From positions 186,001 through 250,000 of the forward strand of contig CAJNOJ010000001.1 in NCBI GenBank assembly GCA_905250025.1: a DNA stretch of 64,000 nt, in the 5' to 3' direction. The translations under genes and the position numbers were made by a program. The notes under the pieces were generated by a model. That model worked only from the letters and a program-made list of their open reading frames with translations. It made no database searches and was not told the DNA's origin. The DNA is from Adineta ricciae (Eukaryota; Rotifera; Eurotatoria; Adinetida; Adinetidae). Of the stretch, positions 1 to 64,000 are shown one piece after another; within the stretch, counting starts at the first letter, position 1; each line of letters begins with the position of its first letter.

Positions 1-2
1 AA

Positions 3-98
3 TTAAATGCAACAAATGTTGAAATGGCCACTGTCGATGCCAAAGGCTACCGTTTATTTAAAAAGGAAGAAATCGACGATATTATTAAGAATATGTAA
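3..98 (+). CDS. PSMA5: Proteasome subunit alpha type-5, C-terminal exon (partial)
   Basis: Only the last 31 codons lie in the window, ending at a TAA. The peptide begins LNATNVEMATV and ends EEIDDIIKNM. I recognise this as the C-terminus of 20S proteasome alpha-5, where the human protein reads LNATNIELATV and ends EELEEVIKDI. The subunit is part of the outer alpha ring of the 20S core particle. The rest of the gene lies before base 1. The same-strand TOP3B gene starts 206 bases downstream. Confidence 0.85.
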   Translation, partial: LNATNVEMATVDAKGYRLFKKEEIDDIIKNM

Positions 99-304
99 AC
101 GTCAATTAAACAAAGATTTAGCCAAGAACATCAACCTTCTCTTCTCTTTTCTTTCTTTTCTTTTTGTTTGTTAAAATGATGCCATTGTTGTGTTTTTAAA
201 AAAAAACAACAGACAAAGAGTGAAAGCAAAACGTGCGAATCGATCTTTATAGATTTTCTTTTTAATTCAAATAGATAACTTTTCTTTCCCCAAAAAAAGA
301 AAGA

Positions 305-3300
305 ATGATTATCTTTATGGTTGCAGAAAAGCCTTCACTGGCTTTGTCAATCTCACAAATTCTTTCCAATGGTCAATTATCAACACGAAAAGGATTTAAT
401 AATGTGTGTAGTATTCATGAATGGACAGGAAAATATCAATCCAACCCGTCCGCACGGTTTCGTATGACATCCGTAGCTGGTCATGTTTTTGGTATTGATT
501 TCGTTCCGCGATATAATAATTGGGATAAAGTTGATCCAGTAAGATGTTTCCTTTTCTTCGATATTTTGTAAAAGAATTTCCTAGGCAGAGTTGTTTGCTG
601 GTGAAACGTTGAAAAAAGAAGCATCGCCCAATCATCGTATGCCGAATTTTCTGGAGAAAGAAGCACGAGGTGCAGATGTGGTCATTCTGTGGTTAGATTG
701 TGATAAAGAAGGAGAAAATATTTGTTTCGAAGTCATCGATTGTATTAGTTCGTCGATTAATCAACACGTTCGTTTAAAAGGATTCAAATGTGGAAAATTT
801 CCTAAAGTTTTGTTTGCAGGCAAAGATTCTTCGAGCAAAATTTAGTTCGATTACCGATAAGGATATTCGCCACGCTTTTAACAATCTTGGCTATCCGGAT
901 AAAAATCAATCATTATCAGTTGAAGCTCGACAAGAAATAGATTTGCGAATTGGTTGCGCATTTACGCGCTTTCAAACGCGATATTTTCAAGTAAGCATCA
1001 CAAATTGTTTGCTCTCAGCAGGTTTTGTTTGCGCTTAGGGAAAATATGGAGATTTGGATAGTAGTTGTATATCTTATGGACCATGTCAAACGCCCACACT
1101 TGGTTTTTGTGTCGACCGGTATGATAAAATACAATCATTTCAATCGGAACCTTATTGGTTACTGTCTGCTGAAGTAAATTTTTATTTATGAACTTTTTGA
1201 GAGAAGTTTGATTTTCTTCAAGATTAAGCATTCAAATGGAAAAACATTGAAACTCCATTGGGATCGTGGTCATCTGTTTGATAAAGAGATCGCTTATTTG
1301 TTTCTGAATACTATTAAATCAGTGAATAAAATTCGGTAAATCAAAACTGAATATTTATAAAAAAAAAATTCCATTTCTTCTTCAGAGTTATTTCTACCAA
1401 AACAGAAAAGAAACATAAAGGTCGTCCCAATGCTTTGAATACAGTTGAGTTACTCAAAGTGGCCAGCGCTGGTCTTGGTACGATTGATATATTCATTCAA
1501 AACACGAATCAATCATGTTCGTTTAGGCATGAGTCCACATCATGCTATGCAAATTGCTGAGCGTCTCTATACATCCGGTTATATTAGTTATCCACGTACA
1601 GAAACCACACAATATGCTGATAATGCTGATCTTAAGTAAAACATTTTCGTGAAAACTTCTTCTTGCGTAAATAGATTATTGCATTCAGAGGTGTCATTCG
1701 TGAATTGTCAAACTGTTCCGGTTCAGATTGGCAGAATCATATCAAAAGTTTGCTTTCCGAAGGACAATTTACTTCGCCAAAACGTGGTAAAGATGTCGGT
1801 GACCATCCTCCGATTACTCCTGTAAAATCAGCGAATTCAGCAGCCGTTGGTGGCGGTGATTATTGGCGTTTATATGATTATGTCTGTCGTCATTTTATTG
1901 CCACAGTATGACTTTCCACACTTCAATAGTTAACGTGTTTCTTTCTTTCTTATATGAATATAGGTTAGTCCTGATTGTATTTATGAGGAAAAAACAGTTT
2001 TGTTCGAAGCAGCAAATGAAGTGTTCTCATTATCTGGAAAGAATGTTATCGAGCCCGGTTTTACATCGATCATGCCTTGGAAACGTGTATCCGATGATGA
2101 TCCCATACCGATGTTCACCAATAATGAAGAATTTACTATTGAAGATATGAAGTTAGATGAACGACATACCACAGCTCCTGATTATTTAACTGAAAGTGAA
2201 GTGATCTCAATGATGGAAAAACATGGTATCGGTACTGATGCAAGTATTCCTGTTCATATTAATAATATTTGCGAAAGAAATTATGTCAAAGTCGATAATG
2301 GTCGGCGTTTGATTCCAACATCATTAGGCATTGTGCTTGTTCACGGTTACCAAAAGGTAAAATGCAAGGATTTATTTCAGAATAAATATTCATTTGATGA
2401 TTTAGATTGATCCGGAATTGTCATTGCCACATATGAGATCATCTGTTGAAACAGAATTAAATGAAGTTTGTATTTAATTTGACTATGTAAAAGAGAATTT
2501 ACCCTGCTTTGTATTAGATTGCTTTGGGTCGTGCAAATTATAAACAAGTCGTGACACATGTTCTTCGAATCTTTGAACAAAAATTTCACTATTTTGTTCA
2601 ACATATTCTGGGAATGGATTCACTCTTTGAAGTGTCATTTTCATCTTTAGCTGCTAGTGGAAAACCATTCGTCAGGTAGACTAAACTTTTTCTCCTTCGA
2701 TCGCATTGAAGTTGATCGTTTTCTTCTAGATGTGGAAAGTGTCGTCGATATATGAAATTGATTGAATCTCGACCAAGTCGTTTACATTGTGAAACATGTA
2801 AAGAAACGTACAATCTTCCGCAGAATGGTCTGATCAAAGGTTTCAAAGAACTTCGATGTCCATTGGATGAATTCGAACTGGTTCAATTCGTTGGAAATAA
2901 CAACGGCAAAGTACATCATTCTTCCTGCATGTCGTGTCATTCAGTTGATGAATTTCTTTAGAGTTTTTCATTGTGTCCTTATTGTTTTAACAATCCGCCA
3001 TTCAACGACATGCATAAAAATGCTGGCTGTAATGAATGTACACATCCAACATGTCGATATTCACTCGGTCACAATGGCATCTGCGCTTGTTATATATGTA
3101 AACAAGGTGTTTTTGTCTTAGATATATCATCTGCACCGAAATATCGACTGGCTTGTAATAAGTACGTACTTACTGAACGAGGTGATGTTCGTTTTTGTAA
3201 AATATCGATTTAGATGTCCGTTTGTTTTGACATTACCTGAAGCGATTCAAAAGGTTACAGTGAAAGATGGAGAATTTTGTAAACGATGTGATACAGCTCT

Positions 3301-3618
3301 AGTCAATGTTGAATTTAACAAAGTAGGCGATACGAAGAATGATCATAATGACTTTGATGATTGTTTTTGAAGGAGAAAAATCCCGATTTAACAAATTTAA
3401 CATCAGCCTGTATACTTTGTCACGAATATTTTCTCGAAACAATCCAAAAAACAGTTACTTATATAACAAATATGCAAAATCGGCCAAGTACAGGTCGCGG
3501 TGGACAAAGAGGTGGTCGTGGTCAAGGTCGCGGAAGAGGTGGCGGTCGTGGTGGACGTGGCCGAGGAAGAGGTTCTTCACGAGGTGGCGGTCGAGGACGT
3601 GGTCGGGGACGAAATTAA
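305..3618 (+). CDS. TOP3B: DNA topoisomerase 3-beta, 15 exons
   Basis: Type IA topoisomerase that relaxes DNA, and in animals also RNA, by single-strand passage. Exons: 305-538, 585-767, 820-990, 1039-1173, 1223-1335, 1386-1477, 1527-1635, 1689-1905, 1964-2356, 2406-2465, 2518-2675, 2730-2910, 2962-3161, 3214-3322, 3373-3618. All introns are GT-AG and 46-58 bases, and phases agree throughout. This gives 866 aa against about 862 in human. The N-terminus [13 protein letters not shown] is the Toprim start, and [13 protein letters not shown] carries the acidic metal site. The active-site tyrosine is Tyr331 in YISYPRTET. Four-cysteine zinc motifs follow from about residue 610. The protein ends in an arginine-glycine-rich RGG tail of about 45 residues, the RNA-binding feature of TOP3B. 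The next gene starts 105 bases downstream on the same strand. The family call is secure. Confidence 0.95.
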
Positions 3619-3701
3619 TGAACGATTTCTTTTGTTCTCGTTATTTTATTGAACTTTTTTCTTAAACAAAGCTATTGTTTTGCCTGAGGTTCATTGTTTT
3701 G

Positions 3702-3713
3702 TTTTTATTTCAG
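3702..3713 (+). promoter_or_regulatory. Candidate (trans-)splice acceptor before C1D
   Basis: A pyrimidine-rich tract ending in CAG lies ten bases before the C1D start codon. No donor for an ordinary 5' UTR intron is obvious in the 105 bases after the TOP3B stop. Rotifers are known to use spliced-leader trans-splicing, so this may be a leader acceptor for the downstream gene of a two-gene transcription unit. That use is inference. Confidence 0.4.
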
Positions 3714-3723
3714 ATTGCTCAAA

Positions 3724-4137
3724 ATGACGACGAAACCAAATCAACCAGACTCTGATGTCGAAGCTGACTTCAATGCTCGTGCGACTCAACTCGAAAATTC
3801 CTTAACTGAACTAGAAACTTTCCTATCCCGTCTTGATTCTGTCTCCTATTCCACTTTACACGAAAGTTTAACTCCAGTCGATCAAGCACGATTCGACCTC
3901 ACAGCAGCTTACACATTAAATTCGTTAATGTGGGCGTATCTACGAACACGCGGCGTCGATCCTAAACAAACGCAATTGAAAAGTGAATTAGAACGTGTGA
4001 AATCTTATATGGACAAATTGAAAGCTGTTGTAGATCGACAAACAGCTTCAAGAATTGATAAACAAGCATCGACAAGATTGATGAGAAATGCTCTTTGGCA
4101 ACAAGCACATGCGAAGAACAAAAAAGATGAACAATAA
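3724..4137 (+). CDS. C1D: Nuclear nucleic acid-binding protein C1D (exosome cofactor)
   Basis: Single-exon gene of 137 aa, about the length of human C1D (141). The central block FDLTAAYTLNSLMWAYLRTRG and the following GVDP motif match the Sas10/C1D signature (human LVSAYTLNSMFWVYLATQG, GVNP). C1D/Lrp1 binds the nuclear exosome subunit Rrp6 and helps process structured RNAs. The C-terminus is basic. I placed the start at 3724 because an upstream in-frame ATG at 3694 would lie before the likely splice acceptor at 3713. The gene follows TOP3B on the same strand with 105 bases between them, which suggests co-transcription. Confidence 0.88.
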   Translation: MTTKPNQPDSDVEADFNARATQLENSLTELETFLSRLDSVSYSTLHESLTPVDQARFDLTAAYTLNSLMWAYLRTRGVDPKQTQLKSELERVKSYMDKLKAVVDRQTASRIDKQASTRLMRNALWQQAHAKNKKDEQ

Positions 4138-5270
4138 ACACATTCAATGTTTCTTTGTGTTCTGAAGAAAAAATGTTTTTGTTATTAAAAAAGAAATTTC
4201 CAATGAAAAAATGTATCGATCTGATTGTTTTATCAACTTGTTTCTCTACGAAAAAATAATCAGTCTATCCAGATGTGAAGTTCTTCATAAATCATATGCA
4301 TACTTGTCTGTTTTACATATAAAATTCTCATCAAATATTCTGTTCGTTCTATTCATATGTATATCGAGATAATCCATGCATTAAAATGATGAAAAATACG
4401 AACAATCTCAATTAATATGAAACATTGAATCTATTATTATTGAAATCTATAGAAAATATTTCATCAAATTCATAGGATTGGTGATCACATAAAAAATGAA
4501 CAATACATATAAATAAATTTTCAATCCACTATTGAGTATCGTTCTTTCAACAGTATAAATGAAAATACAATCGTTGATCATCACACAGAATATGAATAAA
4601 TCTCACCAAATATTTGTTCAATTATGTTAACATTTCGATTTCCTTTGCGATTTCATCCAATACTGAAATTAATGACGAGAGATTTGAATAGTTTATAGAA
4701 AGATTCTGATCGATTATTCCGTTTCCTTCCGTTGACACAATCAATTCGTGCACGATGTTCTACGTTGAACATAATATGGAATAATTTCTACCACGACCGT
4801 AAAAATACATTTATTCGACTATTCTATCGATTGAATATAATCAATGTATGTGAAAAATAAAATATTCTATGTTTACAAGGAAGATGAACAAGCAAAACCG
4901 AGAAATATTCAGTCAGAAATTCTATATTTTCATAAAGACATATTCATTGACAGTTTTTGTTTATTGATGATAACGAATATGAATAGATCGAACGACAAGA
5001 ATATCTTTTTTCAAGTACTTTCACGATCTTCACTCAAAAACAAACTGCTCAAGTAAGTATTTTGAATTATATCATAGATGAATTATCTGTACCACGACAA
5101 CAAGGAAAAGTATCTGAAAAATTCTATTCATATATTAACTTGATTCATAAGTAATTCACATTTAATCTATACACTATTCAAAATGATGAGTTTTTCGAAT
5201 TTTTCTGACAATATTTCTATTCAAATATCTTATTCACTCATAAAAATATTCTTCACATCAATGAACGATA
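4138..5270. other. Gene-free AT-rich interval
   Basis: No convincing coding exon on either strand. A 70-codon open frame on the plus strand at 4844-5056 has biased, low-complexity content, no family signature and no exon-like boundaries. The first bases probably hold the C1D 3' UTR. Confidence 0.5.
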
Positions 5271-5498
5271 TCATAATGGACTAATAAACAAATATATCAA
5301 AGGTTCACCATGTGCAGCACAAGTTGCGTTAGATTCTTGATTAAATAACATTCCAGCTAATTGAGTCAGATTATACATTGATGTAGCAGTATCAATGACA
5401 TCATCTTCATTTTTTTCATCAGTAATGGTAGTCTTTTCATTCATTGTTACAATTGGAATAATTAATAGTAGAAAGAAAAGTATTTTGATGAAGTACAT
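5271..5498 (-). CDS. Possible small secreted protein or first exon
   Basis: A 75-codon frame that starts with a credible signal peptide (MYFIKILFFLLLIIPIVT) followed by a polar, acidic segment with one N-glycosylation-like NAT and one cysteine. A GT about 35 bases before the stop could be a splice donor, so this may be the first exon of a longer gene whose later exons I could not find. I do not recognise a family. It could also be a chance frame in AT-rich DNA. Confidence 0.3.
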   Translation of the reverse strand: MYFIKILFFLLLIIPIVTMNEKTTITDEKNEDDVIDTATSMYNLTQLAGMLFNQESNATCAAHGEPLIYLFISPL

Positions 5499-6563
5499 TA
5501 TGAATATTCTGCAAGAAACGTTGTCTGACTAAAGGATACCTCTGTTCTACTGAATTATATACACAAAATGTGACTGTGTACATTTGATTCATTACACGAA
5601 CGCAAGTAATCAATCAAGCGTGTCCTTTCAACGCACATTCGTACGGAAGAGAAGAATGAACTATTTGTATTCCTTACATGATACATAGTTGACTGTAGAG
5701 CAATATTTATGTGTCTTTTGTTCAAATACACAGGTTGCTACTGAACAAACATATTGTATTTATTAGGTGAAGAAGTATTTTACGATGAATATTCAATGAG
5801 TCGAGGACTATGGTATTTGTCTGAAAACTATCGTTATTTAATAATAGTAATTTGTGTAAAAATTCTACAATAAATTTAACATTTATTGCAATTCATTTCG
5901 AACGATTTTTAACAAAGATTATTAAGTAAATCAGTAACGTCTATACGTCGAATTTGCGAACCATTTTTCAAAACAACTGTCCAAGTGCTAATTACATTCA
6001 TTCGTTTCAAAAAACACCCAAGGCATTGCGTCACACACTAGACTTCATAAAAGATTGCTCTTTTTCATAAATCGAACAAGTTAACCATGTGTCCTACAAC
6101 ATTTTTGAAAACTAGTGTATATCTCTGGTAACTCTGATAATTCTGTCGGTTCTAACAGTGCAAAAACTGTTTTCGTATAAAGGTTATACGTAAACGATGA
6201 TATTACAAATTGACAATTCAGAATTATAGAACTGAGCTAGGTCTCCTGATTACTGAGAAACAGAACTACGAAACAAATGAATAGATTTACTTTCTATGAA
6301 AGATAGTGAAACTGCGCCAACGACAGTCTAATTGTAGATGTCGTTAGCGGTAATAAAACAAATAGTCTTCCTTTTGATTCGTTGGTGTGATAATCTATTC
6401 GCAATGCACCAGATAGAAAGGTGTTCATCTCTTCTGAAAAACTGCTGTAATAGATTGTAAGATTGGAAAACTTCGTGAAATTCGGAAGACCAATCGTGAC
6501 ACATAACATATAAAATATATATTTATTTTAGATTAACGAATTTGTCAGAAAAAGATTCTTGAA
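5499..6563. other. Gene-free interval upstream of SEC11
   Basis: I see no supportable gene. A 71-codon minus-strand frame at 6294-6509 has no recognisable motif. The last part should contain the SEC11 promoter and 5' leader, but no clear core element can be named. Confidence 0.5.
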
Positions 6564-7380
6564 ATGGAACTCTTTTCGTTTGTTGACGATATTAGGTAAT
6601 AAGATGAAACTGGTTCTAAGTGATTTAATAATCCGATTTGATTTCTATTTTAGACGTATGAATAAACGACAGGTAACAATAATGAATTCCATCGATTGAG
6701 CGTATAACAGTCATTGCTTTAGGCTATATATCAAGTACTCAATTTTGGAATGATTGTTTCTACCGCCTTGATGATATGGAAAGGACTTATGGTTGTAACA
6801 GGTAGTGAAAGTCCGATTGTCGTTGTACTAAGGTAAGTTTATTTGAATTGAATTGATCCGATATTGATGCATACGATTACGTTTTTTAGTGGTAGTATGG
6901 AGCCTGCTTTTCATCGCGGTGATCTTCTTTTACTTACGAATTATCATGAAGAACCTATCCGCGCTGGTGATATTGTTGTTTTCCGAATTGAAGGTCGAGA
7001 TATTCCAATTGTTCATCGAGTTCTAAAAGTCCACGAAAAGTCTGTTTTTTTTTCTCTTTGTCGTTGACAAACCAAAACCTTTTGTATGAATCTTCTAGAG
7101 ATGATGGTTACGTGAAATTCTTAACTAAAGGTGACAACAATCAAGTTGACGATCGTGGCCTTTACTCTCCAGGACAATTATGGCTCGAAAAGAAGGATGT
7201 GATTGGTCGTGCTCGAGGGTATTTCTTTGAATACTTGCTTTAAATCATGTTCACTTTTGTTCTATTAGATTTCTTCCATATATTGGCATGGTGACGATTG
7301 TAATGAATGACTATCCACAATTGAAATATTTCGTCTTAGCTGTTCTTGGCTTCTTCGTTTTAGTGAATCGTGAAAACTAA
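6564..7380 (+). CDS. SEC11: Signal peptidase complex catalytic subunit SEC11
   Basis: Membrane serine protease that removes signal peptides in the ER. Exons: 6564-6595, 6654-6672, 6723-6832, 6890-7039, 7099-7218, 7269-7380, giving 180 aa against 179 in human SEC11A. Exon 2 is only 19 bases. The N-terminal tail contains RRMNKRQ, followed by the single membrane span (about residues 20-42). The catalytic serine is in SGSMEP, the histidine that replaces the bacterial lysine is in IPIVHRVLK, and the aspartates lie in [12 protein letters not shown]. The C-terminus ends in a hydrophobic stretch and NREN. SEC11A and SEC11C orthologues cannot be told apart here. Confidence 0.95.
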
Positions 7381-7542
7381 AAGCAATATGGATCTAATTT
7401 AACTATTCATCAAAAAAAAGAGAAAAAAAAATAAGGAAAAATACTTCTAGTTTATCTTCTTGTTCGTTGTTGTTGTTTGACTTGATCAGAAAGAGAAAAA
7501 AAAACACACATTTGATTATCATCTCATGTCCTTTTAGATACA

Positions 7543-9697
7543 ATGTCATCGAAACCGAACTCATCGAAAGGAAGTTCACGTTCGAATAATACAATATCGC
7601 AGTTCGATCGTGGTCCCGTTCGAATTCTTAATCATACTTCACCATTAAAACAATCAGAAATCATCTCCTTACAACTGCTATTTTTCGCATCGTTAGAAGT
7701 TCTTTCATTAACATTAACAAACAATGATTCAACAAAGTCACGTCCATTATTTCAATTATTATTACACATTTTAACAACTAGTGGAATCCTTCCATCATCA
7801 ATGAATATCTCCGCTATGGCTGTGAATCAGTTAGATTTTGTTAGGAATTATGTTCGAACTTTACAGGCGGCAATTCAAACAGCTTTGAATATCATTCAAC
7901 AACCTCCATCAACAACAGATGGGCCGACGATTATCAGTATGTTAGAGAGAGATTTTGCGAAAATTTTACTTATGACTCCAACACCGCCAATAACGCCACC
8001 TTCAAACATAAGCATTGACATCCCTCAACCAGATATTCAACTAAAAGTTCCATTACCGTTAGCCATGAATGGAACGGCTTCCTCAAATGGTTTTGATAAT
8101 ATTGTGATATTGCGGTATGCGAGAGATTTCTATGAACTTGGAAGAATAGGCAAAGGTGCTTTCGGTAAGGAGAATGATGAGAAGTTTTCATTATAAATGT
8201 TTGTTCGTTTTAGGATCAGTCTTTCGTGCGAAAAATCGTTTAGATGATTGTACTTATGCAATAAAGAAGATTGTTTTCAAAGATAATTCCGATCGAACAC
8301 GTCGACAAGCGAATATAGCGTTACGTGAAGTACGAGTTTTAGCATCGTTAAGTCATCCAAATATCGTTCAATACCATTGTGCATGGTTGGAACTAGTTCC
8401 CTGTGAAACATCATTGCATCGACCGCGATCAGCATCACCACATTTACAGAAACAAAAATCTTTATCACATAATCATCATTCAGATTCAATGGATGAATTA
8501 ATCGAATTTAAACACACAGTTTCGTCAGCAACGGATGATGAAATCCAATTGAATCATTCGTCAACATCACAAGTTGATGATGAAATCAGTGAGGTAAAAG
8601 ACTGATTGTTTTCCATTGATTTTATATGAAAACTTTCGTTTGTTTTAGACATCGAATTTGGAACAACAAAATCAAAGTTTTAATACTCATAGTCACCGTA
8701 AATCTCAGTCAGATGGTGCTAGTTCGTCTATCAGCCAATCACAAATCTTCTATCAACGTTCGATATCTAATGGAAGTTCATATAATAAGCAACTAATTCC
8801 ATTTCAAGCAGCTCAAAAACAACTTATTCCAACGACGACTGCTCAATCAGAATACACCAATTCTCGACTTGTTCTTTTCATTCAGATGCAATCGTGTGAT
8901 ACAACTCTATATACTTGGCTACGTCATCGCGATCAAGCGATTATTGACAAAACACCCGGTGTGCCCAAAGTATTGAATCAATTAGGTCAAAACGAATGTT
9001 GGCATATATTCAAACAACTTCTATCTGCAGTTCAGGTAAATTCGATGAATTGATTAAAAAAACTCATATCTAATCGATACCTATGTTCTAGTATCTCCAT
9101 TCCCATTCACTTGTTCATCGTGATATCAAACCAAAAAATATTCTTCTCTCTTATGAAGCAAAAGATCAATCATCTGTTCATGTTCGTTTAGGTGATTTCG
9201 GTTTAACAACAATATTTGGTTCAGAACTCTCACCAAGTTCAGCCCCACACTTTCAAATAGGCGAATCTGCAGGTGTTGGCACACCTCTATATGCTCCACC
9301 TGAACAATTGAATTCCCGTCATTGTATTGCCACATGTTATTCCGATTCATATAGTTTAGGAATTGTACTTTTTGAATTATTTAATATTTTTGGTACGGAA
9401 TCCGAACGATGTCATCTCCTAGCGGACTTACGTGCTTATATGGAAGTGGGCAAAACATTTGCAGCAAATTATCCATTCGAGACAAGTCTTATTGAACAAC
9501 TAGTGCAGATTGAGACCGAAAAACGATTGACTGTCGATGAAATTTTAACGAAATACTCTCAAGAGATTCAACAACGAATTCGAAAACGACAAAGCTTAAC
9601 GAAACAGATGATTATTGACCAATTACAAGAAACCTTAAAAGATAAAGACAAGAGAATTCAAGAATTAGAATTGGAATTAGAAAAAACTAAAACCTAG
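7543..9697 (+). CDS. EIF2AK1: eIF2-alpha kinase 1 (haem-regulated inhibitor type)
   Basis: Stress kinase that phosphorylates Ser51 of eIF2-alpha and lowers translation initiation. Exons: 7543-8164, 8214-8593, 8649-9035, 9092-9697, giving 664 aa. Residues 1-190 form a helical N-terminal region like that of HRI. The glycine loop is GKGAFGSVF, the lysine is in YAIKKIVFK, and a long polar insert (about 150 residues) splits the N lobe, as is typical of eIF2-alpha kinases. LFIQMQSCDTTLYTWL, the catalytic loop HRDIKPKN, LGDFGLTT and VGTPLYAPPEQ follow. The last 40 residues form a coiled coil resembling the C-terminus of HRI, which is why I prefer EIF2AK1 over PERK or GCN2. Confidence 0.9.
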
Positions 9698-10479
9698 ATT
9701 TCTGTTTTGTTTTTCCTTGATTAGATCAATTCTTTATATTTATTTAAATACTAAACAGGAACAGAAACGACTTAGATCTGATAACTTTCTAAAATACCCA
9801 GTTTTCCATGTGTGTATATTTCGATATTTTCTTAATATAATAAAGACAAACGTCAATTTGTTGTTTCCTATTTCGGAATTTCAGAATTATAGAAAAATTT
9901 CCGGTAGATTTTTATCCAATAACTATTTTATCCCATATGGATCACTACTGCATTGTACGTGTAACATAGTCTACAGATAACCAACGAAAGTACCAAAACA
10001 CGTATTATTCTGTATCATTTCTTCTCTTCTTTTTTGTTGTGGAACAGAAGGAAAAGAAAACTGATTCGCAATTTTCTGACGAATGATCGCCTACTAAAAA
10101 ATGTTTTTCGCTCGAGCAAAGTACACCAGTGTGTAACAAAATATGATCAGGCATGTTAGTTTTCGGAATAAAATAGCTTATTGTAGTCGTTTGAATAACG
10201 CTGGACAGACCAAATTCAGATTCACTCAATCCAATCGTCCTCGCTTCCCTTGCGTATGCGTTAGTGTGGTATTTGCCTATACTCCTTATTCAAAAAGAGA
10301 AATTTGTTAAATTTTTCGAAGTATTCTACAAGAAAGAGACGAAATGCGTTTGATTTCAATCGATCTTTATTCACATATACTAAAATGTTAACTTAACATA
10401 GAAATTCTTTTCTTTCTGTGTTAATAAACGCAACCTATACGGGTTCTTTTCAATCGATTATACTTTTAGAAAGTATTCT
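9698..10479. other. Gene-free interval
   Basis: No exon-like reading frame with support. Frames at 9717-9980 (plus) and 10005-10229 (minus) have no motif and look like chance. The region presumably carries the kinase 3' UTR and the promoter of the next gene. Confidence 0.5.
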
Positions 10480-11160
10480 ATGGTCAATGATAAGAAGAAT
10501 TTTATCAAATTGCTTATCTTAAGTGGTATAGTTCTATACGTTCTATTCACATTAAATAAACGTGCGAAAAAGATGCATTTCTCGATTGAAAACCAATGGA
10601 ATTCCATACCAATCACTGATCACGAACCAGTTCGAATTCATCTCTTATCCGCCGATGATAAAAATCATCTCTTAATTGAAATCGATGCGCCATTTTTCAA
10701 CGACCCAGCTCCACCGACAAAATCTTCGACACCTGGTTCATATCCCGAACTATGGAACTACGAAGTTGTGGAACTGTTCTTTCTATCATCATCAACAAAT
10801 CATTATCTTGAATTAGAATTTTCTCCTCATGGTCATTATCTTGTTCTTCTCTTACTCGATCGTCGAAAAGAATTGAAACAAATGTTACCATTACCATTTT
10901 ATCAAGTCGAACGACCTTCATCAACTCGATGGATCGGTCGCGCACGTATTCCTCGTTCATTATTTCCCGCTCATGTTGATCGTTTCAATGCTTATGCTAT
11001 TCATGGTGAAAATGACCAACGAACTTATGAATCTCTTTATCCAGCGCCGAGCGATAGTGTTAAACCTGATTTTCATCGCTTAGAATTCTTTCGGTCAATA
11101 GACTTCGAATCATTATTAAACATCGGCGAACATGATGGTGATTCATGGCAGAATAACTAA
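10480..11160 (+). CDS. UPF0462 (C4orf33 family) protein with N-terminal membrane anchor
   Basis: Single exon, 226 aa. From residue 32 it reads MHFSIENQWN, which matches the start of human C4orf33 (MEFKIEHTWDG). Further matches are APFFNDPAPP, ELWNYEVVELFF, SPHGHYLVLLL, FNAYAIHG and KPDFHRLEFF. The family has a carbohydrate-binding-like beta-sandwich look but no established function. Residues 1-31 are an extra segment with a hydrophobic stretch (about 8-26), so the longer form would be a membrane-anchored protein. Starting at the internal ATG at 10573 would give the canonical soluble protein. I chose the longer frame because it is open and the hydrophobic segment looks designed. Confidence 0.88.
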   Translation: MVNDKKNFIKLLILSGIVLYVLFTLNKRAKKMHFSIENQWNSIPITDHEPVRIHLLSADDKNHLLIEIDAPFFNDPAPPTKSSTPGSYPELWNYEVVELFFLSSSTNHYLELEFSPHGHYLVLLLLDRRKELKQMLPLPFYQVERPSSTRWIGRARIPRSLFPAHVDRFNAYAIHGENDQRTYESLYPAPSDSVKPDFHRLEFFRSIDFESLLNIGEHDGDSWQNN

Positions 11161-11807
11161 TGTCTCATATGTAAATTTTGATTTTATAAACGAAAAGTGA
11201 AGTTGTTGAAGTGTGTAAACGAACAGTGATTATAAATTGATCCGATTTATTTCATATTCTATATAAAGAAATAAAAATTGACTTTTCTTTTCAAAAAAAA
11301 AATACATGCCACCGAAGTAAGTAATGAACACAAAATCGGCTCAACACTACGACTAATCATCAGTTGTTTAATTTGTCAAATGGACATCTTGTCTTTTGTT
11401 CTTTGTGTTTAAGAAGTGTCCATCAACGTAAAAGTTTGTCAAAGCGTTATTCAACATCGACAATCCATGATGATTCAAGTGATGAAAAAGGTGAAGATTG
11501 TTACTCTTTGATTTGTTCAAAGAAGTTTTTTTCTTCTACCTGTCGTTCTCCATTTCACTCTCTTCTATTGACTCACTTAAACTAAGCAAAAAAATTGAAA
11601 TGATTTAACACAAACAACAACATTTCTCACTCACGTTTGCTTATTGACGTTGTTAACGACGAGAACAATGACATTGTTCCTTCGTCGTCCACACAACAGT
11701 TTTTCTCTCTCTCCTTCTTTCAATCATTTAACTTCAAACTCGACAAAACTTTTTTTTTCAATTTTTCTTCTGGTCTTGTTAACGATTTCACTGTAATTCA
11801 TTATGAA
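11161..11807. other. Intergenic interval before LRRC71
   Basis: The start holds the 3' UTR of the C4orf33-like gene (AATAAA-like motif near 11268). A 73-codon plus-strand frame at 11364-11585 has no recognisable signature. The part before 11808 is pyrimidine-rich and likely the LRRC71 leader. Confidence 0.45.
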
Positions 11808-14031
11808 ATGACAAGCAAAGCAGCACGTATCAAATCAACAGCAGCAAATGCTGCAAGTAACGCTGCGAAAAAGACCGACTCAGGTATTAATTATTCCAAC
11901 AGGAAAGAGAAACACAAAGCAATTATAATTATATACTTCTTAATTGATGAAATATTTATTTCAATCTCTTGTTTTTTTTTGTTGTTATTTATTAGCTGAA
12001 CCGTATCATTGCAAAGGAAGATTCTTCGAAGATTTCGATGCGTTATGTCGACAAGCACAAGTTACTTTTATGATTCCAATTTTTCCACGAGCACGAGTGC
12101 CGGGAACTCCAATGGCAACTTCATCAACAACAGAAGTCAAAGACAAGGCGGCTCCGAAAGGTGCGAAAGCAGCTGCCAATAAAGAACGAGAAGCTGCAGC
12201 GGCGGCGGCCGCGGCGGCTGCTGCTCTCCAGCAGCAACAATCACATATAGACGGTGATCTCGGAGAATCCTCTCGTGGTTTGTTCAATCTTAAATATCTT
12301 TTTCTTTTCCTACTCGAACGTGTCCTTTAGAGGAACCAATACCTAAAACATATACTTCTTGTGACCATCTTAAATATTTTACACCGAAAATCCAAGTAGA
12401 AACGGAAAATCCCGATAAACAAGATACTGTGACGGAAATTCATATCCATGCATGGAAAATTGATCGACAAATCTTAGATATCTTCGCTCAATCCTTTCCA
12501 ACACTAGATCGATTACATACACTTAATTTTTGGCACACCGGTTTTACTGATGACACTCTGAAACAATTAGCATCTTTCCTTCCAAAGTGTCCAAACATTC
12601 GCACGTTAGTTCTCGATAATAATCCGATTCCATTCGAGCGCTACGATGTGCTTTTGATGGATGATAACTCTCCGATTGTAAATTTATCTCTTCGACATTG
12701 TCGAATTACCGAGCGTGGTGCTGCATCGATTGCTCAAGGTTTAGGAAATGAACGACGACAAAACAAAAAACTACAAACACTTAATTTAGCGTACAATTCA
12801 TTAGGTGATATCGGTGCTGAATATATTGCACGAGGTTTGAGGTTTAATCGAACATTGCTTGTGCTAAATTTAAGTGCTAATGATATTACTGATCAAGGTG
12901 CTCGAAAACTCGCTGAAGTACTCAGTAAATTTCCATTAACACAAGAAGAATTGGCCTATCGGAGAAAATTAATTCTATATTCATCATCAGAAAACGCCGC
13001 TGGTGCTCATTCAGCGCGGCGAGGAGATCGACGAACGTCGTTCAATTCAAGTCCAACAGGTGTGTCGAGAAAGAAATCAGGCTTGGCAGCCGCGACATTA
13101 CCCGCCAAGATCAAAGGTGGAACGGGTACAACGGGTGGCAAAGTTTGTCTCTTGAAAGGTTTTATTCAAACATTGTTTTTTCGTGAATAGGCTGATGGTA
13201 AAGAAACCTTGAAAGCACCAAAAAAAGAAGATAAGGCCGCGAAGAACAACGCAACCATCGCTGCTAGTAAAACGGCCAAAGGTCCTGCTGGTAAACCAAG
13301 TACCGAAAAAAATCCGAAACTATCGAGTACAATGAAAGCTTCGGATAAGAACGCAGGAAATCGTTCGGCGACACAAAGTGAAACTGAAGTAAATCATTTC
13401 GTTTTTCTTTCTCAACTTGTTTCTTATCAGAGCTCTTTATGCTTTACATATTTGCACAATGATGTTGTATTTTCTTTATGACTATTGCAATTTTTTACAG
13501 TTCAATCTCGGCGAAGGTATTCCATTACTTGATCCGAATGCCGTGCTAGTCGATGATGATTTTGTTCTCCCGGGAAATCGTTGTTTACTTAGTTTAAATC
13601 TAACAAGTAAAAAATGACTTGTTTTCAAAGTTATGAAATTTATCTTTCATTTTCAATAGAAAATCACATATCTGCAACAGGCGTCGAACATTTTCTTCAA
13701 GCAATACGATATCAAAAGACGTTTGCTGATTTAAATTATTCGACACGAAATTCTTCATCAGCTGGGAACCCAGCGAATCCCAGTCAAGGTCTTCTTCGAC
13801 TTGAATTACAGGTAAATCGAAAAGAGGAACCGCCTTTAAGTACTCTTGTTTCTTCTCTTTCAGCGCAATGATTTTGTTACTTCCGAATGTGAAGCTTTCG
13901 AAAAGATTCAAAACTTGCTCAAAAACCGTCGTGAACCTATTTTCAAAAGCAAAGAACCTGAAGAGATTCCAACCAGTGGCAGAGAAACGGCTGGCGCTTC
14001 CCATTCAAAAACCCGCACAGGTTCCTATTAA
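11808..14031 (+). CDS. LRRC71: Leucine-rich repeat-containing protein 71
   Basis: Exons: 11808-11883, 11996-12274, 12331-13142, 13191-13388, 13501-13606, 13660-13811, 13864-14031, giving 596 aa (human 559). Recognition rests on the order of conserved blocks. These are YHCKGRFFEDFDALC, the YFTPKIQVE segment, IHIHAWKIDRQIL, then ribonuclease-inhibitor-type repeats (VNLSLRHCRITERGAASIA, LQTLNLAYNSLGDIGAEYI, LLVLNLSANDITDQGARKLAEVL). A basic low-complexity linker (Lys, Ala, Gly) follows. The C-terminal block has VLPGNRCLLSLNL and ENHISATGVEHFLQAI. LRRC71 is associated with motile cilia in animals, which fits a ciliated invertebrate. An alanine run of about 11 residues near residue 80 is unusual. 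The last exon may instead be spliced near 14017, so the C-terminus is the least certain part. Confidence 0.88.
12193..12235 (+). repeat. GCN trinucleotide run encoding polyalanine
   Basis: A GC-rich run of alanine codons inside LRRC71 exon 2, followed by CAG/CAA glutamine codons. It stands out against the AT-rich surroundings. Mixed GCT, GCA, GCG and GCC codons suggest it is not a pure slippage tract. Confidence 0.8.
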
Positions 14032-14539
14032 AACAAAAAACATTTCATACCAAAAAATACCGAACTTGTCGTTGTCTTCTAGGAACGAAACATTGAACGA
14101 ACGCTTGTGAGACCAGCTTTCGTGATAATCTCAAAAAATGCATTCAATCTCGATTTGAGGACTATCACAAGAACTGGCCACATTTCGAAACTTTCCAACA
14201 AGCGTTTCATCTTCTAAACTTACTATTTCATCTGTTGTTCGTCGTCGCATTTCGTTTATCACCCTTCTCTTCTCTCTCTCTCGCATGATATATTTATTCC
14301 TCACCACACATATACAAAGTAAAAGAGTCTTATCTTAAGTGCACAACAATCTTTCTCTCTCTCTCGGATGATGACAGTCAGTCGCTTTTTTTTTCGTCGT
14401 CGTCGTTTAGCCTTCGCGTTTTTTCTCTTCTCTTACTTACACAGATATACACGAAAAATGAAAATGTGTGCGTGTGGGTTTTTCAGGATAAAAAACGAAA
14501 CGAATACTTATTTCATGTATGAGAAATATTTGATTCTGT

Positions 14540-14575
<36 letters not shown>

Positions 14576-15808
14576 AAAAGTCGAAAAAGACGTGCAAATG
14601 AAGATATGTTATGAAAACGAAGGAACGAGAAAAATGATAATTCACAATGATAACAGCTATATTACTTAACGCAGGTGATCTATTTACTTTTCGAATGTGA
14701 AGACAGCTGAGACGATAAAAACGAGAGAGAGAATTATATCATAAAATCGACAAACTTCTTTTTTTTATAAGGCTATTGAGACAACAAAGGCCTTTTGAAA
14801 TGAAGAAGAAGAAGAAAGACGACGATGAAGAATTGATTTTATTGTCGTTGTTATTGAGATGAGCACTTAAACTATATCAAATATGCAAGAAGCTAATCCT
14901 TTGGTTAAATAATCGTTCGATTTATCTGAACAAAATGATGATTAATCAGATTGTCAATGAATATCACATGAGAATTTCACTATTCAGATGCATTTTTTCA
15001 TTGTTAATGAGAAAATGATTCGATTGTATGTTTTTCTTGACCGGCAGATATGCGAATTTTAAGAACGAACATTGTTGAAAGTCAGTGATTGATAAATTTC
15101 TCGTTATCAGTTGATCGAGTGTCGTTAGAATCGATGATTTTGTCATGTTTATTAGATGCATTCGAATGTTTTGAACAACAAATCGATTTATGTATGTACG
15201 ATTTCATATGACAGAAGTGTTTTATCAAGAGTTAAGTGAATTATGTAATCGTAGAGAGATATTCGTTGATTAAATTTCAAATGATATTCGAGATTTCGAA
15301 GTGCGAACATAATCGTTGTGACGCACATTGATTCTGCAGAATTTTTATTAAGAAAATGGAAGTTGTATTGCAATTATCTATGGGATATCTACGAGAATAA
15401 TGTTCAAAGACTTTAATTCGATGAAAAACTACATGAATCCTGGTTTCTTGCCATTCAGAACATTGACTGTGAGGTAATGATGCACTCTTATGTAGGAAAT
15501 GATTTCCTATTGGATGATAATTATCTTCATAATAATAGAAAAACATCTTTTTAGGTGTTTTTCTCTCGATGAGATACGAGATTTCGTTTTAGAATTGCAC
15601 GATTGAATTTTGGATGTAAATCAATGATGAAAACGGTGATTTTATACTAAAGATTTTTTTTTCTTGTTTTCCTTTCACTTTTTGGAATACAGACAGTGAA
15701 AACAACACAAACAGAAAGATGACACCGGTAAAACTGGTTGTATAAGAGAAAAACTAAAAGCTTGAGATATACTAAATTTTTGTCTGCTCCAGTTGAATTT
15801 CAAGTCGC
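14032..15808. other. Gene-free interval rich in simple sequence
   Basis: Follows LRRC71 and precedes the minus-strand NDPK gene. It contains CT-rich patches near 14268-14285 and 14350-14365 and a GA microsatellite. Open frames at 14964-15161, 15188-15373 and 15277-15546 (minus) show no motif. Confidence 0.5.
14541..14570. repeat. (GA)n microsatellite
   Basis: About 15 perfect GA dinucleotides followed by an A run. Confidence 0.95.
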
Positions 15809-16448
15809 TTATTCATAGATCCATCGTTCAGCAGTGTGTGGCCAGTTAGCGATTTCATCTGGACGGAACCATAAGTCAATTTCACGTTTGGCGGCTTTGT
15901 CGGAATCGCTACCATGAACAATGTTACTAAAATTTCCAAAAAAATCCCGATCAATCAACAAACTTCGACGAAAAATTCTCTTCCTTACCGTCCGGTAACA
16001 ATAGCGTAGTCACCACGGATGGTACCAGGTTCAGATTTAGCGGGGTCAGTAGCACCAAGCATCTTACGACCAACTGTGATAACGTTTAAACCTTCCCAAA
16101 CCTACAAAGATCAGAACATAGAATTTTTTTCTAAAAGTATAGCTTCAATGCATCGTCATACCATAGCAACGACTGGTCCACTGCCGATGTAGGATAAAAG
16201 TGGTTCGTAGAATTTCTTGCCTTTGTGTTCTTCGTAGTGGCTTTCGAGTAAAGCTCGTGGGGCCTAAAAAGAAAGTTGTTTAGTTTCACAATACAAACTC
16301 GATTTGAGGAAACTATTACTTGGATCATTTTAAGGGCAACGAGTTTGTAACCACGTTGTTCAAAACGGCGAAGGATATCACCGACAAGTCCTCGTTGGAC
16401 ACCATCGGGTTTAATCATGATAAATGAACGTTCATTAGCATCAGCCAT
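15809..16448 (-). CDS. Nucleoside diphosphate kinase
   Basis: Transfers the gamma phosphate between nucleoside di- and triphosphates through a phosphohistidine. Exons in coding order: 16320-16448, 16162-16263, 15989-16101, 15809-15926. This gives 153 aa, the usual length of group I NDPKs. [20 protein letters not shown] starts the protein. RNIVHGSDS carries the active-site histidine (about residue 119), and the protein ends AERWIYE. It is an NME1/NME2-type enzyme, and the exact orthologue cannot be set from this alone. Confidence 0.95.
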
Positions 16449-16800
16449 TTTTTCCGAATGAAGGTTTGACGACGTTAATTGATCGAAAATCTACAAGTAA
16501 ATTTTCAAATTATTCACAAAATCTTCCACTGATGATCGGCCTCTATTTTCATTTCATCACAACGTTTACTTTACAGAATGTCTTTTACACAGAGTGAAAG
16601 TTTAAGAATATAAGAGAGAAAAACAAGCATTATAGAAGTGTGTAACCCCTTTTCTCTTGGAGAAAAAAAAACAAAACGAAGTGGAGGGTTCGGAGTGCGA
16701 TAGAAAAGACGAGAAAGAAAGAAAGAAAAATAAAATGTCTACTCAGCTGGCTAGAGGACAACAATATATACACGTGCTGACGTGTACACCAGCAGCATCG

Positions 16801-17052
16801 TCAAACTAATGAAATCGATCCACTGCCGTTCGGAATAGATTCCTCCACTAACACTTTCTACAATAGATGGCAATAAATTCTAAAACCAAATAAACTAACC
16901 TTTCCATCGCCGTCGGTACACGATGTATCGTCATTTGATTGTTGTGAACATTGTTCTTGTTGCTCATCAACGTAAACATTCGCTGTCGATGGATCACAAC
17001 AACTGTGTGTGATTAAAGTTAATGTGATTAATAAAACAATCAGACCGAACAT
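16801..17052 (-). CDS. Small secreted protein, two exons
   Basis: Start at 17052 gives a clear signal peptide (MFGLIVLLITLTLITHSCC) and an acidic, glutamine-rich mature peptide with further cysteines. Exons 16900-17052 and 16801-16857 join in phase 0 across a 42-base GT-AG intron and give 69 aa. No family recognised. An ATG 45 bases upstream is in frame but would bury the signal peptide. The second exon is inferred from splice signals only. Confidence 0.45.
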
Positions 17053-17521
17053 AATTTTTTCACTCTCTTCCGAGAAATATCTAACATACAAATGCAATAG
17101 TTGGTCACAGATGCATTTCTGAAGAAGAGAAAAGGAAAAAAGCGGGGTGATACGATCGATTCACTCGTGATGGAGCAGTCTAAGTCAGAAGATATAAATA
17201 TCTTCGTTTAATTGAAGATAATCAGCTTTTTCTTTTTATAGAATATGACAAGAACGAGGGTTTTGCTTTTAATTCGTTGTTTATTCTTTTATAATTAGAA
17301 TTGAACTCATTATTCATATGCACATAATGAAAATAAACAAGAAGAGCTTTGCAGATGCCATTCAACAATCTTTGTTTTATTAAACATCCGACCGCAAACA
17401 TGTTGATCATCGCTGCGATCTCTTTTATAGTTTTTTTTTTCAAATATCTAAACAAGTGAAAATAAAAAGCAACAGTCCGTATAGATACATAACATCGACA
17501 TCGTTTTCTACCTTTGATTGT
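17053..17521. other. No gene seen
   Basis: Short AT-rich interval between two minus-strand genes. A 77-codon minus frame at 17222-17455 has no signature. Confidence 0.4.
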
Positions 17522-18529
17522 TCATCTTCCGCTAGAAAGGAAACATATAAGATCTCTGCGATGAGTGAAGACGGCGACTTACACGAGATAAGGATCCATT
17601 TCAGCTGGATATGGATACGATTTGACTTTTCGAGATTCGAGCATTTGATGAATGAAATCAATTGAAATCGGCCCGTCAACCGAATGTTTCCAGCGTTTAG
17701 AAAATCGTGTTTGTGGACGATTCAAGCAGAATTGTCTATAAAAAAAAGTTTCCTTCAACAAGAACGAAATTGTTTCGACAATATTCACATACGATAGTTC
17801 ATTGATACGAATAGCTGCAGAGATTTCATCCTTCTTTTCATATTGCGACAGATCACTAAAATCAAATGATATGCTTTCATTCTATTCGAATGACTCTTTA
17901 CCGTTTAGAAACTTCTTCACATGATTCGAAGAGATTGAACGCAGGCGGTTCTCCATGCTCTTTGATAAAAACACTGATGAAATTTGTCATCTCTTCCGAA
18001 TCTTTTGTTATACTAAACAATAGGTATTCTGTCGAGTTTGATACGCATTCAGAACTCAACATGGTTACCTGCATAAGTAAGCATGAAAGTCATGTTTTTT
18101 GGAACCACTCGTTTCCGTTCCGCTTTTAGTCAGTGGTTCATTATGATGATTATGGTGAATTTTATGGCTTGTAGATAGAAAACGATTCATATCAGGAAAT
18201 GGCATTGCAAAGCGTTTTTCTCTAAACAAAAGCGATTCAATCAAATTTTAACGAGTTGGTCATTAGTAACGTACGTTGAAGTCATTGTCTTCGATGTAGG
18301 TTTTTGTTTTTGTGGTAATCTAACGAAAATTTGTTTGAAACAGATAGATCAAAAGATTTCCTCCAACTTACTGTGAAACATATGAACAAAGTTGATCAAT
18401 TTGACTAGGGGAGAGATTAGCAAGACTAAAAAGACGATTTGTCAATGAAATTTGTTGATAAAAGAGACACACTTACTTAGTAGAAACAGTCAATGGGTAA
18501 GTGTAAATTGAATCTTTAATTGTTAACAT
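17522..18529 (-). CDS. Unrecognised eight-exon gene
   Basis: Eight exons join with fully consistent phases (all introns between phase-2 positions) and give 221 aa. In coding order: 18477-18529, 18372-18425, 18275-18319, 18069-18221, 17902-18012, 17793-17855, 17583-17735, 17522-17555. The start is MLTIKDSIYTYPL. The middle contains EKRFAMPFPDMNRFL, a His-rich linker, then HAYLCSITKDSEEMTNF and FIKEHGEPPAFNLFE. The C-terminal third has QTRFSKRWKHSVDGPISI. A nearer acceptor gives an alternative last exon of 10 bases (17522-17531) that ends at the same stop. There is no signal peptide or membrane span. I do not recognise the family, and the evidence for a real gene is the phase agreement over seven introns. 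Confidence 0.6.
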
Positions 18530-20726
18530 AAAAATACATGAGAAAACAATAGTAAAGAAGTTCATGGTGTAGTATTTCAAGAATAAAAAATATTAATCTA
18601 AAGTAAAGAAGAATTCTTCTCTTTCTTAGAAATATAAAAATGTGAAAGAAGTTAAAACATATATTTCCGTAGATGAAGTCGCTTTTTATCACGGAATTTT
18701 TCGTCATTATCGAAGATATGTTATGTTCTTTCAATGATAGGAAAATCGTGCATAATTTTTCTACTAATTTCTGTTTCTTCCATACCTGAGCGTAAATATT
18801 AAATAAAAAAAAATACGTAGAACAATTGTTTTGTTTCGTAAAGAAATCTCACCCACTTTATTGATCAATCTTTGACGTCAATCGACGAGTTTAATTTGTC
18901 TATAAATTAACATAAAATATTAATTTAATTAAACATACAAATATGTGTAAATATACCTTCGTTAACAACTTCTGGAGATGTCTTGTCAATGTTTTCACAG
19001 AGACTATTTCGAAGTTAGTGACAAGCATTAATCAATTGACAATTATCTAAAAATGCAAGTCAAGCAAAATGGAAAAATTCCTAGCTATTATGTAAGTTAA
19101 AGACTCTATGAAGAGAAAAAGAGAGAGAGAGAACATATAGTTTAGAGAAAAACATATAATTTAGTTCGATGCAAATCTAAATGAGTTATCTGAAACAGCC
19201 TGTTTCCCACGCCTCCCACGTATTGACGAACAGCTGTAGATTTCAATCAGATGTCTAACGATACCTGATAAAAAAATAAGTGCTAATCCTGTCGAGTTGT
19301 TATCGACGGTCATGGCAATATTACTATTTATGGCAATTTCAACGCGAGAAAATATTTGATCTATTCACTCTAAACATGACGTATTCAATTGGTAGAAAAA
19401 TTCGGTGACATATGATTTTTGAGAAGTGAAAACACCTGTTAAACGCATGCTTTTTCTACTCACCAGACTATGCATGACTTAGCAGACCAAAACCACGAGT
19501 AATGAAAATATGCTTTGAGTAAAAAAACAATCTTGCTTGTAGCTCAGAGCATCTGAGTTAAAGAAACACCAGTAATCTCTTTCGTAGTAGTTTTTACTTT
19601 ATATCTATTAATTAAAAAGGAAGTAGGAACGGCGTATCCGCTGTATTCTTCTACATGAAATCACAGGAACCATGAGCATCCTTTCCTCTTCTGTGTGAAG
19701 AATTCTTATCGGATGCCTGGGTGTCATTCACAATTTCGACGGAAAACTTGTTGTTTTCGACACAAAGAAGTTGACATATGCCATGATATTCATGATCTAT
19801 GAAAGTATTGCTCGTTTGGTATAATCAACAGATATTCAGTTCCATGTCTACATTGAACAGATCCATGATTGACACGAAGCAAAGAAATTCCACAGTTAAT
19901 TTTGTTTCTTTATAAAATTATGAAAAGTAATTTGACAGAGTTGATTCGGTGGAAAAGGTTATAGAGATGTAACAACGACAATGATGTAATACAACTGAAA
20001 AACAAATCGATGCGATCTATTGAACTTACTTGGGCTTAACTAAAACGACAGATTTTCTTTGTATGACAGTTTGCCAGAGAGGAGCAGTGGCTCTATATAG
20101 ATAACATAACACTCTCTTCATTGAATTTATTTTCAATTGCAAATGTGTGCAGTGTCAGTGCCAAAAAGTTCATTAATTTATGACGATGTGAGTATAATTA
20201 AGATACAAATGTAGGCTGCAATGAATGAATAACATTACAATGAAAATAAGCTAACATTTGTATTCTTCTCATTCAAGGTTTTTACTACACAATCTATCGG
20301 TATATATAGATAGATAGATAGATAGATATTCCATTAGCAAGAGATTGAAGTGTTTATATCATGGGAAATAACGCCTTTTCTTTAGGGATATGTAGCTGTC
20401 AGAAGTCTCACTAGTACCGCTCAAATTAGAAGATGTCACCTTGAATCACGTACTTTCGGTCTGAAATTTGCATACGACACTTTGACGTCGTTGTTATTGA
20501 GTAGGAATTTTATCAGAGTATTATCTAGTGTTCTGAGGCAAGTATCAAAACTGAGTTATTTATAACATCGTAATTGTATATATAATTCAAAAGATTTTCA
20601 CAGTTGATGTCATCTGAGGCGTCAATTTGACACTCGGATTGGTTGAGAAGTAATGTACTTATGTTTCTATTTAATCTCAAGTAGTGTTCTCAAGAATAGT
20701 TTTATTTTTTGAAGAAAAAAAAAGTT
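18530..20726. other. Gene-free interval of 2.2 kb
   Basis: AT-rich with no reading frame of note except a hydrophobic 72-codon minus frame at 18516-18734 that overlaps the start of the previous gene in another frame. It contains a TAGA microsatellite. Confidence 0.55.
20303..20328. repeat. (TAGA)n microsatellite
   Basis: About five TAGA/GATA units following a short TA run. Confidence 0.9.
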
Positions 20727-21846
20727 TTAAAATTTCTCTACATATGGGCGGACATCAAGTTCTTGGGTCCATGTTGACCGAGGTTGAACATGTAATTGCC
20801 AATATGTTTCAGCAATCTGAAAAAAGAAGAGAAACTCTCATAGATCCGTTCTAAAAAGGAAAATATACAGCCGTACCGCATCGCTATTTAAAAACGAATC
20901 GATATCCTTGTCAGGTTGATCTAAGAAGAGAAAGTATAGATTTCGTACAAAAGAATAGAGAATAAGTATTACCTTTAACTTGTCGAGGCGTATTGATTTG
21001 GCCGTCGATGATAACATGAGCGACATGAATACCTTGTGGACCCAACTCACGTGCCATTGATTGTGCTAAAGCACGAAGAGCAAATTTTGGCGCAGCGAGA
21101 CAAGCAAATTTCGATGAACCGCGAAGACTGGCTGTGGCACCTGTGAATAAAATTGTTCCTTTTCCATTTTTAACCATTGCCGGCAAAACCTAAAATACAT
21201 CCTGTTCGCAATTCATGCCATTTTCTCTTGACTTACCTCTTGGCTAGCTGCTAAAGCACCAACGACGCTGATATTCAATGCATTTTGAAGTTCTTCCGGT
21301 TTCAAATCCAAAATACTTTCTTTATAGAGACAACGAGATGTGAAAATGCAATTCAACGAAATTCATTCATTTACTGTAAATAAATCCACTTGGATTGTAA
21401 AGTAAAACTTCAGGATCGTCGCCAAGCTTTGTTCGAATGGTATTGAAAGCATTTTTGATCGATGAAACATCACTTGCGTCACCTTTCACACTCAAAACTA
21501 GAAGAATAGAAATTTTCTTCTTTATAAGCACATATGAAGGTACAAGAACAAACAACAACCACCTGTATGACCCTGTTGTTCAAGTTCTTTTTGTAATGTT
21601 TCTAAATTGCTTTCATTTCGTGCAATGAGTCCAATAGAATAACCACCGGTAGCAAATCTGGCAAAAATCAATCAAAACTCGAAATGAAAGTGAACAGGAA
21701 GAAGTAAAAGATTATTTACCGTCTGGCCAATGATGCTCCTAAGCCTGGACCGACACCTATTGTGTAAAAAATGAAAATTGATCAATTATTCAATATTTCA
21801 TCGGTATGTTACCAATAACTACCGCAATCGGTTTCTTTGCAGCCAT
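20727..21846 (-). CDS. Short-chain dehydrogenase/reductase family protein, eight exons
   Basis: Exons in coding order: 21813-21846, 21720-21756, 21563-21657, 21375-21497, 21237-21319, 20973-21189, 20877-20920, 20727-20816; 240 aa, all phases agree. The start MAAKKPIAVVIGVGPGLGAS carries the glycine-rich nucleotide-binding loop. LLYNPSGF sits where NAG usually is. KGTILFTGATASLRG holds the position of the catalytic serine region. The usual YxxxK reads LAAPK, so the catalytic tyrosine is absent. FALRALAQSMARELGPQGIHV and VIIDGQI are typical of a bacterial-like SDR subgroup. Substrate unknown. Missing tyrosine suggests altered chemistry or binding only. Confidence 0.88.
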
Positions 21847-22584
21847 TTATTTCTATCTCAAAATCATGTACAAGACTAACGATTACTTATTTATATAGAG
21901 CAAGTCAAAAGTGCATTGTCATGTTATGATGACGTATGCATATTATGTATGTTATCAGTTAACGCGCATTTTCTTGTCATTTAATGCAAGTTAGAAGTAT
22001 AAAATTATTTTCAATATGCAAACATATGAATGACCAATTCAATAATTTAAATGAGTAGCTATCTGCTGTGAAAAAAGACGTTTCATCGACTATCTAATAA
22101 TAAGTAATGAAATACCGGAGGAATGTGTTTTGAATTGTACTGTATCGTATGATTATGGTTTCTTTCTCCGAGAAGATCATGCGTCTGATTACAGACATAA
22201 CACATCTGACGCAGAGTATTTTAATCACTTCGATAGTCATTAATATTCGAGAAAGGGAAAGATGTTCAGTGGAGTAAAGTTTTTTTTTCTTTTAACGGTT
22301 ACTGTTGTATTGATGTACTTTCGTCTGTCTTAGTTTTTATTTATATTAAGGAAGATTTTTGTCCTAGAAAGAGGTTCCATAGACGTCAATTGTATTTCTA
22401 AGAGGCAAAAAACATCCACGAAAGCATGCAGATTATATGTAGAATAGAATCTTCTTGAATGTGTTTTCAAAAGTAGGGACAATTGAAATTTTCTACTTTA
22501 ATTCTTATAAGAATATTATCTTTATGATGAAATAAAGATACAAAACAATATTGCCGTGTTGAAAACTCGAAAATTAAAGAAAAT
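21847..22584. other. Intergenic interval
   Basis: No supported gene. It would hold the promoter of the SDR gene and the 3' region of the first hydrolase. Confidence 0.5.
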
Positions 22585-23541
22585 TTATTGATTTTCTCTA
22601 ATGAAATCTTTCACTAATTTGATAGCTATATTCGGTTGTTCCATTGGAAATAGATGTTTACTACTTTCTAATAACAAATCCTTTCCTTTCCTAAAGTATT
22701 TCACAAGATCAGGTGCTGTTGGAGATTGATCTAATGCAAGCACAGATTCACCGGGTAAAATTCGTGCTATTTGGATTGGAATATCATGAATGTGTTTGGA
22801 TTGTTCAATTAACGGATAAATATTCGTATCCGGATGTATACCAGACTGATAAATTGATGCTTCACCTTCAGGTGAACAATTAAGTTTACAATTATCATCC
22901 AGAGCGTAAATACAATAATTACGAAGAACGTCTTTTGGCCATTTAGAGAATGTTCCTCGTTTTTCCAATCGTGATATCATATCTTCAACAGATGACCATT
23001 GATTTTTTCGTCGGAATATATAATCCGTAGTTGATTTATCAATATTTTCATGTTCATATATCGAACGAGGAATAATCACAGGATCAATTAAAAGTAAACT
23101 GTGAAATAAACGTTTTTGTGCTATGACTGCTGCGTATGTTAATGCATAACCACCAACAGAATGACCAATACCGATCAGATTTTTACTCGAAAGATTCAAT
23201 GTTTCAATAAACTGTAGAACATCTTCACCAAACCATGGAAAACGATACGGAGGTGGATGTTGTTGTGATCGTCCGTGACCTCGAAAGTCTAAAGCAATGA
23301 CATGGTACCCTCGCAATGCATTATTAATGATACGATCGTAACATCGTCCATGAAACGAAGCGGCATGGCAAAACAGAACGGTTGGCTGATGTCCTGTCCA
23401 TTCCCAGTAATGTAGTTTAAGAGAGTCAGATTTTGTTTCGCCGCTGTGTGCAACTACAGGACGATTTTTTAAAGTGAGAAAGTGACTGGTAGGATTTGAC
23501 GACAGCATTCGTCGAAAGGAGTGTGAAATAGAAGAGATCAT
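22585..23541 (-). CDS. Alpha/beta hydrolase, tandem copy 1, intronless
   Basis: 318 aa in one exon. LHYWEWTGHQPTVLFCHAAS gives the first strands and the oxyanion region. The nucleophile is Ser128 in the GHSVGG elbow, LLIDPVI follows, and the histidine lies near residue 299 in HLFPMEQP. An aspartate in LDQSPTAPDL is the likely acid. Substrate unknown; the fold includes esterases, epoxide hydrolases and haloperoxidase-like enzymes. A paralogue lies 147 bases upstream on the same strand. Having no intron in about 950 bases is unlike most neighbours. Confidence 0.85.
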   Translation of the reverse strand: MISSISHSFRRMLSSNPTSHFLTLKNRPVVAHSGETKSDSLKLHYWEWTGHQPTVLFCHAASFHGRCYDRIINNALRGYHVIALDFRGHGRSQQHPPPYRFPWFGEDVLQFIETLNLSSKNLIGIGHSVGGYALTYAAVIAQKRLFHSLLLIDPVIIPRSIYEHENIDKSTTDYIFRRKNQWSSVEDMISRLEKRGTFSKWPKDVLRNYCIYALDDNCKLNCSPEGEASIYQSGIHPDTNIYPLIEQSKHIHDIPIQIARILPGESVLALDQSPTAPDLVKYFRKGKDLLLESSKHLFPMEQPNIAIKLVKDFIRENQ

Positions 23542-23688
23542 CTCGTTCTGAAAAAAGGAACACGTTGAAGAATAGAATGAATAATCATATTGTGAATTAT
23601 TTAGATGTATGAAGAGAAATCAACACAATACAAAATATCAATTTAAAATGCATAGATAATAAAACAGTGTATTCGTATGACGAATGTG

Positions 23689-24696
23689 TTAAAGTTTCGA
23701 AAGTTCGTTCTTTCGAAATATTTCGTTAAGAACATCGTTCAGTAGTTGCGGATTTTCCATAGGAAATAAATGCGTTGCATTTTCTAAAAATATCTCTCGT
23801 CCTTGTTTGAACGACTTGACAAGATCAGGTTCGGTTGGTGATGTATCGAATCGACCTATAATCAATGGTAATGCTGTTCTTATAACATAAATCGGAGTAT
23901 ATTGAATAAATTTTGATTGTTCAATGATCGGAAACAGATTTGATTCATGTTGCATGGATGATCGGTACATTGAATGTTCTCCTTGTGCACTCAATCGAAG
24001 TTTATTATCTTCATCCAGCGCGTACGTGCAATAACTTTGCAATGTATCTTTCGGCCATCGTGAGAACGGTTCGCGTGTCTCCAATCGTGATATCATGTCT
24101 TCCACAGAAGACCACTGAGTTTTTCGCCGAAGAATATATTCCAAAGAAGGATGATTTTTATCACTAAGACCATATGTTGAATGTGGAACTATACCGGGAT
24201 CAATTAGAATTAAATATTGAAATAAACGTTTCGACGCTATTGCTGCCGCATACGTTAAAGCATAACCACCAGCGGAATGGCCAATACCAATCAACTTCGT
24301 TTTTGAAAGGTTTAATGTTTCAATAAACTGTAGAACATCTTCACCAAACCATGGAAAACGATACGGAGGTGGATGTTGTTGTGACCGACCGTGACCTCGA
24401 AAGTCTAAAGCAATGACATGGTACCCCCGCAATGCATTATTAATGATAGGATCGTAACATCGACCATGAAACGAGGTTGCATGACAGAGAAGAATCGTTG
24501 GTTGGCGACCTTTCCATTCCCAATAATGTAGTTTTAATGAACCAGAACTGATATCCCCGGTACTCTGGACAACCGGACGATTCTTCAAAATGATAAAATG
24601 ACTAGTAGGATTCGATGTCATCGCAGACGATCTTAATTTCCAATCTGAAGAAGAGATATTCACTGATTGAGCATATCTCTCCTGGGAAGAGAGCAA
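23689..24696 (-). CDS. Alpha/beta hydrolase, tandem copy 2, intronless
   Basis: 335 aa in one exon. Same architecture as copy 1, with nucleophile Ser141 in GHSAGG, an aspartate in RFDTSPTEPDL and a late histidine in HLFPMENP. The N-terminus is about 17 residues longer, and a later ATG (MTSNPTSHF) would align with copy 1. Overall divergence from copy 1 is substantial, but a central stretch of about 160 bases is almost identical. Substrate unknown. Confidence 0.85.
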   Translation of the reverse strand: MLSSQERYAQSVNISSSDWKLRSSAMTSNPTSHFIILKNRPVVQSTGDISSGSLKLHYWEWKGRQPTILLCHATSFHGRCYDPIINNALRGYHVIALDFRGHGRSQQHPPPYRFPWFGEDVLQFIETLNLSKTKLIGIGHSAGGYALTYAAAIASKRLFQYLILIDPGIVPHSTYGLSDKNHPSLEYILRRKTQWSSVEDMISRLETREPFSRWPKDTLQSYCTYALDEDNKLRLSAQGEHSMYRSSMQHESNLFPIIEQSKFIQYTPIYVIRTALPLIIGRFDTSPTEPDLVKSFKQGREIFLENATHLFPMENPQLLNDVLNEIFRKNELSKL

Positions 24697-24906
24697 ATTT
24701 TCCAGTTGTATAGAATAATTTTATTCGAAGAATGAGATCATTAGAAAATTGTATTGAAATAACAGCAAACATGAACATAATTGAGTGTAAAAAAACGAAG
24801 TCACACACATGCATGATAATATAGAACGACTAGAGTATAAGATAACAGAACAACCGGAAAGAATAAATAGCACACTCATTGTTCTATATTTTGTAGATAT
24901 TCTCAT

Positions 24907-25807
24907 TTATAATTCCGATTTATCGATGAGATTGTATTTGAAAAGTAATTTTTTTATATCAGGATAAACTTGACGAATATTAATCTGTGGAGAATATGCT
25001 TGAACAACATTTCCATTCGGATCAATTAAATATTTCCAAAAATTCCAATTTGGTGGTTCAGTTTTTTCTAAATCAAATTATTCCATCTTTCCAAAAACAA
25101 CATCAACACAATCGATTTACCACTAAGAAATCGCCAAACATCTGGTAATTCATCTGCATTCTCAACTTCTTCTTTAACAACAGCACCTTTGGCAAAGATA
25201 GGAAAATTAATATCAAACATATCTTTTGCCCAAGCTTGAATATGTCGATCGCTCTACAAAATTCAACAAAAATTCCAAAAAATCTTTCCAATAGAAACCT
25301 CCTACATTCGGTTCTTGATTTCCAAATTGATTACTCGGAAAAGCGAGTACTTGAAAAACATTTCGATTTCCTTTATTCAGTTTCTCTTGAATACCAACAA
25401 GTGCTTCATAATGCGAATCTGTATATGAACATTCACTTGCAACCTATTACACACAAAGATAAGATAAACCAATGAATTACCGACAAGAACAATCAGTCCC
25501 GCTGATAATAATCATCACAAATAAGACTGCATGCTGAGTCGATATACATAATGGAGAGAAAACGTATCAACCATCTAATATTTGCTTTTCTTTCTTTTGA
25601 ACAAAAAACAAAACTTACGTTGACAACTAATGTGACCTAAAAATAAGAAAAAATGTTTTCTTTCATAAGTCTGAATGAAGAATTAACCTTTCCACGATAT
25701 TGTTCTAATGAAACATTGTTTCCTTGCCAATCTTTGACTGTAAATGAGTAGAAATCTTCGCTCATAACATTGGTTATACCAATGAATAAAATCCAAATGA
25801 AAATCAT
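24907..25807 (-). CDS. Secreted or ER glutathione peroxidase (GPX7/GPX8-like)
   Basis: Thiol peroxidase. Exons in coding order: 25688-25807, 25619-25636, 25306-25443, 25121-25253, 24907-25067; 189 aa. Exon 2 is only 18 bases and encodes VTLVVN. A signal peptide (MIFIWILFIGITNVMS) comes first. The peroxidatic residue is cysteine, not selenocysteine, at about residue 51 in VASECSYTDSHY. The conserved glutamine is in LAFPSNQFGNQEP and the tryptophan in WNFWKYLIDPNG. The length and sequence resemble GPX7/GPX8, which lack the dimerisation loop. No KDEL-type tail is present (it ends NLIDKSEL), so ER retention versus secretion is open. Confidence 0.92.
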
Positions 25808-25879
25808 CTGAAAAATCGAAATTTTAACGACAAAAGAAATAACTTCGCATAAATAATCGATCGAGAATTTTCTTCTCTC

Positions 25880-26810
25880 CTAAAAGAAGTTTTTCAATGA
25901 TTTTCCCAATGTTTTATTATATTGTTCCAAACGTTGTTTGGTCGATTTGAGTGACTCTTCAATTTTCTTATCATTCGGTTCCAATTGATTAGCTAATTGA
26001 AGATCTTTCATCGCTAATTCATAATCATTGAGATTTTCGTATGCTGAACCTCGACGATACAGTGCTTTGACATAATTAGGGTTAATATCCAACGCGGAAG
26101 AACAATTTTCAATAACATTTTGATAATTTCCATAGATTAGTTGACATGCCGACATATTCGAATAAATTGAAAGAATTAATTGATTAAATTTTTCTAAATA
26201 TTCGCTTGAAGGTTGATCATTGACAAAATTTAATATGTAACATAAAGAGCGATGATAAAGTTTGAATGCTTGAAGATATGATTTCGATTGAAAAAATTTA
26301 TTTGCGTTTTCTTTATGTTTCAAAGCAAATTCGTAGAGATTGTCGAGTGAAAGCGAATAAATCTCAGGTGAACGTTCAAATGATAATAAATGAACAACGA
26401 TATTGATCGGAGTTCTAATAGGAAAATTTGGAATTGACATTCGAAAAGAATGGAATTGTACTTACGAATCTGTTGGCAATAGGAAAGTTATTCGAGAAAA
26501 TTCATTTTGTTTCATGGTAAATAAACTTTTGTGTACATAATTACTGATAATGGAAGAATAGAAGCCAAGTTGAATGTTGATTTCTTCATTCAAAGGAAGA
26601 AGATCCACATAAGTATGTTCTGCTAATGAATAATCATTTGGACAAAATTCGACTTTTATTTTACATTTTGAACCTTAAAAAACAAATCGTTTTTATCCAA
26701 AAAGTTGAACCAATCATGTCTTCACCTTCATTAGGAGCATTGAGACCTTGACCTCGTTCGATAATCGTTTTGGTGAATATTACATCGTCTGGAATATTAT
26801 ATTCTATCAT
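25880..26810 (-). CDS. FKBP-like TPR protein
   Basis: Exons in coding order: 26726-26810, 26466-26673, 25880-26414; 275 aa, phases agree. The N-terminal half is a degenerate FKBP-type domain (TKTIIERGQGLNAP, a weak core, then INIVVHLLSFERSPEIYSLS). From about residue 135 it has three TPR repeats: FALKHKENANKFFQSKSY, SNMSACQLIYGNYQNVIENC, and YVKALYRRGSAYENLNDYEL. The end LGKSLKNFF resembles the end of FKBPL (LAQGLRKMF). The FKBP catalytic aromatics are not clear, so isomerase activity is doubtful. TPR domains of this family bind HSP90. FKBP6 is an alternative assignment. Confidence 0.78.
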
Positions 26811-29800
26811 TGAACAAATAATCTAAACAAAAACGATTGAACAATTTTCTTTTACATATTCATCTATCTAAACTTTCGACCAAAATGAACGAAGGAAGAT
26901 AATTATGTCGATCGATCTATCATAGGAAGAGATTTATTTATTTGCCCTTGACAACTACGTATGAGATGCTGGATAGCATAAGAACAAGATGTCACTGACC
27001 ATCAATAGTGATACGCGTTATGATTAGAAAATGTCTTTATCTTGATACTATGTTTTGTGCACAATTAAACGTAGATATTCTGAAAGAAAAGTTCATGACG
27101 TTGTGAAAATACAAAAAGAATCTAGAGTTTGTTCGTAATATTGTACAACATATTTGCTTGTCATGAAATAATATCTCTATTAGGCACTTGTGTTTTCGCT
27201 TTGTGTGACCATTGCAAGTTGAGTCGATGAGTAATGATTTTATTTTAAAAAAATAACAAAACAAAAGTTACCTTGCCAACCAAGTTTCTATAAATCTAAA
27301 ACTATAATAGGTTTTGAACGAGAAACATCAGCAGTAATATATGTTTAAATAACAGCATGGTAATTTTATCATGAGCTAATGAATGATTGAGATACATTAC
27401 AGTTGAGCATTGATACTAGTCTTATTACACTTGACTCTATCAAACAACAACGAGTACGCTTGCGTTCAATTTCAATTTTGTTTGAACATAGATCTCCGTC
27501 ATTGTTAATAGAATTTCATAATTGTTTCTTCAGAAATGTGTCATCTCGGTCTCTAAACTTACATATTTGTGCAACAATCTTCGTTCGATCATCGTTCAAG
27601 ATTCACCAAGAGTAAAACGATTTCACTTGATCAGTGGTTTTTGATTGCAAAATGAAAGAGCTCAAAAATTTGATATGTGGAGAGGATAATCTTAATTAAG
27701 TCTGATATTAAATCAGAACTCTACTGTTGTTCATCGATAAATATTGTACTTATATAGTTATGTTCTGTAACTTGTTCGAAAGTGAAAATAAAACGCTCAA
27801 AACATGTTTAGACAATAAGTACATTCATCTTACCTCTAAGATTTCGTACTTATAGGCATCACTCTATGATAGGTCGAATAATTTCGTTTTCTTGTATAGA
27901 TTCAGTTGTATTTAGATCCAAAAAGGTGTTTATATGAACGCATTAACAGTAATCAATAAAAGTTACTGCTGTAACGAAATCAAATGTGTTATTCTGAAGT
28001 TTTTAGACAAACTTATGCAAAAAAAGAACCTATTGGATTCTTCTAATTAAATGGAATAGCTGTTTGACGTCTACTTGCATTTTCTGATGATATAAACGCT
28101 TCAGAGAGTGTGAAGCATTTGCCAGACAATTTATTTTGTCTAGGCATAGTGATCGTCTCACTAAGTATCCTTTTCCTATCAATTAAATTGATATATATTC
28201 GATTGTGTAACAACTTGACGATCAAAGAAAATTGTTGTCATTCTGTTTTAGTGTCGGAAAATGTTATTGCGAAATTTTTTTTGTAGAATATAATATTCTT
28301 ATAAAATATTTATAAACTACACATTTCTTTTCTTCTCATTTCCGTCTCTTCTTTTTTTTTCGACGTTGCGAAGGAAGAAAAAATCTTACAGAGGTATATA
28401 AATTGATAACAAAACCGTATGTCGGTCGTCATACATTATTGTTTTTCTTGTCCTTAATACTATAAAATTTTCCTTGGGTTTCATTTTATTATTCACTAAA
28501 TGGGTCACAGATATTGTCGACCGTTACCATGTTACCATGGATATGCGTCTTTACCACCCGCACGGCGGCCTTGTTGTCGACCAAGATCTTCAAATTTTCT
28601 TTATACTCGAGTATTTAGAACAAATTTTGGACCTCGTCATTATATTCAACGACATCGAAGGTATTGATCACTTTATATTTACAAAGGAAGATTCAAATGA
28701 TATCTGTTTTCCAAATGTTAATTAACATTTGACAAATTTTTGTTATTTTTTACAAATATTTTATGTCATTATAGTTATTGGTTGATTTTTCTAGTGAAAT
28801 ATATGTCTATGATCTACAGACCAAACGAAATAGTTTCTTTATTTAATTAAAAAGCATGAAACAGATATTTTCCATATTTATTTGGAATTGAGAAAGAAAC
28901 GCGATTGGAATAATATCGGATTAAGCAAACTACGACGATTCGCGCTTCATAGGAAATATTTTCTCACTTGCGAAAGATACGAGTGTATCTTCGCAATCCT
29001 TGATATATGACGTCGTATTCGTACTCATTATCATATTTGATTCAGTAATAAAAAAATAGAGCAAAGTGCATTTTATCTGCATGAATTGAGAGAAAAACTT
29101 TTAACTCTTTGCTCCCAGATATTCTACGGAAGTAACGGTATATTATTGTAATTTCTTACTTTCTTAAACAAACCAATGATATATTCTCATCTATGAACTT
29201 CCTTACAGAATTTTATACTGATAAAAAGTCTTTCCTACTGTGTAAAGAAGTCGCATTTAAGATTATTTATAATTAAGACTATTTCACATCCGACGACTAC
29301 TGTCGAACGGATACATATCATGAATTATTAGTTATATCCGAGTAAAAAGATATTGGTATTATACTTCTTACTACGATGATGATTAATGACGTAGGTATTT
29401 GTAAAATTATTCTTGTTTACTTGATATTTATGCTATCCATGAATTTCTACGACCTGTTTCGCAATACCAAACTTCTAGAAAATACGATAGACGTAAATAA
29501 TCCTTTTCTTTTTTGTTGACAAGAATTCTACTCTTTATAAGTATGGATTCTGACACGGTGTAATTAAGTTTTACAACACGTCGTTATGAAAATCCAGGTA
29601 TGATGAAAAGTTCATATCCGTTCGTATAATTTATATAATCATAGTGGCCTGAAGGTGTTGTAAACAAATTATACATGGAAGATTCACTTTCGGATATAAA
29701 GTTGTCATTATTTGCAAATCAGGAAATGGGAAAAAAAGACTTTTTTTTCTAGGACGATAACAGAATTCTCAAGGTTTTTTTTCAAACGTGTTCTATGGAA

Positions 29801-29910
29801 ATTCCTTAGAGTTAAATGTGTTTAATCTTCTCATCCACTATTGTAATCTGACAATGCTACGAACGTAAAACGCGTAGTTTTTTACTCGAATGAACATATC
29901 ACTTGACATC
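26811..29910. other. Gene-poor interval of 3.1 kb
   Basis: AT-rich. I found no supported gene. The best frame, 28474-28725 on the plus strand (84 codons without an ATG), lies in a slightly GC-richer patch and might be a lone exon, but no family or splice partners are visible. Frames at 27037-27264, 27403-27615 and 28043-28225 look like chance. Confidence 0.5.
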
Positions 29911-29912
29911 TA

Positions 29913-30005
29913 ACGGATGGCGCATAAAGAACCGGACTTTTTGTTTTGCCTATAACTCAGCTAGTTTTCTTTCTATCGGATCCAATTTTTTTCCAAAAGA
30001 TTCCT
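29913..30005 (+). repeat. Left terminal inverted repeat of the mariner-type element
   Basis: Pairs with 30715-30807 in reverse complement, with a few substitutions and one length change in a T run. Confidence 0.85.
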
Positions 30006-30099
30006 CATTCAGCTTTTTTTTTAAATCTGTTCTTTTATTAATGCAAATAATCTCCGTTATTTTCTTTCAAACGATACAATCTCTTCGTCCAACTTCTTT

Positions 30100-30650
30100 T
30101 CTAATTCGTTGAACAACTTGCTTCAGCTCTTCAATTAAGGTCTTCTTTGACTGAGTTTTGTTCCAGTTGACTTTGTGAACGAATTCGTCCCCAATAAAAT
30201 AGTCTAAAGAGTTCAAGTCGGGAGAATTGGGCGGCTAATGATCCTTGTCAATAATTCTATGAAAATGATCATTGCACCATCTCTGAGAAAGTTTGCGAGT
30301 ATGAGGCTTAGCACCGTCCTGCTGGAACGTCCAATCATCGTCAAACACACTATTTCCATACTTTAGAGTGCCAGAAAGCATTTCATCGATATATCTTTGA
30401 TGACTTATTATGCCATTATCCAAAATAACCAAAGCAGATACGCCTTTCGAACCATACTTTTTGTTCGAATAGTACGAGATCGACCTGGAGACGTTGATAG
30501 TTCAATAGAGCCGGTCTCGACGATCATTTTGCACCATTGAAAAACCTGAGTAAGACTAATGACACCTTTTGAATCTCAAAATATCTTGCTGGATTTTCTT
30601 CGTTTTGATGCTTGGAAAGTACCAATCTTTGAAGGTCTTTACTTTTCATG
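30100..30650 (-). pseudogene. mariner transposase remnant
   Basis: The N-terminal piece begins MKSKDLQRLVLSKHQNEENP near 30648 and loses frame before the middle of the protein. The catalytic part (30235-30432) contains DDDWTFQQDGAKPHT. It meets a TAG where the conserved WPPNSPD tryptophan should be, after which PPNSPDLNSLDYFIGDEFV continues in frame. The coding part is also shorter than the usual 330-350 residues, so the copy is dead. Confidence 0.82.
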
Positions 30651-30714
30651 ATAAAAAATTTTTCGTCGAAGAATCTGAGAAAAACGAGTGTATGATTTTG
30701 TAGAGAATTTGATG

Positions 30715-30807
30715 AAGGATCTTTTAGAAAAAAATTGGATCGCTATGATGAAAACTGGTAGAGTTATAGGCAAAACAAAAAAGTCCGGTTCTTTATGCGC
30801 CACCGGT
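30715..30807 (-). repeat. Right terminal inverted repeat of the mariner-type element
   Basis: Reverse complement of the left repeat. The outer 40 bases are almost perfect. Confidence 0.85.
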
Positions 30808-30809
30808 TA

Positions 30810-31850
30810 GAATAAACAAGGTTCTACATGGATGATATTGTCATTTTTACTTTTACTTCCACAATCAATGAATTCGAGTTCTGTTGAAATCTTTCAATAA
30901 TGATCGAATCGAACTAAATGAACAATTGAAAACTTGGCATTATATACTTGAAATAGAGATATGAAATGAATCTCATTCCAAAGACATATTCTATTTGACG
31001 ACGAGCTTTTTTATGTAATATTTTGTATAAGAATATGACTTCGTGGAAGTCATATTGGATACCACATGGAGTTCATAGTTCACCGTAGTTTAATGATAAA
31101 AAGAACATCTTCGTTCGTGTTAATGTTATTTATTTGATTATTGAATATAAAAAAATGAATGATGATATTTATATACTTGTAAACCACGGAAGTTCCTTTC
31201 TGGAAATGGAATTTACACTTGTGATATGATTAGTTGGTCAGACATATCGTCATCGATTTTAGTCTTGTGTTAAAGATCGCGAGATCACTCGTTATTCTAT
31301 GTTTTATAGGAAAAATGTGAAATACTAATGCACCCAAAACACGAATCCAAAAGTAATCGATCAGTTTTATACATTCTGGTGTAATTTCGATATAGCTTCA
31401 TAATCTCTCTCCAAAAGAAGACAGAAAAACAAACAAAAAGAATTCCCTTTTCTATTGATAGAGGCATATAAAAGAACTTTTTATACGTAAATTTCGCATT
31501 CACACGTATTTCGTTTATTGAAGAAAGAAATAGCTCACAAAGATCAGAACTCTGTAAAGTTGTAGCTATGGTGTTTCTCTTCTTCTTCAGTTTGTTCAAC
31601 ACAAGTCGCTCTTATCATTGATTATCTCCATGATGATATCGAAGAGTTGAGTAAAAGAACGATCTCAATTTTGTTTTTGTTTCGCTTTACAATTAGCTAC
31701 AGCTATCAGCAGTCTACTATTGATTCGTTTTGTAACAACAGACGCTATACAGCCAGTCTGAACATTAATAACCCAACCTATGTCAACTTTAAAGGTAATT
31801 ACGTATCTCAAATGTTAGCTCTTCTGAATACAATATACTATGCAGTTTTT
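30810..31850. other. No gene seen
   Basis: AT-rich interval. A 101-codon minus frame at 31297-31602 (start MLNKLKKKRNTIATTL) is the longest. It has a hydrophobic middle but no known signature, and I do not support it as a gene. Confidence 0.45.
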
Positions 31851-34431
31851 TCCCTTTTCTGAAAGAAAGGGTTATAGCGACATAAATACAGTCGTGAAAA
31901 TGCATAAAGTTTGTTTGTTTGCATAATCCAATCAGATTGCAGCATATTATAAATCAATGAAATTTATCTATAATCATCAAAGATAGACCACTGGTGAGGT
32001 AACCAAGGTCGAGGATCTCGAATCTGATGCCAGTTTTTCGAGACTTCAAACAGCTAATTAGTTAATTACTAATTAGGCAATGAAAAATTTTTTGGTTGTT
32101 GAGTAAGACTCGATCGAAGGGTAACCGGGATCGAAGATATCGAATATGGTGTTAGTTTTTCTGTAGAAAAATTCTGTTCTGTTTTTTCAGAAAAAGTACG
32201 ATTTTTTGCAAGGAAGATTTTTTGTGGGCGATAGTGTTCGAAGAAGCAATATGTAGATCAAAACGAAATAGCTGATTAACGTCCGCCTGCTGGATACTCA
32301 TACTCATCAGCAAATTGATAACATTACAATTATATAAACAGTTATATTACACAAACATTATCTGCTGCTAACCACTCAAAATAATACTTCGTCTAATAAA
32401 TATTGTTTTGGACAGTCACAATGGCACAAAATTGGTGATTCTTTAATAGGGAATGAAAGGAAATGGTTTGATTGAATTTGAAGGGGATTTAAGCTAGATG
32501 AAAAATGAAAGTTGGACATGTAACGGCTAGCCGCGAGTGGCCGACCGGAGGCAGACCGACGAGCGACCAGGCGTTTGTTTGGGTGGCTTAGAAGAGATAA
32601 AATAAGTGTAAGTAAATTGATTTTTGATTGTAAATAGTGGGAAGAGAGTCGATTTGTAAATCTTTAGAAACAATGTTCCTTTTGCTTACATCTTTGGACA
32701 AATGAATTGAAAGCAGTTTGACATGAATAAAGTAGAAAAGGATTAAAAGAAAAGAATGTGCACAAAAGTGGCTTTAATTCGAAGCGGATTAGAGTGAGAT
32801 ATACGTTAGAGTTTTTATTTGAGTCTTGTAATTCTTTCAGAACAGGGTCAGCGGATCCAACAGATGAGCGCTACTTGTTGGTAGTAGCAAACGAAACAAT
32901 TAAGTTTATTTTTGACTCAGATTGACAAATACATTCAATGAAAACTAATTTACAATAAAGGAAAATATGCATTATAATCTTTCAAGCCAAGAGATATAAG
33001 TAATATCAGTTGTTCCAATCTCAAGTGAGGTAAGATGATGCTATTGAACGATTTCATCCGACTGAATTACTACCAGATGATTTCTCCACATTATTTGACT
33101 GCGGAGTAGTATTCCAAATACAAAAGGTTTTTTACCAATGGAAAAGCTTTAGCTATTCTAAGAAAAAAGAGCGTATTCAAATGACGTCCAGTCAGCTACA
33201 TATAGCTCAATAACGTAATTGAACACGGTATTTGTAAGTATATTGTCAATAAAGCAAAACTTTCCAAAGTCAAAGGGTAACGTATATACATGATATGTAA
33301 TTGAGAAACTACGGGTAATAACACCTGATATTTCGTGATATCCAATATTCATGAAATTTCATTTATAAGATGCGTTGGATTCATCCCATGTTGTCTGTTT
33401 TTAACCCCCTGAGAACGGATAACGTATGTATACGTATGGATTGAAATCAACTCATAATTTATTTGCGTATACTATTTACGATATTTTAATGGTCTATGTC
33501 GCTATATATATCGTTAATGTATTATACTATCATTTGTGTAGCATGACCTCTTTCATCGTTTTTCTTTTTGTAGTTATATTTATCACTTCTAATTTTTCGC
33601 TATGTCATAGTCCACTGCTATCATTTATCGTCTATTTTTTATTTATCCTCGCACACATTGCCTCTTGCATCCACCAGAGTGTGTAAAGTCTTGTTCGCTC
33701 TATTAAAAATAATTCTGTCCTCAAGGAGTTAATGTTACCAGTGAAATCAAATCGTGGAAAATAATTTTAGTAAGAGGGACTATGAATGCGCATCGATTAA
33801 GAAATAAAATAGATTTTCAGGCAAATCATATGAGCAATCTGTATTTCAGCAAAGGAAAACCGATGCTGAAGTACTAGAACAATGTAGTTCCATTCGTTTC
33901 ATAATTTATTGCAGAAAGCATAGAGTAAAATACTATGAAACCTATATAACATAGCACGCTTTACATAAAATACTATCCTCCACAGCCAAATAATACATCA
34001 GGTACTATTTTTGCCCTTCGTCGTAACTGCTCGCATTTGTATATCACAGTTATTATATTGTAAGAAACTAATCGGAAGTAAGCTGATAGCAGGACTATGG
34101 ATGTTTTAAAGTAAGATACTACAGCGTTCTTGCAGATTTCATAATTATCGTTAAAACCATCTGTTTAGGGATATTGAAAAACGGCTTAACTTTTCCAATA
34201 AGCTAAACGTCTTATTTCGCAAGAGAATTGATAACATTTGCTCTTTCGAATGTTTTCCACGTTTTCTTATTTATTACAATACTATGGGTGATTAATTCAT
34301 CAAACGAATTCACGACAGATTGTTAGAGCACCTCGATGATGGAGCTGTCATTCTATTTATATGAAAGATGGTGAATGTTCTAACTCACCCTTCAACACAA
34401 AAACCAGATACGCAGCTTAGGGATAGCAATT
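31851..34431 (+). repeat. Segmental duplication copy A (5' module only)
   Basis: Starts at CCCTTTTCTGAAAGAAAGGG and is nearly identical to 36538-39120 and 50094-52660. It runs to a single N at 34432, where B and C continue into the F-box gene. No coding frame is shared by the three copies. It includes the MITE described separately. It is probably the upstream flank of the F-box/LRR gene, carried along in the duplication. Confidence 0.9.
33401..33732. mobile_element. piggyBac-like MITE in copy A
   Basis: 332 bases bounded by TTAA at both ends. Left end TTAACCCCCTGAGAACGG; right end in reverse complement TTAACTCCTTGAGGACAG. Short imperfect terminal inverted repeats starting CCC/CTC beside a TTAA target fit the piggyBac superfamily. 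No transposase is encoded. The 86-codon frame inside is hydrophobic and not conserved in frame between copies. Confidence 0.65.
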
Positions 34432-34432
34432 N
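34432..34432. other. Single-N assembly join
   Basis: One N exactly where copy A stops resembling copies B and C. A one-base N normally marks a collapsed or arbitrary gap. Confidence 0.9.
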
Positions 34433-34513
34433 CTTCAAATAAATGACTTGAAACTGTATCTAGAATAAACAAAACGAAAAGTAGTTCTATAAACTGTGAA
34501 AATGAAAACTTAC

Positions 34514-35850
34514 GATTGAATGAAAGAGATATATGGTTAGGTGTTGATGTAGATGATACACCAATAATTTTTCCTAATCGTTTACTAAGCAATAGGATAA
34601 GTCGATTTCCTTGACCAAATTGTGATGTAACTACTGTTCCATTGACTACTCCAATTAATGAATGACCACGTTTGAAATCAATGATTTGTTGTGGTAATTC
34701 AATAGCAACACGTTTTTGTGCTACACGTGTATTTGCACCTAAATGTGGTGTACGAATGACACCAGGGTGTTGAATGAGTTTTAAATCAGTTGGTGGTTCT
34801 TCAAAGACATCCAAAGCAGCACCACTACAATGACCAGAATTGAGTGCATCAAGAAGTGCTGTTTCATCAATAATACCATCACCACGAGCAACATTAACTA
34901 ATTTAACACTTTTTCTACATTGTAATAAAACTTCCTCATTGATTAAATCTATTTAATTAAACAAAAACAAATAGTATAAAGAGATTTCTTTTTGGAGACA
35001 AAAACGTACGATGAGTTCCTTGCATTAATGGCACATGAACAGTGATGTGATCTGCTAATGACCAAAGATCCTTTAATTCAAAGAATTCTACTCCAAATGT
35101 TAAACTTTGTTCTGCAGGGATAATTGGATCATAACCAATCGTCTAAATTATTTCAAAAATCACTTTTCTTTCATATTAAATGATTGCATTCGTTTTGCAA
35201 TTTCTCGTCCAATTCTTCCTAAAGCAATACTAGCTAATGTTTTACTATTTAATTCTTCACCCATAAATGTTGATCGTTGTCAAGTACCTGATTTTAATGA
35301 AGCACAAGCATTCGGAATACTTCTGAAAAAAAGGATAGAAAATATTTGTTTAGTACAAACAATAGTTGTTTTGTATTGTTTCTTATCGAACCAAAGAACA
35401 AATCAAAGCACAAGTATGTTCAGCAGTTGAAAGAATGTTTCCGCCAGGAGTACTTAATTACGAAAAAAACTAGATAAGATATGGAAGAAAAAAAATTGAT
35501 GATACAAACTTCATAACAAGAATTCCATGACGAGTTGCTGTATCTGTATCGATATTATCTGTTCTTGTTTCTCCACGTCCAATTAATTTCAAACGAGGTG
35601 ATCCTTCAATAACAGCACTTGTTACTTTAGTTGCACTTCGAACAGTTCAAATATCAACTTCCTAATCAATGAAGACAAGTCATTTTTATCTAATAAGAAA
35701 AAAAAACAATCAATCATACTTGAACTCGTTTAATTAATTCTTCTTTCGATTGTTTAGCTAATTTAATATCTTTTTCGACTGAAAATCCATTTGCCACTAA
35801 CATATCCATTCATTGGAAAGTGAAATCATTAATGATTAAAGGACAACTGT
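34514..35850 (-). pseudogene. PHGDH: D-3-phosphoglycerate dehydrogenase, decayed copy
   Basis: The first enzyme of serine synthesis. The order of blocks matches animal [128 protein letters not shown], then PHLGANTRVAQ. Three in-frame TGA codons interrupt it: one near the N-terminus, one before RSATK, and one where human PHGDH has the tryptophan of KDGKWERK. The first glycine of the nucleotide-binding GxGxxG is alanine, and the splice junction before TIGYDP lacks a GT donor in frame. The C-terminal regulatory part is missing because the region ends at the duplication copy A join. Confidence 0.82.
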
Positions 35851-35948
35851 TATAATGATTAGAAACCATTGAGAATTGGCAAAGATAAAGTAAAGAAAAA
35901 GAGAGAATAGTTTTTGTTTTGACGTATCTTATTTATAATCATACCATT

Positions 35949-36323
35949 TCAAAGTAACAATGAGAGGTTCATGAAGTTGCTCTGGCAAAACTTTAAAAAA
36001 AAGATGACTGTCGTTGCTTGTTCACCTAAATATTCATCTGTATTGGAAATGAATTCTGCAGCAATGTAATCAATTTGATCCGATGATAATGGTTGTTCAT
36101 CGTGTACTTTTTCACCACGTTCTTTAGTTAATGCAATTATTGAACGAGCAACATCGTATATTGTGAGACTTGGATTATATGTTTGAATAAGAGCGGTTAA
36201 TTTTGAAAACTTTTCTTCGCCGTTTAATGCATAAAGATATTCATCTCGAGCAGCTCGCTTTGACAAAGTTGGTTTTATGTAGTGAACCATTTTGTTTCGA
36301 AGTTGTGTAGCAATATTACCCAT
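35949..36323 (-). CDS. Unrecognised protein, possibly frameshifted near its end
   Basis: From MGNIATQLRNKMVHYIKP the frame has balanced, non-repetitive composition: LYALNGEEKF, LTIYDVARSIIALTKERGEK, LSSDQIDYIAAEFI. It looks like real coding sequence of about 115 residues. After EYLGEQATTVIFF a run of eight T bases is followed by low-quality sequence in frame. The neighbouring frame then reads LPEQLHEPLIVTLKWYDYK before a stop. A one-base slip in the T run is therefore likely, either real or a sequencing error. An upstream in-frame ATG at 36356 adds 11 residues. Family unknown. It lies just upstream of the decayed PHGDH on the same strand. Confidence 0.45.
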   Translation of the reverse strand: MGNIATQLRNKMVHYIKPTLSKRAARDEYLYALNGEEKFSKLTALIQTYNPSLTIYDVARSIIALTKERGEKVHDEQPLSSDQIDYIAAEFISNTDEYLGEQATTVIFFLKFCQSNFMNLSLLL

Positions 36324-36442
36324 TTGAATGAAGTTTGCATTTTTTTTCAATTTCATTTAAATTCGAAGCATGAGATGATTGTATCGGTGTGAAGCTAGCA
36401 CGAACAAATGATATGTTAGCTAAAAACTTCTTTACTAAATAT

Positions 36443-36519
36443 GTCCCGTCCATGAAAACCACACCATTCGACTCAGAATTTAATTCTGCATCGAATGGTG
36501 GTACTTTTATTCACGGGAC
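36443..36519. repeat. 77-base near-perfect hairpin
   Basis: Left arm from GTCCCGTCCATGAAAACC pairs with the right arm ending TTTTATTCACGGGAC. The shared inner stretch ACCATTCGA-N-CAGAATT meets with almost no loop. Arms are about 38 bases with a few mismatches. It sits just before the start of copy B. Confidence 0.8.
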
Positions 36520-38096
36520 AAACTTTGGAAAAATTTTTATTCCCTTTTCTGAAAGAAAGGGTTATAGCGACATAAATACAGTCGTGAAAATGCATAAAGT
36601 TTGTTTGTTTGCATAATCCAATCAGATTGCAGCATATTATGAATCAATGAAATTTATCTATAATCATCAAAGATTGACCACTGATGAGGTAACCGAGGTC
36701 GAGGATCTCGAATCCGATATCAGTTTTTCGAGACTTCAAACAGCTAATTAGTTAATTATTAATTAGGCAATGAAAAATTTTTTGGTTCTTGAGTAAGACT
36801 TGACCGAAGGGTAATCAGCGTCGAAGATATCGAATCTGGTATTAGTTTTTCTGTAGAAAAATTCTGTTCTGTTTTTTTCAGAAAAAGTACGATTTTTTGC
36901 AAGGAAGATTTTTTTGTGGGCGATAGTGTTTGAAGCAGCAATATGTAGAATAAAACCAAATAGCTGATTAGCGTCCGCCGGCTGGATACTCATACTCTCA
37001 TCAGTATATTGATAACATTACAATTACATAAACAGCTATACTACACAAACATTATCTGCTGCTAACCACTGGAAATAATACTTCCTCTAACAAATGTTGT
37101 TTTGGACAGTTACAATGGCACAACATTGGTGATTCTTTAACAGGGAATGAAAGGAAATGGTTTGATTGAATTTGAAGGGGATTTTAAGCTAGATGAAAGA
37201 ATGAAAGTTGGACATGTAACGGCTAGCCGCGAGTGGCCGACCGGAGGTAGATCGACGAGTGACCAGGAGTTTGTTTGGGTGGCTTAGAAGAAATAAAATA
37301 AGTGTAAGTAAATTGATTTTTGATTGTAAATAGTGGGAAGAGAGTCGATTAGTAAATCTTTAGAAACAGTGTTCCTTTTGCTTACATCTTTGGACAAATG
37401 AATTGAAAGCAGTTTGACATGAATACAGTAGAAAAGGATTAAAAGAAAAGAATGTGCATAAAAATGGGTTTAATTCGAAGCGGATTAGAGTGAGATATAC
37501 GTTAGAGTTTTTATCTGAGTCTTGTAATTCTTTCAGAACAGGGTCAGCGAATCCAACAGATGAGCGCTACTTGTTGGTAGTAGCAAACGAAACAATTAAG
37601 TTTATTTTTGACTCAGATTGGCAAATACATTCAATGAAAACTAATTTACAATAAAGGAAAATATGCATTATAATCTTTCAAGCCAAGAGATATAAGTAAT
37701 ATCAGTTGTTCCAATCTCAAGTGAGGTAAGATGATGCTATTGAACGATTTCATTCGACTGAATTACTACCAGATGATTTCTCCACATTATTTGACTGCGG
37801 AGCGGTATTCCAAATACAAAAGGTTTTTTACCAATGGAAAAGCTTTAGCTATTCTAAGAAAAAAGAACATATTCAAATGACGCCCAGTCAGCTACAGATA
37901 GCTCAATAACGTAATTGAACACGGTATTTGTAAGTATATTGTCAATAAAGCAAAGCTTTTCAAAGTCAAAGGGTAACGTATATACACGATATGTAATTGA
38001 GAAACTACGGGCAATAACACCTGGTATTTCGTGATATCCAATATTCATGAAATTTCATTTATAAGATGTGTTGGATTCATCCTATGTTGTCTGTTT

Positions 38097-38425
38097 TTAA
38101 CCTCCTGAGAACGGATGACGTATGTATACGTATGGGTTGAAATCAACTCATCATTTATTTGCGTATACTATTTACGATATTTTAATGATCTATGCCGCTA
38201 TATATATCTTTAATGCATTGTACTATCATTCGTATAGTAACCTCTTTCATCTTTTTTCTTTTTGTAGTTATATTCATCACTTCTAATTTTTCGCTATGTC
38301 ATAGTCCACTGCTATCATTTATCGTCTATTTTTATTTATCTTCGCACACATTATCTCTCGCATCCACCAGAGTGTGTAAAGTCTTGTTTGCTCTATTAAA
38401 AATAATCCCGTCCTCAAGGGGTTAA
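38097..38425. mobile_element. piggyBac-like MITE in copy B
   Basis: Same element as in copy A at the same place, bounded by TTAA (left end TTAACCTCCTGAGAACGG). It must have inserted before the segmental duplication. Confidence 0.65.
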
Positions 38426-39845
38426 TGTTACCAGTGAAATCAAATCGTTGAAAATAATTTTAGTAAGAGGGACTATGAATGCGCATCAATTAAAGAATAA
38501 AATAGATTTTCAGGCAAATCACATGAGCAATCTGTATTTCAGCAAAGGAAAACCGATGCTGAAGAACTAGAACAATGTAGTCCCATTCATTCCATAATTT
38601 ATTGCAGAAAGCATAGAGTAAAATATTATGAAACCTATATATCATAGCACGCTTTACATAAAATACTATCCTCCACAGTCAAATAATACATCAGGTACTA
38701 TTTTTGCCCTTCGTCGTAACTGCTCGCATTTGTATATCACAGTTATTATATTGTAAGAAACTAATCGGAAGTTAGCTGATAGCGGGACTATGGATGTTTT
38801 AAAGTAAGATACTACAGCGTTCTTGTAGATTTCATAATTATCGTTAAAACCATCTGTTTAGGGATATTGAAAAGCGGTTTAACTTTTCCAATAAGCTAAA
38901 CGTCTTGTTTCCTAAGAGAATCGATAACATTTAGTGTTTCGAAGGTTTTCCACGTTTTCTTATTTATTAAAATACCATGGGGGTAATGAATTCATCAAAA
39001 TGAATTGACAGCAAATTGTTAAAGCACCTCGATGAGGGAGCTGTCATTTTATTTATATGAAAGATGGTGAATGTTCTAACTTACCCTTCAACACAAAAAA
39101 ACAGATACGCAGCTTAGGGATAGCAACTTAACTTACCTTTAAATGTTCTGGTTAACGTCACCTCTGCAGTAAACCGTAGCTCAATTTTATAGTTTTTGGC
39201 TTTAAAAAGAAATCAAAGATCATGTGACTGTTTTTTTCTCAGGTTGAGAAACGATCATTTTTGTTTTTGTTTTATCTATCATCGAATAAGATTTGAAAAA
39301 ATGAAACAAACACACTGAGGGATGCTGCATGAAGCTCTATCAGCAAACTACAATCATCTGTTCTTTTTAACTAAAAAACGTCAAATGTTGCAAAACGATC
39401 AGTGAAAACTGACTGGGTAACATTTAGTGTTCTCGAAGACAAAACATACATAATCAAAATAGATCTCTAATCTAAGCTGTACAGTTTTTATATTCCATTA
39501 CAATTTTTAGTTAAAAAAATTAATTTAGAAATGTTAATTCCTTTTCATGAAACTAGAATCGGTTTCTAAAGGAGCCAAAGCCATAAAAGATGTCGTGTTT
39601 TCAATTTTTTAATTTACCATTGTAACTGTGAAAACAGAATTCACTGCGCATACGTATTCTAATGCCATCTATCTGCGCACGCCAACACTTCATAACAGTT
39701 GAAATGATTACACGTCATTTGTTTTCGTCAAAGACATATATATCTGCATCATCACCATGAATTACTACTGATAACGAACAAAACCAAATATTTTTCATCG
39801 CTTCCAGTCTCTACGGTACAGTCTGCTGCACGATTGAAATACAGC

Positions 39846-42800
39846 ATGCACACATTTTCAACGTTACCTGTCGAACTAGTTTATCGAATTATGGATCATC
39901 AAAATGGCCGGACGCTATTTTGTTCAATGCAAAATATCTGTCGACGGCTCAATCAGATCCTGAGTACTTACCAGCGATATCAAGTAAGTTTACTTGGTAT
40001 TTTAATATTCTCGTCGACTGTGCTATACATAAGCTTAATGGTATTTGATGTCGTAGATTCCCTCATAGGACAACCCAAACTAATTTCATAATTCGCAAAC
40101 AGTTTGCTAGGATGAGACAATCACAGCCAGCAGTCATATGCAATCAAGCATTCCTTCACTCGCTCCCTTTTGTTCTATGTACATTGAAGATACATCCGAC
40201 CGATACGCGACCATGAACGAGCAAAACGCTTACTTATGCGTTACCGTTTCCGCGTTGCACTTCTCGACACAAAAATTGCATCAATTACAACTTTTGAGGG
40301 AACTCATCTACTCAAGCAAACAACACTGTACAGTTCTTTGACCTATGGCAATATTCATTCTCAACACGCGTACATCAAGTCCAGCTCCTACATTTCAGAA
40401 GACTAGGACTTGGATATCCCAGGAGCGCGTCTTCAAAAGAGAAATCTCATTACCACCTATATATATTGAAACTTATGTCCTACTCTTTCCGATTCTATCC
40501 TATCACAGTAATCCCCTGTCTAGATTCTCGACACAGCACTTCTTTCCGAAACAACAACTAGCCTGATCTTCCACCCGAAGAATTCACATCTACACCCAAC
40601 TCCTTAAAAATCTACCACACATAACTATTTCAAATCACACACATACCATCCAAAGTGCCATCAAAGGTTTTCTTTACTACTTCTGCTTTTCATTACGTAC
40701 TACTTCAATCCAGACACTCACCACACTTGACCTCAGTTGGAACCGAATCGGTGCTGACGGAGCACACAACATTGCTAATGCGCTGAGAACGAACACGGTA
40801 ATATTCATCTCATTTCATAGAAGATGGAGCGCTCAGTCTATATCACACCTACAGACACTCACCACACTTCACCTCAGTGGGAGCAAAATCGGTGCTAAAG
40901 GAGCACAACACATTGCTAATGCGCTGCGAACGAATACGGTAATATTGATCTGATTTCATAGAAGATGAAGCACTCAGTCTATCTCACACCTACAGACACT
41001 CACCACACATAATCTCAGTTCCAACCAAATCGGTGATGAAGGAGCAAAACACATAGCGGATGCGTTGCGAACGAATACGGTAATATTGATCTCATTTCAT
41101 AGAAGATGAAGCACTCAGTGTATCTCACACCTACAGACGCTCACCACACTTGACCTCAGTTGGAACCAAATCCCTGATGAAGGAGCACAACACATAGCGG
41201 ATGCGTTGCGAACGAATACGGTAATATTGATCTCATTTCATAGAAGATGAAGCACTCAGTGTATCTCACACCTACAGACGCTCACCACACTTGACCTCAG
41301 TTGGAACCAAATCCCTGATGAAGGAGCACAACACATAGCGGATGCGTTGCGAACGAATACGGTAATATTGATCTCATTTCATAGAAGATGAAGCACTCAG
41401 TGTATCTCACACCTACAGACACTCACCACGCTTAACGTCCAGGACAACCAAATCGGTGCTCAAGGAGCACAAAACATTGCGGATGCGTTGCGAACGAACG
41501 CAGTAATATTGATCAGATTTCACACAAGATGAAGCACTCAGTGTATCTCACACCTATAGACACTCACCACACTTAACCTCCGTTCGAACCAAATCGGTGC
41601 TGAAGGCGCAAAACACATTGCGCACGCCTTGCCAACGAATACGGTAATGTTGATCTGATTTCATAGAACATGAAGCACTCAGTGTATCACATACATTCAG
41701 ACACTCACCACACTTAACCTCGAGAGGAACCGAATCGGTGCTGAAGGAGCACAAAACATTGCGGATGCGTTGCAAACGAGCGCAGTAATATTGATATCAT
41801 CTCATAGAAGATGAAGCACTCACTCTATCACATACATACAGACACTCACCACGCTTAACCTCCAGGTCAACCAAATCGGTGATGAAGGAGCACAACACAT
41901 GGCGGATGCGTTGCGAACGAACGCAGTAATATTGATCTGATTTCATAGAAGGTCAAGCACTCAGTCTATCTCACGCCTACAGACACTCACCACACTTCAC
42001 CTCAGTTGGAACGGAATCGGTGCTGAAGGAGCAAAACACATTGCGGAAGCGTTGCGAACGAATACGGTAATATTGATTTCATTTTATTGGAGATGCAGCA
42101 CTTAGTGTATCACATACATACAGACACTCACCACGCTTAACCTCCAGGACAACCAAATCGGTGATGAAGGAGCAGAACATATTGCGGATGCGCTGCGAAC
42201 GAACGCAGTAATATTGATCTGATTTCATAGAAGATGAAGCACTCAGTGTATCTCAAACCTACAGACACTCACGACACTTGACCTCTGCGACAACCAAATC
42301 GGTGATGAAGGAGCACAACACATTGCGGATGCCTTGCGAACGAATACGGTAATATTGATCTCATTTCATGAAAGATGAAGCACTCACTCTATCACATACA
42401 TACAGACACTCACCACACATAATCTCAGTTCCAACCAAATCGGTGATGAAGGAGCAAAACACATTGCTAATGCGCTGCGAACGAATACGGTAATATTGAT
42501 CTGATTTCATAGAAGGTCAAGCACTCACTCTATCTCACACCTACAGACACTCACCACACTTGACCTCAGTTGGAACCGAATCCGTGCTGAAGGAGCACAA
42601 CACATTGCGGATGCGTTGCGAACGAACGCAGTAATATTGATCTGATTTCATAGAAGATGAAGCACTCAGTGTATCTCACACCTACAGACGCTCACCACAC
42701 TTCACCTCCGTTCGAACCAAATCGGTGATGAAGGAGCAGAACATATGGCGGATGCGTTGCGAACGAACGCAGTAATATTGATCTGATTTCATAGAAGATG

Positions 42801-43269
42801 AAGCACTCAGTCTATCTCACACCTACAGACACTCGCCAGACTTGACCTCAGTGGGAACCGAATCCGTGCTGAAGGAGCACAACACATTGCGGAAGCGTTG
42901 CGAACGAATACGGTAATATTGATCTCATTTGATAGAAGATGAAGCATTCAGTGTATGACATACATACAGACACTCACGACACTTGACCTCTGCAACAACC
43001 AAATCGGTGCTGAAGGAGCACAACACATTACGGATGCCTTGCGAACGAATACGGTAATATTGATCTCATTTCATAGAAGATGAAGCACTCAGTCTATATT
43101 ACACGTACAGACACTCACCACACTTCACCTCGGTGCGAATGAAATCGGTGACGAAGTAGCTCAACATATCGGAGATGCGTTGGGAAGGAATATAGTAAGA
43201 TTGATGCTGTTGTCGAAGAAGTTTGTAATTTCTGTTTTGTCTCATTCTTAGAGCGCCAAGATGGTATAG
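39846..43269 (+). CDS. F-box/leucine-rich-repeat protein, copy B (20 exons predicted)
   Basis: Predicted exons: F-box exon 39846-39983, then 18 LRR exons of 84 bases starting at 40714 and every 141 bases to 43111-43194, then a terminal exon 43252-43269 encoding SAKMV and a stop; 555 aa if spliced this way. The first exon contains FSTLPVELVYRIMDH and NICRRLNQILSTY, an F-box. F-box proteins link substrates to SKP1-cullin ubiquitin ligases, and LRRs would bind the substrate. Every LRR exon is open, begins and ends in phase 0, and has the consensus TLTTLxLxxNxIGxEGAQHIADALRTNT. The F-box exon also ends in phase 0. The 730 bases between the F-box exon and the first LRR exon have no convincing coding frame, so either they are one intron or a middle domain has decayed. 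Confidence 0.7.
40714..43194 (+). repeat. Array of 18 exon-intron LRR units, 141-base period (copy B)
   Basis: Each unit is an 84-base exon (one 28-residue ribonuclease-inhibitor-type LRR) followed by a 57-base intron from GTAATATTGATC to CTCACACCTACAG. The period is exactly 141 bases for all units, with no indels. Units 4 and 5 are identical. Variation is greatest in the two residues of the LxLxxN segment (SW, SG, SS, QD, RS, ER, QV, CD, CN, GA). The last unit is divergent (DEVAQHIGDALGRNI) and caps the array. Confidence 0.95.
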
Positions 43270-44122
43270 ATCTGGCTTTAAATTCAATCGGAGAACAAGT
43301 GATCGTGGATCTGATGGCTCTTTGTGTAGATCGGATCTTTTTCGATTGAGAACTTAGTCGATATCATTTGTTGTGTGGTTATCGTGACATTGATGAGTAA
43401 TAAAGGTATAGAAAATGAATCTTGTTGTGAGAAGTGAATGTTACCTGAATGGTAATACTTTTTGTTCTGTGAGAAATGCATGTGCATTAGTCAAAATGAA
43501 TGGTTTAGTTACGAAGGTATAACGGAGCAGTGTTTGGTAGAAGAGACGCCATAGTGCGGTGCGTGTATGAGTGATCCTCTCGGTTTAGAGTTTGTTTCTG
43601 AGAGGGTATGATGGACAAGACAACATTACTGTAGACAGCTCGACTATACTGGAGATATAGAAGAATGGGGTCGATGGTAGTACAGCATGTATGCAGTTCA
43701 GATGTTATATCTACTAATGGCAAAGTGATCAGAACGTGGTACACTGAATGGTAGCAATTCTTCATTATAAGAAAGCTGTTGCATGCTTTATTCCGAAGCC
43801 TAAATGTATTGATTGTTTGATGAGGAGGTTTTGTTTCTTTTTGTGGTTCATTTTTGGAGAGAGTAGTATAGGTCGGTTATGTATGAGTTCTATGGTGTGT
43901 TTGAAAAAAACACTGTTATAAACTGACTAGAATGACATAGTGAAGAGAGAATAATTAAAAAATAGCACACCCAATCGCTCTGTTAGATTAATTATTTCCC
44001 ACCATCAGCGTAGTCTGAAAACAAGTTATTTTGTCGAATATGATCAGCACTATTCACTCTTGGTGCTTATCCATGTTAAAATATCAGGGTAGTGTTTTTA
44101 CAGTACTTTATCGTGGAAAGAG

Positions 44123-44194
44123 NNNNNNNNNNNNNNNNNNNNNNNNNNNNNNNNNNNNNNNNNNNNNNNNNNNNNNNNNNNNNNNNNNNNNNNN
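44123..44194. other. Assembly gap (72 N)
   Basis: Run of N. Sequence before the gap follows the 3' flank of copy C (equivalent to about 57760). Sequence after it matches copy C only weakly, so the gap sits at the end of the duplication. Confidence 0.98.
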
Positions 44195-45124
44195 AAGGAC
44201 TTTATGTGTTTACTCTATCTTTTATTCTTAATGCATTCGTTTCCTTTTTTTGTCTTGTGGAAGTCTGTTTATATATACATATGAAAGAGATAGCTTTGTT
44301 TTCTTCAGTTCTCTCTTTTCTCTGCCATTCAAAGTCAACGATTGAGCACTGACACTTATTTAGCAATGTACGAATAAGATTGTGCGGAACGATTTTATTA
44401 CAGAAATTTATGCACAATTTAAGCCAACGATACGCGATCTGATCTAATTTTCTTAACGAAATAAATATATAAACAAACCTATCGAATACCAAATAAGAAC
44501 ATCTCTCTTCTACACGGCGAATAATACCATCTATGATTATCAATTATACTAGTTTGCATTCTAAATCGATATTACCTCGAGTTAACACTGCATATCAGTA
44601 TTTTGTTTTTGAAATACTGTTCGTTCAAGTGCAAAAACGAGCTATGTGAAACAGAAGAGAATTTAATACGTTTTTATTCTCAACCAGTCATTATATAGAC
44701 ACGTCTTAAGGTGCCAAGCAGTCAGGCGTTAACATGACATTTGAACTCTGACGTAATGATGCATGTATAATTTTTATTTAAAGTGAGCACACACTCTGCT
44801 GGTGCATCCAAAAATAGAGAACAAGTACTCACGTCTTTGCGACTACTTCTTGTACACAAGTCGATAAACTTGTTTTGTAATCTTTTTGAACGATTGGTAT
44901 GAATGCATCAACTTTGATGTGCTTATATAATCATGGGGATGATTACTTTAAAGAATAAACATACCGTTATAAAGTAAAAAATGACTGTAATGCTTCATTC
45001 GTTCTCCTCCCATTGCCCGTTCTCGAGCACGTAGTTAGACATGTGCATACCATAACAACCGCGTCATTCTTTTCAGTAGAGAACAGTAGTACATAGTTCA
45101 GACGGTGCTTTATTGATATAATCA
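44195..45124. other. Intergenic interval before the DUF389 gene
   Basis: No supported gene. A 113-codon minus frame at 44202-44543 is longer than expected by chance in this composition but shows no recognisable motif. Confidence 0.4.
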
Positions 45125-47381
45125 ATGGCTGGTCAAGGTATTTTGATCATTATCATTCCGAACGATTTAAATACTGAACAACAACAAACTTTCGATGCTG
45201 TACAGACTATTAAAGATCCAATTGATCTACCTATTCAAACGACAGTATCAGAAAGCGAACATTCAAAAGAATTTCCTTGTGCGGCATGCGGATCTTCTTT
45301 AACATCGCGTTTCCGTGCTCATCTTTGTTCAAAACTGAATCTCGTCGATGCTATCTGGGTATGATCGACTTTCGATACCAGATTTTTTTCAAAACGATGT
45401 TATTCTCTTCCATAGATACTTTCTGATGATCATGAACATTTCTTTATTACATGTTTTGCTGAGCTCGGTCAACATTCTGATTATATCCTGGAAGAATTAC
45501 GTTTGGCAGAAATAGGCATTCGTCCAGGTTCGAAAGTATTCATTCTTCCTCTCTCGTGTGCACTTGGAATTCACAGTCTGACGTCGACAACTCCAGCAAT
45601 CGTGGAAATTAATGATCCAGGCAAAGAATTAGAAAATGAATCTCAACCGCTAACAAGTGACGATCAAGAATTACACGAGCGATTGGGAACAAATCAAAGT
45701 GATTTCAAACGAAGCATCCGAGCAAGATTAACGGTCTTACAAGTTGTGAATGCTATACGTGGACAAACATTGTTTTCATTTGATTTTCTTCTACTAACAA
45801 TACTGGCGTCGATCATTGCCCTGTTAGGTTTATTAGAAGATAATTCAGTGTAAAGTTATTTATTCTAGCTCAGCAAACAAAATCTATTTTCTCTTTTAGG
45901 ATTCTAGTTGCTTCAATGTTAGTATCTCCGTTAATGGTAAGTTCACAATAGAAGCTAAATGAGGAGAAAAAAAATCTTTTATTGTTAGGGTCCGATATTG
46001 GGTATTGTATTCGGTTTATGTATTGGCGATTCGCGATTGTGGAAAGTTGGACTGAAAACAGAAGCTATTGGATTGTTCGTGGCGATACTAACAGGATTTG
46101 TTGTTGGATTGTGTACAACATGGTCAGAAACACGATGGGGCTCATCGGATTCTTTCCCCACGCATGAAATGCGTTCCAGGTACTAACAAAGAAACAAAAA
46201 CTTCCTTTATTTTGATTGTACGCATTGTTTCAATGCAGAGGTGATATTCGTCGTTTATGGGCTGGTGCTCTCGTCGCGTTACCCTCTGGAGCAGGTGCAG
46301 CTCTGAGTGTTCTCGGTGGAAATATAGGAAGTCTTGTATGAATATATTCCGTGAATAAGAGGCCGAAGTATTTTGATATGATGTACTTAGGTTGGTGTTG
46401 CGATCAGTGCCAGTCTTCTACCACCAGCTGTGAACGCTGGCCTTCTCTCTAGTTATGCGTTCCTATCAGCACTCATACCAGCCATTGGAGAAGAGTCCAC
46501 TACATTCGAACCTCACAAAAAGATCGATGCCCTCACGGCTGCGGCCAAAAACTGTACAAAGTTCGTTGGAAATGATTACAAACCAATCTATTCATGTCAC
46601 ATGGCCACAGAGACAGGACTATTGGGAATTTGTTCCTTTGTACTAACTATGACAAATATTATCTGTATTATCGGTACGTCATGTTTGATTGTTGCAATAG
46701 AAGGCACATTCTCTCGTTTTAAACTATAGTCGTATCGATGGTTATCTTACGAATCAAAGAAGTCGTTCCAATCGTTCGCGATGATGAAATTGGTATAACT
46801 GATTCTATTAATACTTTTCGGTGCCATGCATCTCACTATTTTCTTTCCTAGCACAATTTTGGCATGATGATGTTCGTATCGTGCGTGGGCAAAATAAAAC
46901 CAGACAACGTCGTGACGTTACTGGTCTTGTTAATATTTGGAAGGAGATGACTGGTACAAATCCATCAGCATTACCTATTGGAGATAATCAACAAGAAGTC
47001 GAAGTCGATAGCAAAACAACTGAACATCACAAACTGTTCAGACATCGAAATAAGTCACAAATCACCTTGGCACGTAAATTAAGAAATCTCGAAGAATTCG
47101 CCGACGCTTATAATCTAAATCTATCCATTTCCGATGATACATCATTGAAAAATGAACGTGCACGGAAAAATGTACAACGAATGGCGAATGACATCTTAAC
47201 AACTATCGATGAGACCAATCAAGTCAATCTAGGTAGCTTTGTGACACAGTTTGGTCGATCAGCAACGCGCTCGCGTATGCAAACGTTTTATCAAGAGCTA
47301 CTCGATGTGATGCCCTCACAATGGAAAGAAATCTTCGAACAACAACAGCAGCTGCAGCAGCAAGCTTCAGCACATAAATAA
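45125..47381 (+). CDS. DUF389 family membrane protein, eight exons
   Basis: Exons: 45125-45358, 45416-45849, 45900-45936, 45989-46179, 46239-46335, 46391-46673, 46730-46792, 46852-47381; 622 aa with all phases agreeing. The middle holds the DUF389 signature (ASMLVSPLMGPILGI, VALPSGAGAALSVLGG, VGVAISASLLPPAVNAGLL). It has about six hydrophobic spans between residues 220 and 440. The N-terminal 210 residues are soluble with a CAACGS motif. The C-terminal 180 residues are charged and end in a glutamine-rich tail. DUF389 proteins are common in bacteria and of unknown function, probably transport-related. Eight short introns show the gene is at home in a eukaryote. Confidence 0.85.
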
Positions 47382-47806
47382 ATGTTGCTGTAGTCAGATA
47401 AACACCACCTAGCGCTTGTTTTCCCATAAGTATTCATGCATTGTAGTGTGTATGACGAATAAAGTCACATGAAAACCACATACATATGTGTTTATTCATT
47501 TTTTCACGTAAGTACAATGGACAGACAGAAGACAACGTAGATATGAAAAGAAGAACATGGATACGAATCGGGAATAGTCAAATGCGAATAATAATAGTTA
47601 AAGTTCAGATTTTATTAGTCAGTCGGTCTTTAGTGGATTTTCGCATGGCATAGAACGTTAAACTCAATGTACATGATCGTCGGATTATCATGGCATGGAA
47701 GGACGGATAAGTTCACTTTTTTCGTACCAGAGACAAGTGCCCACGAGAAACCAGGATGAGACGTATATGACACTAATTCTTGTTGTTTTCGAGTTTTCGA
47801 TTACAT
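47382..47806. other. Intergenic interval
   Basis: Nothing recognisable beyond the probable DUF389 3' UTR (AATAAA at about 47457). Confidence 0.5.
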
Positions 47807-48124
47807 TCAGCAAGAAATAATAATGATTTGATGGAGATATCCGATGAGGTCCCACTCAATTTTTCGATCAAAAAGCTTATCGTTCGATAGGCTCAAAATT
47901 TCATTCTTTAATCTTAATAAAGCAAGATCAGTATCGATGGCCTTCAGTTCATTGAACTTGTCAACGTTTTCATTGAATAAGCCACGTCGAATAACTTTTG
48001 CTGAATAGATCATTTGATTGGGAAACTTGGTTTCATCCTGACAAAACAGGATGAAAAATATGTGCACACGTAAGAAATTCACTATATAAAATTTCCGGTA
48101 AGATGGTCTGCCACATCGATCCAT
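47807..48124 (-). CDS. Possible small protein of unknown family
   Basis: Frame from an ATG at 48124 (MDRCGRPSYRKFYI) to a stop at 47807. It contains a 45-base stretch with good GT and TTTTGTCAG signals whose removal keeps the frame and joins FYI to DETKFPNQMIYSAKVIRRG. The downstream part (FNELKAIDTDLALLRLKNEIL) has coding-like composition. An overlapping frame upstream (CNYLSLSDSVQEECSYTFDG) also looks coding, so the true structure is unsettled. Family unknown. Confidence 0.35.
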   Translation of the reverse strand: MDRCGRPSYRKFYIVNFLRVHIFFILFCQDETKFPNQMIYSAKVIRRGLFNENVDKFNELKAIDTDLALLRLKNEILSLSNDKLFDRKIEWDLIGYLHQIIIISC

Positions 48125-48288
48125 CAAAAGTATAAGAACATTCTTCTTGAACGGAATCGCTGAGCGACAGATAATTACAGCTTTCTTTCTTTCTTTTTGT
48201 TAATCTTTCACACCCTCGATGTAAGAAAATCGAATTTATTTTCAAAAGCTTGATTTATTGTTTAAATAAATAAAGGTAAAAAAAGAGA

Positions 48289-48997
48289 CTAATGCTGATG
48301 AATTTCATCGATACCGATGGTGGTAAGTAAAACAACAGTAGGATCTTGATTGACTTCGATTTTGACACTCTATGTATTGTAAGCATGAAAGTGTTTCTTG
48401 TGAATTTCGACAATCCAGGAGGAGTTTATCATCATACGAGGGCTAAAGCAAATAAAACTACGTCAGCATACTTTGTGACCGTCTGTTTTAATTGAAAATG
48501 TTCGGCAACCAGTGTTTCTGGTTATATGGTAAGCTCCCAATTTGATTGATTTCAATTTGTATGGATCATGAATAACTGATGGGCAATATGTCAATGTTTT
48601 ATCTGGAGAGAGATATGATTTCATGTTGAATTGTGCACTTGGCGGGCTTACTTTTGATAGAGATAAGTCAAATCGTGTTTGCATTCGTAGAGTGATTAAC
48701 TTTTATCGAGAAAAATGAGTCTCTTGCCAAGATCTAATATTTCATTTGGAATTGAAAAACGAGTGAGACTTTAACCGTCCAGTGCTTTGCCAACTTCAGT
48801 TATTCTCGATGAATCGCAAACTATGGCAAGGAGAAACAAATAAGAACGTGTCTACTTCAGCCAGTATTCAATAAACTACCTTGTTTCATGTCAAATTTTC
48901 GTTCGGATTTGAAGCCAACAGAGATGGCACTCATAAATAATAGTAAGAGAATAAATGTGAACGTGCGTCTGATACTCACAGATTGTAGAAAATTCAT
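48289..48997 (-). CDS. Small secreted protein, four exons
   Basis: Exons in coding order: 48880-48997, 48776-48820, 48472-48650, 48289-48369; 140 aa with consistent phases and GT-AG introns. The N-terminus has a basic start and a hydrophobic signal segment (FTFILLLLFMSAISVGF). The mature part has three cysteines (VCDSSR, LTYCPSV, NTGCRTF) and a beta-rich look ending TVVLLTTIGIDEIHQH. Unrecognised family. The exon model is inferred from phase agreement only. Confidence 0.55.
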
Positions 48998-49189
48998 CGA
49001 TATTAGGTTTTGAGCGAGATTTGTTTTCACGTTTTATAATAGAGTAGACAGATGATCGATACCCTCTCAGACAGCAAAGTCATCGTGAAACAAAAATACG
49101 AAGAAAAACAGCAAACCACGTGTCTATATTATGTACACACGTTTGTTTTTGTCGTTGAAGAAATCGGTGACTGACTGTAAACACATAAT

Positions 49190-49960
49190 GCTAGTTTTAA
49201 TCGTCGGAGCGTTTCATCAATCCGGTTTTCTCGAACAGAAAACATAATACGAAGCCATCCAGGTTGCAAACATCCAAGAAATTGACCTGTACTGATATAG
49301 ATGTCATCACTGCATATAGTTTCAAACAATCGTTGCCCTTATTCAAAGGTAATTGCATGGAGTAATCAACGAAGATCAATCCAAATGAAAAAGCCTGCTC
49401 TGCCTTGCCGAACATGAATGTATTCATCTAAATCTTCAACGATCGGCGATGGAATCTGAAGGAAATAGATTGCCGGTGCACAAGAACATAGACTCTCTGA
49501 ACCAGCGTATAGTATGGTTAGATTTCATCAATAATAACCTTTAGTTATTTTTCGGCAGCATATTCTAAGATAGTTTTAATGGTTTCTTCATCGTAGATAT
49601 CACCGATTGCATTTTGTGGTTTAACAAGAATGATTCCATAGGGACGAAGATCTTGTTCCATCGCCTTTTCATAGCCATGTTGAAAGTTTTCTACAGACAG
49701 AATAAATTTACCCCAGCCGTGTTCTAGCAACGGACATTGGAATGTTATGCAGTTCGCAAGAACTCAAACATCATGGCCGACAGCAGTAAAATATGACGAT
49801 GCGATTGATAAAACATCATCTTTCTCTCCGATATTATAACTGAGCAGTGACATGACACCCGTTAAACCGCTTGATGCAAGCACTCGATCATGCTTGACAC
49901 GTCTATGAAGATGAAATGTATATTGAAAAAATTAACATAAGGTTTGTCAGATAGTACATA
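49190..49960 (-). pseudogene. ACC-synthase-like aminotransferase, decayed copy
   Basis: Related to animal ACCS, PLP-dependent aminotransferases of fold type I. Blocks in order: RVLASSGLTGVMSLLSY, SSYFTAVGHD, LSVENFQHGYEKAMEQDL, GIILVKPQNAIGDIYDEETI, then GRAGFFIWIDLR, FLGCLQPGWLRIMFS and ENRIDETLRRLKLA. ILVKPQNAIGD matches human ILISPQNPLGD, and CLQPGWLRIMFS matches CKEPGWFRFVFS. It is broken by in-frame stops (TGA after VGHDV, TGA after WIDLR, TAA after ITFE). The stretch that should hold the PLP lysine is missing between about 49480 and 49545. Confidence 0.8.
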
Positions 49961-51640
49961 TGAATTGTGTTCCATTGTAATAAGCGATCGATCAAATGTC
50001 TGGCAAAGAGCGATTAAGCTGAACAATGCTCAGCCTAGTATCACCTTCGATCTCGAAGTCGTATGCTTTAATACTTTCTAATTGTTTGACTGTTATTCCC
50101 TTTTCTGAAAGAAAGGGTTATAGCGACATAAATACAGTCGTGAAAATGCATAAAGTTTGTTTGCATAATCCAATCAGATTGCAGTATATTATAAATCAAT
50201 GAAATTTATCTATAATCATCAAAGATTGACCACTGATGAGGTAACCGAGGTCGAGGATCTCGAATCCGATATCAGTTTTTCGAGACTTCAAACAGCTAAT
50301 TATTAATTAGGCAATGAAAAATTTTTTGGTTGTTGAGTAAGACTCGACCGAAGGGTAATCGGCGTCGAAGATATCGAATCTGGTGTTAGTTTTTCTGTAG
50401 AAAAATTCTGTTCTGTTTTTTCAGAAAAAGTACGATTTTTTGCAAGGAAGATTTTTTGTGGGCGATAGTGTTTGAAGCAGCAATATGTAGAATAAAACCA
50501 AATAGCTGATTAGCGTCCGCCGGCTGGATACTCATACTCATCAGTATATTGATAACATTACAATTATATAAACAGCTATATTACACAAACATTATCTGCT
50601 GCTAACCACTCGAAATAATATTTCCTCTAACAAATGTTGTTTTGGACAGTCACAATGGCACAACATTGGTGATTCTTTAACAGGGAATGAAAGGAAATGG
50701 TTTGATTGAATTTGAAGGGGATTTTAAGCTAGATGAAAGAATGAAAGTTGGACATGTAACGGCTAGCCGCGAGTGGCCGAACGGAGGCAGACCAACGAGC
50801 GACCAGGTGCTTGTGTGGGTGGCTTAGAAGAGATAAAACAAGTGTAAGTAAATTGATTTTTGATTGTAAATAGTGGGAAGAGAGTCGATTAGTAAATCTT
50901 TAGAAACAGTGTTCCTTTTGCTTACATCTTTTGACAAATGAATTGAAAGCAGTTTAACATGAATAAAGTAGAAAAGGATTAAAAAAAAAGAATCTGCATA
51001 AAAGTGGCTTTAATTCGAAGCGGATTAGAGTGTGATATACGTTAGAGTTTTTATTTGAGTCTTGTAATTCTTTCAGAATAGGGTCAGCGGATCCAACAGA
51101 TGAGCGCTACTTGTTGGTAGTAGCAAACGAAACAATTAAGTTTATTTTCGACTCAGATTGGCAAATACATTCAATGAAAACTAATTTACAATAAAGGAAA
51201 ATATGCATTATGATCTTTCAAGCCAACAGATATAAGTAATATCAGTTGTTCCAATCTCAAGTGAGGTAAGATGATGCCATTGAACGATTTCATTCGACTG
51301 AATTACTACTAGATGATTTCTCCACATTATTTGACTGCGGAGTAGTATTCCAAATACAAAAGGTTTTTACCAATGGAAAAGCTTTAGCTATTCTAAGAAA
51401 AAAGAACATATTCAAATGACGTCCAGTCCAGTCAGCTACATATAGCTCAATAACGTAATTGAACACGGTATTTGTAAGTATATTATCAATAAAGCAAAGC
51501 TTTCCAAAGTCAAAGGGTAACGTATATACACGATATGTGATTGAGAAACTACGGGTAATAACACCTGATATTTCGTGATATCCAATATTCATGAAATTTC
51601 ATTTATAAGATGTATTGGATTCATCCCATGTTGTCTGTTT

Positions 51641-51961
51641 TTAACCCCCTGAGAACGGATGATATATGTATACGTCTGGGTTGAAATCAACTGATAATTT
51701 ATTTGCGTATACTATTTACGATATTTTAATGATCTACGTCGCTACGTATATCGTTAATGCATTATCCTATCATTCGTATAGTGACCTCTTTCATCTTTTT
51801 GTAGTTATATTCATCACTTCTAATTTTTCGCTATATCATAGTCCACCGCTATCATTTATCGTCTATTTTTTATTTATCTTCGCACACATTGTCTCTTGCA
51901 TCCACCAGAGTGTGAAGTCTTGTTTGCTCTATTAAAAATAATCCTGTCCTCAAGGGGTTAA
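51641..51961. mobile_element. piggyBac-like MITE in copy C
   Basis: Same element as in copies A and B, slightly shorter because of small internal deletions, again bounded by TTAA. Confidence 0.65.
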
Positions 51962-53334
51962 TATTACCAGTGAAATCAAATCATGGAAAATACTTTTAGT
52001 AAGAGGGACTATGAATGCGCATCAATTAAGGAATAAAATAGATTTTCAGGCAAATCACATGAGCAATCTGTGTTTCAGCAAAGGAAAACCGATGCTGAAG
52101 TACTAGAACAATGTAGTTCCATTCGTTTCATAATTTATTGCAGAAAGCATAGAGTAAAATATTGTGAAACCGATATAACATAGCACGCTTTACATAAAAT
52201 ACTATCCTCCACAGCCAAATAATACATTAAGTACTATTTTTGCCCTTCGTTGTAACTGCTCGCATTATTGTATATCACAGTTATTATATTGTAAGAAACT
52301 AATCGGAAGTTAGCTGATAGCAGGACTATGGATGTGTTAAAGTAAGATACCACAGCGTTCTTGTAGATTTCATAATTATCGTTAAAACCATCTGTTTAGA
52401 GATATTGAAAAGCGGTTTAACTTTTCCAATAAGCTAAACGTCTTGTTTCCTAAGAGAATCGATAACATTTGGTGTTTCGAAGTTTTTCCACGTTTTCTTA
52501 TTTATTAAAATACCATGGGGGTAATGAATTCATCAAAATGAATTGACAGCAAATTGTTAGAGCACTTCGATGAGGGAGCTGTCATTCTATTTATATGAAA
52601 GATGGTGAATGTTCTAACTCATCCTTCAACACAAAAACCAGATACGCAGCTTAGAGACAGCAATTTAACTTAACTTTAAATGTTCTAGTTAACGTCACCT
52701 CTGCAGTAAACCGTAGCTCAATTTTTTTAAATAGTTTTTGCCTTTAAAAAAGAAATAAAAGATCATGTCACTGTTTTTTTTCAGGTTGAGAAGCGATCAT
52801 TTTTGTTTGTGTTTTATCTATCATCGAATAAGATTTGAAAAAATGAAACAAACACACTGACGTGAGGAATGCTGCATGAAGCTCTATCAGTGAAAACTTG
52901 CTGGGTAACATTTAGTGTTCTCGAAGACAAAACATACATAATAAAAATAGATCTCTAATCTAAGCTGCAGAGTTTTTCATATTCCATTACAATTTTTAGT
53001 TAAAAAAATTAATTTAGAAATGTTGATTTCTTTTCATGAAACTAGAATCGGTTTCCAAAGGAGCCAAAGCCATAAAAGATGTCCTGTTTTCAATTTTTTA
53101 ATTTACCATTGTAACTGTGAAAACAGAATTCACTGCGCATACGTATTCTAATGCCATCTATCTGCGCACGCCAACAATTCATAACAGTTGAAATGATTAC
53201 ACGTCATTTGTTTTCGTCAAAGACATATATATCTACATCATCACCATGAATTACTACTGATAACGAACAAAACTAAATATTTTTCATCGCTTCCAGTCTC
53301 TACGGTACAGTCTGCTGCACGATTGAAATACAAC

Positions 53335-56300
53335 ATGCACACATTTTCAACATTACCTGTCGAACTAGTTTATCGAATTATGGATCATCAAAATGGCCGG
53401 ACGCTATTTTGTTCAATGCAAAATATCTGTCGACGGCTCAATCAGATCCTGAGTACTTATCAGCGATATCAAGTAAGTTTACTTCGTATCCTAACATTCT
53501 TGTCGACTGTGCTATACATAAGCTTAATGGTATTTGATGTCGTAGATTCCCTCATAGGACTAACCAAACTAATTTCATAATTCACAAACAATTTCCTAGG
53601 ATAAGACAATCACAGCCAGAAGTCATATGAAATCCAGTATTCCATCACTCTCTCCCATTTGTTCTATGTAGATTGAGGATCCATTCGACCGATACGCGAC
53701 CATGAACGAGCAAAACGCTTACTTATGCGTTACCGTTTCTGCGTTGCACTACTCGAGACAAAAATTGCGTCAATTACAACTTTTGAGGGAACTCATCTAC
53801 TGAAGCAAACAACACTGTACAGTTCTTTGACCTATCCCAATATTCATTCTCAACACGGCTACATTAAATTCCGCTCCTACATTTCAGAAGAGTAGGACTT
53901 AGATTTCACTGGACCGCGTCTTCAAAAGAGACTTCTCATTACCACCAATACATATTGAAACTTATGCCCTACTCTTTCCAACTCCATCCTATCACAGTAA
54001 TATCCAGCCTAGATTCTCGACACAGCACTTCTTTCCTCAACAACAACTAGCATCATCATCCACCCGCAGAATTCCCATCTACACCCAACTCCTCCTTAAA
54101 AATCTACCCCACACATACCTATTTCAAATCACATACATGCCATCGGAAGTGCCACCAAAAGTTCTCTTTACTACTTCCGCTTTTCATTACATACTACTTC
54201 AATCTAGACACTCACCACCCTTAACCTCCAGGATAACCAAATCGGTGATGAAGGAGCACAAAACATTGCGGATGCGTTGCGAACGAACACAGTAATATTG
54301 ATCTCATTTTATTAGAGATGAAGCACTCAGTGTATCTCACACCTACAGACACTCACCACACTTGACCTCAATGGGAACGAAATTGGCGCTGACGGAGCAC
54401 AACACATTGCTAATGCACTCCGAACGAATACGGTAATATTGATCTGCTTTCATAGAAGATGAAGCACTCAGTCTATATCACACCCACAGACACTCACCAC
54501 ACTTAACCTCAGTTGGAACCGAATCCGTGCTGAAGGAGCACAACACATTGCGGATGCGTTGCGAACGAATACCGTAATATTGATCTCATTTCATAGAAGA
54601 TGAAGCACTCAGTCTATCTCACATCTGCAGACACTCACCACACTTGACCTCTATCAGAACGGAATCGGTGCCGAAGGATCACGACACATTACGCATGCGT
54701 TGCGGACGAATACCGTAATATTGATCTGATTTCATAGAAGATGAAGTACTCAGTCTATATCACACCTACAGACACTCACTACACTTAACCTCAGTTGGAA
54801 CCGAATCCGTGCTGAAGGAGCACAAGACATTGCGGATGCGTTGCGGACAAATACGGTAATATTGATCTCATTTTATTAGAGATGAAGCACTCAGTCTATC
54901 TCACACCTACAGACACTCACAGCACTAGACCTCCATACGAACGAAATCGGTGCTAAAGGAGCACAACACATTGCGGATGCGTTGCGGATGAATACGGTAA
55001 TATTGGTCTCATTTCATAGAAGATGAAGCACTTAGTCTATATCACGCCTACAGACACTCACAGCACTAGACCTCCACCATAACGTAATCCGTGATGAAGG
55101 AGCACAAAACATTGCGGATGCGTTGCGAACGAACACAGTAATATTGATCTCATTCCATAGAAGATGAAGCATTCAGTGTATCTCACACCTACAGACACTC
55201 ACCACACTTCACCTCAATGAGAACAAAATCGGTGCTGAAGGAGCACAACACATTGCGGATGCGTTGCGGACGAATACGGTAATATTGATCTCATTTTATT
55301 AGAGATGAAGCACTCAGTCTATATCACACCTACAGACACTCACCACACTTGACCTCTATCAGAACGTAATCGGTGCTAAAGGAGCACAACACATTGCTAA
55401 TGCGCTCCGAACGAATACCGTAATATTGATCTGATTTCATAGAAGATGAAGCACTCAGTCTATATCACACCTACAGACACTCACCACACTTAACCTCATT
55501 TGGAACGAAATCGGTGATGAAGGAGCACAAAACATTGCGGATGCGTTGCGAACGAACACAGTAATATTGATCTCATTTTATTAGAGATGAAGCACTCCAT
55601 CTGTCTCACACCTACAGACACTCACCACACTTAACCTCAGTTGGAACCGAATCCGTGCTGAAGGAGCGCAACACATTGCGGATGCGTTGCGAACGAACGC
55701 AGTAATATTGATCTGATTTCATAGAAGATGAAGCACTTAGTCTATATCACACCTACAGACACTCACCACACTTGACCTCCATACGAACGAAATCGGTGCC
55801 GAAGGAGCGCAACACATTGCGGATGCGTTGCGGACGAATACGGTAATATTGATCTCATTTCATAGAAGATGAAGCACTCAGTCTATCTCACACCTACAGA
55901 CACTCACAGCACTAGACCTCGACAATAGCGTAATCGGTGCCGAAGGAGCACAACACATTGCTAATGCGCTCCAAACGAATACAGTAATATTGATCTCATT
56001 TTATTAGAGATGAAACACTCAGTTCATCTCACACCTGCAGACACTCACCACACTTCATCTCAGTAGGAACGTAATCGGTGCTGAAGGAGCGCAACACATT
56101 GCAGATGGGCTGCGAACGAATACGGTAATATTGATCTCATTTCATACAAGATGAAGCACTCAGTTTATCTCACACCTGCAGACACTCACCACGCTTCATC
56201 TCAGTAGGAACAAAATCGGTGCTGCAGGAGCAGAACACATTGCAGATGGGCTGCGAACGAGTACGGTAATATGGATCTCATTTCATAGAATATGAAGCAC

Positions 56301-56904
56301 TTAGTCTATCTCACACCTACAGACACTCACCACCCTTGACCTGGAAGGGAACAAAATCGGTGGTGCAGGAGCACAACACATCGCAGATGGGTTGCGAACG
56401 AATAGGGTAATATTGATCTCATTTCGTAGAAGATGAACCACTCAGTTTATCTCACACCTGCAGACACTCACCACACTTCACCTCAGTTGGAACGAAATCG
56501 GTGCTGAAGTAGCACAACACATTGCTAATGCGCTCCGAACGAATACGGTAATATTGATTTCATTTTATTAGAGATGAAGCACTCCATCTGTCTCACATCT
56601 ACAGACACTCACAACACTTGACCTTCGTGCGAACGCAATTGGTGCGGAAGGAGCACAACACATTGCGGATGCGTTGCGAACGAATACAGTAATGTTGATC
56701 TCATTTTATTAGAGATGAAGCACTCAGCCGGTCTCACTCCGACAGACACTCACCACACTTAACCTCTACGACAACAAAATCGGTGATGAAGTAGCTCAAC
56801 ATATTGCAGATGCATTGGGAAGGAATATAGTAAGATTGATGCTGTGCTCCAAGAAGTTTGTAATCTCTGTTTTGTCTCATTCTTAGAGCGCCAAGGTGGT
56901 ATAG
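53335..56904 (+). CDS. F-box/leucine-rich-repeat protein, copy C (21 exons predicted)
   Basis: F-box exon 53335-53472 is nearly identical to copy B (NICRRLNQILSTY). Then come 19 LRR exons of 84 bases starting at 54208 and every 141 bases to 56746-56829, and a terminal exon 56887-56904 (SAKVV, stop), giving 583 aa. All LRR exons I translated are open and phase 0. The spacer between F-box and LRRs differs from copy B by many small changes and small indels and keeps no shared frame, which argues it is intronic or decayed. Repeat residues differ from copy B at the exposed LxLxxN positions (HHNV, LYQN, IRTN, DNSV). Confidence 0.7.
54208..56829 (+). repeat. Array of 19 exon-intron LRR units, 141-base period (copy C)
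   Basis: Same 84 plus 57 base unit as copy B with no indels over 19 units. Two main intron versions alternate, one with TTTCATAGAAGATGAAG and one with TTTTATTAGAGATGAAG, and can be used to trace unit duplication. The last unit ends DEVAQHIADALGRNI, matching the cap of copy B. Confidence 0.95.
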
Positions 56905-58430
56905 GTCTGGCTTTCAATTCAATCGCAGAACAAGTGATCGTGGATCTGATGGCTCTTTGTGTTGATCAGATCTTTTTCGATTGAGAACTTAGTAGATATC
57001 ATTTGTTGTGTGGTCATCGGGACATTGATGAGTAATAAAGGTATAGAAAACGAATGTTGTTGTGGGAAGTGAATGTTACCTGAATGTTAATGCTTTTTGT
57101 TGCGCGAGAAATTCATGTGCATTAGTCAAAATGAATGGTTTAGTTACGAAGGTATAACGGAGCAGTGTTTGGTAGAGGAGACGCCATAGTGGGATGCGTT
57201 TATGAATGATCCTCTCGGTTTAGAGTCTGTTTCTGACAGGGTATGATGGACAAGACTATATTACTGTAGGCAGCTCGACTATACTGGAGATGTAGAAGAA
57301 TGGGATCGATGATAGTACATCACGTATGAAGCTCAGATGTTATTTCTACTAATGGCAAAGTGATCAGGCCGTGGTACACTGAATGGCAGCGATTCTTCAT
57401 TATAAGAAAGCTGTTGCATGTTTTATTCCAAAGCCTAAATGTATTGATTGTTTGATGAGGAGGTTTTATTTGTTTTTGTGGTTCATTTTCGGAGAGAGTA
57501 GCATTCATCCGTTATGTAGGAGTTCTACGGTGCGTTTGAAAGAAACACTGTTATAAACTGACTAGAATGACATAGTGAAGAGAGAATAATTAAAAAATAG
57601 CAAACCCGATGGTTCTGTTAGATTAATCATTTCCCACTATCAGCGTAGTCTGAAAACAAGTTATTTTGTCGAATATGATCAGCGGTATTCAGTCTTGGTG
57701 CTTATCCATGTTAAAATATCAGGGAAGTTTTTTCACAGTACTTTATCGTAGAAAGAGCTTTGCAAAATATTTTCGAGCTCGTTTGTATATCATTCTGATA
57801 ACAGGGCTTTGTGTTTATGGTGTGTTTACATCGAACATCTCGACACTGTTTGAAACGCTCAGAAGTTTGAAGTGGTATGAAATTTGATGATAGGGACCTA
57901 TTGTACCCTTGCTCTGAGATCTATCTTTTGAATGATGACAAAGCTGAAACCGCTCAGCTGTGCATAATTCAACATCATAGTCTGTGCGCGAAGGTATTAC
58001 ATATATATTCGTAGTGTTCTTTAACATTACACTGTAAGAGAACGTACATTTCATTTGGTTTAGATACTTGTCTTTGAGTTCTCTGAACGTATAGGTGATT
58101 GAAAACTCGCAGGAGATGATGATCATTGAACAGAAGTGGATTTTGGCTATCTGGAGCCACCCCAGACTGAATTTATACATGTAGCATTACTACGTTTGGA
58201 GGTGTATCTGAAATGGTATGTATATAGCCCGCCTGTTTGCAAGGAGTTAACAGCACTTGGTCAAAATACACTCATATAAATCGAGTGGACTGAAAGTATG
58301 CAAAGGATCATCATCTAAGTACATATATTCTTGCTTTTAATCGCGGTATTTGCGCACATTTAGTCTCTGTTTGTTTACAAATGAGTACCAACAACGAATA
58401 CAACCGTGTAGTAATAGTCTGTATGTGTTG
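56905..58430 (+). repeat. 3' flank of copy C, also present in B and D
   Basis: Non-coding. Equivalent to 43270-44122 in copy B and to 60028-61545 in copy D. No conserved reading frame among the three copies. Confidence 0.8.
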
Positions 58431-58433
58431 TAC

Positions 58434-59215
58434 ACTGTAAAAAAAAGGAGTTTTACCAAACCAATAAAGGATCTTCCCTCCGATACACGGGACGATCCTT
58501 TTTTTGTTAAGTAAAATGAAGGTTCCGAAGAGAACCTTACAGGAAAAATTGAGAGCAAAGGTTCCGCAGGAAAGGTTTAGTACGAAACTTTTTTTCTTCA
58601 AAAGACAGAAGGTTCCGTATCGTAGGTAGCGTACGGAACCATCTGTAACTATATTAAAAAAGGTTTCGTGAAAATCCATAGCTGCGAAACCTTCGTTGTG
58701 TTAGTTGTTCTCTTGGGTTAGTCACAGACTCTTTTATAGTTATCGCCCTATAGGCTCCGGATTCAGCCGCTACAAAATATATCGTTCAAAACTACCTTTC
58801 GAACGTCCACACACCTTCGCCCACCCTTTCATCGTGACACGAACATGGAAGTAGGTTCTAGCCATTCTAGTAGATCCATTGCGATCAACTCTAAACGAGA
58901 AAGACGATAGAATGTGTTTTATTAAAAATTATCACTTACCTAGTTGAATGGCAGGCTATTCAGAATTTTCCGTCGATAGATTTGCATCGATACAGTGAGG
59001 ACTAGTGAGAAAGACTAAAAATAAATAGAAAATGAAAATTGCATGGATATTTATAGGGTCTCACCGGACGGTCTATTGAAAACTTGACGTCGGCTGGTGT
59101 AAAGGGCTATGTCTTTCAATGAGTCTTCTCCTTTTCCTAACTGAACCAACGGCAGATATCAATGGTTTGGTAGAGGGTTCGCCGAACAGGAACAATAATT
59201 ATGAGATCATTAATT
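58434..59215 (+). mobile_element. Foldback-like element, left part (truncated at assembly join)
   Basis: Almost identical to 61548-62329. Begins ACTGTAAAAAAAAGGAG and contains hairpin words around GGTTCCG and CGGAACC. The right half is missing because the sequence stops at the N at 59216. Confidence 0.65.
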
Positions 59216-59216
59216 N
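59216..59216. other. Single-N assembly join
   Basis: One N joins the inside of a foldback-like element to the middle of an LRR exon, a junction with no biological logic visible. Confidence 0.9.
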
Positions 59217-60027
59217 TGCGTTGCGAACGAATACGGTAATATTGATCTCATTTCATCGAAGATGAAGCATTCAGTCTATCTCACACCTACAGACACTCAC
59301 TACCCTTCACCTCAGCGGCATCGGAATCGGTGCTGAAGGAGCACAACACATTGCGGATGCGTTGCGAATGAATACGGTAATATTGATCTTATTTCAAAGA
59401 ATATGCAGTACCCAGTCTATATCACACTTAGAGACACTCACCACACTTCACCTCCATGAGAATGGGATCGGTGCTGAAGGAGCACAACACATTGCGGATG
59501 CGTTGCGAACGAATACGGTAATATTGATCTCATTTCATCGAAGATGAAGCACTCAGTCTATCTCACACCTACAGACACTCACTACACTAGACCTCAGTTG
59601 GAACGAAATCGGTGCTGAAGGAGCACAGCACATTGCGGATGCGTTGCGAACGAATACGGTAATATTGATCTCATTTAATAGAAGATGAAGCATTCAGTCT
59701 ATATCACAACTACAGACACTCACCACACTAAACCTCAGTTACAACAGAATCGGTGCTGAAGGAGCACAACACATTGCGGATGCGCTGGGAGCGAATACGG
59801 TAATATTGATCTCATTTAATAGAAGATGAAGCATTCAGTCTATATCACAACTACAGACACTCACCACACTTGAACTCGAGCGCTACAAAATCTGGGATGA
59901 AATAGCTCAACGCATTGCAGATGCATTGGAAAGGAATATAGTAAGATTAATGCTGTGGTCGAAGAAGTTTGTAATTTCTGTTTTGTCTCATCCTTAGAGC
60001 GCCAAGATGGTATATATCTGGCTTTAA
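59217..60027 (+). pseudogene. F-box/LRR gene copy D, 3' part only
   Basis: Starts inside an LRR exon (59217-59235, last six codons), then five full LRR exons at 59293, 59434, 59575, 59716 and 59857 (84 bases each, 141-base period) and a terminal exon from 59998. The capping repeat is divergent (LELERYKIWDEIAQRIADALERNI). The terminal exon reads SAKMV and then, because the TAG of copies B and C is TAT here, continues YIWL to a stop at 60027. The 5' part is absent because of the join at 59216, so whether this is a broken gene or a misassembled one is open. Confidence 0.7.
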
Positions 60028-61547
60028 ATTCAATCGGAGAACAACTGACTGTGGATCTGATGGCTCTTTGTGTTGATCAGATCCTTTTCGATTGAGAACT
60101 TACTAGATATCATTTGTTGTGTGATCATGGTGACATTGATGAGTAATAAAGGTATAGAAAGGGGATGTTTTTTGAAGAAGTGGATGTTGCCTGAATGGTA
60201 ATGCTTTTTTCCCTGAGAAATTCATGTACATCGATGAAATGAATGGTTTAGTTACGAAGGTATAACGGAGTAGTGTTTTGTAGAAGAGACGCCATAGTGC
60301 GATGCGTTTATGAGTGATCCTCTCGGTTTAGAGTTTGTTTCTGGGAGGGTATGATGGACAAGACAACATTACTGTAGACAGCTCAACTATATTGGAGATG
60401 TAGAAGAATGGGATCGATGATAGTACAGCACGTACGCAGTTCAGATGTTATTTCTACCAATGCCAATGTGATCAGGGTGTGGTACACTGAATGGCAGCGA
60501 TTCTACATTATAAGAAAGCTGTTGCATGTTTTTATTCCAAAGCCTAAATGTATTGATTGTTTGATGAGGAGCTTTTATTTATTTCTTTTTGTGGTTCATT
60601 TTTGGAGAGAGTGGTATTCTTCCGTTATGTATGTGTTCTACGGTGCGTTTGAAAGAAACACTGTTATAAGCTGACTAGAATGACGTAGGGAAGAGAGAAT
60701 AATTATAAAATAGCACACCTAATCGTTCTGTTAGATTAATCATTTCCCACCATCAGCGTAGTCTGAAAAGAAGTTATTTTGTCGAATATGAGCAGCACTA
60801 TTCACTCTTGGTGCTTATCCATGTTAAAATATCAGGGAAGTGTTTTTTGGAGTAGTTTATCGTGGAAAGAGCTTTGCAATATATTTTCGAGCTCGTTTGT
60901 ATATCATTCTGATAACAGGGCTTTGTGTTTATGGTTTGCTTAAATCGAACATCTCGACACTGTTTGAAACGCTCTGAAGTTTGAAGTCGTATGAAATTTA
61001 ATGATAGGGGCCTATTGTACCCTTGCTCTGAGATCTATCTCTTGAATGATGACAAAGCTGAAACCGCTCATCTGTGCGTAATTCAACATCATAGTCTGTG
61101 CGCTAAGATATGACATATATATTCGTAGTGTTCTTTAACATTACACTGTAAGAGAACGTACATTTCATAGGGTTTAGATACTTGCCTTTGAGTTCTCTGC
61201 ACGTATTGGTGATTGAAAACTCGCACGAGATGATGATCATTGAACAGAAGTGGATTTTGGCTATCTGGAGCCGCCGCAGACTGAATTTATACATGTAGTA
61301 TTACTACGTTTAGAGGTGGATCTAAAATGGTATGTATATAGCCCGCCTGTTTGCAAAGAGTTAACAGCACTTGGTCAAAATACACTCATATAAATCGAGT
61401 GGACTGAAAGTATGCAAAGGATCATCATCTAAATACAGATATTCTTGCTTTTAATCGCGGTATTTGCGCACATTTAGTCTCTGTTTGTTTACAAATGAGT
61501 ACCAACAACGAATACAACCGTGTAGTAATAGTCTGTATGTGTTGTAC
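60028..61547 (+). repeat. 3' flank of copy D
   Basis: Non-coding, nearly identical to 56905-58430, with scattered substitutions that thin out toward the foldback-like element. An 88-codon frame at 60408-60674 is not kept in the other copies. Confidence 0.75.
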
Positions 61548-63950
61548 ACTGTAAAAAAAAGGAGTTTTACCAAACCAATAAAGGATCTTCCCTCCGATAC
61601 ACGGGACGATCCTTTTTTTGTTAAGTAAAATGAAGGTTCCGAAGAGAACCTTACAGGAAAAATTGAGAGCAAAGGTTCCGCAGGAAAGGTTTAGTACGAA
61701 ACTTTTTTTCTTCAAAAGACAGAAGGTTCCGTATCGTAGGTAGCGTACGGAACCATCTGTAACTATATTAAAAAAGGTTTCGTGAAAATCCATAGCTGCG
61801 AAACCTTCGTTGTGTTAGTTGTTCTCTTGGGTTAGTCACAGACTCTTTTATAGTTATCGCCCTATAGGCTCCGGATTCAGCCGCTACAAAATATATCGTT
61901 CAAAACTACCTTTCGAACGTCCACACACCTTCGCCCACCCTTTCATCGTGACACGAACATGGAAGTAGGTTCTAGCCATTCTAGTAGATCCATTGCGATC
62001 AACTCTAAACGAGAAAGACGATAGAATGTGTTTTATTAAAAATTATCACTTACCTAGTTGAATGGCAGGCTATTCAGAATTTTCCGTCGATAGATTTGCA
62101 TCGATACAGTGAGGACTAGTGAGAAAGACTAAAAATAAATAGAAAATGAAAAATGCATGGATATTTATAGGGTCTCACCGGACGGTCTATTGAAAACTTG
62201 ACGTCGGCTGGTGTAAAGGGCTATGTCTTTCAATGAGTCTTCTCCTTTTCCTAACTGAACCAACGGCAGATATCAATGGTTTGGTAGAGGGTTCGCCGAA
62301 CAGGAACAATAATTATGAGATCATTAATTGTTTTGCGGAACTTATACGTAACTACTGACCAGTAGAAAAATATATTTGTATATACGAGTAAATTATGGGA
62401 AACCTTGAGCCGCTATACGAAAGTAGGGATAGTTTGGTACAAATACTGCCAAGCCTTCATTCATTCGACGGAGTAGATAATGATTTCCCAAAGGTTATAC
62501 TGAACTAATCAGAGGCATACAGAACTCGTCATAGTTTAGTGTATATTTATCAAACCTCTGACTAGTATACAAAGCCAGCAATAGTTTGGCATGAATTCTG
62601 CCGAATCTTACGCGAGAAAAATAAACCGATATTAGTTTGGTCTAAATTTCATCAAATCATGAATAAGTACACGGAATCGCTGATGATTTCGAAGAACTTC
62701 TGCCGAACAGTTACACGTTCTGCGAGTTCCTTGATAGTTTTGAATAAATCCTACCGAACTTGCGATTACTGTACGAAGCTATTGGTATTTCCGCAGAAGT
62801 TTCTCTGAACTATTGATAGTTTTGCAAAGCTATTAACAAATCATGAGGGAGCTCACGAAAACCTTGGGTGATTTTGCTAGAAATCTGGACAACCCTAAGC
62901 CAAAATACGACATTAATGATGGTTCTACAGAAGTTATGCACAACGTCTTTGTAGTACATGAAAGTATGTACCGTTCTGTGTAACGAAAACGAAACCTTTA
63001 TACGAGCTGTTGAATTCTAGATAGTTTTATGCTAAAGGTACGGAACCGTTTCGGAGCTGGCAGTATTTTGGATCGTTTCGTATAAAACGCACAAAACCAA
63101 TACCAACTTGACTAAGGCAAAAATGTTCGGTATTATGTTTGCGAAACCTTGCTTTTTCTTACTGAGGTCCTAATCGTTCAGTATAAGTCGTGGGTTAGCT
63201 TTATGAACTTATACGAAGCTATGAATAGTTCTTTGTACATGAAACCGAGCCTTCAAAGACACAGTTGGATGATGAAAAGTTTCGCATGTACTATACTGAA
63301 CCTTCGAAAACATAAATGATATGCCATTGGTTGAGTACGAGACATGCAGAACCATGGTGAGTTTAGTGATGAGCATGCAGAACTTTTGGTTAATTTTCGG
63401 AATTTATAAAGATTCGTACATGCTATGCGAAACTCAGAGCCGATCAGTACTGAAAACACTGAACCTTTGATAGACATACGAAACCCCGCAGGGGTTTGTA
63501 TTGAATGTACTGAGCTTTTAAGAATTTACAAACTCGTTATTGGTTTCGACCATTCCACACGAAACCAAGTCTAGTTTAGTTTAAAATGTTCTAAACTTTT
63601 TGAAAACTGACGAACCATCGATGCGTCGGTGTGAAATCGTCTGATCCATCAACTTGCCTGCTAAACTAGGAATAGTTTCGTAGAAAATTGACCAAACGTC
63701 TCATCACATTCCTAAACCGCTCATGGTTCTGTAGACATGTTACAGAACTACGAATGGTTTCGCATACCGCATTAAAAACCTGTGGATGGTTTTTGCTACC
63801 AATTACCGAACCTTCTCGACGCTACGGAACTTAAAATAGTTCGGTAGTTCAAGCACGGAACATTGTTCGTTTTTCTGAGCTTAAAATCGTTCAGTCGAAG
63901 TATAGGAAACCTTTTAGGTTCGGTAAAACTCCTTAATTTTTTTGAGTGTT
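61548..63950. mobile_element. Foldback-like non-coding element, apparently full length
   Basis: The left end (ACTGTAAAAAAAAGGAG then TTTTACCAAACC) is matched in reverse complement by 63914-63950 (GGTTCGGTAAAACTCC then TTAATTTTTTTGAGTGT). The interior of about 2.3 kb consists of degenerate, roughly 40-60 base variations on gaac/ggttc words (GAACC, TAGTTT, GGTTTCG, TACGAAACC) on both strands. No transposase is encoded. Target-site duplications are not clear. It might alternatively be a decayed satellite. Confidence 0.55.
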
Positions 63951-64000
63951 CTAACACGACGGCTTGTCGATTTGAAGAGCTGTGTATGAGTGAGCGATTC

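Follow-up and report, generated by a model that had tools for sequence, protein, structure and literature searches.

The window analysed here is a stretch of 64,000 nucleotides of Adineta ricciae (assembly GCA_905250025.1, contig CAJNOJ010000001.1, positions 186,001 to 250,000 of the forward strand), and it contains three tandem arrays of LRR exons (A, B and C), of which a preliminary description of this DNA had covered A alone. Both strands of the window were scanned at >62% identity to a 96-base consensus; units were found in arrays A, B and C and none was found outside these three arrays. The features are listed below by position in the window.

31846–34431, + strand: copy 0, far-upstream flank only, cut at the N at 34432
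39846–39983, + strand: copy A exon 1, 138 bp, phase 0, encoding 46 aa (F-box-like), from the ATG to a CAA/GTAAGT donor
39984–40713, + strand: copy A intron 1, 730 bp, GTAAGT...CAG, 9.7% diverged from copy B
40714–43194, + strand: LRR array A, 18 exons (84 bp, 28 aa each) and 17 introns (57 bp each)
41137–41418, + strand: units A4 and A5, identical over 141 bp (0 differences)
43195–43251, + strand: copy A last intron, 57 bp, GTAAGA...TTAG, differing in type from the internal introns
43252–43269, + strand: copy A last exon, SAKMV-stop
53335–53472, + strand: copy B exon 1, protein identical to that of copy A exon 1
53473–54207, + strand: copy B intron 1, 735 bp
54208–56829, + strand: LRR array B, 19 exons (84 bp each) and introns of 57 bp, non-collinear with A
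56830–56904, + strand: copy B last intron and last exon (SAKVV-stop)
59217–60027, + strand: copy C, comprising an exon end, 5 full LRR exons (59293–59940), the last intron and the last exon (SAKMVYIWL-stop)
Array introns: predicted donor GTAATATTG, predicted acceptor CAG

Both complete copies (A and B) are built of a head exon with a phase-0 CAA/GTAAGT donor, a series of LRR exons in phase 0 and, last, a SAKxV exon, and their predicted proteins are 555 aa and 583 aa long, respectively. The 5' part of copy C is missing at the N at 59216. Copy 0 is 4.9% diverged from 36536–39126 and from 50093–52665. The Ns in the window (34432, 44123–44194 and 59216) each lie where repeated sequence stops, and that at 59216 joins a TIR element directly to array C; as the Ns look like scaffold joins, the count and order of units are less certain than their content. 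One weak regular-expression match to an additional LRR exon within intron 1 of each copy (LCTLKIHPT in A) was taken as chance.

Direct reading of the window placed 18 units of 141 bp with 0 indels at 40714–43194, and TRF called the same array at 40711–43205 (period 141, 17.7 copies, 0% indels), which bears out the coordinates, unit length, unit count and lack of indels in the preliminary description. Each unit of array A consists, as had also been described, of an 84-base phase-0 exon encoding one 28-residue LRR and a 57-base intron; 18 of 18 exons are open in frame 0, and 18 of 18 introns begin with GT and end with AG. Across arrays A, B and C (18, 19 and 5 units), the tandem LRR exons are constant in length and phase (84 bp, phase 0, 42/42), none of the 42 contains a frame-0 stop, and the two remaining forward frames of the joined exons contain 21 and 90 stops. 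All 42 units share the same donor positions 1–4 (GTAA) and the same acceptor AG. Intron retention had been said normally to lead to an in-frame TGA; in-frame stops are indeed present in 17 of the 18 array-A introns (the exception being A1) and in 40 of 42 introns over all arrays, though not every one of these stops is TGA. Introns had further been held to be as conserved as exons and proved to be more conserved: among the 39 internal units the mean pairwise difference of introns is 0.128 and that of exons 0.173, the exon value being higher because four codons are hypervariable. All 39-unit statistics leave out the terminal units A18, B19 and C5, whose introns belong to a different type.

On this evidence array A is real and very probably coding. 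A decaying pseudogene array, or a satellite carrying a fossil LRR frame, would suit the loss of some framework residues in unit C5 and the altered acceptor region of C1 (CTTAGAG), yet the stop-free exons, the constant 141-bp spacing, a framework pN/pS of 0.36 and the identity of the A and B head proteins make this extremely improbable. It is also conceivable that the array serves mainly to yield many isoforms through in-frame skipping or inclusion of LRR exons: skipping of any one 84-bp phase-0 exon leaves the frame intact, and published accounts of brown-algal ROCO genes and of human NLRs, NLRP3 among them, report that such exons are alternatively spliced. The splice signals are nevertheless nearly identical throughout, with no mark in the DNA for regulated skipping of particular exons, and isoform production leaves the difference in unit content between A and B unexplained; we consider it quite unlikely as the main role.

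The protein encoded by exon 1 shows 0 amino acid differences between A and B, the two exons being separated by 2 synonymous changes (1.45% of bases). When searched alone, the 46-aa head matched Pfam F-box-like (E 0.0098, 16.1 bits) and F-box (E 0.091), both below the gathering score; within the whole protein, the F-box-like match fell to 11.8 bits (E 0.21, cut-off 24.3). The head had no match among PDB chains at E up to 10, and folding from the single sequence predicted one long helix (pLDDT 77, pTM 0.44). The F-box identity of the head is treated here as a lead rather than a result. The sub-threshold F-box match, the lack of a PDB match at E up to 10 and the predicted one-helix fold count against docking of the head to an SCF complex, which is therefore no more than a proposal.

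The repeats gave a Pfam LRR_6 match of E 2.6e-121 in 18 stretches, with ~28-residue repeats and a LxxLxLxxNxI core. Ribonuclease inhibitor, NLRP and GALA chains were among the best 60 of 85 PDB matches to the first 298 residues of B, and the predicted LRRs are assigned to the ribonuclease-inhibitor (RI) type. Among the 13 Pfam families matched by protein A at E up to 1 there was no Roc or COR domain, and the gene was therefore not classed as ROCO. Pfam MRM3-like_sub_bind and Plug exceeded their whole-protein cut-offs with 0 individually passing stretches and were taken as probable sums over repeats. Patterns for the exon end plus donor and for the exon core had 0 matches in viral contigs; a protein search returned 2 stretches in viral contigs and 62 in prokaryote contigs, none of which was confirmed as a relative.

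Variation among the 39 internal units is concentrated at four positions of the repeat. Amino acid diversity at positions 6, 8, 9 and 11 is 0.66, 0.77, 0.89 and 0.83, respectively, and is at most 0.46 elsewhere; in known LRR structures these four lie exposed on the concave beta-sheet. At these codons pN is 0.475 (bootstrap 0.417–0.515), as compared with a framework pN of 0.084, a framework pS of 0.234 (0.199–0.265) and an inner intron difference of 0.147 (0.115–0.174), and pN of the four codons exceeded both framework pS and inner intron difference in 300 of 300 bootstraps. The four codons were picked after the diversity table was known; when all x positions of LxxLxLxxNxI (3, 4, 6, 8, 9 and 11) were taken together, the Mann-Whitney p was 0.011, a value that reflects the conservation of positions 3 and 4. 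Over all units, pS at the four codons is 0.393 from few sites, and by array pN and pS are 0.416 and 0.408 in A and 0.493 and 0.285 in B. That the most variable residues are those of the binding face agrees with the diversity role suggested in the preliminary description, in its evolutionary sense. Judging from these patterns of substitution, the variable positions are most likely due to selection on the surface; a local mutation or conversion hotspot possibly adds to the variability, as pS is also high at the four codons and the selection signal is not clean.

The terminal units A18, B19 and C5 form the one clear orthologue set among the units. Their exon and intron differences are 12/84 and 4/57 (A18/B19), 20/84 and 3/57 (A18/C5), and 13/84 and 5/57 (B19/C5), and the share of nonsynonymous changes falling in the four codons is 5.5/6.5, 6.5/13 and 6/11.5 in the same order. 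Over the whole exon, pN and pS are 0.101 and 0.280 for A18/B19, 0.201 and 0.362 for A18/C5, and 0.176 and 0.080 for B19/C5, the sole pair in which pN exceeds pS.

These data also bear on ordinary repeat-protein evolution, by which neutral exchange or conversion would homogenise the array and surface variation would be tolerated or be due to a hotspot. Consistent with such neutral turnover are the identity of A4 and A5, the unit counts of 18 and 19, a framework pN/pS that shows constraint elsewhere in the repeat, the excess of pS over pN in two of three terminal pairs, the high pS of the four codons, and the slight differentiation of the arrays (1.67, 0/2000 permutations), which is expected under concerted evolution. 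Because synonymous divergence is also high in the terminal exons, this alternative was given more weight, and selection on the surface less, than they would otherwise have received. Tolerance can raise change at most to the neutral rate, however, and the four positions have a pN about double the framework pS and three times the inner intron difference. Neutral turnover is, in our judgement, unlikely to be the whole explanation, and selection for variant binding faces is retained as the preferred reading.

The content of the arrays has been turned over between the close paralogues A and B. The two copies differ by 2.9% in the 446 bp upstream, by 9.7% in intron 1 and by 7.7% in the 3' flank, and they carry 18 and 19 units, a figure that depends on the assembly. 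Collinearity was not supported, as the order of whole units in A and B (lower gap cost) was matched or bettered by 231 of 500 shuffles, and under five further settings by 243, 341, 489, 474 and 499 of 500. Of 17 A units, one has its best match in B at register 0 or 1, and 3 form reciprocal-best pairs with B units. Simulated intact descent gave reciprocal-best means of 15.9, 15.3, 14.3 and 13.1 at 5, 10, 15 and 20% divergence, respectively, with a minimum of 5. Since this count ignores order, mistakes of scaffold order do not explain the low number of orthologous pairs. The arrays are slightly differentiated, the between-array minus within-array difference being 1.67 (0/2000 permutations).

Linkage between variants was measured as r2 over 44 informative sites. 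Mean r2 was 0.205 at 1–3 bp, 0.086 at 4–10 bp and 0.051 at 11–20 bp, and settled at about 0.03 at 21–40 bp and at about the same value beyond, the independence null being 0.026. Clonal descent would predict a mean r2 of 0.43 (1–99% range 0.22–0.80) under a neutral coalescent, which serves as a loose yardstick. With all 44 sites, 0 of 5000 permutations equalled the contrast between near and far sites, and with the hypervariable codons removed 1 of 5000 did; the contrast was weak for introns alone (346/5000, or 920/5000 with columns 105–107 removed) and for the exon framework alone (225/5000). Mantel comparison of exon distances with those of the same unit's intron gave r 0.135 in A (241 of 2000 as high) and 0.102 in B (434 of 2000), and comparison with the preceding intron gave 0.234 in A (38/2000) and -0.123 in B (1661/2000), with no consistent correlation.

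Linkage is thus lost within about 20–40 bp, and the units are therefore mosaics. Whole-unit shuffling as the sole process is not supported, given this loss of linkage inside units; unlinked variants together with few orthologous A/B units mean that short-patch exchange, or recurrent mutation, is also needed. Some recurrent mutation may add to the mosaicism, because the linkage decay is weak in introns alone and in framework alone. Whole units have been copied as well: A4 and A5 represent a recent duplication of a whole unit, and an exact 232-bp run at offset 141 starts at 41048 in array A. Judging from the pattern of variants, the array has probably undergone both duplication of whole units and exchange of short patches. 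The preliminary description had named unequal crossing-over or exon skipping, either adding or removing whole LRRs in frame, as the generator of diversity; the A4/A5 identity, the 232-bp run and the counts of 18 and 19 units speak for gain or loss of whole units in frame, but the linkage decay and the 3 orthologous pairs of 17 indicate that whole-unit unequal crossing-over is not the main process visible.

Scaffolding could in principle have joined or chimerised units, in which case the order and the mosaics would be spurious, and perhaps the tandem copies too. Three N stretches interrupt the repeats, the N at 59216 sets the TIR element against array C, and published bdelloid assemblies relied on scaffolders and gap filling (PMC5916493); chimeras of homologous units would moreover remain in register and in frame, so the open frames are no counter-evidence. 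Linkage is gone by 20–60 bp, however, a distance that lies inside one read if reads were at least 100 bases long, and the lack of orthology was measured independently of order. An artefact of this kind is very improbable, and exchange between units is preferred.

Divergence is also raised in the non-coding sequence beside the arrays. Between copies it is 7.7–9.5% in the 3' flank and 9.7% in intron 1, and 3.9% farther upstream. It peaks at the array and declines with distance: between 39937 and the array, 200-bp windows show a difference of 6.5–13% for A against B (the first window includes the end of exon 1), as compared with 1–6.2% upstream. B and C differ by 5–16% near the array and by 0–1.3% past about 58245; the drop is step-like, a form more in keeping with a conversion boundary or an assembly join than with a smooth gradient of mutation. 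Transitions make up 77 of 107 changes far upstream (0.72), and their share falls to 0.45–0.59 nearer the arrays: intron 1 has 32 among 71 changes (p 0.0005), the B/C flank 56 among 109 (p 0.0007, the reference being 93/127 for copy 0/A) and the A/B 3' flank 39 among 67 (p 0.07). Per-site loss in the 3' flank is about twofold higher for C (28/112) than for G (27/213; p 0.008), and the C changes there show no clear 5' preference of an AID-like context. The two introns 1 have GC skews of -0.34 and -0.39, and no other 700-bp piece of the window is as negative; for the three 3' flanks the values lie between +0.29 and +0.31. As the copies share descent, flank spectrum and skew count as a single observation, not several. 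An excess of adjacent double substitutions was considered and rejected, as intron 1 has 7 and its density predicts about 7.

It is improbable, though it would fit the flank data, that a dedicated recombination process, itself mutagenic, is centred on the array, scrambling units in short patches and raising mutation nearby. Breaks, followed by repair-copying within or between arrays, would produce the short-patch scrambling, and mutation would be raised over ~1–1.5 kb on either side with a transversion-rich, strand-asymmetric spectrum. This array-centred mutagenesis was rated lower because a similar strong positive GC skew is present at about 36.7–37.8 kb, distant from the array. If it did operate, an animal, and possibly an ameiotic bdelloid, would possess a germline or even somatic engine that diversifies a family of ubiquitin-ligase receptors.

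The reading we favour, and hold to be somewhat likely, is that the locus is a small tandem family encoding a rapidly evolving recognition protein, with an F-box-like head and 18–19 RI-type LRRs; it would then be an uncommonly clean example of a modular receptor that diversifies. Recombination between units, by unequal exchange of whole units and by conversion-like exchange of short patches, would remake the array in the germ line. The short, regular introns would hold the frame at any unit number and provide homology for exchange, and selection would retain variants with new concave surfaces. The predicted head would probably dock to SKP1-cullin as an SCF adaptor, leading to ubiquitination of a target bound by the solenoid. 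The likeliest targets would be fast-changing foreign or selfish proteins, perhaps in a role in defence.

Several systems resemble the arrays in part. In lampreys, VLRs are composed of LRR modules with diversity in the concave residues and are assembled somatically from separate donor cassettes. The likeness to VLRs is one of logic only, the Adineta array being complete in assembled genomic DNA; the comparison with VLRs in the preliminary description stands to that extent, but brown-algal ROCO genes and Tetrahymena arrays are closer precedents. The brown-algal LRR-ROCO genes are reported to have one LRR per exon, with exon shuffling, alternatively spliced forms and concave sites under diversifying selection, and one ROCO protein, of a group proposed as immune receptors, has four positively selected concave-face positions (PMC11378527, which cites Zambounis et al. 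2012). Shared with the Adineta arrays are the one-LRR exons of uniform length and phase, the shuffling and the four variable concave-face positions. The algal exons are 72 bp long and in phase 2, with a ROC-COR GTPase following N-terminal LRRs (PMC11378527), whereas the Adineta array has 84-bp phase-0 exons, the F-box-like head first and uniform 57-bp introns, and belongs to an animal.

Tetrahymena is described as having arrays of 90-bp phase-2 LRR exons, with thousands of genes in ciliates, explained by unequal crossing-over and associated with retrotransposons, against background introns of ~56 bp; the authors of that account state that they are aware of no second eukaryote with such uniformity (PMC6564038). 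Long arrays, equal-length LRR exons and a fixed intron phase are common to both, the Adineta exons differing in length (84 bp), phase (0) and the F-box-like head. Human NLR and ribonuclease-inhibitor genes show strict exonic modularity of LRRs (PMC6642158). RI-type LRRs and exonic modularity are common to these genes and the Adineta arrays. To our knowledge, human NLRs are without an F-box-like head. Caenorhabditis F-box families are reported to combine a conserved N-terminal F-box with dN/dS peaks in the C-terminal substrate domain (in 73 of 95 paralogue pairs of C. elegans and 25 of 37 of C. briggsae), and recognition of foreign proteins has been proposed for them (PMC8665587). In the sections on their evolution, the C-terminal domains named are mainly FBA2 and FTH, and there is no mention of an exon-per-repeat LRR array (PMC8665587). 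A splice-derived 'VLR2' has been reported from a crab (PMC10045472). No description of an F-box-like family with one LRR per exon was found in the literature searched, a scope outside which most subscription journals lie.

Exon-per-LRR shuffling is accordingly known from brown algae and Tetrahymena, and the present locus would add a case in an animal, with an F-box-like head. If the favoured reading is right, such shuffling has arisen independently in an animal, or is far wider than thought, and is here placed on a degradation head, not on signalling. The intron of each unit would be a built-in near-neutral yardstick, and adjacent copies with identical head proteins show the speed of array turnover. 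The array would let one test how lineages without antibodies, and possibly without meiosis, renew recognition surfaces.

Base composition and intron size were also noted for the surrounding DNA. For A. ricciae, the published account gives 35.6% GC and a median intron of 55 bp (PMC5916493). The window has 35.7% GC, and seven introns of a neighbouring gene, picked by eye with approximate boundaries, measure 51–66 bp.

The N runs and the terminal inverted repeat (TIR) element were located as follows:

34432, N run, 1 base
44123-44194, N run, 72 bases
59216, N run, 1 base
61548-63945, TIR element, arms at 61553-61581 and 63912-63940
58434-59215, second, partial occurrence of the TIR element, adjoining copy B (the paralogue with the 19-unit LRR array)

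The TIR element has terminal inverted repeats of 29 nt with arms 83% complementary, and its left 0.78 kb recurs next to copy B with 1 substitution between the two occurrences, the partial one ending at N 59216. All three N runs were found at ends of repeated sequence, and position 59216 has the interior of the TIR element on one side and the interior of array C, the LRR array of a 5'-cut paralogue (copy C), on the other. Because the Ns sit where repeats stop and 59216 fuses these two interiors, the N runs look like scaffold joins, and the gene order copy B - copy C may be false.

GC skew to the left of the LRR array (39984-40713) was opposite in sign to that on its right (43252-44122), likewise in the copies, and in these regions divergence was raised and transitions were fewer.

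Other coding features were as follows:

12429-13190, LRR_6 ORF, 253 aa
22585-23541 and 23689-24696, minus strand, two similar genes in tandem
34433-36356, minus strand, D-3-phosphoglycerate dehydrogenase-like ORFs

The LRR_6 repeats are of the ordinary kind, without the array form, in what is presumably a ciliary LRRC71-type protein. The tandem genes share 73.6% DNA identity across 876 columns; Pfam analysis, run on the first gene of the pair only (22585-23541), identified an alpha/beta hydrolase. The ORFs that we take to resemble D-3-phosphoglycerate dehydrogenase are interrupted by introns or frame changes and are flanked by two upstream-flank copies.
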